In this document: positions 1 to 64,000 of the stretch, one piece after another
Layout: each line of letters opens with the position of its first letter
Position numbering within the stretch: position 1 is the first letter of the stretch
NCBI GenBank assembly: GCA_020055645.1
Contig: CM034546.1
Coordinates: forward strand, 6,014,001-6,078,000
DNA from: Tomocerus qinae
Taxonomy: Eukaryota; Arthropoda; Collembola; Entomobryomorpha; Tomoceridae
Length of the DNA stretch: 64,000 bases
Reading direction: 5' to 3'
Notes under the pieces: generated by a model
The model's input: only the letters and a program-made list of their open reading frames with translations
Database searches by the model: none
What the model was told of the DNA's origin: nothing
Position numbers and translations under genes: made by a program

Positions 1-1039
1 GCTTAAAGTTGGAGTGCACCCAATGTGTAGGAATTTTGTGAATCCTCAATTTAAAAATAAAATTTTGTTTGGAGTTGTACTGTATTGTCTTCTCTCCTTC
101 GCAAAAGGAAAAACAAACATAATACAACAATAACTCTCATTCAAATCATTAAATAATATAGTTTCGTTCCCTGCACAAGGAAACTTAAATTTGGACGTAG
201 AAATTCATAATTAAAATTAGTTGCTACATAAACATGTTAAACCCTTGACTGGGCGTAGGACTTCTAATGGCATAAATAATAAATCTTCATTTAGCTCTGC
301 TCTACGAGCGACAAGTTATAGAAATGTTTCATAAGGCACCTGAGGGTGGTCATTTCTCTTAGTAAACATGAAATAACTTCTTAGTAGTTGTTATTGACGA
401 TTTGAGTCTCTGGGTGGAAAAAGGCCGTCAGTGACTGAATAAAAGCGTCAACGACTTTCTCGAGGATGATATATTTGGTAGATTTGGTAATCTAAACGTT
501 TTGATTGCTGATAATGAATCTCTAACCTGGTACTAAAACTGTTAGAAAGTTATGTAACGGATGGGGGTGTTAAACACATTTTCACTAGTGTTTATCACCT
601 ACAATAAAATAAACAAATAAGGAAAAGACGTATCATATTTTGCTACGTTGCTAAAATTCTAATTAAATGGATTGGTCCATATAAGATTAATTAAATTATT
701 CTCCACTCACCTAAAGAATTTAAAATTAATGTTAAGAGACATGTCGCTAACTTATAAACATATGTCTTGCTTATAATATATAGTAAATCTCTGGCCTGTT
801 CTCTGGCTGGATTGAAGCTAGGGAAATAGCCAGATATTATGGTTTAGCGACAACTAAGGACAAGTTCCAGAGTTGATTGTCGCGATTTGGATAAGTTAGA
901 TGAAATCTAACAAATACTTTTAAATTTAATGTACAAACTATAACTAAAATTAACATCGTCGTCATAGTCATCTTCCAATCATATTCCTATTACGGACAAA
1001 GATGAAAAGCTACATATTAAATCGAGTACAGCACCATCT
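1..1039. other. Non-coding stretch, nothing recognised
   Basis: AT-rich sequence without an open frame of note on either strand. I see no repeat ends, RNA gene or splice-bounded exon that I could defend. Confidence 0.5.
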
Positions 1040-1342
1040 TTGACTCGCTCCATAATGACTCAACGACTCGTGAGGATCGCCGCCTCCAACCCCACGCTTG
1101 TGAACTTTCCAAACTTAGACTTTGGATCGTGGGGCGAGAAAATGACTGATATTTCTTCTCCAACAAATCAACGTGCTCAAAACATCGCTACGCTTGTGAA
1201 CTTTTCCGATGGCAACTCGGAATCGTGGCCAGAAGAACAGCAGCATCACCAACAGTTGCAGAAACATCAGCAATTGCAACAAAGACACCAACATCAATAC
1301 CAGCTCCTTCTCCATCATAACATACTATATATACATGTATAA
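1040..1342 (+). CDS. Weak Q/H-rich hypothetical ORF with an internal repeat
   Basis: The frame opens with a non-AUG codon; the first ATG is about 15 bases in. A motif of the form TLVNF followed some ten residues later by SW and an acidic residue occurs twice, about 40 residues apart, and the DNA around both copies is similar, so the ORF contains an imperfect internal duplication. It ends in a tract rich in Gln and His. No domain is recognisable. It could be an exon of a longer gene, a transposon-derived piece, or chance. The duplicated motif is the only reason to list it. Confidence 0.25.
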   Translation: MTRSIMTQRLVRIAASNPTLVNFPNLDFGSWGEKMTDISSPTNQRAQNIATLVNFSDGNSESWPEEQQHHQQLQKHQQLQQRHQHQYQLLLHHNILYIHV

Positions 1343-1880
1343 TTCTAAAATTATTGATGAACATGTAAACATTGTAAAGCCGTTACCAGAGGTCGGAAAC
1401 GGTTGCCCTAATTTTAAATTAAGGAGGGCTGATGCCATATCTTGGAGTGTTACTCCCTAAAAATTATAAAATAGCAGAGGGCCTAAAAGCCATTCTCGTT
1501 ATTGTCCCGATATTTAGAATTCAAAGAAACCAAAAGGTTGGCTCTTCTTACAATATAATTCAATTCATTTTTTTGTATAGGGTATTGGAATTTATTTACT
1601 TGTGGGAATTATTTTCTTTTTGTTAACCCATTTTTTCTCTCTACTACCCGGGGATTTCTTCCCCATGAGATTTATTTTGAAGGGGGGACCCTGGAAGGTA
1701 AATCTTGCCCAGCAAGACTCACCTTCCCATGAATATACAAACGCTGTCTCGTGGCAGTATCTTCGCCACGACTCATCTTCCCTATCTCCCTCCCACACTA
1801 CACTATCCCTAATACTAACAACTCTATACTATACACTAACTAATACCTATACTATGTACTACCTTACAATTCCTTTTCAG
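1343..1880. other. Non-coding stretch
   Basis: Short low-complexity stretches, including a tract of CTATAC-like words near 1800-1860, and a pyrimidine-rich AG at about 1880 that could be an acceptor for the zinc-finger relic downstream. No gene seen. Confidence 0.4.
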
Positions 1881-3951
1881 TTTTAATGACTCAGAAAATA
1901 AAATCTGTTGTTTAAACCTAAATTTGGAAGCCAAAATAAGTGCGTCGAACTTTTCAGAATTTCAGAAGGGAAAATTCATACCGCAATCGACATGGACGCT
2001 GGGTTAACTAATTTAATACTATCATTAGTTAAGAGCAGTAAGTATACTGAGTTTAATGCACTACTTGTTCGCTCTCCTTTCCTTATTGATTATTTTAATT
2101 TTTGCAATATTTATTTTTAATTTGTAGATACTCGCTATGATGAAGTTGTAGATTGTGAATGCAAAATAGAAATAAAATTGGAAAATAGTCCCGGATTTGA
2201 CAACCAATTTACTTCAACGGAATGTGATGTCAATGACATTAACAGTGAATATTCAAATACAGAACAAGACTTTGAAGATGGCAATGACAATGAATCTATC
2301 TTATGTAAATCTGAAAGCCAAGATGCCGGTAACAGCCAGGTGGAATTAAATACATCTCCAAAATCAGAGGCACTATTACAAAGTACGTTGCAGTGCTCCA
2401 GAAAACGAAATGGTAATTCTGTCAAGTATTTTTAATAATTTGTTCAAACTTATAAAATGTTTTAGTAAAAAGTCGTTAAAAATTAATTTGGGTTTAGGGA
2501 AAGCAGCAATAAAATCAGATAGTGGCTCAGAGAACGAAGACCAGTTTACATCTGACGAATATTTTAATGAAATCGAAAGTGAACACTCTAAATCCCGCAA
2601 AAAATCTGTTATTGAAAACACATCCAAAGAAAGGAAGAAGAAAAATCTACGTCTAAAACGTAAACCAACAGTTCTGCGTCGAAAAAATACCTCGCCTGTT
2701 AATAGCGTTGATCCCTTAGAAATATATAATTGTTCTACCTGCTGTTGTCAGTTTTTGTGTGAAAGTGATTTAACAATGCACCAGTCGAACTGTGATCAGG
2801 AATCTAATTCTTCTGTAAATAAAAATTTTACTTGTCGGAGGTGTAAGAATTAATTTTCTAACCGCCTTGAATTGGCCGTACATTTAAAAATTGAACACGG
2901 CTGTAGCAAAATCTATTCGTGTGAGATTTGTGGGAAGAAGTATCTTACGTATTCTCTTATGACGAAGCACGAGAGGGTTCATATTGGAGAAAAGCTGTAT
3001 GGATGCGACAAGTGCGAAAAGGCATTCTCGCATCAACGTTTACTGACTAAACACCTGAAACGACATGAAGAGTCATGGATTAAACCCTACAAATGCTCAA
3101 AATGTGAAAAAGCTTACGCCCATAAATTTAATTTGGTTGAACATGAAAAAACTCATAATGAAGACGTTCGTTGCGCAGCTTGTGCCAAGAAGTTTTCAGG
3201 TGCCCAAAGCTTTATCCAACATATGAAGTTACACAGTGACAAAAAACAGGATAAACCATTTGTGTGTTCTACTTGGGGATGGGCTTGTACTTCATAATAC
3301 AGTTTGAAAAAGCATGAACAGATTCACGATACAGAACGCCCACTTCCATACGTCTGTCAATTCTGTGGCAAGAAAGGACGAAGAGGAAGTTTAACACAAC
3401 ACGAAAAAATTCACACAGGAGTAGGAGAAAAACCATTTCAGTGCTCATTTTGCGAAGAACGCTTTCCAAGCAGATTGAGATTAAAAAATCATGAACGAAC
3501 CCACACCGGAGAACCTGCACCAAGCACGTATTTAGTAGGGGGCGGGGGGGGGCGCAGCGCCCCCCCCCCTAAATCTGAGAAAAAGAAAATTTTTTTCTCA
3601 AAAATGGCCTAAAATTGCAAAATTTTTTCGCGCTTATTTTTGGTACAATTTTTGCTTCCGCCCCCCCTTGAACAATTTTCTAGATACGTGCCTGACCTGC
3701 ACCATTTTAATGATCGTTTTGTGATTTGTGACAAGCGATTTAATAGAAAAACCAACCTCACAACACACGAGAGGAGACATTCAGGAGAAAAACCCTATTC
3801 ATGTACAGTTTGTGGCAGAAGCTTTTCAGATTCGAGTGCAAGGAAAATGCACTTACGAGTGGTCCACGACAAAGAGCCTGGAAAGTATCCTTCTACAATT
3901 TGTGGGAAACCCTTCCAGGGGAAAATCGATCTCCAAAGACACGAAAACTAA
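1881..3951 (+). pseudogene. C2H2 zinc-finger protein pseudogene
   Basis: The plus strand carries a decayed multi-finger C2H2 gene. Short 5' pieces (about 1908-2038, 2128-2411, 2466-2850) are separated by GT-AG intervals of 50-90 bp and encode acidic and lysine-rich linker. From about 2730 onward canonical fingers follow one another with TGEKP-type linkers, which is the arrangement of DNA-binding transcription factors. The gene is broken. A TAA at 2851-2853 lies inside a finger with otherwise perfect C-x2-C-x12-H-x4-H spacing. A second in-frame TAA lies at 3295-3297. A 174-bp MITE sits at 3521-3694. The frame on the two sides of the insertion no longer agrees once the MITE and one target copy are discounted. 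A late finger near 3890 has lost its first Cys. Several independent lesions argue for a true pseudogene rather than one sequencing error. Confidence 0.75.
3521..3694. mobile_element. hAT-type MITE, family A, inside the zinc-finger relic
   Basis: Terminal inverted repeats CAAGCACGTATTTAG and CTAGATACGTGCCTG bound a 174-bp element. It is flanked by a perfect 8-bp duplication, ACCTGCAC, at 3513-3520 and 3695-3702. Eight-base duplications are the hallmark of hAT transposases. Inside is a G/C-rich hairpin followed by an A/T-rich section. The element is too short to code. A second copy, in the opposite orientation, is at 47436-47636. Confidence 0.9.
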
Positions 3952-4309
3952 CACGAAAAGAGTTCATAGTTTCTGATTATTTGCCTCACTAATTGTCTTA
4001 TTAGTCTTTCACGTTAAAAATGGAAATCGTTATTACTAATTTTTAGGCAATAAATTTCAACACATTTTTTAACCCGTTCTTAAGGTGTAGTACCAATCTG
4101 TAATTTTATTTCTTGTAAATTATAAATATACATGTTTGATTAAAATATTAAGCCAATCGTGTGTTACATTGTATTTGTATATATAGCGACCAAGGAATGC
4201 CAGAAATGGTACATAAATACATATCTATGTAAATTATAATTTTATGGCATATTTTAGGTTCCTAAAAAGCCAATAATCTTCCAGAGTTAGGCAAAACATC
4301 TTTCTTACT
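3952..4309. other. Intergenic, convergent 3' ends
   Basis: Lies between the end of the zinc-finger relic (plus) and the end of the cysteine-heptad gene (minus). It is AT-rich with AATAAA-like words. No other structure seen. Confidence 0.4.
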
Positions 4310-4789
4310 TCAAGGATTGCAGTTACAATTAGTGGTGCAACTATTGCAACTGCCATTGCAGCTGCAATTACTCTTGCAACTATTACAATCACCATTGCAA
4401 CCCCTACAATTATACTGGCAACTTTTACAATCACCGTTGCAGCCTGTACAATTACTCTGGCAACTATTGCAACTACCATTGCAGCTTGTACAATTAATCT
4501 GACAACTATTGCAATAACCAAATGACGAGAAGGCCTGCCAGAACTTCACCTAAAATATTCAATTGTACTTAATTAGATTAGGTTTTCTAATTTGAAAATT
4601 AATTCATAAATAGTATACAATTACCTTCAAAGGTAAGGCTGCCGTAGTTACAGCAGCTTCAGCAGAATTTGCTTGACCAGCTGTAAACCCAGAGCTTAGT
4701 TCTCCGTTCGTATTTTCAATTACTACTTTGCTCTGTACTGAGGAAACTAGTATTCCCCCCAGAGCAAAGTAAAAAATGATGTTTTTCAT
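4310..4789 (-). CDS. Secreted cysteine-heptad repeat protein
   Basis: Two exons, 4625-4789 and 4310-4549, are joined by a 75-bp GT-AG intron in phase 0 and give about 134 residues. The start is the ATG at 4789, which begins a clear signal peptide (a Lys, a hydrophobic stretch, then VQS). A short Ala-rich mature N-terminus follows. All of exon 2 after about 12 residues is a repeat of the heptad CxxCxxx, with two alternating flavours: CNSCQxN and CxxCNG(S/D). About nine heptads are visible, the last few lacking one residue or one Cys. A TATATA-like box lies about 90 bp upstream. I do not recognise the family. The regular Cys spacing suggests a disulfide-laddered solenoid or a metal-binding protein. 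Its secretion argues against an ordinary cytosolic metallothionein. The function is unknown. Confidence 0.75.
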
Positions 4790-4813
4790 GATTGTTGATT
4801 GATGGTTTTGCAA

Positions 4814-5581
4814 AAACGGGCCCTAATCATTCAGCTTTTTAGTATGCTGTGAATGTTAAACGAATTTTTTCCAACTTTATATATTCTGGAACTGGAACGA
4901 AATATAGTTAAAAACATTTTTATTTTACAATGCAAAGCAGCTCATTAATAGAATTAGTTGCAAGGTAGTATTTTCTGTTACTCTCCATTACAACTCATGT
5001 TTGTCAAAAGCACAAGTTAGAAAAAGGCTTTAACCAGGAGTTAGAGACAACGTTTGGGCACTTCCTAATCTTGTGGGGGCCCGCTCTTATGGTTTTAAAA
5101 TTAACATATTGATGGTAAGATTATTTGGATTTTTGATATCTTTATTTTGCTAGTGTCCTAATTTGTTTTACTGGAGACTATAATTTTAAAGTGGTGCCAA
5201 AAAGTGTCTAAATCTTACGACAGAGATATAAGTTAAGTAAGTGACTGCAACTAATAGCAAGGTGCATTAACCCACGTACGGGGCGCCATATGTAGCCGCC
5301 ACTGTCCAAGTAATCATGATTTATTTGAATGATTGCACAACGCAAACATTATTAAGTAATATTTACAATGATCAGTATAAACTATGGTTAAATTGATGAT
5401 AATTTGGTTTTATGATTTCTGCTTTGATTCATATTCAAATTGTAAATCAGATGGCAAGTATAATATTAACAATTATAAAAATATTTTAGTATTCTTATGT
5501 TAATTGGAAAAACTTGGTGACACATGTTGTGTATTACTTAATTTGTTTGGACTAAAAGTATCTAGTATTATTTAGTACCAG
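4814..5581. other. Upstream region of the cysteine-heptad gene; no gene
   Basis: A TATATATTC element at about 4876-4885, read on the minus strand, is a plausible core promoter for the gene ending at 4310. The remainder is AT-rich with no coding signal. Confidence 0.4.
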
Positions 5582-5589
5582 CCGGTCAC

Positions 5590-5822
5590 CAGGGAACTAA
5601 AAAGGTACTCCTTTTTTACAAAAAAGGTAAAAAGCACTACTTTTTCTAAAAAAGCAGTCCTTTTTACCTTATTTACATGTAAAGTGAAGTAAATGGGGCA
5701 CCCTGCTACATCAAAAAAGGTAAAAAGGCAAAAAAGGACTGCTTTTTAAAAATCTTACTCCTACCTTTTTTATAAAAAAGGCAAAAAGGTAAAAGGCAAA
5801 AAAGGTCCTTTTTTGTTCCCTG
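5590..5822. mobile_element. hAT-type MITE, family B
   Basis: A 233-bp element with ends CAGGGAACTAAAAAGG and CCTTTTTTGTTCCCTG. It is flanked by a perfect 8-bp duplication, CCGGTCAC, at 5582-5589 and 5823-5830. The interior consists of AAAAAGG / CCTTTTT words in both orientations. Sister copies are at 10573-10784 and 45800-46142. Confidence 0.9.
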
Positions 5823-6066
5823 CCGGTCACAGGACCTGTTATAAATAAAGCTAGTGTGTATTCCGGAGCAATATTGCATTATTGTACGATGAGAAGAATG
5901 TATTTCAAATGCATAGATTTTTCCAATTGACGTTTTCATGGTTTCTCATTTGGTGGGTCGGTGGTAGAGATTTTACATTGATAGATATAGGGACTTTTGT
6001 TAAACTGTTCGTATCTCCGGACAGAGAGATGGTACTTGGAACGTACATTGCAAGTGCCACTACATA
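5823..6066. repeat. Dispersed repeat shared with 46590-46790
   Basis: The stretch starting with GGTCACAGGACC and running through a TTGACGTTTTCAT / GGTGGG block matches 46595-46790 closely over about 180 bp. Part of the block also resembles the arms of the fold-back at 61567-61673. It is an ancient interspersed repeat into which the family B MITE inserted (the MITE target sequence GGTCAC is part of it). Confidence 0.6.
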
Positions 6067-6624
6067 ATGTCAAAATTGAATTTATATTAGCTAATGCTAA
6101 TTTAAATTCAAAGCTAACATCATTGCTTGATTAAAAATTTAAAACAAAAAAATTGTTTTCGTTTCATATATTACACAATTTTCGGGGATAAATTTTGGAA
6201 ATTTATTTATTTCGGTAGCAACAAACCGTAATGAACGTCTTTAATTGAAATAAATTAAAAAACAAAATTTCTGGACATTTTTTCTTCCGTAATCATTTTA
6301 TCATTTTTCGTTACCATCATTTTATTTTCAGTTTACGCACACACAATTGAGACAAAAGGAATTATAGTTCGTAAATAAGTATTTTACTTCAATATATCTG
6401 CAAAGTCAAAAGTTTGGAATTAATAACTCAAATACAAATGCCAAAGAGATGTATGTATGTAGCTGCTTTATTTAGCTCATCGAAATAGTATTCAAGTGTT
6501 ACTGCAAGTTTTGTTTGTCCAATATGCGTGCCATTAATATTTAAAAAGTGAAAGCTGAAGTTCAATTACAATAATTCAATATATCGTTTAATACATTGTG
6601 ATAACGTATAGAAAGAGAAGGATG

Positions 6625-6873
6625 TCATAGTAAATGTGGATCTTTATTAAGGATTAAAATATAATGAATAATAAATATGAGAATAGCGGAACATATAAGT
6701 TTGGGTGGAGACAGAACATGTCTGTTTGGAACAGGAATGTGATTGCAATCAAAGCACTTTCCTTTCCGCTTGAAATTTGACATTTTACTGACTTGTAAAA
6801 CTTCTGTTAGAAACATGATAATAAAAAGCAGGAATAAAAAAAAGTTGAACATTTGAAAAACTCGTTTTTCCAT
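6625..6873 (-). CDS. Small hypothetical membrane or secreted peptide
   Basis: An 82-residue frame opens at the ATG at 6873. It has a strongly hydrophobic N-terminus (signal or anchor), a short basic section with a C-x2-C pair, and a hydrophobic C-terminus. A TATATAAT word sits about 20 bases upstream on the same strand, very close for a normal 5' UTR. No family is recognised and no paralogue is seen in the window. It could be a real small gene, or chance in AT-rich DNA, where hydrophobic frames are easy to obtain. Confidence 0.25.
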   Translation of the reverse strand: MEKRVFQMFNFFLFLLFIIMFLTEVLQVSKMSNFKRKGKCFDCNHIPVPNRHVLSPPKLICSAILIFIIHYILILNKDPHLL

Positions 6874-7091
6874 TACATGTTTATCGCCTTCGCCTATATA
6901 ATAGTTCCACCCACAATATTGAAAGTTTAAATGTGAGAAAATTATTGAAAAACATTATTAAATTAAAAATCTATTTATTTATCTACAATTAAGTCACTTT
7001 AAATGTACAAAATGAAATTATACCGTTTCTCAATTATAAAAGAAAATGCCTGATTTTTTTCTTTTAATGCTTGAGACTAAGAGTAAGGCAT

Positions 7092-10000
7092 CTACAAATT
7101 TGTGTATATTCCGGTCATTGAATCAAAACGCCGTTGAATATCACTAAAGCTTGGTCTCTCAGACGGATCCTTTTTCCAGCAATCTTGAATAATATTGTAG
7201 CTGCAATAGATCAATCATACGTATCATATCAGTTTTAACAATGGAATTGACATCTTTGTGGCATTGTTTAAAGGTACACAACTGCTGCTACAATTTTGCG
7301 ATAAATTAGTAGCATTTAAAATACAGTACTAGTAAATACATTTCGTATGTAGAAAATTCTGGCAATCCCAAACGAAATCCATTTGTAAGCATTTTGACAA
7401 ATTCAGCATTGTATTCTTGGCCTGGGTAGGGAGTCGCTCCCAAAGAAAATATTTCCCATAAAGTGACCCCAAATGCCCATACATCTGATGCTGGAGAAAA
7501 TTCGGTCAAATTCAAAGACTCCACCGCAAGCCAACGCCAGGGAAGTGGTACCTAAGAATTTATATTTTTGGAACTTAAATTGCTTATAAATAATAATATG
7601 TTAATATTGCTACCCATTACATTTCCCTTTCTAATATAATTTGAATATTGATACAGTTTTTTTGACAGTCCAAAATCTGAAATCTTGACGGACAGATTGG
7701 AGTCCAAGAGAATATTTCTGGCAGCCAAATCCCCATGGATCATGTTCATGCTGGATATATATTTCATTCCATTAGCTATTTGCATAGCCCAATGAATCAG
7801 CGTTGATGTAGTTATTGTTTTGCGTTTTCGATGTTTTCGTTGTTGGGCCTAGTAACAGATATACAATGTACAACTAATCAATAATAAATGTAATTAAATT
7901 ATTATATTTTTATGCTTACTCCGAATGGTCGGATTCTGCTCCTGGCAAATCACTTACATCAACCTTGACATGAAGTCCTTTCGAAACTTCATTTACAAAA
8001 TTATTAGCATTTTTTCTTAGATATCCAAGAAGGTCACCGGCACTGCAATACTCCAAAACTACATAAAGCTGGTCTGGAAATAAATGTATGACACAATGAC
8101 ACCTAATAGTTTGTTTTATCAAAAAATTGACTTTTTTGCTGTAAACGTAATGGGTGTGCTAAGAATTAAGTGTTTTTACGGTCAATTAAATTTTCAGTAC
8201 AAGCTCCAATTACTCCGACGACATTTTCGTGGTTCTTGATATAAAGCATCACTTTCAACTCGGCCATCGCGGATTTTACGTAATGCGCATTGGCTCCTGC
8301 CTTTACAGTTTTAACCGCAACACAAAGAGATTGCTCATTCTTCAGTAATCCTTTGAATACAATCCCGAACTCCCCGCTCCCTAAGATGGTTTTGAAATCT
8401 AAAAGGAAAATTTAAAATTAATTAATAATTTTTATTTTTAATTAACTTATAATAAAATTATTTGGGTAACTGTAATGCCTAGAATTACCCAAATAAATAA
8501 CGTAAGTTGGATTTGATATCATTTGTACAATTAATGCGCCTCGTCCCTTAATGTTTAACAGCTAGTTTAAATTTCACTCAATAATTACTATACAAAATAC
8601 TAATTTCATACTTCATTTAATTGTTATACCGAGTTCTAAGTCATTTAGGGGAATTTCCCTGTTGGCGTCATAAGCCAAGTTTTGCGCGTTGTGATTTGCC
8701 ATTTCATTATCGGAAATCAATTCTGGTCTTCCATTACGAAAATATTCGATTTCCTCCGGGGTAAGTCGATCAACGATATTTTGCAGAGATTTATGTTGTA
8801 TATACAGCCAGACAAAAGAAATTGATATCACAACGATAAATACTCCAGCAATTACTCCCACTACTATTGTTAGGGAACGGTCTTCTGAGAACAATTCTTG
8901 GGGTCTCGCTATAAAAATGAAATCCTCAGTTTAAATTATATTGTTGAATATTGTTCTTTAAAAATAAGGAAATTAAAAATTTCGATCATTTACCAATAAC
9001 TTCTAAAGTGGCTTCTCCTTCTTTTATTTCTGATGTTATTGCATTTGGTGTCTGTTGTAGAAGACCTACATAAAAGAATTTACATATCATTTTAATATTC
9101 TATCGTTTTATTCATAATAATATTAATAATAATATCTTTATGTACAAAAAAAGTTTAATTACGCACCGTTCTTCCAAATAATTGGTGAGACAGTTTGAAG
9201 AAGGTTGATTTGGCAAGCTACAGCAACAATATCAGTTGATGGGATTTTCAAAGTCGTAGAAACTGTATAGATCTCTGCTGCTATTTCTGTCGTTGAGTTA
9301 ATTAGGTTTGCTAAATAAAAGATACATAACTAAATGTACATTTTAAAAATTATCGCCTTAAACACTTCCCAAATTTAAAAGAGTTTTTTTTCAAATTGTA
9401 TCTTTTGTAAATACCAAAAACGTTTGCTTTACGATTTACATTAACTGCTTAAAAATTCAGAGCACTTACATGAAGAAATTGGAAGTTCGCTGGCATTTTT
9501 CAATATTAGTACCCACACTGGATGCGAAAGAACAAGCATTAATTGAATTTCACATTTTGCTCTGACATATTCCCCTTCAATAATTTGAGAAACGTTAACT
9601 GAAACAATTGGAATTGGAGAATACAATGGAACCGATTGGCCTGTGCCATAACTAGATTCCCATTGCGGTCTTGATAGCTTTTCACTAGAAAGAGGATCTG
9701 TTTAAAACGGACATTCCAAATAGATAATTCATTATCCATGACTAATTAAATATATTTCATTTATTTATTTATTACAGTCAAATTCATACAATGTGATGTT
9801 TTTCCAACGTTCATGTTTGGGTAAAAAATGGCAGAAAAGTCTTTTTGGAATCCAACACATCTTAGTATCCCAGAAACATTAGCGGGAATTTCAAACACTA
9901 ATTGCTGACGATATTGGTCTGGTTTTGTTAGGTTTAATTTACGGCGAATATTCTAAAGATAAAACGTTTTGGTTATATAGAAGATAACTTCCCAATTTTT

Positions 10001-12394
10001 GTAACTGGTAAGGTCGCCTTTCCAATAATGCAACCACATTTTAGATTTCAACAAAAATCATGAGAGTAAATTGATTTAGGTTAGGTTGGCTGAAATACTA
10101 GTTAGTAAAAGATTACTGCTTTACTTTTAACTTTTTGGAAATGTGTACAAATAAAAAATTGAGATCTTCCAGTATTTTTATACGGCCCTTGATTTTCTTA
10201 TAATTTTCTAACATTTAAAGAAAAAGTAAGATAGAACTTTCGTGTATTATTACATCTACCTTAAATAATTCATCTTCGTAAAGGAATGGAGCCTTCATTT
10301 GACATTCGGTGTACGTCGAACAAGGAAGAAAGTAAACTATTATGGACTCCCAATCAAGGCAAGTACATTCTCCTTTTACCAAGGATTTTAGGTTATCAGC
10401 CACCCCTTCCTTTATTTCGCTGCTGTCTACAAAAAAGTTGAAATCTTAAATAAGTAATGTCATTTGACGAATAAAATGAGCAGAATATTTCAAATACAAG
10501 AGACCCAGCACAGGGTACTAGAAAATATAATTGATTTGGTTAGCTTAGATTTGTAAGTCACTCTGTGCGGAGCAGGGAGCAAAAAAATGACTTTTGTTTT
10601 ACCCTTTTTGTCTAGGCCTATGCCTTTTAATATAGGTAGGAGTAAGTTTTTTAAAAAAACAGGCCTATTGTTGCTGTTTATCTTTTTTTATGTATCAGCA
10701 TTAAATTACTTCCACTATACATTTTAAAAAGGTAAAAAGGACTGCTTTTTGTAATAAAAAAAGGAGTGCCTTTTTTGTTCTTTGGTGCGGAGGTGCCTTT
10801 TATAATATTCTGCAGTTTATATTTTCATAATTAATTTGAAAGTAAAATATTACATTTTGATGGGGAAAATAAGTAGAGCCAATTGTGAAGGATATGTCCC
10901 GATGCATTTTTACAAGATATGTTCACATTAGATGATACCCACCATTTGTATTTTTCAGCGTATATTGGGGGCCTATAAATCTCTATTTCTGATTGGTATT
11001 TGTAATAATCTTCGGGGACAACTCTAGTAAACACATTTTGTTGATGTTTATAATTGGTTTCAATCCGTACTGGTGATACAGATTTACACCAAAATTTTAA
11101 CTTTTGGTCAATTCTGACTTTCAAAAACATATTTCTTTCTGTAGGCGACACAATGAGATCTGTAAGAAATACAAAAGAAGGTCAAAATCGTCAGCATTAA
11201 GAATCGATCGATATTTATTTTAAATATGTGTTACCAGGTGATGGGCGACCATGTATTGTGACGAAATCGAACGACGAATTACTGTCAGCAGGTTTACATG
11301 TTATAGTAAATCCGTCATGAATCCTTGGTATATCTTCTTCATTGAAAATTGATTTAAAGTTAACACAAAAAAGGCCTTTACATGGATATGAATGTGAATC
11401 TTTCATCTACAGATATTTGAAATCGTTAATTTTTACAAAATTAATAATATTTATTTTAACGAAAGTCCGACCTGAGTAGAATTGACAATGCGGCGTCCAA
11501 GGTAACCTTTGTCATCGTACTCAACAATTACATGTCTAGGGTACTTCAAGGCGCATGGTAAGACAACCTTCAAACTTCCACCAAGAAACCCTCCACCGAA
11601 ACTATGTTCATTTTCCAATGCGTTTATGAAATCCAGGCTGTCCATGTAGATGTCCTCGCTACTTAGTAGAAATGGAGAATGGCGTACCAAGCCTAATTTT
11701 GAGCAATGTATATAAAATTATGGCAAAAAGTCAATTCAGTTTTAATTAACAGGTTAAAAACACTTCTCTATATAGGAAAACTAATTATTGTAATTAAATA
11801 ATTATTTTGTATTTAGTATTTAGTTAGATTATGACTTCCGATAAACAGACTCATCCCCAAAGCCTTAACGAACCATGTTTTCCAAAAATGTGTACGTTTT
11901 CATTTCCATAGTATAGCAACCTTGAAGTAGTACAATAATAAACACCAGTGATACTAACATCAAAGTCCTCCAATGTGATACTACTTGTGTAACACCGTCT
12001 CGTATATGAAGAATTGGCTAGTTGGACGTGAAACTTAAGTTCTACTTTACCCACGTACCCCTGTAACAATCAAAAACAAATAAACCCAAAATATTTATTG
12101 CAACAGCAAAAAATATTAAAATTTATCATAAATTATTTATAATATTAAAATTACCATGGCAACAGTAGCAACCCACAAAACCGGTTCGTTCCCCGTGCAA
12201 TTCATTGTAATCTTTTTTATTCCATGTTTAACCGCATAACTATTGGCGGGTGTTATATCATTCATGACAAGTTTCCGTAATTCGTGTTCAGAAACGTCAA
12301 TATTACGTTTAGGTCCACATCTTGAACAAAGACCAACTTTTGGATTCAAAAAGATGAATATTGCTACCACCAGAGTAAATGTAATCTTCTCCAT
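7092..12394 (-). CDS. Receptor tyrosine kinase, Pvr/VEGFR-PDGFR-like
   Basis: Sixteen exons read on the minus strand, with all splice phases consistent, give about 1020 residues: 12155-12394, 11874-12060, 11472-11692, 11235-11406, 10854-11159, 10260-10426, 9790-9952, 9470-9697, 9167-9310, 8994-9065, 8630-8908, 8180-8398, 7958-8073, 7621-7848, 7340-7551, 7092-7200. A signal peptide starts at the ATG at 12394. About 620 extracellular residues follow, with paired cysteines and an Ig-type GVYYC, so several diverged Ig domains are likely. One membrane helix lies at about 645-668. A juxtamembrane segment leads into the kinase: GSGEFG loop near 733, VAVK lysine near 755, HGDLAARN at 876-883, DFG at 896-898, [12 protein letters not shown] and a C-terminal DPSERP. 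The kinase insert is very short and basic. The HRD arginine is Gly. The ligand would be a PDGF/VEGF-like factor by family knowledge; the exact orthology is inferred. Confidence 0.85.
10573..10784. mobile_element. hAT-type MITE, family B, in an intron of the kinase gene
   Basis: 212 bp, beginning CAGGGAGCAAAAAAA and ending TTTTTTGTTCTTTG, with a perfect 8-bp duplication GTGCGGAG at 10565-10572 and 10785-10792. It lies between exons 5 and 6 of the receptor kinase. The outer TIR bases differ between the ends, so this copy is older than the one at 5590. Confidence 0.85.
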
Positions 12395-12842
12395 GGGTAA
12401 TTGTATCTATCCTTCACAGGGATCTATTGATAATATTAATAAACGTAGATGTAGAGTACACTTGTCCATTGCCGTAATGAAACCTTTGTTGAGTTGATTA
12501 CCTAAAAACTTCTATTGTTTCATTATGCAACTTAAGCTGAAAACTATACAGAAACACTCTTAGCAATCTCCCTTGCCTGTCTTGGCTATTTACCATTTTT
12601 CTATCTAGTCAGCACTAAAAAGTTGATCCAATTCTTTTATGGACTATATTAATATTATTCCTAAATCGAATTGGTGATTTAATTCATTACTTTCCTTGTT
12701 TTGTTAAGTGCTAATAATACCTAATACGCTAACCACCACTAACATCCTTTATTTGTTATCTCCTTTTCAAGCCATAAAAAAGAGTTTTATTTAGTAGTAT
12801 TGAACAGCAAGCCAGTTTAAGGTTGGGATAAGTTGTACTCTT

Positions 12843-13183
12843 TTACATTGAAATGTCTGTACAAAAATCTCGAGTACGGCTGAGGTTGAATGGAAGTGAA
12901 AAGTGTTGATGGACATTTAAAGGACGAATCTAAACCTTGGAGTCAAGGCTCTAACATTTTCAAAATTTGGCTTGGTGACCCAGAAATCAGCACCGACATT
13001 TTCGCGCGGGTTTTTAATGGTACGGAAATGTCTGTGCCGACTCGGTCATCAAGCCATATTTTGAAAATGTAAGAGCTTTGAGTCTGAGGTCTAGGATCCA
13101 TTTTTTGAATGTCCATCAAAACTTTTCACTTCCATTCAGCCTCAGCTGCACACGAGGTTTTTGTACAGACATTCCAATGTATT
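12843..13183. repeat. Fold-back element upstream of the kinase gene
   Basis: The two halves (from about 12844 and to about 13182) are near-perfect reverse complements over roughly 150 bp each. They start with ACATTGAAATGTCTGTACA and end with TGTACAGACATTCCAATGT. The single-strand form would be one long hairpin. It lies about 450 bp upstream of the kinase start codon. No coding capacity. Confidence 0.8.
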
Positions 13184-13783
13184 AGCCTCCAACTTATACC
13201 AACTTTAAGTATTTCTATTCCTTATTTTTGGTTTAATACGACATAATGTGTTCTTCAGATTACAAGAAATGTATTTATTATATTAGTACCAAATTTTACT
13301 AGTACCATTATTGTCTTATTGTTATAATTGTTACAATCTTGTTGTCTAAACCATGATGGGTACTGTTGTTAATATATTACGATTTAGAAAGAAAATGTTT
13401 CAAGTTTTTTTATCAAATATTTTTAATAATTATTATAGTGCTGCTTATTTACCAAAAAATCATATGATATAGAAAATGAAAAAAGGAAAAAGCATAAAAG
13501 TTGATTAGTAACAAAATCTGTTAATTTATACCTATCCTTTATTCATTAACTATATTTGAGGTTTTATAATTATTAAGTAAAATAATTTATATCATATGGT
13601 AGAAAATAATAATGACAAAAAATACACAAAATTCAAGGTTGTATTTTAAACCTTGAACCATTTAGTTTAACTTGCACATTATACAAGCTAATTGTAAAAA
13701 CAATGTAATTTAAGTACGTAGGTGTAAGTTATAAATCAAATGTGAATTATTAGTCAAATCAAGACAAGTAAAGATGTATCTTT
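13184..13783. other. Intergenic, 3' flank of the CAM-GPCR gene
   Basis: AT-rich stretch between the fold-back element and the stop codon at 13784. It holds several AATAAA-type words on the minus strand. No gene seen. Confidence 0.4.
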
Positions 13784-16700
13784 TTATGTTACCACATTTT
13801 TGTTTTTGCTTATTTCCAAAGACGATTCATTTTTCATTTCAATTTCGAAATTTTGAGCACTTTTGGAAGATAAACTAAGAAATGCTCCACATAGCAATCT
13901 CCTTAGGGCTAGTCGATGATTCTTATTCATACAACATCGGAAAATAAAGATGAACACTCCCTGTAAAATACCATAAAATAATTTCGCAAATAATTTCCAA
14001 TTCCAACAAATCTTGCTTGACAATACCTGAGACGCATTGAGGATAGTAAAAATGTACGAAAGGAAAATGTGCCCATGTACATCAACCAATGTAAAACTTC
14101 CAAAAATCCAAGATGCTCCGAGAATCGCAGTCAATAACATGGTCCCCAGTTTTCTAGTTTAAAAAAATAGTTTTGCCCTTGTCTTTATAAATGTTATGTC
14201 CCAATTTACTTCATTGAGTTATGAAATGAACTGCTTCTAGAAATCCAGAAAATGCTTTGTTGTTATTTACCCGTTGAATTTTTTATTACAGATGCCTTTG
14301 TGGTCTGTAGTGGTTTTCCTATTCTTAGCAATACGTTTGGCGATAAATAAGCCCAATGTATTACCCTAAAGACTTTATAGTTAATATATCTCAATATTTC
14401 ATTAATTGACAGAATTATGTTTACTTACCACACAAATTAATAATACAGGAGCCATAAACGCCCAAATATAACGTCCTTGTAACCAACAACTAAAAATAAA
14501 TTTTTTTTATTATATTAAATGATATAAATACTACTGAATTACTAATTAATTTACTTTTAAAATATTTGTAATCAACGTACAACATTTCACCCACGTAAAT
14601 ATTATCGGTTTCCATTGAAAATCCAATTGTGAAAGTAATTGCGACAGTTAACAAAGGGATTCCATAACCAATGAAGTAGTAAATCTTAAACAAATGATCT
14701 GTTGGTGACAATATTTTGACGACTTGAACGTACAAATGAATTCCTTCAACTGCAATCCATCCAAATGCACATAACCATGAAAAGTGGGTTAGTACCCCCA
14801 AAGCTGTACAAGTCGGCTGGAAAATAAATATTATCGTCATTAAATATAAATATAAACTTCAAAAGAGTAACTCCTAAAACCGTCAAATAATCACCAACAT
14901 CTATTATCCTTAGTAACTAAACAATGCGTCATGCATTTCTACGACCGTACATAAGGCTTCTATAAAAGTGAATGTAGAACATAAAGAATTTAATACAAAG
15001 CAGTAAATAATTACATCAGATAAATGAAAATTGTCTTTATCTCCAAAGATCAGGAAAATGTTCCCTCCAATTAGAGCAACGCAAAGGTGGATTGAAATTC
15101 TTGTCTCGCTCCCCGTTGGTTTTTCCACGGCGAAACTTATTAGTGAGAGGATCAGGCATACAATGCACAAAGCCAGTATTGTCCACGTTAAAATTTGCAA
15201 TCCATAGTCTTTTCCCTTTTGGCATAAATAAAATATATTCAATGAAATCATGTAATATTAAAATTATATATTTCCTATACTCCTTCCAGACTTACAGAAT
15301 AATCATGAAAACTCGCTAGAACGGAAAACGCTGCTGTGGTGTGATTACATTCGCATGTGGTCACAAGTCTATTCGACATCGTTTTGTAGCATCCTAAAGT
15401 AGACCAAACCCTAAGAATACATACATGTTATAGTAAAACGTATGGCAAAACTGGTAATAATATATTATCTTTCATGATATCCTCACTTGTCTTTTTTGTC
15501 CCAAACCACGCATATGGATGACCCTCCAACAGCTTTCTTATGCTCTCCTAAATGCAATTTTCGTCGGTACACATTTTTAGAATAACCAACTTCTTCATGA
15601 GTATTTGCAAATTGGACTCTAATTTTAGGGTCTATATCACAAAAAGTGATTTTAAATCTACAAATTTATCATAGAAATCCTAAATCTACAACCGCCTTAC
15701 GTTTTAGTTGAATTGACATATTGAAGACGAGAGATACCAATTTTCCATTAAATTCTCTTGACTGGCTATAACTTTGTGTCCCATTTTCTTCAAAACTAGT
15801 TAGAAAAATAATGTAATTACCATATAATAATATAATTAAATAATATAATAATTAGGTAATTATTTTATATTGGACAAAAATGTATCATAGCATTGCAGCT
15901 TCGAAAATGCTTGAGTATTACACAACTTGCCTTTTGACTGTGTTGTTAATAATATTTTCCATGTAAATTGGTCGAATCGCAACAGCGTAAATTAATCGTG
16001 ATTGAAGACGCCAAAAGTTATGTTGCTCTATTCCCAAGGATATTGAGGTTAGGCTAGAAAACTCTTCATCATCAATATAAATGTTGCTTCTTGTAAGTTT
16101 ATTCCCAATTTCTTCTATTGCACCTAAAAACACTACGATGTTTGATTTAACAGTATTGTTTTCTAAGGGATGAAATATTTTTGAATTGTTTTTATGGTCT
16201 GAAATTCTTTCTGCAAGACTCAGAGTGGTCGAATCCATTATTTCCAAAAATTCAGTGAAAACATCTGACATTTCATCCTTTTCTCATAAAAATAATTTGG
16301 TTAGTATTATCGATTATAATTTTATATATCTTTGCATATATCCTTTTGGATTGCTGACCTTCTTGATTTTTTCCCATTTACAACGGTTCACCATGAGATT
16401 TCCAAAAACATTTAAAACTGCATCTGCAATTTTGACCCAATCAAGTTTTGTGGTTTTTGTTTTTGCATTTGAAGTTACATTGTAAACCAGTTGGGAGATT
16501 TGCAAAATGTCATAGCTAGAACTACTACAAAAGTTAGAATCTTCGGCTATTACTTCCTCAAAAATTTTCAAGACTAGTAAAATATCGTCAATGTTTAAAT
16601 CCTGAAATAGAAAACTCGGCTTTAAACAACACGAAAGAATAAAGAATTAAAAACTTTTTATATTAAATATTAATTACTTACAGAAGAAGTTAGAATTAGC

Positions 16701-19700
16701 TTTAGATTGTCTAAACATTTATTTTGTTCAGCTGAGTTGTTTATCTTTTGGCAGTATCTAGTGGTTATATACTGTCCTACATATTCGGGCACGTCCTTAG
16801 GTGTAATTTTGCTTGGTCCAATTCCATTAACTGCCCAGACTCTTATCAAGTAAGGGAAATGGGTAGTAGGATGAGTTATAGTAAAATTATTCTGTTCCCA
16901 ATTATTTACTTCTTGGGAGTCCCAATCAGAATAACCATTGTCCTGTTTCCATTGAACTTTATATTTAAAAGCTGGAGCATTATGTTCCAATTTTGGTATG
17001 GGAGTCCAAAATACGACGAGATTACCCGGACTTAATCTATGAACACTGACACCGTCTGGATTAATAAATGGAACATCAGGTGGAACTGTACACTTTTCAG
17101 ATTCAATAGATGGATGTGAAGAACCAATTTTGTTGTAGGCAATGACTCGGAAAATATAATTAATCCAAGGTAAGAATGGTACAATGCAACTTTTTGTTGT
17201 TGCCGGTAGATCCTTAATTGCAATTTCCCATGTGTTCCGGCTATAGTTATTTTTGTACTGGATGCTGAAGCTAAGGATTGGATTCGCATTGTCATCCAAA
17301 GCCTCCCACGTAATATTTGTTCCCCATTGTCCACAAGTAACTTCTGTAATGTCCGGTTCAGAAGGCACATTTTGTACAGTCAAAGTAACAGACGCCGTTG
17401 CCTCATCGAGTTCCGTCCTCGCCCTACAGGTGTACACTCCCGAGTTATATATTGTTGCCATGTAGATGGCCAAAGTATTATTTTTTTCCAATTTCGCATT
17501 CCAATCATCATCTTCGAAGTCTATTAGGTATCCGAAAGCCAACCACTCTATCTTCGGTGTTAGTGTCACGTCTGTGACCGCGCCGCACCGGAAAGTCACA
17601 TTCGTTCCTATGGGAACTTCGACATCTTCGGGTCTGTCTGTTATGCGAGTGTGCTCTGATTTAATAAAAGAAAAAATCTTATTGGTAATTTGACAACTGA
17701 ATTATTCAAATGTGCAAGATAATAATTTATTCACCTTAACATTTTTGAAATTCTAGTCTAAATTTATTTACTGCTACGCGTGGAAATTATTTACCTTTAA
17801 CAGTTAACGTGGCCTTTGCTGTATCGTTGCGAAATTTATTTCTGGCGAAGCAAGTGTACTCACCCGAATCGCGGAAAGTCACATTGCGAATCTCTAAATC
17901 ACCATTGTGAAGAACATGGAAACGGCCACCTGCTACTTCTCTATTTGGCTTGAACCACCTAACAATAGGTTTTGGTGACCCGAAAACTCTACACTTCAAT
18001 GTCACCGAGTTTCCGTAAGTTGTCACTTTGTTTTCTGGTTTTTCGATTATTTCTGCTGGAAAATCTATACAAGAAATGTATACATAATCTCATAAACCGC
18101 AGATGGTTAGTATAGTTTGAATGAAATTCATGGATAACAAAAACCTAAACTAACCAAAAACATTAAGGTAGACATCCTTGTAAACGTATCCGAAGGGATT
18201 CGTAGCGTTGCAACCGTAATTTCCAGTGTCGGATACATTAACCATTTCAATAATTATTTCGTTGCCAGAAAATCTCCTTCGAGGGTTGGGGACGGCTTCT
18301 TCCAAAGGTTTGCCATTGTGAATCCATATAATTTCTGGAGCAGGATTTCCTCCAGCCTCACAATGGAATTTTGCTGTCTCCCCAACTGCCGAATTGACTA
18401 TCTCAGGTTCAATGGTAAAAAACGGAATGGCGTACACATGCAAATTAATAGAATAAGAAATCGGAGTGCCTACTCCGTTTGTAGCTTCGCAATGGTAAGT
18501 TCCTTCATCACTAAAATCGATATTGTTGATTTGAAGTGTTTTCCCATAATTACCATAGGCGATTCTATCATTCTCAATTACAGGATTCTCATTTTTCTTC
18601 CACTTGATTTCAGGTAACGGTCTATAACACAAAAAATTAGTTAAGAAAATTATTAAAATAAAGGTTAAAAAAATTATCCCAAATCAAATTTTTAGTTAAG
18701 AAAATTGACTTACGACCCTCCAATAATGCACCATAAACTTGTCGTTTTTCCCCTTAAGGCTACTGTATGTCTTCTGGAAGCGTACTGAATGATTGGTGGA
18801 TTCTTGTTTACAAAACCTGGGTCATTTATTGACGAAACGCTCACATACACGCTGTTGCCAAATTTGCATTCTTCACTGTATAAATACACCGATTTTTCAA
18901 TCAAAAGCTATTTAGTTAGAAATAAAAATATTACTAAAGGTCAGGTCCCCGAAAGTCAAAATTTCAACTTGAAAACCTAATGCACTGAAAACAATATATT
19001 TCAATAAAAATATGCAAATTTTTAAAGATATAAATAAATACTATTGGTAATATTGCAATGCATTTTGTAAGGTTTATTTATAGTAAATAAGGACGTATTT
19101 AGGGGGGTGCTAGGGTGCTTAAGCACCCCCTAAATTTCCTAAAAACACACTAGATAATTCTCAAAAATTGATAAAAAGTAGTTTTATACATATGAAAAAT
19201 TTGCTGGTATGCTTAAGCACCCTCTTAATTTGATTTCTGGATACGTCCTTGATAGTAACTGACTTTTGGTTGCCGAGAAAAGAAATACTGATGATTCTCT
19301 TTATTTTCTTTTTGTTTTGTTACCTGAATGGTATGCAGGCAGAGCAGGTGTAAAATGACTTTACACTTCTGTCGGATTGTGTCAAATTTGAAAACCAAAG
19401 TGAACCTTCAGGATCAGTTGTTAACCTAGGCGAACTTATGAGCCTTAGTGCCCCATTTTGATCCTGCCGTATTATAGAACCAATATATATTGTCAAATCA
19501 ACATTATTATCTTCATAGCATAACTTTTTCACTATTTAAATCACATTAAACTACATTTAAACCACAAACAATTTGCAATAAAGGTGTAACCTGAAGCATC
19601 CAGTCCAGAACAGGTTTTGGCCAACCATCAGGGGGATGACATGTCAATTTGAATGGTCGCCCTTCCTCTGCCACAATTACAACTGGCTCCTCGTATGGAA

Positions 19701-20333
19701 ACGAATTAATTTCAGCACGGCGGACATATACTGAATTGCTGGTTGCAGTTCCCAATTCGTTGTAGGCAAAGCATTGATATTGCCCAATATCTTCGTCTCT
19801 AGGGCTAGTGACGACAAAGGTTCCCTTCCCTGGCATCTGAGACATTCGATCGTCATACGCGTCCCAGTTAAATGGTTTACTATTTTTAGTCCAATTGTAT
19901 TTAGGCTGAGGGTCACCCTCCGCTTCACATTCAATAACAAATGGTATATCGTTATCGTCTTGTCGTATTGCCACTAAAAAATTCAATTCTTCTGAGGAAG
20001 GCTGCCTTACAATCACTGGTGGAAATCGAATAGCTATCCAAACAAAATAAATAGGAAATTAGATTATTTTCTAATGTTTGAGGCATTATAAACGCTATAT
20101 GTACAAATATAATTAAACGGTAGTCATTATTAGCTATATAAATCAATATGGGAATTCGAATCAACAAGTAATTTTGATTTTAATTTTGAAGAAATAGTTT
20201 TAAGAGGTCATGGTAATTAGAAAATGAATAATGTGAAATAGAAAATTGAATGTAAGTATTTCCCACCAACAGAAGCAGTTCCAAAACCCATGAAACAAAA
20301 TAAAATGACAATGGTATATCTTGTTGCGTCCAT
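13784..20333 (-). CDS. Chimeric neuroglian/L1CAM-like adhesion GPCR
   Basis: Eighteen minus-strand exons sum to 4365 nt (1454 residues plus stop) with every phase matching: 20267-20333, 19591-20033, 19324-19463, 18714-18875, 18155-18621, 17795-18064, 16682-17655, 16359-16601, 15931-16277, 15701-15795, 15487-15631, 15296-15410, 15015-15215, 14581-14816, 14429-14489, 14271-14365, 14027-14153, 13784-13960. A signal peptide is followed by six Ig domains; the first two closely resemble neuroglian (CEAEGDPQPKYNW, SPRDEDIGQYQCFA, DPEGSLWFSN). Two FN3 domains follow, ending at about residue 841. Instead of three more FN3 domains and a FIGQY tail, the chain runs into a GAIN-like region. A GPS follows (CVVW ... 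W ... GC ... TTCECNHTTAAFSVL, about 1107-1150), then seven helices of family B: WIFG in TM6, YIFTILNASQGVFIFIFRC in TM7. The exon between FN3 and GAIN is joined by a 75-bp intron. The likely role is homophilic or ligand adhesion coupled to G-protein signalling (inference). Confidence 0.85.
19088..19251. mobile_element. hAT-type MITE, family A relative, in an intron of the CAM-GPCR gene
   Basis: 164 bp with ends TAAGGACGTATTTAG and CTGGATACGTCCTTG. The flanks are ATAGTAAA (19080-19087) and ATAGTAAC (19252-19259), an 8-bp duplication with one mismatch. An inner hairpin CTTAAGCACC is present in both orientations. Its ends resemble the CACGTATCTAG ends of family A. Confidence 0.75.
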
Positions 20334-22367
20334 TGAATTGTTGTTGCAGATTCTCTGAAAAGATACTTTTACAACATCATTAATTTACTTAGGTATATTA
20401 TTAAGTTTAACATATAGAATGTTTGCTAGTAATAATTTTATAATCTCAATCTCAGGACAAACTTTATAATTGGTCTTATGGCGATCCTATGTATGAGGAA
20501 AAAGCATAGCTTTATTATGAGTGGTCAATATTAATACCACGAGTCAGTATTATTAGTGTCAGTTGTTGATATTATATATGTGACAATATTTATAGAAAAC
20601 TTATCTGACTCTGAAAGCACTTTAAACTAGAGTTACTGCTATAATAACTATTACATGCTGCATTGTAGTTCTCTACAATATTAAAATATACGCTGAATTA
20701 TAAAAAGAACAAATCGTGGGCCATGCCACAATATAGAGCAAAAATTATCAATAATGGTCAACTGTGAACAAGGAATTACATAATATCTGTGTAAATCGCG
20801 AAACCAATCATTTTCCAACTTAAATTAGTACATAATATTATATATGACAGTTAGGAAAGTCAATCTAGAACAGTATGTATATGCAAGGCGAATTTAAAAA
20901 CAAGAAAACTCTTGTAAGGCAAGATTAACATTCTTCTGAATAAAAAATTAAAAAAATGAATGGAAACTCTTTGTTGCTTGATTAAATGGAAAACGAAGTA
21001 TTTACTGCATGGTGCTTTCATATTGACATATTATATAGCATGGTTACATGAGTAGACATAAGTTAACTGTATGTACAACATATTTCAAAGGCCACTTTTG
21101 TCCAGGAAAAAACGGTTGTTGGATAAGTTATGTCTAGGATGTCACAGATGAAGAAAACATATGTTTAGCAAAAACTCTAGCATTGAACGAAGTGTCCAGA
21201 TGTTAATCATAATAAGACACATGCTGCTAATACATATTTTGTTCGGATATGTCCCACATGGCTGTCAATTGGTACGTTATGACAACGATATTGAAATCTT
21301 GCTGCTTTTTACATACACACATTAAAAAAGTTCAAAACGTTTGTACATTTAGGTTAATGAACAATTTAAATAATAAGACTGATGAAATAATGTTAAGAAA
21401 GTTTAAAAAAGTTTCGTAAAAAACTTCTGTACATCGAAAGATTCTACTGGATCACATTATAAAATTTTTGGCTTGGATTAGCACTATTTGACAGTAATTT
21501 TCTACTTGGACAAGTACGATTGGTTTTTGAACAATTAAAAATTATAAAATAAAAAAATAAAAAATCATAAAAACGCGTTATTTGTAAAAATCGGCAAAAG
21601 AGCAACACAGATACTGTTAGACTGTTAATATATTCGTCCGTCTATTGATCTATGTACAAAGACTGGCAATATAATCAATATTGTTGCCATAAAGCCTCTG
21701 AACTCTTGTGGGTATAACAAATCCTTAGTTTTGTACTCTGAAGCACACTTCGATAAATGTAGAAACTTTTACTAACATATACTTCTCTGTTTATTTCCCC
21801 TGATTAGTAAAACAAACTAAAATTCACGATGAGTTACCTTTTTAAAGTAATTTCACATAAACCGATTTTTAGATATTGAGCTCGGACGTGCCTTGGAATA
21901 GAATTAAAATATAACAAAGTTGGCTTATGTTAATCTGCCGAATTCCCCATAATTTAATTCTATAAATTAAAAAGTTCCCCGGGACACGTCACTTAGCCTT
22001 GTTTCACAAATGTCTGAAAATATTTCTATTAATCATGCAATAGATTTTAGCTGTTTTCACCAAATTTGGAGATCATGCCTAGAGTGGCAGTGGTGGAAAA
22101 ACGAACTCTAATAATAATAGAGGTGGGTATTAAATATTTAGGCCAGAGCCCTTAACCAACTTAAATAAAGGAAATAATAATATAATAAATGAATTATTAA
22201 ACCATATAATTCCCCTTGCTAAATTACTTTGAACTATAAATTAATAATTACCACTGCTGTTTATAACAATAACAATTAATACTTATCCCTAAATCCGTCC
22301 GTTATATTCAGTATATAACTTTTTAGTTTTTTCAAATGCTTAAGGCAGTTTCATTTGAATTTCCATT
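20334..22367. other. Intergenic, about 2 kb
   Basis: Separates the CAM-GPCR start (20333, minus) from the zinc-finger gene stop (22368, minus). It should contain the promoter and 5' UTR of the former, but I see no clear TATA box or conserved block. No ORF, repeat end or RNA gene could be supported. Confidence 0.4.
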
Positions 22368-25031
22368 TTACATTGATACTGATTTTGGTTTAGACAAATG
22401 TTCATTATTGTCATCTAATATTGCTACATTATTATTACTAGGTCTGAATTCCACTCTCATGAGATCCTCATTGTCATTAATATTTGCATTGATGAACTCT
22501 GGATCTTCTAACAGCACTACACTTTCATTTGCTCCGTCACAGAATTGGAGCTGATAAAAGACAGAGTCATTAGCACCAGAACTCGGGTCGATATTGAACC
22601 CCTCGCCGATTTCCAGTTCTCCGTCGTACACTGCGGCGTCAATGCCAGCGACAATGAAGTTTTGGGACTCTGCTATATACGTCGATGACAAATCGTCGAA
22701 AATGTAATAATTTTCACTATCTGTGGAAGGGCCTTCGACTTCTGTGGTTTCTATTGCGATGACTGGTTCCTCAATCTCAATTCCTGTTGATTCAACAGCC
22801 ATCAAATTACTGCTGCTATACCCATGTTCGTCTAAATGTTCCTCCTGAACTACATTCCTGTAAATAATATAAAAAATTAGACTTCGTACAATATTTATAT
22901 TTTTTACAAAAATAGCAAGAACTTACATATCATATTGATTAGTAAGAACTTGATTTTCTTCTAGGATCAGCTGTTCTTCTTCGCTAGTCGCCTCCTCAAT
23001 TTTCGGTTCCAGTTCAACATCACTCCTTATTACATTCATTGCTGGTTCTTCCATTTTTACAATTTCACAAGACTCAAGGTCACTTGCTTTATTTTTAGAG
23101 TCAGAGTTCCATTTCGAATTAACAGCATGTTGAAGACGCACATGATTATTCAATAACACTTTACTGCCAAATAATGACGGACATTGAAAACATTTAAAAG
23201 GCCCCTCTTCTATTACATCGAGTGGAACTGGATATGGTTCTCTTTTCTTTTTAGCTGGAAGAGCAACAAATTTAGATGAAGAGTCAATTATTTCGGTTTC
23301 TTCTTCTTCTTCCTCTGTGGAACTGGGAGAGTCTCTTTTTCTAATTATTTTACGAGACCGTTTTCCAAAGTTTTTCCCCGTGAATTTCATGTTTACAGTT
23401 TTCCTGCTATCCATAAGATTTTGCACAATGACATTTCCTGGCAAATGCTTTTCTCCAAAGATTTCTCCTTTCCGAATGATTTTCCTTCGCTTTTTGCAAT
23501 TGGTAAACTCTTTGTGACCTTCAAAATGATCTTTATTGTCGAAAACAACTCCACATTTTTGGCAAACGTAAACCTGGCTGGGTATTTTCGTTTTTTTCCT
23601 AGCATCTTTAGCATTTTGCCCGGAACAAGTTTTCGTGTGTTTCGATACAAGCCCCATCTGGCCAAAAGTCTCTCCGCAATTTTCACAACTGTAAAACGTT
23701 GGGTTAGGTATTTTGTGAATGACTCTCATGTGATTACGAATGTGATGTTTATATGCTGATAGATAATCGCATTTCAAACAGTTGTAATAGCACTTGTTTT
23801 CTTCAGCCTCTCTAACCTGTTTGGCGAAATCGGGATTGGTGTTCACACAAAATGTCTCTCCCATGTGTTTCTTTAGTATTATTATTGTAGGGAACATTTC
23901 CAAACAAAATTCGCACTGGTGGATTTTTGGTTCACTCACGTTATGTTTCAATTTCATATGTGTACGAACGTGACATGTGTACGGCGATTGATAATCACAT
24001 TCTAGACAGTGGAACAAACGATCTAACTTGGCCGGTTTTCTCATTTGTCTTTTTAGGGAATTATTACTTTCCACAATTTTGCATTCACCATCTCGTTTAT
24101 GAGACCGTAATTTTACAGAATTTGGAAACACGCGTTTACACTGGTAACATTTATGGGAGGGGTCTGCTTTTCTTTTCTTGTGAACTTGAATTACGTGAGC
24201 ACGAACGTTGGATTTAAATGCTGAATGATAGTCACACTGGTCACAAGTGTAATAGGTTTTATTCTCGAGCTGATTTTCGATTCTTGCTTCTTCGCTAACT
24301 TCATGTTTGCTTTTCGTTACTGTTCTGACAGGTCTGGAACTCGGCGAAGTAGTTTTGACACTGTCCTTTCTAGTATTTGACATTTTCTTTCCTGAATTTT
24401 TATCTCTTGCGGCTTTTCTTAACTTGGAAACACTTTTCGTTGGGAGTTTTATTGTTTTAGTGGGAATCTTTACTAAATTCGCCATTGTTACTTTCGCGTT
24501 GTTTAGCTTCTTATTACTTTTTCTTCCATAATTTTTACTCCTAACGGGAAATCGTGTTTTAAGAGTTTTCACTTTCGTAGGAGGTGGTTCTCCTCTGTAA
24601 TCTTCATCGGCTTCATCACACGTTAATGAATGTTCCTTTAATTCAGACGCCCTTTGGTACATTTCTCCGCATTTACAAACATGGATTTTTGGGTCTTTTA
24701 TCTTGTGCACATTTAACATGTGTGAAATAACATTGTAACTTAAATATGACTGATAACTGCACTCCAAACAATAAAAGTTGATTTTCCTCTTTTCAGCCTT
24801 TTCTTCTAATTCTCGGGCAAAGTCTTCGTTTGTATTTGCACAGTACGTTGCTCCCATATGAAAATTTAATTTATGCAGATTTCCAAACATCTCACCGCAG
24901 AAGTGACACTCGTGAATCTTCGGGTTCGTTATTTTATGCACGCGAGTAACATGACCTCGGACATTACTTGGAATTGATGATGTGTACTCACAATGAGTAC
25001 AATTATATACAGGTTTTCTTTTCGGACCCAT
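22368..25031 (-). CDS. Twelve-finger zinc-finger protein with paired C2H2/C2HC fingers
   Basis: Two exons, 22927-25031 and 22368-22857, are joined by a 69-bp intron (GTAAGT ... TTACAG) in phase 2 and give about 864 residues. The ATG at 25031 begins MGPKRKP, a basic start. Twelve fingers are visible. Most come as pairs: a C-x2-C ... H-x4-H finger, then after KIHxC-type linkers a finger with C-x2-C (once CKC) ... H-x5-C. Two basic regions separate the groups, and an acidic, Ser-rich section follows. Exon 2 adds about 160 acidic residues without fingers, which resembles an activation or interaction domain. A nuclear DNA- or RNA-binding role is expected from the family, but targets cannot be read from sequence. 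It is intact, unlike the zinc-finger relic at 2-4 kb. Confidence 0.85.
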
Positions 25032-26350
25032 CGTGTTCTGTAACTATCAATTTCTCCTTCTCCGCATCAACTTCTCATCTCAAATACATGGAGGCAGCTT
25101 TCATTTTTTCACATCATTTGTCAAAAAAATTTTCTCGGTGAAGTGTGACACTTTTCAATTAAGACTTATTTTCACCGACAATTTTACTCACTGAAAATCA
25201 ATCCAGTACGAAATACAAATTAGAATCGCTTTTAACTGTTGTATTTTGACAAATCATTGTTAGTAAATATTTTTTTGCTATAAACACAGCCAAAGTCCGA
25301 CCGAAGTCCTAGAATATCAGCTGTTAGTCTGTTAGTATTCTAAATATTGTGTTGTAAACTCACCTGCACTGCTACAGAGATGACCAATTTGGTTATGTAT
25401 TTCTCCTGTTGTGATCAGTTAACAAGAACAAACAAATTATATTCGCATCAGTCAGCTGGGCAGGTATTAAATTAATGTTGAAACAGGACATCAACCCTAG
25501 AACCGTAGAAAACCAATTATTTTCAATAAGTCAAATAATTTGGCGAATTTGTTATATTGTTATTAAAAGATTGATTAACAATAATTATTTACATAACATA
25601 AGAATTAATAGACTTAATAACCACTAAACAGCAATTAAGTTATTAATTATACTAACCATGAAATAAAATAAAAATGGTTAAAGGCGAATATCTAAAATCT
25701 GTGGATTTCGGTCATTGGCTCCTAAATATCCGACAGAATGTCATGAAACTGACAATATTATCAGAAATATTTGAAAGAACCGCTCTTGGTGGGACAGTTT
25801 TATGGATCGAAGCGCAAAGCCGTGAGGCTGTAGACCGGCGGCTGAATCTTTGCAGTCAGCTCGTACACACATAATCGGCTAAATATTTTATTATAAATTT
25901 TTTAACAAGTTACAATAGATATCTAGTGTGTGAACATCACATATTTTGGCTTATTAAAGTGCTAAAAACATTCTTTCAACAGATATATAATCATAATATC
26001 TTACATCGTGTTTTTCAGCAGAGCAAATATTCTTTGTCAACAAAGTCGTTGTCTTGATCAGTTTAATGGTCTGTCTGTGGGTAACCACGACATTATCACC
26101 TTGTCACAAAAACTATTTGCTTTTAATGTTTTCCATTCTAAATAAGATGTAGATGCTATGCTATGCTGGTCAATTTTCCTGCAAATCTTCTCTTTTGTTG
26201 TGAGACTCAATAAATGCAAGCGCTGATTGTGTATATCCTACCCAATTCCTAGTTAAAAAATTTAATACACTCATTCGAACTTTGCCCTTCACGTTGTAAA
26301 GCAGTTGAATGAATTAAAAGACTATGCTCCATAAATTATCTGTCCGGAGA
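25032..26350. other. Intergenic; no gene supported
   Basis: Upstream region of the twelve-finger gene. A 66-codon plus-strand frame at 25674-25874 has no features and I do not call it. The remainder is AT-rich. Confidence 0.4.
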
Positions 26351-26502
26351 CAGGGTTGCGGTGGATGAAATAGGATCGATAGTTAAAACTGGACAAAATC
26401 AATTTCGTCCAGAACAAAGGTGGGCAAAATTAATTTCGTCCATGGACAAAACTGGTTTCATCCAAGACAATTTTCATTTCGTCCGGACAATATACAACCC
26501 TG
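26351..26502. mobile_element. hAT-like MITE, family D
   Basis: About 152 bp with perfect ends CAGGGTTG and CAACCCTG. CCGGAGA is repeated on both sides (26344-26350 and 26503-26509). The interior repeats the word AATTTCGTCC in several variants. Only seven of eight flanking bases line up, so the superfamily call is less certain than for families A to C. Confidence 0.65.
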
Positions 26503-26786
26503 CCGGAGACAAATTCTGTCTCCAGCAGGGTTCTCGACTTTGACGCGGCGTGGCAGAAGTGCAATCTAAAGGAAATTCTCCTTATCTCTTACTACATCTA
26601 CGTTTTATTTTCGATAATAAGTCATCTAATAGGGTCTTACTAGCCTTGAAAAGGGAAAAGTCATTGGTCTACTAAATAGAATTTAAGGCTTTTACGACAT
26701 CTGAAAATAATTTGCCGCATGCCGACTTGATATACAGTGCAGAGTGCACTGATGTTGATTGTCTATTATTGTTATTATTATTATAG

Positions 26787-27044
26787 CGTCCCTTAAGGAA
26801 CCATTTAGCCTAAATCAACTTTTAGTAGTGTAATTTTTAGCTTTGTGTACGGAATAGCCTAAGTCCACTTTTTTGTTTACGGAATAGCCTAAGTCCACTT
26901 TTTGGTTTGTGTGCGGAATAGTCTAAGCGCCATATATACAAACATGGAATTTAGGCTGTTCCATAAACAAACAAAAAATGGGTTTCGGCTATTTCGTACA
27001 CAACACGAAAAGTGGATTTAGGCTAAATGGTTCCCTAAGGGACG
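26787..27044. mobile_element. MITE with about 38-bp terminal inverted repeats
   Basis: Ends CGTCCCTTAAGGAACC and GGTTCCCTAAGGGACG extend inward as ATTTAGCCTAAATC / GATTTAGGCTAAAT, giving inverted repeats of roughly 38 bp. Inside, a unit of about 35 bp containing GGAATAGCCTAAGTCCACTT is repeated in tandem two to three times. No clear target duplication could be defined. Confidence 0.75.
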
Positions 27045-29480
27045 ATAATCTATTTTTCAATAGGAGTGGCGGTGGATTGCAGCTTTGGCTTCAGACTTTT
27101 CTGATTGCATTTGCCTAAAAACAGCTCTAATGCAAAATGAATACATTATTATAAGCTTATTATATTGTAAGCTTATTAGCTTATAGCTTATATTTTACTA
27201 TATACTACTATAAACTATATCTCTATACTATACCACACACACTATAATTTGCATTGCGATGCGATATTGCGAATTTCGTTCCATAATTCGCATGGCATTC
27301 ATATCAGTGTATAAGTTCCTGTACTTGGGTATTTTATTGCCATGGCTATAACTGCTCATAAGTAGATTTGGATTATGCAATGTATCCATGATTCACATGA
27401 TTAAAATTCAAAAATACTGTGCTCTATAGTATAATAATAATACTGTCTTTAATTTGTATTGCATAATTTATGAAATACACATTTTTTGTGAAACGAAACT
27501 TTGTTTAAACCGTTAGTTTTGTTACTCATATTTTAGTTAAGTAACAAATAGTGTAAAATTGAGCGAAATTTGTTCAGAACTGAAAAAATTAACCCCACAA
27601 TAAAGTATATATATATTACCGGTGCGGTAGAGTAGAGCGTAAAAGTACTTTCCATTTCCAATCAATAAAATGCTGTATGTATGTTCTACATACAGTCTAG
27701 AACGATGACTGTAATATCCTCTGATTTTTTTATGTATAATCATTTCAACTTTTCAACTCATTCGATTTTATCCAGCATTAGATTATAGATTGAAGCTATG
27801 TTCTTTTTGTCCTTCAACGTATATAAGCCAAAGATATCCAGCATCTCTCCATACCATAAGAATTTAGCACCAATATGAAGAATGTATCTATTTGTATGTT
27901 ATTATGGATGATAAAAATGGCTACTTTTACTCTTGCTGCATATCTGCTGAATATTTTGGAGAGCGGTGATAACAATTCTGCGTGTCTAACAACACTGGAG
28001 GCCTAGTAGCAAATAATAAATCAGGCCATGCACAGTAAAGCAAATTAAGTTAAGCGAGATAAACCTGGAATGGGCATTTTACAAACTACATATGCATACT
28101 TTATTCAAATAGATTTGGATTTTATCATGCACTCCCATAAAAATTTGTATATGTATTAAACTACTGTATGTTTTAATTAGGTAACCACAAGATAAAAGTA
28201 AATACAGACTGATAGCGTAATAGCTATTAAAGCGGACATAATTAAAAGCAAAGCGAAGATAACTGCACGAATTTCACTGTAGGTACTTATAATTTTGTCT
28301 TCCAAAAGCATTTTTGGTCTTGATACTCGATTGTAGGTTTGGGTTCATGCAATTAGGTATTATGCATACTTTATAAGAATTCGAACAAACTAAACATGTA
28401 ATGTTCATTATCTTACTTCAGTTGTATAAGCCTTCACCTTTTAAGTAATCGAGACATCTTGGTCAGCTCTGTATTTAGAATTCCGTTTCGAGGGGCTTTA
28501 GACGATCTATAGGATATAATATTCCATATTTGGCAAAAATTTGGCCCTTTTTGAAAAAAAATGAGTCAAAAACAACCTTAAAATACGAAACTTTCCTTCC
28601 AAACTCCATAGCTTCACCCTCATAATACAGTTGCAGCCTTGATTACATATTTAATCAAATTAGTGCATCTAAACCGTGACAGTATGCCAATTTATATCCA
28701 CATTTCCTTGAATTTTTACGAAGTACAGTACGTGTTCAAACAAACAATTTGGAATGTCTTCTTTAATTTCCGTAAAGCTATAATAATAATAGATGCAACT
28801 AAAGTTTTAAGCCCGTCATGGAATTAATGCAGTATGTTGTTCGTTTCAGTTAAACACATATTAGAAGTAATTTTAATAAAATACAAGTAGTCTAATTAAC
28901 ATTAATTCAATAGGAAGTGGATTCAAAAAACGATGATATAAAATACCGAAGTTTATTAAAATTACTAGTTGGTCTTTTAGTTTTCAAACTTGCTTTGATG
29001 TAATTAGTAGTTTTAGATTTATTTAGAAACATGCAATTAGCGATGAAGACTGGAGTAATTAAGGTTTAACTATATAGAATTTTCTTTTTAATAAGTGTAC
29101 CAAATAACTAATTTGCTTACAATAATTAAATTACTACATACTATACTCACTATTCTACCGCTTACAATTTCCTATCAAGGTTACTCTACTCCTAAAGTTC
29201 TAGTATTTCGCATAAGTAAATAGTAAAAAAGAAAACAACATGAATTATTTTACATTCAAATCGCGTCCTTTATTGATGTGTATCCTGGAATAACTACCAA
29301 CATAATATTATTGTGTAGGTACAATCCGAAATGTCAGTTCCTTCAGTTACAAATTAAAAATCTGTATAACCTAACCTAAAGATAAAACATTGTAATTAGT
29401 GTATTTCAAAACTTAACTATTTATCTTGACTCCTACAAGTAATATTATCTTCCAAAATTATTAAAATTACTACGTTGACA
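27045..29480. other. Intergenic, about 2.4 kb
   Basis: AT-rich, with a low-complexity patch of AAGCTTATTA-like words near 27150-27210. It leads up to the first ionotropic receptor. Short ORFs here lack any supporting features. Confidence 0.4.
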
Positions 29481-31551
29481 ATGAAATGCTTTGTAATTTT
29501 AGTTCTTCAAACCCAATTATTAAACTGTTTTCTGAATATCCACTGCAGTGGAGAACATTTATCAAAAGTTACCAGCTTGGCAGAAATAGCGTGTAAAGGA
29601 AATAAAATTATTGAAATTGTGTATAGTCCACCATCAGGTAACATCATTAAAGAAAATCACCAAGAATTGTACGAAATATTGAGCCAATTAAGTCCATCAA
29701 TGAAATGCACTATCCGAATTGCCTCTGAGAGCTTGATTGCCGAAGAACATTACAGTTACAGCAAAAGTGAACGTAATACTTTAATCAGGAAAAACGGAAA
29801 TGATTTTTTCCCTTATACATCCAAGTTCGGTTATCATGGTAAATGGATATTGGCAAATGATTTAAGAATTAGTTATGTCGAGTTTAACTATTTGAACTAT
29901 ATGAAGCAGCAGAAGATTGAAACGTCGGTTTTCGTTTTTACTTATTCGTCTAAATCAAAATTAAAAAAAGTTATGCCAGTCTTTCAGAGTAATTTTCTGC
30001 ACGGATATTTGATATTACCGAACAGAATCTTCAAACTTTGCGTTTGTTGCGTTGCCAACACTGGAGGATCGCTTTGGAAACCATTAGAAGGACAAGAATT
30101 AATGGAAAGTTTACAGCGCATCAATTTCAATAACGCACCAATTAGAATATATTATGGCAAAACATTGTCACAATCTGTGTTACCTAGTTTTCTGTTCAAA
30201 TATATGCAGGCACCAGCAAAACAATTTTTATTACGTTATTTATTTAATATACTTAACTTTGTGTACAAATACCTGACTGAAAATATGAATTCGAGTACAA
30301 TATACGTCTTTGACGTAAATGAAGCAGATCTGATAATGACAGACGAATTACTCCTACAGAACCTAGTGGAAATGGCAGAAAGCTATTCAATTATGGTGTC
30401 TGCGTCTATGCAGATTGCATTTATATCCAGTACACAAAATCAACCCAGTTGGCAAGATTTATTGAAACCAATTGGGATTTTTGTTATGGGCCTGACTCTT
30501 TCGGCGATTTTAATCGTAGCTTCATCTCTCAAAATTGGACAATAAAGAACCGAAACGGAAAATATCGCCATTGAAATTTCTTTGGCGTGTACTTCGTCCC
30601 TTAATTTGTCAATCGACAGAAGACTCCCAGGATGTTTCTGGAGAAAGAACCTGGTTTCGAATTATCCTTACAACGTGGTTGTTGTTTTGTATTCTGATTT
30701 CTAAAAGCTATAAAGGAATCTTGACAGGAATAATTATTGATCCTTCTCCAAAACGAGAATTCTTAACGTATTCTGATCTTGTTGATCCAGATATTAAACT
30801 TTTTACTGGAATCAGTAGTTCAGGGTACGAACAAACTTCTTTTGCTGGAATATTTTCTACGCTGGCACTAAGTAATACAAAAGAAAATCCCAATCGTGAA
30901 ATTTACAAAACAATATCCAATAAAATACTGGAAGGTAAGGCTAGACTACTCTTATGGGATATTTACTCGGATATCATGTACGAGGGAAAAGTATATGTAC
31001 AGCAGAAAATGAATATTAAGATTATGCAAGGACTTATTGAGCAGCTCCACTCTCAAAAAAGTTTTCTCGTTTCCTCTGAAACTGTGTCTACAGTACCAAC
31101 AACCATGTTTAAGAAAGGCGTCTTTGGTTCAAGAAAAGAGTTTGTATTTGAGCACCTTTATGCATCTGGAATTGTTGGTTGGTTGGACACATACAGACAA
31201 TATGTTCTATCTATGGTTATTAAAACACGAATGTTTGGTGAAAACTTAATTCCCAAAAAAATATTTAAAGAGGTGATTCGATCCTACAAACGAATTACCC
31301 AAGAACCCACTACACTCAGTATAGTACACTTTTGGCCACCATTTATTCTTTTTGCAGTTGGAATAGGTATAGGTTGGATAATGTTTTTAGTCGAGGCATT
31401 TGCATATCTAAAGCGGAAGAAAAATAAAGTCAAGAAAATACCAAAAAATTATTTGATTTCTAAAAAATGCAAAAGAAAGCCAAATAGAATTATAAGGGGT
31501 TTACTTCAATGTTTTCGAGTTTATAAGTATAAACGCAACGCCGGTAAGTAG
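29481..31551 (+). pseudogene. Ionotropic-receptor-like chemoreceptor, frameshifted copy A
   Basis: Single-exon gene starting at the ATG at 29481 with a signal peptide. It is clearly the paralogue of the intact 677-residue gene at 42047, with long identical stretches such as NAPIRI and SSTQNQPSWQDL. The family is the variant ionotropic glutamate receptors: an extracellular ligand-binding part, TM1 (IGIFVMGLTLSAILIV), TM2 with a degenerate SYxxxL motif (SKSYKGILTGIIIDP), an S2 lobe, and TM3 (WPPFILFAVGIGIGWIMF). Relative to copy B, 11 bp are missing at about 30518-30524, at the end of TM1. This shifts the frame and stops translation at 30543-30545, while the remaining frame continues open to 31551. 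No other lesion was noticed, so the loss looks recent, or it is an assembly error. Copy A would otherwise be full length. Confidence 0.8.
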
Positions 31552-33887
31552 GAAAGGAACTCGTCGTAGTAAGCAGTTATAGTTACAACGTTCACAACCC
31601 ACAACGCTTATGTTAGTCCTAATCATGTACAATGTAAACCAATAATCAGCAAAACTAAGTTTTTACTCCGTTGGACATTTTATTCATTATAAGTCATTAC
31701 CACGAAAATTATTAGAGTACACTTAACAACCCCTTATAGCCCATTTTTTCAAATTTTCCCATTAGGAACTTTAACTAATAACCTAAAAACGAATTCTAGA
31801 GTGGTACCATTTCTTTTAAACTTTCGCAATCTGTTCATTTTCTTTGTTCATTTTTGACATAATGTCACAAAAATAGTTTTATGTCGCATGACATTGAAAT
31901 ATTCTGGCTGGCAGCATCAGACTAACATATGTTAAAAGGTCATAACTTTGTATAGACCAAAAGTTCATTATGTCTCACAGTACCCCTTTCTCATAAACTG
32001 TTGTTAAACAAAATGGAAATAGTTTGTCGGTTGTTCGGTTTATAATGGCATCATTCTGATGGATTTACTTAATTACGTATTGTAAGAACTGCTTCTAATG
32101 TAAACGGTCCTTTAGGTAAATATTACAAAGAGAATATATATCTATTGTATATTATATTAACATATCTTTAAAGTTTCTGTGTGGTGATAATAGTAATAAA
32201 TTTATGTCAGATATTAAAATGTTGTGTCTGTAATCTTTTAATGGTTTATCAAATATGGTTTTAAATACTTTAAATTGGTATTGATATTTGTGTATTTATT
32301 ATGAGTACCTTGAAAATAAAACTCAACTTGTTATTTATTCGTACATGCAATATACGAGATAAGGGATAATGTTGTTTACATCATGTTCAAGCACGTTTTG
32401 GAATTTTATCTAGTAGTAAGTATGCATGTTTGTGTGAGTCAATTTAGTGTACTTTCCCCAATGCATTATTACATTTTTGCTCATAATTTTTAATTGTATC
32501 AACTTAATTTAGTTTTGTTCTGATACGATTGTTCACAATAATTTTGCGGTTTTTTTGATACCTTATTTGTATTTCTAGCATGTATTTTGACCATTCTAAA
32601 TTCCAATGGTCCAAGGTCAATATAGTGTATAAGCCTAAGCTAACTGCAACCATTGAGTGTGTATTTAAGCGTAAGCTCACTGCAACCAGTGAGTGTGTAT
32701 TTAAGTCTAATTTCATAGAGCCATGTAATTTAGTATACACTAGTAACTAAACATTGCGATGTAGTTTTATGTACCTAACTGTAAGAATCCAGCAATTTAC
32801 CTTCAAAAATCCAGCAACCTATGTTAAGCTTATGGATCTGGAACCTGTAAATTCCAGCATCCATTTGTATTAAATTGTAATGTAATTTAGCCCTAATATT
32901 AAATAATAAGCACATTTATAAGTACGTATATTATATACACAGCGAACCATGTTCAAACCAGCCAGTCTTCTACGCGAGCTCCCAGAGTCAACACGACTAT
33001 CTGCTCACCTGCGGCATTGTGCCAATAATTTCTAAGCGTCCTAGTGACATCGCGGCCTAGTGCCATTATAATTAATTGCGGACATTTGGTCCACCTATTT
33101 TTAAATAAGCAAATTGTGTGTGTGTGTGCCCTTACGGGAATAAATTGTGTGAAAGGAAAATACCCAGTTTACACTGACATATTTATTTTATCCTTACACA
33201 TCATACATATCACGCACAGCATCAACGATCAGTCATCAGTAACTTGGCCTGGCTGCATCAAAATAGACTTAACCTTTAACCTTCCACTGTCTAGGTCTCA
33301 AGACACAGCTGCACGCATCTACCTAACCGTGGTAAACACATCAACTGGAACAAATGTAATTTGTAAGCTTCGTTGAAAACAATTCAAGAAGCAAATAACG
33401 AGGCGCTTTTATATAGTTATCAGGACCATAAACTTCATTACCAGGATATTAAAATAATGCGTTGGAAAAGTTGGAAAATTCTGAGAATCAGAAATGACGT
33501 CATTCCTTTCCTAAGTCACTTTTTTTCTAAGTTACCTCAAAGTCGTAGCCTGAAGTCTGAAGCTAGCACAAATTACAATACTCTACCTCAAATATTAATA
33601 TGTAAATACTACTAGAATAGTGTCGCTATTGAAGTTTTTACGACTATTTATTGTCTTACGAATGGATATTTATTTACATTTACTGACAATTTAAATTTAT
33701 TGAATATGTCAAATAATTTCTGTCACTCATACACAAAAAATAATTTTATAATTTATTATTTGATAGTTAAACAATAATACTAATTCCCCAGATTGACTTA
33801 TATACGTAGGATATATCTTACACTTTAATGGTCGCTCAATTTTGATCCCATCCTAGAGATAATGAGATAACAATCTTTTAAGCAAAA
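31552..33887. other. Intergenic, with a two-unit tandem repeat and a possible solo LTR
   Basis: Near 32630-32710 a unit of about 38 bp (TGAGTGTGTATTTAAG) occurs twice. The stretch 32780-33198 begins TGTAAGAATCC and ends ATCCTTACA, contains an AATAAA and a run of TG, and could be a solo LTR. No target duplication was found. The last 400 bp resemble the flank at 55700-55950. Confidence 0.35.
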
Positions 33888-36800
33888 TTATTGCAACTTC
33901 TGTTTTCCACAGGATAATGATAATATCTCCAATGAATCCTGAATAAATTCTGCAAAACTCTCCGGCTTAAACTGCGACAGTCCTTGCCCGGTGATGGTCA
34001 ACTTAACTTCATTGTTTGTCGTCAGCCCATAAATCCACATGCCTGAATGACAAACATGCAAATAAATATTGTCAGCACCAAAACTGGAAAATTTATTGCA
34101 AGGGTATCCAAAACTGAGTTAACCTTTAAGCATTTTAAGCGTGTGCCAGAGTTCTGCATGGACTTTTGAATTTATCGGTAGACTATATTCTTTCTAATAG
34201 ATAATGGCTGCCAATTAACCCGTCTTTATTTTAATGTAATTTGTCAGTGAAAAGTAGACGTCATTATTTTTAAAATGTTGTCATTATCTTTAAAGGAAAT
34301 TGTCTTTAAAAATTAAAGCAAAATGGCAGTAAATAAATGGAATTTGGTAGTAAAATAAGGTACAATAATTAAGGCTACTGACAGAAAATAATGACAGTTT
34401 CCATGACTGAATGAAACGAGACCTGAATGGGTTACCAAGTTATGGGACATGACCTCGACTATCAAATTTGCCCTAAACTTTTTTTTGGGAAACTGGAAAC
34501 TCCTCCGAGAAAACTGGTAGTAGAAAGACAACGTTGGTCTTTAAATTCGCAGAAAAACCTGGTTGAGGTCTGGTATTCAGCTCTAATTCATATTCATCTC
34601 CAATTTCGAGATATTGCGAATTTAAAATTAAAACCTTAATATCTCAAAATTGGAGATTAATATGAATTAGAGCTGAATACCAGACCTCAACCAGGTTTTT
34701 CTGCGAATTTAGAGACCAACCGTGTCTTTCTACGACCAGTTTTCTCGGAGGAGTTTCCAGTTTGCCAAAAAAGTATTTTTCTGTCTTGTCATAGAGTAAA
34801 TTTCTATGCCTCTATGCGATTTTAAATCGTAGTCATAGATACTTCCCCATAACCTTTACTTGACCAGAGCCGTCAGTTCTAATATACAAGCCAAACTGTA
34901 AGAATGGCCTCCCACCTACAATACGTAAGTAGTGACTCTGAAACTGAGAACAAGATTCCAGAAGTTACTGTACATAAACGTAAGAAAAAGACTGCAAACT
35001 GGACTTACATTAAACAATTTACAGATAAGCATGAGGCAAAAGAGGAAGTAGATAAAGAATGGGTTTAACATTTTGTGAATAATACTAAAAGTGGTAATGT
35101 AGTATATTATTAGTGCAAAGCTGGAAAAAAGGAATGTCCTGCAGCCATGAAACTCAATATAGTAAGTGATACAGTTGTTCATTTGTGGAAGAAAGCTAAG
35201 ATAAAAAAATACATAATAAATACAAACCGGAAAGTTGGAAGGCCAACTGGAGCAACAAAAGCCTTGTTAAAGTAGCATATACCGACAAATTAGATTTGAC
35301 GAAAACTGATAAGTTTGATTGTTTTACTGAAACTTACATTAATCATTTACTGACGGAATATTATTCTTAAAGACATGTTCTATTGTTTCAAAGACAAAGT
35401 TATTAAAGAAAATTTACATTATTTTAATGACAAATTCCATTAAATTAATCCCAATTTTTTAATACCCCATAGATAATCATACCTGGTCGGTTCATCAAAC
35501 CGAAAGCCGAAACTTGTTTGATCTTAGATTCAAAAAGTGTACTGTAATTTTCAGATCCGAGCATGTGAGTAAAGGCTATTTGTGTAGTTTTAGTAATTTT
35601 GGTCATTTCCATTAGAGTAGTGTGAACCTTCACAGGCAGCGAATTCATCATGTCTGCACTCCATTTTGTAATTCGATTGAAATAATTACGATGAATTGCT
35701 TCATACATTTCTTCGACTTCCATAAGATTTTCATAACCGTTTGTTGTCTCGGAATTTGGTTGGAATCGAAATAATGCTGCAGTTCTACATAAAAAATAGC
35801 ACATAAAAATTATAAAATGATTTACACTATATCCAAACGTCAATGATAATATATACTAAAAGGGGGTTAATCACCTTGTGAATCAGGTATTTAAAGGCTA
35901 TGAAAAGGGATAGGACTCAAATGTCAATTTTGATATCTTACGTATGGTTGACTAGTTTTGTTTTTGGATGATTTGGCCAAGGCAAACTGAAAGGGACGAG
36001 AAAATATCTGCCTGACTTATTGTTGGTTGACATAAGGCACTTGATGAAAGCCATTTTAAATAGACAGACCATCACAGACGTAAAATGAACATTGGCAGTC
36101 CGTCTAATGTCCTTTAAAGGCTGTAGTGGCAAGGCAACTGTTGTGTAGAAATGGTCGTTAGATGTTCCGTCTATCAATCGCCCATTTCCAAAGCCACGTA
36201 ATTCTTTTGAGTACTCATAAAGTCGATATGGAAATTCCAAGAATATTTTTACCTTCCAAAAAGTAAAACGAAATATATTTATCGTAAACCATTAACTTAG
36301 AAATAGAAATAATTTTAGCATAAATAGTAATAGCAGTAAAAATGAATTCTGACAATAATTCAGACAAAATTTGTATAAATGTTTTTCTAATTAAGAAAAC
36401 TAGAACATTCCCAAATTTTATTTAATAATCAGGAATTAATAAGCTTACTGTCTGAATTCGTTTATTCCCGTTAACATGTACTTTATCTCCCAGCGTGTCT
36501 TTCAAATCTTTCACTTGGTATTTATACGACGATTTTGTGAGTAGGTCCATTATGTGTAAAATGGAATAGCCGTCTCCCAGTACATGATGAAATTTGAAAA
36601 CTAAAGTCACTTCATCAAAACCTTCCACGGTCAAAAATAAAATTTCCCAGGCAGGACAATCAGTTTTAAATGGCTTTGCAATCCAATTTGTAATTGTTTC
36701 GTTTCGTTTGGAGTAGTTAGGTATCGTTAATGAATGAATGTGATTGTCGTAAAATACATTTTCGTGTGTCTTCAAAAATAATTGCCCCCAAAATTCAATT

Positions 36801-37132
36801 GGACTTTGGAAAAATCGTATATGAGGATCTTTGAGATTTTTTGAGTCTTTGACGTTGACCACTTTTTTCAAAAAATTTCTAAAGAAATCTCGTGAATTGA
36901 CTGCTCCATTTAATACAAATATACAGCCGTGAGTTGGATCCTTTCCCATTATACAATAAACACTTTTATCTATTGAATGACACCTCACAAAAGTCGGATG
37001 AATTATCTTACAATAAATTGACGGAACGAATTTACATATAAAAAATACAACTGCTAAAAATATGAAAATGGGAAAATTAATAATTGCTACAGTCCATGCT
37101 ATCAAACATTTAAATGCCAATAGTATTTCCAT
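33888..37132 (-). CDS. WS/DGAT-family O-acyltransferase, copy 1
   Basis: Four exons, 36449-37132, 35942-36252, 35483-35784 and 33888-34042, with consistent phases give 483 residues. The ATG at 37132 begins a hydrophobic N-terminus of about 36 residues (a membrane anchor). The acyltransferase signature HHxxxDG is intact at residues 182-188 (HHVLGDG). The C-terminal part contains the NRPG ... MWIYGL ... KLTITGQG region of the WSD C-terminal domain. Family members transfer acyl groups from acyl-CoA to fatty alcohols or diacylglycerol, making wax esters or triacylglycerol at the endoplasmic reticulum. Substrate cannot be inferred; cuticular wax is a reasonable guess in an arthropod. The last intron is 1440 bp against 161 bp in copy 2 and is filled with transposon debris. 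Confidence 0.85.
34478..34773. repeat. Fold-back element in an intron of acyltransferase copy 1
   Basis: Two arms of about 140 bp are near-perfect reverse complements around a centre at about 34625. They share, for example, CTCCGAGAAAACTGG, TTCGCAGAAAAACCTGG and GGTCTGGTATTCAGCTC. It has no coding capacity. It is absent from the equivalent intron of copy 2. Confidence 0.85.
34904..35276 (+). pseudogene. Relic of a transposon-type FLYWCH/WRKY-like zinc-finger ORF
   Basis: An ATG-initiated frame, antisense to the acyltransferase gene, reads an acidic and basic N-terminus. It then has the pattern KSGNVVYY-stop-CKAGKKECPAAMKL ... VVHLW. This is the C-x(n)-CPA-x-(K/R)-(L/V) core seen in FLYWCH-type fingers of MULE-like transposons and related host genes. 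Two in-frame stops (TAA near 35067, TAG near 35112) break it. Lying in an intron beside the fold-back element, it is part of a transposon insertion of about 1.3 kb. Confidence 0.55.
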
Positions 37133-39270
37133 TTTTGCTGAAATGAAATGAACATAGGGAATTATTCTTTAAATCGATATACTATTCGGCTTTGTGTCGG
37201 AGTTGAAACTAAGGAAAGAATTTCTTGAACATAATACATACAGCTTTTAAAGACGGTAGTTTTTGTTACCTTTTATCCCTTTTAGGTTTGTGAAGGAGCC
37301 ACAATTCTCACATTAAAGGTTTATCGCAAGGTAAAATCCAACATTGGGAATCAAGTGAAAACAGTGTGTAAAACATTACTTATCATTAATTAAAATAGGC
37401 AGCTATGAGGAAGAACTCCATTATACAGTGCTTACTATTTACAACAATATTTATGGCAAAACATTTCATGAACATTAGTTATTATTCATGTGAATGTTTT
37501 AAAATTGCCGTTATGTGCTTTAGCTTTAAGAATATAGTAATAGTAATTGTACACGAGGTCATTAAATTTTTAAAGTCATATTATGTAGAATTTGTATAGA
37601 GGCTATCTAATATACACTACGAGTGTTGTGGGTCGAGTTATTTTGGAAAAAAATTAATTTGGTTTAAAACCTTAAAGGTCTAATGATTTTTTTTCAAAAC
37701 TGGCGATAATGTGCATTAAAGTTCCATTTGTTTAACTTAAAAAGGATCAATTTTAATGATCTACTTATACAATCAATCTGCTTTACAAGAACAAGCTCCA
37801 CATGAAAATCAAACTAAAATGGTGAAATATAATAACGCATAGTTTTTCAGTAGTAGATAATTTTAAGCATATATTCACACAGTACTCAAAAATTGTGTCC
37901 GTTGAAAAATAGCTTTAAATGTCATACTGTTTGTTATAAAACATGTTATAAACTAAATCTTTTATGCTTATGACGTCCATTTTTATTGACGTGGCTAATT
38001 TTAGTAGAACAGCTTTTATTAATGTTATTATTAAAGGCACTATTCCAGCAAGTGACATTAATTTTTATAAATTTTCAATTGCTTTAATAAAATAATGCTG
38101 GTGTTCTGAGCTGATAGTAATGTACATATTATGCAATTATCAATGAAAACTTTAAGTTTGAAAATAAAATGTAAATGCTAACTCAAAGTTTTAAAGCTAT
38201 TCACATGCATGTAATAAGCAATTGTATCATTGTATGTCGATATAATTGCTTAATGCAATTTGTAAACTCTAGGAGAAACAATTTTCCAAGAATAACACGA
38301 GATGCTTATTGTTGCTTTAGTTTATGCAATACTTAATGCAATTGGTGGTTATCATTGGCTTCCGAAACTAGCGTGACAGAAATTTGTTTAAGGTGCTATG
38401 CTGGTGGAAAAAATATCCTCTCTAAAGTTTTCCATAAATCAACACAAGATAATGTTATTTTTAAATGTTTACTCTTTTGAATCAAAGCAGGCCTAACGTA
38501 TAAATACAACTTTTTCGCCGTTTTGAACGCGAGTATTCTGTTTACAATAACTTTTGCTCTTAAGTGACATGTAGTTGCTTTTCCCTTTCACTCGAATCTT
38601 TTTGGATGACATAACCGAGTTAGTAGTTATCTTACTGAAGCCATGCATGCAGCCACTACTGGCGAATAAAATGATTCAACTGGATAATTATAAAACGTTT
38701 TATCAACTGGAAGATTTCAGTTGTTACTCTGTTGATAAATATCTATCTATAGTATGTGTAATATTCTGTTTTTTTGAACCATAATAGTTAATTTTGTCAT
38801 CAATATGTGGGAGAGTTATTTCCTTAGATTTAAACTGGAAAAACCTAACATTTTCTGCAAAAAACGTTCTTTCGGTAAAATTTTTCAAACAAAGCCCGTT
38901 TGGCTGTTAGAAAAATTAAAACTAAATTTTTGATAGAATTTCTTTTTCACCAGCGAAGTGGGGTTAGCTAACTACCAGTAATAGTTATTGCGGACTTAAT
39001 TAACTTATTTCTCCAATTACCAATTATGTTAACAATGCATTATAACATTTCGTGAAACTTTCGTAGAACAGTCCAAATTACATTTGATGGTAGTCAGTGG
39101 CGGCCTTAAGTTTTCCTGTCTCTTACGCCCTCACCTACATATCAATTTCTTACATTGAAGATTTCACAACTGTAATTTTAAAACATATTTAAGACATAAC
39201 ACCATATTATGTAACTATTTGGTTACATTGCCATACAATCAATTGACTGTCGGTAAGCTAACGTAACATT
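37133..39270. other. Intergenic, about 2.1 kb
   Basis: 5' flank of acyltransferase copy 1 and unassigned AT-rich DNA. Hydrophobic short frames at 37405-37599 and 38575-38784 have no supporting features. Confidence 0.4.
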
Positions 39271-40041
39271 ATAAAGAAGATATGCAATAAAAAACTGAGA
39301 CGCCCATTTTGTAGCTCTTAAAATTTCCCCTAGACAACATGTATGTATATGTTCCTATACCTAAATTGAGACCCAGAGGCTGCAGGAATTTTTAAAGAAA
39401 ATGTAATTGATAGCAGGAGTAGGTTTTCTTTCGATTTAAAGAAGTTGTCCGGGGTTTTTTACTCTTTTAAGCATATCCCCAGAGAGAGGGAAAGTTCGAG
39501 CAATTTTTGAAGAAATTGAGTGTGTTATATTTTTTTTTGGTTTTTAAAACAAATTTGAAAACTACCAAAAGCCGACGACCTTTGGCCTCTTAACTAAGCC
39601 GATTGCTGTGATGCGACATACCCATTACCATTACATATTAACCTATAAATTTAATGCAGGTCGCTATATATTGCTATCTAGATTAGCGATTACCCTTTTG
39701 GAATTATAATTGGGATATCGATAGGACTGTTAGGGCATAAAATTATGAAATCATTAAGTATAGACTGCGCTCAGCCACCACGCGCGCAGACACAAATAAG
39801 CAATTTTAACTGAATCTCTGGAGATATGTTTAAAAGTGTCAAAAATCCCGGTCAACCCCTTTAAATCGATTTAAGAAAAAAAATCCTAATCCGACCATGT
39901 ATTATATTTTTTAATCCTAGAGCCTCAGGGTCTCATTTTAGGTTAGGAATAGTAATATATACATGTTGTTTGGTTGAAATTTTAAGGGCTACAAGACCTA
40001 TACCCCAGTTTCTTATTGCATGTCCTCCTTTAAGACTTTAT
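39271..40041. repeat. Large fold-back element, diverged
   Basis: About 230 bp at the left (ATGCAATAAAAAACTGAGA ... AACATGTATGTATATGTTCC ... GAGACCCAGAGGCTGCAGGA) are repeated in reverse complement at the right end (to about 40041), by eye about three-quarters identical, around a unique centre. It is likely an old palindromic transposon. Confidence 0.65.
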
Positions 40042-40258
40042 TTTAACTTGATGCCAAAATTCGATGAAAAAGATATTAATATAGGTACCAAAGTGATTTG
40101 AATGTTTCCAGGGCTCCGCCCTCAGGCGTAGCCATGGGACCAATCAAGGCATCTTGATAGGTACCAAATTTAAATTTGCCTCCATCCACCACCCAATAAA
40201 CATCAGCATTTTATTAGCACGATTAGCGCAAAAAGTTTAATTTTGAACTCATAGTTTG

Positions 40259-40415
40259 CAGGGCATGATAAACCCATGGGTTTTTGCTTTTCGTTAAGGA
40301 AAACCCAACCCTAAAACTCCGGTTTTTGGGTTTTTGAGCAAAAACCCTGGTTTTTTGCTGTTTGCTACCCAAAAGCCCACCCAAAAACCCGGGTTTTTGA
40401 GTTTTTCATGCCCTG
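40259..40415. mobile_element. hAT-type MITE, family C
   Basis: 157 bp with ends CAGGGCATGA and TCATGCCCTG and a perfect 8-bp duplication ATAGTTTG at 40251-40258 and 40416-40423. The interior alternates GGGTTTTT and AAAAACCC words. A right-end fragment of the same family occurs at about 60150-60194. Confidence 0.9.
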
Positions 40416-40423
40416 ATAGTTTG

Positions 40424-42046
40424 GATCAAATTTTTAATTTTGGGCACGACGCTGATGATCATATAGCAAAAATGCTGAAATTAATGCAAATAAAGCTAAT
40501 TTCCATTTTAGCATCCTACGGTTCTCCTTATTTAGTTGCATGATCTACTTTCGTCGTTGCATTATTCCCAATGTTGTTGAGTTTTCTTCTTTGTCGTTGC
40601 ATTATATACATCGAATTTTGCATAATCTTCATAGGTAAATTTGGGTTTTCGTTTTAGGCGTTTTTGCCGAATACCGAATAGAGCGGTTCTCCATGTTTGG
40701 AGAAGGAGAACCAAAAGAAAAGAAATTATGTGCATGGAGAAATCACTCTATTGATCTCCATGCATGGAGTCCTCATCTTTTAACGTTGTTTTTTTCACCT
40801 ATCTATTCTAGGGTTAAAAAAATTAGGAAAACTAAATTTATTTCAATTTAGGAATATCCACTGCGCTTAGGGCATCAAATATTCTAATGCCGGCTCTGTG
40901 TTTTTGCTAGATGATAGACGAAGAATGACCATAGACTTGCATTTATATTTCCCAAGTTCAATTCAGAAGGAATATGCAATGGTTCTATAATATTATCACA
41001 TCGCATTACAAATTTGTGGGTGCAACTGTATCATATTAAAGAATTACATTTGTTATTATCTCGGTTGCGGTTCCCTTACTCCATGCAATATCCGGTTTTT
41101 TAGTGTAATACCCGTAAAATATTATCCTACCTTTCTAAAAATTTAACCTTTTGGTCATTTTGTTCAACATTTCAACAGTTCAACATGAGGGGAAAATAGT
41201 AGAACCAGTCTTCATCATTACGGAAGTGAGAAGGATTTCAATTTCTCGATACGGGAGTAGGAGAGGGAAATAATATCCAATTTGAAAAATATTTCTGTAA
41301 GTATTTCGTCATTTAACATCTTTATTTTACGTTTAAAAAGAACTCCATTTAAAATTACCGATTCTTGTAGCAAATATCACGAAAAGGAATTGTCTATTTT
41401 ATAGTTATAATACTAATTTTCAGCCATTTCAGCCAAAGTAACAGTGTAATCACTTCTAATTTTTACGAATATATACTTTTAACAGCTTTTGTAATGATCG
41501 ATATTTTTGTGTAGATAATAGTACATATCTAAATTCTAACCTTGAATAAAGACCCAAATCAACTAAACCTGTTATTTACATACAACACACGGAATAATTG
41601 TCGTATTTGGTTGACTAAACCAATGTAAGCTGTAAGACTTGTCAGTTGCATGGAAAATAATTTAACGAACACATAGCGACAAGTTTTTGTCAGACAAGAC
41701 AGGAATGTATAAGAATTTCGTAGTTTAACGAGACCGAAGCGAAACAGACTTTTTCGATGTGGACTTAATTAACTTCAATTAAAATAAATGTCCAATTATG
41801 TGTACGGAAAAAGTGGATAGGAAAAGATTCGTGATAAGATACTTTAATTAATGTTGCTGAAAATAATTATTCTGAAGTATTAATTTTGATTTAATGTAAA
41901 AGCTTTGGCTAGCACTGTTATATAATTACACATACTACTCTCAACTACCATTATTAGTATATTACTACTATACTACTTACTATCAAATGAGAGTGTAACT
42001 TTATGAAATTATTCGGTTAACAGAAAGGTATTTAATAACATCAGAA
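40424..42046. other. 5' flank of ionotropic receptor copy B, with duplicated blocks
   Basis: The block 41330-41510 matches 63040-63185 (AAAAAGAACTCCATTTAAAA onward), and 41540-41740 matches 54960-55145. They appear to be scattered pieces of an older duplicated unit around the receptor genes. No ORF was recognised. Confidence 0.5.
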
Positions 42047-44080
42047 ATGAAATATTTAGTTGTTTTGGTTTTTCAAATTCTAAATCATTTAATTTATTTA
42101 CAAAGGGCTTACTCCAGTGGCGAATATTTTTCAAAAGTTGCAAGTTTAGCAGAAATAGCATGTAAACGAAATAAAATTATTGAAATTGTGTATAGGCCTC
42201 CATCAGGTAACATCATTAAAGAAAATCACCAAGAACTGAACGAAATATTGGGCAAAATAAGTCCATCAATGAAATGCACTATTCGAATTTCCTCAGAAAA
42301 CTTAATTGCCGAAGAACATTACAGTAATAACAAAAGTGGCAGAAATTCTTTAATCAGAAAAAACGGGAATGATTTTTTCCCTTATATATCCAAGTTTGGT
42401 AAGAATGATAAATGGATATTGGCAAATTATTTAAGAATTAGTTATGTCGAGTTTAACTATTTAAACTATATGAAGCAGCAGAATATTGAAACATCGGTTT
42501 TTGTTTTTACCTATTCATCTAAATCAAAGTTGAAGAAAGTTATCCCAGTCTTTCGGAGCTATTTTCTTCATGGATATTTGATATTACAGAACAAAATCTT
42601 CAAACTTTGCGTTTGTTGCGTTCCCTATATTGGAGGATCGCTTTGGAAACCATTAGAACAAAAAGAATTCGATGAAAATCTAGATCGCATCAATTTCAAT
42701 AATGCACCAATTAGAATACATTATGGTAAGACATTTAATCGAGCTGTACTTCCTAGTTTTATGCTTAAATATTTACAGTCACCAGCAAAAGAATTGTCAA
42801 AAAATTATTTGTTTAATGTAATTAACTTTGTGTACAAATACTTGACTGAAAATATGAATTCAAGTGCATTATACATCTACGATGTAAATAAAGCAGATTT
42901 AATAATGACAGAGGAATTTCTATTACATAACGCAATGGAAATTGCAGATGGCTATTCAATTATGTTGACTGGGTCTGTAGATATTGCATTTATATCCAGT
43001 ACACAAAATCAACCCAGTTGGCAAGATTTGGTGGACCCAATTGGAATTTTAGTTCTGGGCCTGACTCTTTCAACGATTTTAATTGTAGTCTTGTCAATGT
43101 GGCTTCTCTCAAAATTGGACAACAAAGAAACTAAACGGAAAATACCGCCATTGAAATTTCTCTGGCGTGTTCTCCGTCCGTTAATTTGTCAATCGACAGA
43201 AGACTCCCAGGATGTTTCTGGAGCAAGAACCTGGTTTCGAATTATCCTTACAACTTGGTTGTTGTTTTGCATTCTGATTTCTGAAAGCTACAAAGGAATC
43301 TTGACAGGAATTATTATTGATCCTTCTCCAAAACGAAAATTTTTAACGTATTCTGACCTGGTAGATCCAGATATCAAAGTTTTTACTGGAATTAGTCATG
43401 CGGAGTTTGAACAAACATCTTACGTTGAAATATTTTCTGCACTTTCTTTGAATACCGCGACAGAGAATCCCAATCGTGAAATTTACAAAAAGATATCCAA
43501 CAAAATATTGGAAGGCGAGGCGAGAAAACTTTTATGGGATATTTACTCTGATATCATGTACGACGGAAAAGTATATGTACAGCAAAAAATGAATATCAAG
43601 ATAATGCAAGGACTTATTGAGCAGCTCCACTCTCCAAAAAGTTTTCTTGTTTCATCTGATATTGTGTCCACCTTACCAACAATCTTATTTAAGAAAGGTG
43701 CCTTTGGCTCAAGAATGGAGTTTGTATTCAAACAGCTGTACACATCAGGAATCCTGCAATGGTTGGACATCTACAGACAGCATATTCTATCAATTGTTAT
43801 TAAAACACGAATTTATGATGAAAAATCAGTTCCCCAAAAATTGGTTAAAAAGGTGTTTCGATCCTACAAAAGAATATCTTCTCAAGAACCTACTACACTC
43901 CGTACAGAAAACTTTTGGCCACCGTTCATTCTTTTCTCAATGGGATTGGGCATAGGTTTGGTAATATTTATAGTCGAGTTATATGTGTATACTTTAAGCG
44001 GAAGAAAAATTGAGTCGAGAAAGCTCCAAATTAACGAAAGAATAATTTTATTAGTCAATTATATCAGTAAAATAGTATAA
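42047..44080 (+). CDS. Ionotropic-receptor-like chemoreceptor, intact copy B
   Basis: One uninterrupted exon of 677 codons from the ATG at 42047. A signal peptide is followed by about 340 residues of ligand-binding region. TM1 is around PIGILVLGLTLSTILIVVLSMW. Next comes a short cytoplasmic segment, then TM2 with SYKGILTGIIIDPSP, where the SYxxxL motif of ionotropic glutamate receptors is recognisable. The S2 lobe follows, then TM3 near residue 630 (FWPPFILFSMGLGIGLVIFI) and a basic tail. Variant ionotropic receptors are ligand-gated cation channels of chemosensory neurons. This lineage is strongly diverged and I cannot assign a ligand or an insect orthologue. Copy A at 29481 is similar throughout but frameshifted. 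The single-exon structure fits divergent, lineage-expanded receptors. Confidence 0.85.
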   Translation: MKYLVVLVFQILNHLIYLQRAYSSGEYFSKVASLAEIACKRNKIIEIVYRPPSGNIIKENHQELNEILGKISPSMKCTIRISSENLIAEEHYSNNKSGRNSLIRKNGNDFFPYISKFGKNDKWILANYLRISYVEFNYLNYMKQQNIETSVFVFTYSSKSKLKKVIPVFRSYFLHGYLILQNKIFKLCVCCVPYIGGSLWKPLEQKEFDENLDRINFNNAPIRIHYGKTFNRAVLPSFMLKYLQSPAKELSKNYLFNVINFVYKYLTENMNSSALYIYDVNKADLIMTEEFLLHNAMEIADGYSIMLTGSVDIAFISSTQNQPSWQDLVDPIGILVLGLTLSTILIVVLSMWLLSKLDNKETKRKIPPLKFLWRVLRPLICQSTEDSQDVSGARTWFRIILTTWLLFCILISESYKGILTGIIIDPSPKRKFLTYSDLVDPDIKVFTGISHAEFEQTSYVEIFSALSLNTATENPNREIYKKISNKILEGEARKLLWDIYSDIMYDGKVYVQQKMNIKIMQGLIEQLHSPKSFLVSSDIVSTLPTILFKKGAFGSRMEFVFKQLYTSGILQWLDIYRQHILSIVIKTRIYDEKSVPQKLVKKVFRSYKRISSQEPTTLRTENFWPPFILFSMGLGIGLVIFIVELYVYTLSGRKIESRKLQINERIILLVNYISKIV

Positions 44081-44639
44081 TGCATTATGCATAATTTTTC
44101 ACTAGTTGTGTAATCAAGATTAATAACAATTTAGTTGTTCACAAAAATACTTCTTGTTTGCTGTGTTAAATATGTAAATTAAATTTTTATGCTTTAATTT
44201 TTGTTTTCAGACGTAAATAGTATTACTCTTATATGTCATCAACTTACATGCATTTTCAAAATAAAATATTATGGTACCCTCCGTTGTACTTATTTTATTT
44301 ATATTACATATTATTTAAGTGTAAATCGCATTTCAACATTCAATACTCACAGAAAAGACATATCCTCTGTGAACCGGGAAATCCAAATTGGGTAGTTGGC
44401 ACATAGTCGAATACTTAACATATAGGTAAGTACAGAATAACAAAACCAAAGCAATTGATTTCTCTAACTTCCTAAGTACACTAAGTTTGCTTTATATTGG
44501 GTACTTCTATACATTACTCACGTCTTATATTTAGATACGTTTAAAATAAGTGGGCCATTCGTCTTTACTCTAAACTTTCTGGCTCGGTTAATTGTATGGC
44601 CTATATATGGTACGGTTCTAAGTATTGCAATACAAACAA

Positions 44640-45278
44640 TCACCTTCACTTTCATATACAAACTTTTTAATTTGTATTTGTTTTCCATTACAAATTCTAA
44701 AAAAAGAAAATTACACCTCCCAGAAAAAGATAAAACACCGCCGGTATATTAGAATTTGTCAATGTCAAAGGTCGCACTTCGTCCTTATTAAGACAAAACT
44801 GACATAGTCTAAAATTCTTTTTCTCGGCCCTTTGAAAATATGCTTCCCATTTATGGTACATCCCACTTTGGTCTATTTTAAGTAGTCTACTTTTAAAATA
44901 TAACTTTCCTAATTTAAATTCCATGGTTTCCATACGTATTCATTTAGTTTTTTTAAGAATGACATTATCGGAACTCCCAAAATAGAGTTGCCGAGTTAGA
45001 TGGGGTATTGCTACAGGATTCCAATAAGAGTCGTTTACAAACCAGTGGAGATTATCCTCTTTGTCGATGTAGATTGAATTGTTGCATTCGGAAATGAATT
45101 TCTGTGGAGAAACGGATGGAAAGTTTGGGTTTATTATGTGTCTGTGAAAAACTGTTTCATTTAGCTTTGACAATTGTGATAATTGTTTGGAAGTATTCTT
45201 CTGAATTCCAAATGATAGAGCTTGACTAAGTTCCATCTGTACGTCCCCGTCCCATTCGGGTGTGGGCTGGAAGGACAT
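44640..45278 (-). pseudogene. Ionotropic receptor relic, C-terminal half
   Basis: The minus-strand frame from about 45278 carries an S2-lobe-like stretch. It is interrupted by an in-frame TGA at about 44937-44939 and resumes in the same frame. It then has a segment rich in Gly and Trp contexts (SGMYHKWEAYF) and a hydrophobic TM3 (IPAVFYLFLGGVIFFF) that meets a stop at 44697. Shifting one base there restores LEFVMENKYKLKSLYM, the Glu-containing end typical of TM3 in this family. So it shows at least one nonsense and one frameshift lesion. It is not a close copy of the two receptors on the plus strand. Family assignment rests on pattern only. Confidence 0.5.
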
Positions 45279-45592
45279 TCACTTGGATGTCGGTAATGGG
45301 CTGGATTGGATGGAGGTAATTTCTTGGATGTTGATGATGGGCTGGCTGGGATGGGTACAGTAGCCTGGATGGTCGTGATAGACTGGATGGAATGGGGTTG
45401 GATGTCACATCCTTTGGAGGGAATCGAATGTGTTTTAGGCAAACACAAGGCACCATACTATCTAAGAAGCTTATTTTTACGACTACAATGTTCGAAATAG
45501 TCGACCGTTAGAAATTATATGTTATTTTTCTAATTCGCCTTCAAACAAATGTTAGAATTAGCAACCTATACGTAGATGGGAGAACCCCAAAT

Positions 45593-45688
45593 TGTCAACA
45601 CCTTTTTGTCAACACATTTATTATACATGGTTAGGTTAGGTTAGGTTGCATTAGAATAGGTTATAGTGTTGACAAAAAGGTGTTGAAA
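45593..45688. repeat. Small fold-back element around TTAGG-like repeats
   Basis: TGTCAACACCTTTTTGTCAACAC at the left returns as GTGTTGACAAAAAGGTGTTGAA at the right. The loop between them contains GGTTAGGTTAGGTTAGGTT, three to four copies of the arthropod telomere unit. Confidence 0.75.
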
Positions 45689-45799
45689 ATTTGAGGGTGA
45701 ATCACGTAGATACCTATAAAGAAATATCCTTTAAGCTTCTAAGCTTTGATATCGAGTATGTTCGGTGTGCTGGAAGAGAACCAACACCTTGCCTTCCTG

Positions 45800-46142
45800 C
45801 AAGGAACAAAAAAGCAATGCCTTTTTTACTTAAAAGGTAAAAAGGTACCTTTTTTTAAAAATGTACCTATTTTACCTTTTTTGCTTTTTTACCTATACAT
45901 AAAGACGTAGTCAGTCTAAAACTACTACACAAACCAATCAAATATAAAACATTTGTAGTGTGAAATAGTGTTTTAAACCAATAGAACACTAATATAGAAA
46001 TATCGGACTACATAATAAGACATTTTATTTATTTTTTATTGCAATTTTTAGGAACGTAAAAATGCAAAAAGGTAACCTTTTTTACAATTTTGCACTTACC
46101 TTTTTTCAAAAAAGCAATAAAAGGTCCTTTTTTTGTTCCTTG
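45800..46142. mobile_element. hAT-type MITE, family B, longest copy
   Basis: 343 bp with ends CAAGGAACAAAAAAGC and CCTTTTTTTGTTCCTTG and a perfect 8-bp duplication CCTTCCTG at 45792-45799 and 46143-46150. The edges share the AAAAAGG/CCTTTTT words of the copies at 5590 and 10573. The middle is unique. Confidence 0.9.
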
Positions 46143-46150
46143 CCTTCCTG

Positions 46151-47435
46151 ATGTCATGATGGGTTGGAAGGGATGTTTATCAAAAGATATTTATCAGTTA
46201 CCTACCTATCTATATCATACCAATAGTATTAAGCTGAGTTGGAATTCCGCAATAATTAGAGGGATGGATGAAGTTCGTGAATTACGCCATGAATTTATGA
46301 AATTTTATGCGGTTGAAATCTTCGGCCATAGTCATTGAATTTCGGGCTAATATGCAGTCGCTAGAATATTACATGTTTCAAAATTGGCACATCTTATGTG
46401 CTAGGTTTTAACTAGTATGATAATAACATCAAAACAAAAAAGAAATTTACATAAGATGATTATTTTGTGACTAGGCGGTCACAGGACCCAGGTCCTGTAG
46501 TACATGGGGCTAGTGCATCTACAAACAATTTTGTAAGAATTATGGTTTCTTGTAGGCCAATTACACCGGAATTCAATTGGGTTCATCACTAATATAATGT
46601 ACCGGTCACAGGACCCAAGTCCTGTTATAAATAAAGCTAGTGTGTATTCCGGGGCAATATTGTATGATGGGTAGAATGTATTTCAGATACATAGATTTCT
46701 ATGTTAATTCCAATTGACCTTTTCATGCTTTCTCATTAGGTGGGCCAGGGCCAGAGGTACAGATTTTACGTGTTGATAGAGTCAAAAAATATTCCAAAAC
46801 TTCGCCTTAGTAGTACTTTCTAGGGTCAACCTTTTGTTTAGAAAGAGAATTTGGCTATTGGCAAATTACTCCGGTTATCCACCAAATTTTTGAGTCGGAA
46901 ACTTTTAATTACCATTATACATACTGCTATCACTGGACAATGGACCATTTTAAGGCCGAGTTAGCCTTAATTAGCAATGTAGCGTCAAGCGATGAATTAG
47001 AAAATTGAGTGCTATTTAATGTAATTTTAACTCATCACCTTTTAACCGCACAGTCTGTCCGTACGTCCGTCCTTCTGTCCCCAAGATAACTTTCGAATGC
47101 AAAGACGGATATTGACCAAACTTGGCAAAAATGATGCCTATATGAACCACTGACGATCCCTATTGATTTTGGGACAAACCGGTCCATTGGTTGCTGAGAT
47201 ACCGCACGCTCACTTTGTTTCATTTTGATAGTCAAAGTAGAAAATGGGTATTAAAAAGTTCAATTGCGTTTCCTATTAATTGTTTGCGGAAAATATTTCA
47301 CTCCGCTTATACCAATAAGATTTATTTTGATAGTCAAATATAACTTATTTTACTTATTTTAAAACTTTTTGATTTAGATAGTCAATTATGATCGATATTG
47401 ATCTAATTTGAATTACTGTAGATTTTAGTAATCAA
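46151..47435. other. Intergenic with dispersed repeats
   Basis: 46590-46790 is the partner of the repeat at 5823-6066. A related copy of its GGTCACAGGACC start lies at about 46480. 47030-47230 carries a CTGTCCGTACGTCCGTCC / TTGACCAAACTTGG block whose relatives occur, inverted, near 63720-63960. No gene seen. Confidence 0.5.
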
Positions 47436-47636
47436 CAGGCACGTATCTAGAAAATCAATCTAGAAATAGAAAATAGTCAAGGGGAGGCGCAACCAAAAAT
47501 GGTGTTAATAACAACACATATACGCCCGAAGCGCGAATTTTTTTTCTATTTTCGGCCTTTTTTGAAAAAATTCTCTTTTTCTCAGAGTTAGGGGGGCGCT
47601 GCGCCCCCCCCCCCACTCCCTTGGTTTACGTGCTTG
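47436..47636. mobile_element. hAT-type MITE, family A, second copy
   Basis: 201 bp, in reverse orientation to the copy at 3521, with ends CAGGCACGTATCTAG and the complement of CAAGCACGTAAACC. A perfect 8-bp duplication GTAATCAA lies at 47428-47435 and 47637-47644. It shares the G/C-rich hairpin (GGGGGGCGCTGCGCCCCCC) and the CTCTTTTTCTCAGA block. A further fragment follows near 47832-47880. Confidence 0.9.
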
Positions 47637-47896
47637 GTAATCAAAATAGACCAATTTCTAATATCATTCTACCAAAAATGTGCACATAGTCGCCTTACTC
47701 AAGCGAGCTTCTGTTACGGCTTGCTGTAGAATTTGTTCTCTACTCCTGTACTCGAAAAAGAGTAAAATTTGAACGTGCTAGCGTTCACTCCTTTTTGGCA
47801 ACAGTCCATACTCATATCCCAGCACGTACGTCCTTGGACGCATCCAGTGGGGGACGGGGTGCAGCGCCCCTCTCAAAGTAACGTTATCTTATACCC

Positions 47897-48217
47897 CACC
47901 CAAGCTGCAAAACATATTATTATGTTGGGCCAACATCGGCAAACGATCGGCCATGTATTTTTCGATGTCTTTAAACTAAATGTAGAACACGAATATTAGG
48001 GAGGCGTTGGCCCCATCTCAAAAGAAGTACGTTGCCGACTGCTGATCTTTTCCCGACCATTTGCCAATCATTATCCAGCGTTGGCTAATATTTTTCCTTT
48101 TGTCCATCCACCCAACCACGGGCCGAGGTTGGCGAATAGTTTGCCCAGCGCTGACCCTACGTCCCGGCGGTCAAAACTGACATTGGGCCAACATTACATT
48201 TTTGCAGCTTGGGCAAG
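47897..48217. repeat. Fold-back element
   Basis: ACCCAAGCTGCAAAACAT ... TGTTGGGCCAACATCGGC at the left is mirrored by CATTGGGCCAACATT ... TTTTTGCAGCTTGGGCAA at the right. It is about 320 bp with inverted ends of roughly 45 bp. Confidence 0.65.
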
Positions 48218-48809
48218 TTAAAAATGTGACCCTAGTGGGTGGCCAGAGTATGTTACCGATCACCAATATTATGCTATATTAATACAAACGTATTGACTCA
48301 GGCACCGAAAATCTCTTGCAACCTGCATAGTTTCTGTGGAAATCGGCCCTCGCCCCGCCCCCAAAGTAGGAGGAGCTTACGTGTTCTCAGCCAATAGAAT
48401 GTCAGGCACAATTCGGGAGCGTGACTAATTAGCGGAGCTAAAGTGTGGAAATTAGCTAGTGGGCGGTGCCTGTTACACTGGAAATTATTTTTTTTCTATG
48501 CCTATTGCCCCTAGGTAGAAGGAAGATGAAATTTTAGAATATTTTTTGACTATTGAAGTAACTCATTGAGCATACTATTATACCATTAATGTATATCGTA
48601 TATTTTATACATTATATTCAGGATTCCAAAAATGTACCACACAAGAAAATCGGCTAAGAACTTTAGACAGAATTTCAAGAGTTGTAAATCAATTTTTACA
48701 TGTATTTTGATGATCATCAGAGATTTCCAAATCTGGGGTATCGGGAGCTTAAAGTCCTGGTGCATACAAACAAACGTCAATGATCTCTTGACTATCATAT
48801 TCCTCATTA

Positions 48810-49136
48810 ACTTTTTTTGAAAAAGTGCTAACGGATCCGAGATTACTGATTCAACACCCATAGAGTAAATTCAATAAAGATTCATCGGAACTTATTGTAG
48901 AGGTTATATTTTAAAAATTTCACAATTTTGTCTTTGATTGGAAGACACGGATCTCAAAATACAGAAATATGTATCAATGTCAAGTTTCAAACGATGATAT
49001 CTTCAAGCCAGAGACAAAAATGTGAAGTTTTCAAAGTATAACCTCTAGAATAAGTTTTGAAGAATCTTTTTTAAACTTACTACATGGGTGTAGGACCAGT
49101 AATCTCAGATCCTTTAGGACTTCCCCAAAAAAAGTA
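48810..49136. repeat. Fold-back element with about 130-bp arms
   Basis: The left arm includes GGATCCGAGATTACTG, CAACACCCAT and GAGGTTATATTTTAAAAATTTCAC. Each part returns as reverse complement in the right arm up to AAAAAAAGTAC. The centre is around 48975. It holds no ORF. Confidence 0.75.
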
Positions 49137-50249
49137 CGAATTTTCGCGATTCCCATTCACCCTCCATGATAATTTTTGCTGTTTACCTGGCAGCGTCCCT
49201 ATTTGTGGCAAAAACAGTCTTTTGAAATCTGCTCCATTGCCTTAAACGGTGCAAAATTTGCTTTACAGAATCAAAAACTGACTCCCTTTTTTGGGAATCT
49301 AACTTTTATGTGCATAATAATTGTGTAGTGCCACCAATTGTTCTGCTTTAAACGTGTTGGAATTTGCCTTATTATGTGCGTTAATATGTGCTTGGCTGCG
49401 TTTTAGAATTACGTCAAATCAACACAGAAGTACAAACATACAAACGGAATTGTCACGTGTCTGACTTTTGTAATAGTAGTGATAGTGATTAGACATTAGA
49501 CAGAGCCTCAAATTAACACACGGTGATATAAACAAACATACCGACCTACGGAAATTTTCACTGCGCAACTCGAACAACATGATTATCATTAGTAGTGATG
49601 GAAATGATTGGCGAAAGGGAACATATCGTAATGATCGTAATGTGCGTATTAATTAGCATTTCAAAACTCCTAATCCAAATTGGTTCTATTAAATCGACAA
49701 ACTTATTTAGTATTTTTTAGTAGACTGGTTTTACTTTTTATTACCCCCTAGACCCCTTTGACTCCTTTGTGCCAGCTTGCACACCTTTTTGCACAATTAA
49801 ATAACAGTACTGGGGGCCACTATTTATCCTTTAAAAATATTCATCCGTAAGTTGTACTCATGGGATTTATACGTTTTTCCAAAATCCAAGGGGGAATCTT
49901 AATTTTCTGATTTTAAATGGGAGCTTTTCGGTAACTTTTTCAGCTGATTATTAAAACTGGATATAAAGATCATTGTATTTACAAATTTAATAATCTAAAG
50001 GAAATGCGATGATTTTTTTTGAATTGTTTTAATTACTGTGATTGGTGACCTGCTGAATTTCTCTTGAGCGCTAGGTTCGCTCCTTAGCTGGTTTCACTAG
50101 TACTTATAAGTATTCAGTCAACAATGCCTATCAATGATAGAGTGGCACGGGCTGAATTTTTATGGCCCAGCTAAACCCGAACTTTTTTCTTTACACCATC
50201 GACCAGGGTCAGGGATTTAGGAGTAAAGGGATTGAATTCCCACTATATA
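49137..50249. other. Intergenic; part of a dispersed repeat
   Basis: 49990-50110 (GAATTTCTCTTGAGCGCTAGGTTCGCTCC and flanks) matches the reverse complement of 53565-53690. The rest is unassigned. Confidence 0.45.
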
Positions 50250-50349
50250 TTGTGTGCAACAATGTTATGGAACCGTTCTATCATTGTGTGCAACATGTTA
50301 TGGATCTGTTCTATCATTGTGTGCAACATGTTATGGATCCGTTCTATCA
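50250..50349. repeat. Tandem repeat, 33-bp unit, three copies
   Basis: TTGTGTGCAACATGTTATGG plus ATCYGTTCTATCA occurs three times in a row. The first unit is one base longer and slightly diverged. Confidence 0.9.
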
Positions 50350-50636
50350 TTGTGCAGAAATAAATAATCCCAATTACGAAAAATAAGTCGACACAATTCG
50401 AATCGTTTTTATTTTTAGCATAAAGATTCAACTAGAGTATTTCTTTAATCATATTATTCTGCTCGACCAATTGATGTATAAATAATGTTCTAGTTCGTCC
50501 ATTTTTGAAAAGCTGATTAATATCGTAGAGATTTAAAATATTTCCATATTTAAAAAAACTGGAATGAAAAGAGTTGTGAGAAAGCAAATGTTTTTTTTCC
50601 TTCAGAAAGGCGGAAATCAATCAGTGAAATGTAGAA

Positions 50637-52130
50637 TTAATGGGAACAATAACAGTTGTAGCCCTCTAAAACTTCCAAAGGGTAGCTGGCCACTGAGGTA
50701 ACATTTTGGCAAGATCCATTTGCGTAGTTATGGTTTTGAGTACAGTCAGCTTTGCAGCCAGGGCTGTTAATTGGTTGTCCTCCAGGAAGCAATTTTTGTA
50801 GTTTTGAAGGTAAAGAAGGAAGACACTGGAGGGCAAGCATCCTTGCTCTTAATGTGATTGTGATTGCCAAATTTACCACTTCGTCTGCCAAAATAAAATA
50901 TTATTTAATAAATGAAATATTTTCTTGGTGGTAATCTTTTTGTGGGACAAAATCAGTAGTTGACCCATAGGAAAAAAGTTGTATTGTTGTACTCGTTTCC
51001 ATGACTATTTTCGTACAATTAACTAAAATACTAAAAAATACGGGTGTAAGCAATCATTTTGAAAAATGTCATCTAATAGTTTAGTACAGGCACCTAAATT
51101 CTTGGAAAAGTATAGCAGTACAAGTTATCAGCCGTCTTTTAATACACGTAACCAAATTAATAATAATTATAAGGATACAAGGACTAAAAACTTGTACAAA
51201 TCAAAATATTTACTGGTAATTTAATACTTTTGATGTTATTCCAGTTTATCGTCTGTTTTCCGCATCTGAATTCTTAAATAACAGAATAGACGAAGTTTCA
51301 AGGGATGGGAAGGGATTTGGGGAAAATGCGGTGAGAGTGGATGGAACCGCGTTTCCTAGCCAGATTGATTATTTCCAAATTTCTAATTTAATTCTGTATA
51401 TTTGCTTAACAGTAAATTAGAACTGTGCTACTATACGACTGCGATTATACGATAAACAGTAGTTCTATGTTTAGCTATCGTATCTCTCAGGGAATTTATT
51501 ACAATTGAAAGAAACCTACCAGTTTCCTCGTTGACTAGGGTTCCACATTGAGCCTCTATGTCTTTGAAGTCAACATCAGTTGGTTCGCTGTCATTGCAGA
51601 CACAAACTGGGCCATTCTCTTGTGCTGTCCCAGGTACCGGGTCGCTGACAATTCCACACTGGCCTCCGTACTTGTTGTGGACATATGTGCAATCCAACGA
51701 GCAGACGCGGCATGTTAGATCTTTGGCAATGCTGTCATCTCCCTGACGACAGAGAAAGTCCAGGGGCAAAGCTACGAGACCTGCGGTTATGCTGGAGTTT
51801 GCAGGAAGGTTGCCGATAGGGTTTGGGTAGTTGATACCAGGATTGACAAGCGGTACAGTAGGTCCATTGTCCAAGACTAAAATGTAATTGAACAAGATCA
51901 TTTAAAATTTCGTCTCAACTTTTTAGTTTTAATAATTAGATTTAGAAAAATGTATTACGTGAGAGCACCGACTGGAAACCAGAAAGAACAGAGTCAGCAG
52001 CTTTTACTACTGCAGCAGCTTTTTCTGCATTTGTTTGTCCGTTTACTCCGAAAGCTAGATGATTTAGCAATAAAATGCTAACAAAAGAAAAAAGATTCTT
52101 GTTCGTGTTAAAACAGTTTTCCGGTTTCAA
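50637..52130 (-). CDS. Secreted protein with two tandem defensin-like (CS-alpha-beta-pattern) domains
   Basis: Three exons, 51959-52130, 51520-51876 and 50637-50884, with phases 1 and 1, give about 258 residues. Exon 1 encodes a hydrophobic signal-like segment ending near FGVNGQ and an Ala-rich helix. Exon 2 holds a first domain in which C-x3-C-x10-C-x19-C-x-C is visible (CSLDC ... GGQC ... CVC). Exon 3 holds a second with C-x3-C-x10-C-x18-C-x-C (CKADC ... NGSC ... CYC). The C-x3-C and C-x-C pairs with a Gly-x-Cys are the signature of cysteine-stabilised alpha-beta folds, such as arthropod defensins. Both domains are preceded by a similar helix (LALPLDFLC-like and MLALQC). No ATG is in frame near the start; the position where one is expected reads TTG (52130). 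So it either uses an unseen upstream exon or has lost its start. A defence role is inferred from the fold only. Confidence 0.65.
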
Positions 52131-55100
52131 AAGTATGAAGTAGATAGGAACCGTTGGAAACTGTGAATGTTAATTTTAGACTAAAGTAAGTCGCTTATAA
52201 ATGAAATGCTTGAATAAAATTACCCATGTTTGCACGTCATTCCCTATTATTTTATTTCAATCTAGATAGTTTGATTAAAATTATTTGTAAAGTGACAGTA
52301 AAGTAGACAGATAATGAAATACAATTATTATTCAAGTAAGACGTTTTCATATGTAACTAAAATTGAATAGGTTTTATGGAGTTAGCAGAGAGGAACTGCC
52401 ATTAGTAACGTTAAATAGAATACCATTTAATTCTCATATGGACTCAGAATTGATTTACTTTTGTACGGACCAATTGAACTTGAACTTAAAAATCACGAAA
52501 GAATATTTTTTAATATGTGCGTAAAAATTACTTATGACTATTTTTGGATACACGTAGTATATACTTATAAATACAGTTTGTATTGTTTCGCGTAACTCTT
52601 TGTATTTTGCTACAAAAGCATGAAGCTGAATATCATTAAACAAGAATAGCAATCCAACATTTTCTTAATGTCCGATTTCAGAATGATTTTATGCCTTTGC
52701 ATGAAACTTAATGTGTCATATTTTATAACGTTATGTAACTAATGCTGACATAATTTATGCATTCGCAGAGCTGAAAATTCCATGAACTTCTGCAATGGCT
52801 TAATTGTGAAGAACAGTTTGGGTGGGCATATACAATGAAAGACGTAAGCAGATACGTTTTTACGCATTTTACTTGTTTATTTAACTTTAAATCAGGAAAA
52901 TTCAAACGTGAAACATAATGTGATTGAAATCATGGTTCAGTTAGGTTAGGTCAGGTTAGAGTATATCGAGTAGTTGAAAGACAACGTTCGTTTGCTTTGT
53001 TGACGAAACAAAAATATGTTCTAGCTTTTCATTTATTCAAAATTCTACTGTTCAAACATTATTATAAGATATCCTAAGAACTTGAGGTTTTCAAGAAAAT
53101 TGTCATTAAAACTGTTATTTCTTTTCTATTTTGAGTTGGTACAAATATTATTTGACATTGCGCCTTTATTTATTTATTTAACTGCCACGCACGCTAATTG
53201 TGATATTAGAAGTCATGCATAGAAACTTTGCAATGCAATTCCAACGAAATTCTAACAAGCTCAATACCGTTTGGTGATATAATATTTGTCAATAAATGCT
53301 TAAACCGGACAACGTAGTCAAATCGTAACCTTAAACTGGACTTTTATATGCATTTATTGCAAATATGTACCATTGTATTCATTTTCGTCTTTTATCTATC
53401 GTAGACATTTATTAACATAATGATAATATTTGAAATACATCATTAATGCCATATTACTTTTCATTTTCAAATTTATATTTAACGGTGGAATTGCGCAATA
53501 AATAGAGTTTCAACATTTTTCTAGCACATCTTATGTGGTAGGTTTTAACTAGTTATTATATACTAGTGAACCCAGCTAAAAGGAGTGAACCTAGCACTCA
53601 AGAGAAATTCATCAGGCCACCCATCACAGTAATAAAAACAATTCCGAAAATATCATCGGTATTTCTCTTAAGTTATTGTTATTATGTTAACTTTGTAAAT
53701 ACAATATTTTAAATATACTTTAACTTTCTACAGCGGTTGGAAAAATGCCAACTTTCTGTTCAAAAGGAACTTCCTAAACAAAAATAATAACTGTAGGTAG
53801 ATCGTAGCACCAAATACAGGCAATAGTGAAAGACTCCATTTTTAATAAAGACCCTAAAAAGTTCAAATTTAAAATCAAAAAAATAAGATTCCCTAGATTT
53901 TAGAAAAATGTACAAATCCAATGAGTACACTATACGAATAAATAGTGGTCCTCAGTTATTTAATTCTGCAAAAAGGTGTACAAACTGGCACGAAGGAATA
54001 AAGGGGACAGTAAAAAGTAATATCAGCTCTATTAAAAAATGGGACATAAATTTGTCAATATATAGAGCAGAACCAATTTGGATTAGTGGTTTTGAAATAT
54101 GCTAATTAATACGCCTAATATTTTGAAATGTCCCGTTTCGCTAATCATCTCCATTCAATTACCAATAATCTCCTTATGTAAATTTCTATTATGTTTTGAT
54201 GTTATAATATTTTTAAATGCATACGCATCTTGCTTTTAAGGAACGTGCATATATTACGTGTGCAGTTGATGTGAGGAAAAGTTACCCAAGAGTGTCACAG
54301 TAGTATCTAACCAAATGAATAATTTCTAACAGCTATAACAGATAAGCTTGAAATAGATAATAGGTTAAATAGGTACCAATCAGCGGCAGTGTTCAGGACG
54401 CTATATATGACCAAATTCAATCACCGACAGTTCCAGTCACCAGTGTTCAAATCAAAAAAATGACAACGCTTATCAGTTCCATTGTCAATTTCAGTCAGCT
54501 GAGAATTTTTCCTTTTAATGAAGAAACAGCAGATGTACTTAGCTTGTGTCTTTATTTCTTAAATCAAATACCAGAATGAACTAAAATGGTGGTGAATGTA
54601 AATCGTGCGGTTAAAAAGGAAAATTACAATTTCACCACTCACAACAGAGCAGAGCACTTTACACGCATTCGAAATTGCTGAAAATTAGGGTGGATTAGTA
54701 TGAAACCACTCGCACTTATTTCGACAGTTTAGAGGAAGTGAACATGCGCATTTTTGTGGGAATGTGCATATATTACGTGTGCAGTTGATGAGAGGAGGAG
54801 GAGGTACTCAAAAGTGTTGCAGTCAGCACTTGCGTTGCACATGGGGGAGTGGGTTTTGCGTTACGCAATATATGCAGGTTCCCTAGGCTGTCCTACCACA
54901 CATACATATATAGAGATACATAGATTGGTAATTTTTTTTCCTTCTGTGTTTATTATATAGAAATAAATTCTATCCTTGAAATAAGGCATAAATCAACTAA
55001 ACATGTTAATTGCATGCAATACACAGAATAATTGTCGCATTTGGTTGACTAAACCCATGTAATTTGTAAGTTGTGTGGAAAATAGATTAATGAGCACATA

Positions 55101-55950
55101 ATGAAAATTTTTTGTTGTGTAATGTATAAGAACTTTGTAGCTTAACAAGATTCAAGCTCAAGCCAAACAAACACTTGCGATTTATGTATGTAAATATTTG
55201 AATATATGACTTTATATATAGACTATAATAGCCACCATTACCATTTAGATGTGACATGTAGTAGCAACCCAAATGCCTTCATCCAAAGAAGAAAGTTGTT
55301 TTGATTTAATCGCTATGTTTTATTTGAGCACACAGCACAGATTACACACAAGATAGCCGTTAACGTCCAGTTCAGTTGATTAAATAAGTTAATACTAATT
55401 CTAGCGAAGATAATTATATAGCTTTCAATGTAAATTGGGTTTGTTTTTTAAATTTTAAGCATTATTCTTAAAATAAGATTTACATAGACATAAACAGTTT
55501 AAGCAGATGACACTAAACTAAGTATTAAAACTGTATTAACATTAAAATTAAAATATTGAATGACAATAAACTACTTACGTAACTTTGAGTAGATGACCAA
55601 AGCCATAAAATAAAACTTATGAAACAAATAGTAACCTAAAATTCACTGTAGGCATTATTAGATTATTACTTATCAAGGGTGCATCTAAGATTCTGAGAGA
55701 TCTAATATACTTCCTTTCCTAAATTACTTTTCAATGCGTCTCGAAAATCGTAGCCTGAAGTGAAAGCACAAAAAATGCACTTGTCCTAAAGATTAATATG
55801 TGCATACTGCTAGGAAAATATCAATATTGAAGTTCATAAGACTGATATTTACATTAATTCCCCCGCTTGATTTAAGATTGGAGGATGAATTTTAAACTTT
55901 TACGGTCATTCCATTTTGATCCCATCCTAGAGACAACATACATCTAAAAA
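52131..55950. other. Intergenic, about 3.8 kb, with repeats
   Basis: A TTATAA box near 52196 on the minus strand may serve the defensin-like gene. A direct repeat ATGTGCATATATTACGTGTG lies at about 54244 and about 54765, followed by diverged copies of the same downstream sequence. 54960-55145 matches the upstream flank of receptor copy B, and 55380-55690 matches 59570-59930. A frame at 53908-54105 has no features. Confidence 0.45.
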
Positions 55951-58075
55951 TTATTGCGTATTCAGCTTTGCACAGGATGATGATAATGTCTCTAGTGAAT
56001 CTTGAATAAATTCTGTAAAAATGTCAGGCCGAAACTGCAAAATCCCTTGCCCGGTGATGGTCAACTTAACTTCATTGTTAGTTGTAAGCCCATAAATCCA
56101 CATGCCTGAATGACAAACACACAAATAAATATTTTTAGCAGCTAAACTGGACAATATTGATTGCAAGGGTAGCAGAAACTAGTCACTTAAGGCTTCCTTG
56201 ACAATTGAATTCATCCTTAGAATACTTAATAATGCATAACCATAACAATTATGTTATAAATCATACCTGGTCGGTTCATCAAGCCGAAAGCCGAAACTTC
56301 TTTGATCTTAGATTCAAAAAGTGTACTGTAATTTTCAGATCCGAGCATATGAGAAAAGGCAACCGGTGTAGTTTTAGCTCCCTCGGCCATTTCAATTAGA
56401 TTAGTGTGCACCTCTACAGGGAGCGAATTCATCATGTCTGCACTCCATTTTGTAATTCGATTAAAATAATTACGATGAATTGCTTTATACATTTCTTCGA
56501 CTTCCATAAGATTTTCATAACCGTTTGTTGTCTCAGAATTTGGTTCGAATCGAAATAATGCCCCAGTTCTATGTAAAAATAGCACATAATAATGAAAACA
56601 TTTACATTTTTTATATAACGCCAATAATATCCTCCGGGTATTTAAATGATATGAAAATGCATAAGATACAAATATCAATTTTGATATCTTACGCATGGTT
56701 GACTAGTTTTGTTTTTGGATGATTTGGCCAAGGCAAACTGAAAGGGACGAGAAAATATCTGCCTGACTTATCGTTGGTTGACATAAGACACTTGATGAAA
56801 GCCATTTTCAATAGACAGACCATCACAGACGTAAAATGAACATTGGCAGTCCGTCTAATATCCTTTAAAGGCTGTAGCGGCAAGGCAACTGTTGTGAAGA
56901 AATGACCATTAGATGTTCCGTCTATCAATCGTCCATTTCCAAAGCCACGTAAATCTTTTGAGTACTCATAAAGTCGATATGGAAATTCCACGAATATTTT
57001 TACCTTGTAAAAAGGAATATATTTATCGTAAACCATATAATAAACTTAATATAAACGTAATAAAATATTATTATACCAGTTAATATATTCAGACAATAAA
57101 TTTAACGCTTCGTATTAGGTGAAATTATTGAAAAATTCTAGTTGTTCATATTTAAAATTTTAAATACCATTTCTGTAACCGACAGGAATTGTTAGATACG
57201 ACATGTAGTGATTTCTGTCAACCCTTGTTATCATTCTAACTTGTAATAAACTGTGCATGTAACATTAATGTTTATTCAAATTAAGAAAATTAAAACTTTT
57301 ATAAATTAGGGGATATAAAATTTTTCTAAATTTTAAAAATTAGAATTTTTCTAAATTCGATTTAAAATTTTGCTGTTAAGTTCATTTTCTGAAGTTTAAA
57401 TTCACTTATTCCATGAAGATGTACTTTATTTCGAAACGTGTCTTTTAAATCTTCCACTTGGTATTTGTAAGACGTATTCGTGAGTAGGTCTATTATATGT
57501 AGAAGGGAGTAGCCATCCCCGAGAACATGATGAAATTTGAAAACTAAAGTCACTTCATCAAAACCTTCCACCGTCAAAAATAAAATTTCCCAGGGCGGAA
57601 AGTCAGTTTTAAATGGTTTGGAAATCCAACTTTTAATTGTGTCGTTTCGTGTGGAATAATTTGATATCGTTATTGAATGAATGTGATTATCGTAAAATAT
57701 ATTTTCGTGTGTCTTCAAAAATAATTGCCCCCAAAATTCAATTGGACTTTGGAAAAAACGTATATGAGGATCCTTGAGATTTCTTGAGTCTTTGACGTTG
57801 ACCACTTTTTCTAAAAATTTCCTAAAGAAATCTTGTGTATTTACTGCTCCATTTAATACAAATATACAGCCGTGAGTTGGATCCTTTCCCATAAAACAAT
57901 AAATATTTTTATCCAGTGAATGACACCTCACAAAAGTCGGATGAATTATCTTACAATAAATTGACGGAACGAATTGACATATAAATACAACAACTGCTAA
58001 AAATATATAAATGGGGAAAATAATAATAGCTACGGTCCAGGCTATTAAACATTTAAATGCGAATAATATTTCCAT
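55951..58075 (-). CDS. WS/DGAT-family O-acyltransferase, copy 2
   Basis: Paralogue of the gene at 33888-37132, same strand, similar along its whole length. Exon 1 opens at the ATG at 58075, aligned with the copy 1 start (an in-frame ATG 18 codons upstream also exists). The other exons are 56693-57003, 56267-56568 and 55951-56105, whose lengths (311, 302, 155) equal those of copy 1. The N-terminal membrane anchor and HHVLGDG are intact. At the end of exon 1 the donor used in copy 1 (ACA|GTAAGC) has no counterpart. The nearest phase-0 GT lies about 12 codons earlier (AAA|GTACAT), so copy 2 would make a slightly shorter protein, or splice poorly. Substrate and function as for copy 1. Confidence 0.75.
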
Positions 58076-59939
58076 TTTTTCTAAAATACAATGAAAACAA
58101 TCTATATTATACTTTAAGGATAGACACAAGAGCCGGAGGCGATATTCAAATCAGGTCACTGTGCTACGAGTAAACTGTTAGTTTCTGGGGATGAGTGGGT
58201 ATTCGGTATGAGTACCTACGGCCTAGTGGACTCTTTAAACGGTTTTGGCCGACATAAGTATGAAATAAATAGTATTAAGTTTTCTTTCATAATACCATAT
58301 TAATTAATAAATAATTATTAATGCATACGATTAACCATTACGCATACACACGTGCCAAATAGAAGAACAGGTAGAGAGCCTAGAAGATAGTAGCAGTGTA
58401 GAGCATATATATTTTCTCACAATACGGTTTCATAGTATCAGTTGATGCTAAAGGGAAAACTTCTTGCATGAGCGTGAATGTTTTATTAAAAATGAGCCAA
58501 ATAATATTTTTACATTTTATGTTTGTAAATACTATGAACTAAGCAATACTTCTCACATTAAAATGAAACTACAAGGTTAATGGATAAAATTAAAGGATTG
58601 CGAATATGATATAAGGAAACATATGTAAAATGTTGTAATCATAAATTTAAATAGAAAACCCAGTTATAAAAGAACAAAACTTCAACATATAGTACTTGAT
58701 ATTTTTATATGCACTAAGAAATATTTCATAACCAACTGGTTATAATGCATGTGAAGCGTTGGTTTAGAGATGCCCTTCAAGATATCTTAGCTTTTAAATA
58801 CTTTTATTTTTTAAAGATAATTTAGGTTAATAAAGCGTGAATTTGGAGACTGTTGTCCACAGATTTCAGCTTGTTTAGCAATATATAGTATGTAATTGCA
58901 AACGAGTACAATAAAATATATATTACGGCCACATGTAGGAAACGATTTGTGTAGGATGTATAATATTATGTAATAGCACAAACTTTCCAGCATTGTTGGT
59001 CGGGTGGTTTTGGATTTTCTGGATAAAAAGCCGACTCACTTATTTTAGCAGCTACAAGTCTGACTTATTAACGAAAAAATTTTGCGGTTTGGAAATTGAT
59101 TCTTTTTACAGGATTCAGGGCAAGAGTAAGATTCGATATAGACTAGATTCCACTTAAAATATTTTATACGCCGGTTTCGCAGTTACGCTATCTTGGGTAG
59201 TCGATTTTCTATTCAGTGTCGGCACCAACGCTTCGGTTTTGGCTAATATTTAATTAAACTGGGCTACACACTTCGGGGTACGCTGTTATGACTCTTTGTG
59301 GTAAGCTAATTTCAATACATTCTCACAATTCTCACAAAAAACAGGTGGGAGGAATCGGGAGGATCTTGAATGTAACCGTTGTTTTTGCATTATATTTCTA
59401 CGTGTAGAAAATTGTAATTTGTATTATTATTCTAATGTAGTAATTGGAAAGTAAATTATAATCATGCAATTATTTTCACCTAACTGTACCAAATGTAATT
59501 AAACGGATTCTTGTTTAATCGCGCACTCTTTTATAAAATTGCTATGCTACTATGTTTTAGTTGAGTACAACTAAAACCTAGCCACTAACCTAGAATTTAG
59601 TTAATTAAAGAAGATAAAAACAATTCAAACGAAGATAATTATATGGACTTCACAGTAAACTTAGTTTATTTTTTAAGTTTTAAACCCTGTTCTTAAAATA
59701 AGAAGTTGCTTCATATTTACATACACATAAACAGATAACACTAAACTCGTCATTTAAATTAAAAGAGAATATATACTACTTGCATAACTCTGAGTAGATG
59801 AACAAAGCCACAAATTTAAAAAAAAACTTTTGAAATAAACAGTAATTAAATTATTGTAAACTAAAATTCACTGAAGGTGTTATTACTTATCATAAATGGC
59901 ATCTAAGATTCTGGGATTTAGTTTTTAGTATATAGTTAA
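58076..59939. other. Intergenic with a duplicated flank
   Basis: 5' flank of acyltransferase copy 2, then AT-rich DNA. 59570-59930 is a third version of the 3' flank seen at 55380-55690, directly ahead of the receptor fragment. No gene seen. Confidence 0.45.
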
Positions 59940-59944
59940 AGAAG

Positions 59945-60101
59945 GAAAAAACTCGAAACGGGAATGATTTTTTTTCCAATTTCCATCCATCTAAGTTCGG
60001 TAATCATAATAAATGGATATTGTTGGCAAATGATTAAAGAATAAATTATGTCGAGTTTAACTATTTGAACTATATGAAGCAGCAGAATATTGAAACGTCG
60101 C
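59945..60101 (+). pseudogene. Ionotropic receptor fragment
   Basis: About 155 bp match the ligand-binding region of receptor copies A and B around 29810-29930 and 42365-42490, including AATGATTTTTT, AAATGGATATTG and TATGTCGAGTTTAACTATTT. Small insertions and deletions break the frame. The fragment stops abruptly at the centre of the 68-bp palindrome. Confidence 0.85.
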
Positions 60102-60135
60102 GCGACGTTTCAATATTCTGCTGCTTCATATAGTT
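60068..60135. repeat. Perfect 68-bp palindrome without spacer
   Basis: The left half ends GAAACGTCGC and the right half begins GCGACGTTTC. All 34 base pairs match and the symmetry ends exactly at 60068/60135. The left half is ionotropic receptor sequence; the right half is the same sequence inverted. Confidence 0.97.
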
Positions 60136-60149
60136 TCTGCTGCTCCAAG

Positions 60150-60194
60150 TTTTGGGTTTTTCCTAGGAAAAACCCTGCCTTTTTCATGCCCTGG
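60150..60194. mobile_element. Fragment of MITE family C
   Basis: GGGTTTTTCCTAGGAAAAAC followed by CTGCCTTTTTCATGCCCTG repeats the right end of the element at 40259-40415. The left end and target duplication are missing. Confidence 0.6.
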
Positions 60195-60321
60195 GCCAAA
60201 CCAATGGTTAAGGCCCTACTCTTGCTAACATGGCAATATCCAAGTGTGATACAATTGTACCACATAGCAAAACCCAATGTGGTACAATCGTACCACACCG
60301 GGATATATACAAACGTTCAGC

Positions 60322-61446
60322 GTGTAGTCGACGATAAAATTAAGGTTTCCGTCGGTTAATTGTCGACAATAACAAATTACATTCTAACGGGTTATCATCG
60401 ATGATTACAATTTAATATGCAGTCTGCCGGCTAATAGTCGATGATTACAATTTAATATGCAGTCTGCCGGCTAATAGTCGATGATTACAATTTAATATGC
60501 AGTCTGCCGGCTAATAGTTGATAATTACAATTTAATATGCAGTCTGCCGGCTAATAGTCGATGATTACTGTTTAATATGCATTCCGTCGGTTTATAGTCG
60601 ATTTTTACAATTTAATATACATTCCTTCGGCTTATAGTCGATGCTTACAGATTATTTTGCATTCTGTCGGCTAATAGTCGATGATTATAATGTAATATAC
60701 ATACTGTTGGCTTATAGTCGATGCTTACAGAATTATTTAAATTCCGTCTGCTTATATTAGGTGATTACAATTTAATACGCATTCCGTCTGCTTATAGTCG
60801 ATGATTACATATTATTATACATTCTGTCGGATTATTGTCGATGATTACATATTAATATACATTCTGTCGGATTATAGTCGATGCTTACAGATTAACTTGC
60901 ATTCTTTCGGTTTATAGTCGATGCTTACATATTAATTTACATTTCATCGACTTATAGTCGGTGATAACAGTTTAATATGCATTCCGTCGGCTTATAGTCG
61001 ATGTTAAAGATTAGTTTGCATTCTTTCGGGTAATAGTCGATGCTTACAGATTAATTTACATTCCATCGGCTTATAGTCGGCGATAACAGTTTAATATGCA
61101 TTCCATCGGCTTATAGTCGATGCTTACAGATTAGTATGCATTCTTTCGGCTAATAGTCGATGCTTACAGATTAATTTACATTCCATCTACTTATAATCGA
61201 TGCTTACAGATTAGTTTGTATTCTTTCGGCTAATAGTCGATAATTACAATTTATACATTCCTTCGGCTATACTCGATGCTTACAGATTAATTTGCATTCT
61301 TTCGGCTAATAGTCGATCATTACAATTTAACATACATTCTGTCGGCTTATAGTCGATAATTACAATGTAATATACGTTCTGTCGGCTTATAGTCGATGCT
61401 TAGAGATTATTTTACATTCCGTCGGCTTATAGTCGATGCTTACAGA
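60322..61446. repeat. 40-bp minisatellite, about 28 units
   Basis: The unit is 40 bp, containing CGATGATTACAATTTAATAT, then a GCAGTCTGCCGG-like section and CTAATAGT. Four almost identical units run from about 60399 to 60558. Towards 61446 the units diverge (CTTACAG for ATTACAA, TTCCGTCGG for TCTGCCGG) and vary slightly in length. There is no spacer-and-repeat alternation and no associated cas gene, so it is an ordinary satellite array. Confidence 0.95.
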
Positions 61447-61566
61447 TCAGTCAGCAATTTAGTCTATTAATCCATTATGCCTTTAATTTCACGTATAAGG
61501 TTGATTTTAGTTATCAAGTCCACTGTACTGTAAGAATTCCATCCAGATCTCTTGTACCCAGCTAAA

Positions 61567-61673
61567 AATTGACGTTTTCACGGTTAGGCACTTTTGGTGG
61601 GCTAACATAGATAGTCCACGTACCTTGTTCATGTTCTGCCCACCAAAACTGCCTAACCGTGAAAACGTCAATT
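61567..61673. repeat. Short fold-back element
   Basis: AATTGACGTTTTCACGGTTAG with GTGGGC at the left is mirrored by GCCCAC with CTAACCGTGAAAACGTCAATT at the right: 107 bp with arms of about 36 bp. Diverged arms of the same family are at 5925-5960 and 46717-46745. Confidence 0.85.
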
Positions 61674-61939
61674 GTATTATAATAAACTAAGTAAAAGACA
61701 GTTAGAGCACAAAGTACCAAAAACGACATTTTATTACAAAACATAACTCATTTTTGGTCTCGTTGCTTTTTGACACATTAAGGAGAGTCGCCCAGTTTTT
61801 CTTAGTAAATATGAAACAGAAATGTTTATTTGGCAAAGTTTGAGATCATTGACAGAACGGGTGATGGAATTCAATGCAAAAATGAATTCCAATCACTTCC
61901 ACAGATTTGGGTTTTATGTTAACATCTCTTTTTCAATAG

Positions 61940-62999
61940 GGGGATTTTTTTTGGGATTACTATGAAGAAACATTCCGCTCGGTCAAGACACGACATCATC
62001 AGCTTAAATTCTTCACATTATTGAATGGTTTGTTTTGCATGCTTGTTATGCTTCAAATTATATCAATAGTTCGAAATGAAGATATTGACGTCGTCGTCTC
62101 TTATATCATGAAAAATCTGGTCATGATGATAGTTCATTTCATGTATACTGGTACCCAGGCAAACTTAACGTCAAGAGGAGAAAATATCAAGTCGGTTTTG
62201 AACTACTTCTACTCACAGGAAGTGGCCTACAAAACTGGTATATAGCATTTAATTTTGGCTTTCACAAATTTATAGTTGAGAATTATGAATATCAATTAAT
62301 AGTGATAAATAATGGTAAATTTTCAAAATTTTATATTTTAAAGGTCCTCAAACGACAGAGTTAAAGAAACTGCAGCATTTAAAGATTGAACGATGGTTGG
62401 CAAAATGGTTTGTGCCAATAGTTGTGATGCGGGTGACGTTTATATCCATCAACTTTTTATTCTTTGAACAAAGGAAACACTTCTGGTTGGACAGTCTCTT
62501 CCCGCATTCAATGGAATACCTTTTCGGAATCAAATTATTGCAAGCAATGATTCTAATTAACTCATCCTATCACGGGGCATTGAATGCCGTGTTTTTATTC
62601 ATGTTCTTCATTCGGAACTCCGATTGGATGCTCCAGATGAGGTAAAAGATGAGTGATGAGACTTTATGAGTTAAAAAAATATTTCAATGATAATGAGGTG
62701 TTTATTATATGATATACTATATAATTTATACCCAGCTTCTCTTAAAAAGAATTATTTGAACTTTTAATAAATGACCTGTTTAAATTTGAATCATTCTCTT
62801 GGACAATTATGCTTTCAGATCCGACAGTGGAAATTTCGACTACAAGATGAAACTCTATAACATAATGAGGATACTAAATGCTGCTTATGATTGCCCTTTT
62901 GGTTGCCGTCTCATGCCCCTTAGAAATGTAAAACCGGAAAGGTTATTTGATTTCTACGATGCTCTTATATCTTGGCTAATGACCTTACTGTTACTTTAA
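61940..62999 (+). CDS. Multi-pass membrane protein, possibly gustatory-receptor-like, 5' end unresolved
   Basis: Three exons are consistent in phase: about 61940-62237 (acceptor TTTTTCAATAG), 62344-62641 and 62819-62999, giving about 258 residues and a stop. Four or more hydrophobic helices are visible. A conserved-looking hydrophilic segment (DYYEETFRSVKTRHHQLKF) precedes the first, and the last helix ends the protein (FDFYDALISWLMTLLLL), which resembles a degenerate final helix of arthropod gustatory receptors. The TYhhhhhQF signature of that family is not present. No start codon was found in the first exon, so at least one upstream exon is missing, or the gene is truncated near the minisatellite. 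The neighbourhood of ionotropic receptors makes a chemosensory role plausible but unproven. Confidence 0.5.
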
Positions 63000-64000
63000 A
63001 CTACACTTTCATAAGAGTTTTTAAAATTTCTCTATTCTGCATTTAAAAAGAACTCCATTTAAAATTACCGATTCTTATAGCAAATATCACGAAAAGAAAT
63101 TGTCTATTTTATAGTTATAACATACTAATTTTTTAAGTAGCGGTATAATCGCTTCTAATTTTTACGAATGTACACTTTTAATAGCCTTTACGAGCCCGTC
63201 AATAAACCCTGGCGGTAACAACAATGTGAATAAATTCACACAAAGGAATCTAGCTTATTTCGAATAGCGGTTAGATGATAATTAAATAATTGAAAAATAT
63301 ATTTTTGTTAATAATACCAGCCTCATTTCTATTTGGACCATCAAGTTTTAGGTCTAGGCTTCAATAATTTCTGCACACCATGTATTAGTTATTTTGCAAT
63401 TTTTCTATACGTTTGACTATATATTTTCTCCTTTCCTTGGGGAAAACCTTTCGTTTTGACTTACAATGTGATGTATCCGAAAGCAAAGTAAAATGAATGG
63501 CAGGTTTAAAATTATGGGACACAGACTTTGTTTATATCTTCTTTTCTATAGCTAAAAAACGCAAGATCGCACAACTTTTTCGTGTCTACAGATTGACAGG
63601 GCAATTATAACATTTGATTGTAAAATTAAATATAAATCCGAAATAGATAAATTTCGTTCCTATCCGACCATTTTCTAGTTTTATTTACTTTATTCAAATT
63701 AGTATATATGCTTTGTATACTAATACCATTTCTGTCTGTCCGTCCTGAAATCCCTGTGTATGATAAATTTCGAAAGTTAGTTATATTTCCGTTTTTCAAT
63801 GGTTTATTATAAAATATTAAGTTTGTTAGAACCAATGTGACATATTCAATACTATCTATGAGCCTATCAAAATCAAGTCAATCTGAGGGAGCGGTATCTC
63901 AAAAGCAATGGAAAGGACGGATGTATTCCAGAATCAATAGAAATAATTGTCAAATAATAATCAATAGAAATAACCATAGGCATTGTTTTGGCCAAATTTG
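63000..64000. other. Non-coding end of the window, dispersed repeats
   Basis: 63040-63185 duplicates the upstream block 41330-41510. 63720-63960 carries the CTGTCTGTCCGTCC type repeat also seen near 47035-47230. No gene is supported. Confidence 0.5.

Follow-up and report, generated by a model that had tools for sequence, protein, structure and literature searches.

In adhesion GPCRs, adhesion modules are combined with a receptor that carries a tethered agonist; among those of vertebrates, ADGRA and ADGRF5 possess Ig or fn3 domains. To our knowledge, the gain of ectodomains by these receptors is usually too old to be read. Hemolin, a secreted immune protein of insects, is an Ig1-4 relative of neuroglian. 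For the adhesion GPCRs of the sponge Amphimedon a figure legend lists Ig and fn3 domains, not whether they occur in one protein (PMC4302439, excerpt). We saw no report of neuroglian homology for the Ig- or fn3-containing receptors of sponge, amphioxus or vertebrates, and the open-access literature searched yielded no report of a fusion between neuroglian and an adhesion GPCR. The one paper found there that pairs both terms deals with cell division in an annelid (PMC5725810, excerpt); for adhesion GPCRs together with Collembola there was none. In the context of ectodomain gain by adhesion GPCRs we refer to a 2026 review (PMC13197933, excerpt).

The window analyzed here is a stretch of 64,000 nucleotides from the springtail Tomocerus qinae. 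Rebuilding from the sequence gave a single minus-strand gene (20333-13784) of 18 exons and 4365 nt, coding for 1454 amino acids plus the stop codon. All exon phases match and the ends lie exactly at 20333 and 13784; the 18 exons, matching phases and 1455 codons of the initial annotation were reproduced by this model. One of the 17 introns is of the GC-AG type (intron 9, 15930-15796), and the G+C content is 38.7% in exons and 25.1% in introns. The protein comprises a signal peptide, neuroglian Ig1-6, FN3-1/2, a GAIN-like region, a GPS and a family-B 7TM domain (Table 1). Pfam matches were obtained for I-set (2.9e-83, 5 stretches), Ig_3 (2.7e-76, 6 stretches), fn3 (3.8e-14, 2 stretches), GPS (PF01825, 1.4e-8) and 7tm_2 (3e-31), and hydrophobic segments are located between residues 1159 and 1406. 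At the sequence level, this confirmed a springtail gene with a neuroglian ectodomain joined to an adhesion GPCR.

Table 1. Features of the fused gene in window coordinates.
Feature	Position	Strand	Basis
Exon 1: start codon and signal peptide	20267..20333	-	Gene model; hydropathy peak 5-27
Exon 2: neuroglian Ig1 and initial part of Ig2	19591..20033	-	Model; 71% identity to P0007 residues 1-142
Exon 3: Ig2	19324..19463	-	Model and P0007 similarity
Exon 4: Ig2 end, Ig3 start	18714..18875	-	Model and P0007 similarity
Exon 5: Ig3-Ig4	18155..18621	-	Model and P0007 similarity
Exon 6: Ig5	17795..18064	-	Model and P0007 similarity
Exon 7: Ig6, FN3-1, FN3-2 and receptor-side linker YITTRYC...CLDNLKLILTSS	16682..17655	-	Model and P0007 similarity
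Junction intron, 80 bp, GT-AG, phase 0	16602..16681	-	Model
Exons 8-11 with introns: GAIN-like region, GPS start	15487..16601	-	Model, Pfam
Exon 12: GPS core CECNHTT-AAFSVL with one-residue insertion	15296..15410	-	Model, GPS alignment
Exons 13-18 with introns: 7tm_2 seven-helix domain, then about 50 tail residues lacking FIGQY	13784..15215	-	Model, Pfam

The ectodomain shares with neuroglian/L1CAM proteins (L1, neurofascin, NrCAM) the order Ig1-6 plus FN3-1/2. Its closest protein matches were the springtail-type neuroglian P0007 (62% identity) and Allacma neuroglian (55%), and among the best 120 of 313 matches none showed 7TM similarity. In the window protein all 25 near-invariant Cys/Trp are conserved, as are 204 of the 248 near-invariant positions. 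Within the Ig region, five introns lie at places matching those of the canonical gene, to the precision of a few residues given by the tblastn borders; this copy has retained neuroglian introns. Unlike neuroglian, the protein lacks FN3-3 to FN3-5 and ends in seven helices: similarity to P0007 stops at P0007 residue 786, and neither a further FN3 domain nor a neuroglian 3' end (single helix, FIGQY ankyrin-binding tail) was found in the window. The proposed "whole L1 Ig array" is therefore correct for Ig1-6, which are present in order, but does not extend to FN3-3 to FN3-5. A canonical neuroglian gene, whose presence had been recommended as a check, was located elsewhere in the genome (C5:1469715-1475475), and among the tabulated matches of a whole-genome search with P0007 the tail matched on C5 only. 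Like hemolin, the window gene contains a partial duplication of a neuroglian-type gene; hemolin, in contrast, is secreted and has no GPCR, and this genome has its own Ig1-4-only copy on C1 (21860693-21862327).

A tree grouped the window protein with P0007 (100/91), inside Allacma. With FN1-2, the window gene and its paralogs A, B and C were monophyletic (100/100) and adjoined P0007 (97/93). The trees thus put the partial neuroglian duplication after the split from Allacma, although the Ig1-4 tree, in which P0007, Allacma, L051 and window plus A form an unresolved fork, leaves the timing open.

With class B2 adhesion GPCRs, of which ADGRD1, ADGRL3 and ADGRE5 are its best solved relatives, the receptor half has in common a GPS, a GAIN-like region and a family-B seven-helix domain (7tm_2, E 3e-31); stretches of TM3, ECL2, TM6 and TM7 matched solved receptors by eye in alignments. 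The GPS contains the paired Cys/Trp and was matched in all eight members of the family described below. For GAIN (PF16489), Pfam gave 4.7e-4 and 20.1 bits on the window protein, below the cut-off of 26.5; six of the eight members matched at E<=0.05 (best 2.1e-5). A PDB profile search reached adhesion GPCR entries over the GPS only, and single-sequence hhalign against 11 adhesion GPCRs gave no GAIN match (probability <=1.6%). The window receptor differs from these adhesion GPCRs in that its ectodomain was taken over en bloc from a known gene for cell adhesion and its GPS register is shifted by one residue. The GPS sequence HTTAAFSVL contains the cleavage-type triplet H-T-T; in the window gene and in A one residue is inserted after the GPS threonine. 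Using published GPS rules (PMC13062082, PMC10148833, excerpts), we compared the Stachel TAAFSVLA with the motif T-x-F-x-x-L-M, which has Phe at P3' (PMC10148833). The window gene deviates from this motif: counting from the threonine, its Phe stands at P4', and the F-x-x-L spacing is kept. Among the other seven members, A shares the P4' Phe, five have Phe at P3', as seen in HLTAFSVL of gene B, and L035 is degenerate. Two residues after the first GPS Cys, six of the eight members have Phe/Tyr, which is absent in the window gene (Val) and in A. Because of the insertion and the missing Phe/Tyr, GPS cleavage may be impaired in these two genes. Of the suggested wiring to a tethered-agonist receptor, the 7TM receptor and the GPS are present, whereas the tethered-agonist step is doubtful.

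The 7TM tree placed the receptor half in a clade of eight genes (support 100/99) with differing ectodomains: neuroglian Ig+FN in two, neuroglian FN in two (B and C, on the same receptor linker), diverged neuroglian-like Ig in two, LDLa+EGF in one and plexin PSI/TIG in one (L035). The borrowed outer parts in this clade apparently include pieces of plexin, another nerve-guidance receptor. No Ig exons were found in the 18 kb ahead of gene B or in the 11.7 kb ahead of gene C; a sequence resembling the signal peptide of the window gene is present in gene C. This eight-gene family is the larger finding; it lies outside the window and had been missed initially. The nearest receptors outside the clade, L038-L045 of the same genome, revealed no neuroglian or plexin match, and L039 had a weak WSC match in Pfam. 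The sister receptors had appeared cysteine-rich and HormR-like by eye; this assignment was rejected, as Pfam HormR matched none of the 11 ORFs tested.

No fused relative from another species was detected in three protein searches, in which few matches were named as springtail. A search with the receptor half gave 5 matches among the 7995 candidates sharing most words, and a second one 13 matches, of which P0126 (42%, from a contig of 1491 bp) was the best. The amphioxus receptor P0131 has, like the Amphimedon receptors, Ig domains ahead of GPS/7TM, but its similarity to the window protein is of a generic Ig kind (25-29%). The same domain order, which was to be sought in other springtail genomes, was found in paralog A of the same genome.

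We consider it probable that the window gene is one functional springtail adhesion GPCR gene with Ig1-Ig6 and FN3-1/2 of a duplicated neuroglian as ectodomain, this judgement including the mechanism proposed below. The sequence itself shows a neuroglian copy with its introns fused to the linker of a GAIN-GPS-7TM receptor, the breakpoint falling in the FN3-2/FN3-3 exon. The Ig1-4 part may still bind neuroglian on adjacent cells, or itself; homophilic adhesion is attributed to the window protein through homology only. Contact or pull on the Ig/FN arm would change GAIN/7TM, and the output would run through a G protein instead of ankyrin, the route of canonical neuroglian. Given the altered GPS of both Ig-bearing members, little or no autocleavage is expected, with a reversible action of the uncleaved Stachel rather than ectodomain shedding.

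Ectodomain turnover within one small clade and the fast evolution of the window gene would also fit, instead of a guidance receptor, a fast-evolving immune or cell-recognition receptor in which changing ectodomains recognise non-self, comparable to the immune protein hemolin, itself a neuroglian relative. We regard this as unlikely, though worth keeping in mind, because what has been borrowed consists of modules for adhesion and guidance, whose partners are endogenous. With 72% identity to P0007, Ig1 is better kept than any other domain; this is a weak argument in the same direction, since the margin over Ig4 (70%) and Ig5 (69%) is small and Ig1 is likewise the best kept domain between canonical neuroglian proteins.

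Paralog A (Ig1-6+FN1-2+GAIN+7TM) is located about 34 kb from the window gene. A model guided by the phases of the window gene had AG/GT borders at all 17 of exons 2-18 and no internal stops; the model of exon 1 was not convincing. When the phase was not imposed, all 16 projected acceptors of exons 2-17 coincided exactly with an AG; for the donors of these exons, a GT coincided exactly with the projection in 14 of 16 cases and lay 6 bases further, in phase, in the remaining two. Comparison of both genes (Nei-Gojobori, own script) resulted in a dN/dS of 0.37 overall, with 0.35 for Ig, 0.345 for FN, 0.44 for GAIN exons 8-10, 0.21 for exons 11-14 and 0.37 for exons 15-18. As judged from the coding sequences, the fusion exists as two tandem copies evolving under purifying selection. 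Exons 11-14 and introns 11-13 are 89-96% identical between the copies and look gene-converted; the GPS change common to both lies in this tract and counts as one event.

The branch of the window gene is long (1.21 versus 0.08 for P0007), and 44 of 248 near-invariant positions are changed, compared with 11 and 8 in two canonical springtail proteins. This fast evolution could mean relaxed constraint. A genuine but decaying gene, its fusion maintained without function by duplication and gene conversion, would account for the long branch, for the residues lost from A (the GPS glycine and one cysteine each in Ig2 and Ig6), and for the altered GPS in both copies; it is improbable in view of the 18 open exons, the complete set of near-invariant Cys/Trp, the signal peptide and a dN/dS of 0.21-0.44 in all five segments measured.

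That this is one gene is further supported by its junction. Neuroglian similarity stops at 16757, inside exon 7, and the linker continues in the same exon; in the canonical gene the break falls within one continuous exon (P0007 residues 487-928). The receptor-side linker was found again in the paralogs, ahead of a phase-0 donor. The single GT-AG intron described at the FN3-to-GAIN junction is present, with a length of 80 bp and not 75 bp. It contains no AATAAA/ATTAAA; if retained, it presents three in-frame stops. Two adjacent genes misjoined by the reader or the assembly, one for a secreted, shortened neuroglian or hemolin-like protein and one for an adhesion GPCR, would be compatible with retention of intron 7, which would end the protein three residues later as a secreted Ig-FN protein, and with the Ig1-4-only copy on C1; this reading is very unlikely and was rejected on account of the mid-exon join, the identical order and matching splice sites of A, and the attachment of neuroglian FN sequence to this linker in B and C. 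The initial proposal of one gene, with neuroglian Ig1-6 and FN1-2 fused to GAIN-like/GPS/7TM, is borne out by the in-exon join and its repetition in A.

Taken together, the window gene combines the outer half of neuroglian, an adhesion protein of nerve cells, with a signalling receptor of seven helices. Tentatively, and a little short of an even chance, a young springtail adhesion GPCR lineage may have served as a signalling chassis that captured neuroglian and plexin ectodomains besides LDLa/EGF, so that contacts would be read via G proteins and not via ankyrin or the plexin GAP, with the Ig-array members uncleaved. Should the plexin case be borne out, two guidance receptors have contributed parts to a single receptor clade. 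Within this one genome the donor, neuroglian on C5, is found together with the fused genes and several other ectodomains, and introns and breakpoints can still be recognised, which makes ectodomain capture and its effects on signalling and GPS cleavage directly testable.

By similarity and tree position, the ectodomain of the window gene is that of a neuroglian. A protein search with window residues 20-850 returned 313 matches, and among the 120 listed the named rows were mostly neuroglians, with some unnamed, hypothetical, CHL1 family, hemolin or neuronal cell adhesion molecule entries. The letters FIGQY occurred in 93 of these 120 matches and similarity to the 7TM in none. Closest among the matches listed was P0007 (62%), a canonical neuroglian of springtail type which by eye carries FN3-3 to -5, one helix and the FIGQY tail; the Allacma fusca neuroglian (P0008) reached 55%, and Allacma was the one springtail among the named rows listed in three protein searches. 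An Ig-FN tree of 30 rows grouped the window gene with P0007 (100/91), within Allacma, on a branch of 1.21 versus 0.08 for P0007. The window gene retains 204 of the 248 near-invariant positions (shared by 97% or more of 118 other proteins), compared with 237 in P0007 and 240 in Allacma, and all 25 near-invariant Cys/Trp. Similarity to neuroglian runs as far as P0007 residue 786, and the FN3-3 to -5, helix and tail of neuroglian were not found in the window.

Rebuilding the gene from raw sequence bore out the 18 exons with matching phases of the initial annotation (4365 nt, 1454 residues and a stop), except that the FN3-to-GAIN intron, given there as 75 bp, measures 80 bp. Sixteen introns are GT-AG and one is GC-AG (intron 9). 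The proposed six Ig and two FN3 domains, GPS and seven-helix domain were recovered by Pfam (Ig_3 in six stretches, two fn3, GPS, 7tm_2), with a weak GAIN match. G+C is 38.7% in exons versus 25.1% in introns, and 54 nt 5' of the ATG there is a stop in frame.

Whether a normal neuroglian exists elsewhere was settled by a search of the whole genome (334 Mb, 115 contigs): contig C5 holds one, tail included, which P0007 matches at 71-100% per stretch. Its tblastn stretches border at P0007 residues 142, 189-194, 243/244, 367-397 and 487/488, and the Ig-region introns of the window gene fall at 142/143, 188/189, 242/243, 397/398 and 487/488. As far as these borders tell, and comparing positions rather than phases, five introns appear to lie at matching places in both genes. 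Since P0007 487-928 is a single open stretch on C5, the fusion point lies within a canonical exon. It follows that the neuroglian copy arose at the DNA level, with its introns carried along.

The genome also contains close relatives of the receptor half. One of them, paralog A, lying some 34 kb away from the window gene, repeats the order Ig1-6, FN1-2, linker, GAIN region and 7TM. All paralog structures were modelled on the window gene exons; with window phases imposed, AG/GT borders and open frames were found in 17 of 17 exons (2-18), and exon 1 was sought with no convincing candidate. When phase is left free, AG falls precisely on the projected acceptor in 16/16 exons (2-17) and GT precisely on the projected donor in 14/16; the remaining two donors come 6 bases later and keep the phase. 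The dN/dS of A against the window gene is 0.37 overall (Ig 0.35, FN 0.345, exons 8-10 0.44, exons 11-14 0.21, exons 15-18 0.37). Gene conversion is suggested for exons 11-14 with introns 11-13, because they are 89-96% identical and the other exons 70-80%; introns 3 and 4 reach 87 and 97%, but only a short portion of the longer intron aligns. A lacks one Ig2 cysteine, one Ig6 cysteine and the glycine preceding a GPS cysteine.

In a tree of 23 7TM rows, of which 17 come from this genome and were chosen among 7tm_2 matches for matching the window protein, the window gene, A, B, B2, C, L035, L036 and L037 fell into one clade of eight (100/99), split into L035+L036+L037 (99/94) and B2+window+A+B+C (100/99). 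The ectodomains of these receptors differ (table). The 18 kb upstream of B yielded no Ig. Upstream of C, a signal-peptide-like sequence and a Ser/Thr/Lys-rich ORF are candidate parts of the gene; exon 18 was not found within the stretch fetched. Two tandem copies of the GPS exon in C, with identical translation and AG/GTAAGT borders, are possibly mutually exclusive exons. The linker of B2 is that of the neuroglian-bearing members, despite its LDLa/EGF ectodomain; the letters SGQ also stand between FN3-2 and FN3-3 in P0007 and P0008. FN1-2 of the window gene, A, B and C are monophyletic (100/100) and adjoin P0007 (97/93), which argues that neuroglian FN was captured once, later than the split from Allacma. 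For L036 and L037 the Ig1-4 tree is compatible with a share in this capture or with none, because window+A (99/98), P0007, Allacma and L051 form an unresolved fork and the branch of L037 is very long.

L035 is apparently a candidate plexin PSI/TIG-receptor fusion, the splicing of its two parts being predicted. Four of six ORFs scanned match plexin modules in order (TIG_plexin 1.4e-9; PSI_PlexinA-B 2e-9; TIG_2 1.2e-12 with PSI; TIG 1.6e-10). The next ORFs, 3810-4058 and 4289-4564, gave no domain match, and are followed by a linker ORF, which has a phase-0 donor, and then by GAIN exons from 5719. Because no + strand ORF of at least 60 aa lies between 4564 and 5719, there would be no room for a plexin cytoplasmic domain. 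By eye, no Sema-like ORF was seen in 5.8 kb upstream. TIG_plexin is also matched 22 kb away and at two places on C3.

Among other loci, L051 is a neuroglian copy of Ig1-4 only (two long exons, 63-68% to P0007) with no receptor sequence in the following 3 kb, and is in this architecture like hemolin. A weak FN-like match (35%) near the receptor cluster has no 7tm_2 match nearby in the genome-search table. The downstream neighbour of the window gene includes tyrosine-kinase exons in three ORFs (E 1.2e-23, 1.2e-19 and 5e-13), preceded by Ig-like and transmembrane-like ORFs; its likeness to PVR/VEGFR was judged by eye only. Paired genes indicate that a local block of the window may be duplicated; the Lig_chan match was below cut-off (one copy scanned) and the acyltransferase match weak in both copies.

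Coordinates of the fusion gene, its relatives and other loci (C1 and C5, contigs of the same genome)
Feature	Location	Strand	Content
Window gene	window 20333-13784	-	18 exons
End of neuroglian similarity	window 16757	-	
Nearest downstream AATAAA	window 13543		
Canonical neuroglian	C5:1469715-1475475		
Paralog A, exons 2-18	C1:5982650-5992872	-	
Gene B	C1:6544820-6550160		neuroglian FN3-3, -4, -5, then linker; a single open frame spans the FN3-5 end and FN3-1/2
Gene C (L034)	from C1:6601243		FN1-2 and linker
Tandem GPS exons of C	L034 7442-7552 and 7733-7843		
Gene B2 (L033)			LDLa 3.1e-12, EGF 4e-5, EGF_CA 6e-4 (below cut-off); linker SGQYIATKHC
L036, L037			diverged Ig arrays; L037 Ig1-2 46%, L036 Ig3-4 37% to P0007
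L035	C1:59983500-59993400, 1830-9251	+	plexin PSI/TIG ORFs, then GAIN and 7TM exons; degenerate GPS
TIG_plexin match	C1:59963264		
L051	C1:21860693-21862327		
FN-like match	C1:5654411-5655145	-	
Downstream neighbour with tyrosine-kinase exons	window 7090-12406	-	
Ionotropic-receptor-like and WS/DGAT-like gene pairs	window 29430-31551 and 41999-44080; 35445-37168 and 56226-58150	+; -	

The window gene and A have the GPS HTTAAFSVL in common. B, B2, C, L036 and L037 read HLT or HAT, then AFS, TFS or AFT, and L035 reads CDCDRFGPYSVL. The HTT motif alone would be no defect, because protein P0002 has HTTNFALL. According to PMC10148833, the agonist motif has Phe at P3'; in the window gene and A it stands at P4', with the F-x-x-L spacing retained. 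PMC13062082 shows that cleavage is favoured by a Phe or Tyr that stacks on the GPS histidine. Taking this residue as the second after the first GPS cysteine, by our own alignment and possibly differing from the published numbering, we find Val in both the window gene and A, and Phe/Tyr in each of the six remaining members. An activation that is reversible and independent of cleavage has been described (PMC9271043). Given the shifted Phe, the Val and this known mode of activation, we expect that the Ig-bearing members, the window gene and A, would be poorly cleaved and act by an isomerisation-type mechanism.

Adhesion of L1 proteins is mediated by Ig1-4. With this array intact, the window protein would by homology likely bind neuroglian in trans, or itself, and its output would pass through a class B2 7TM in place of ankyrin.
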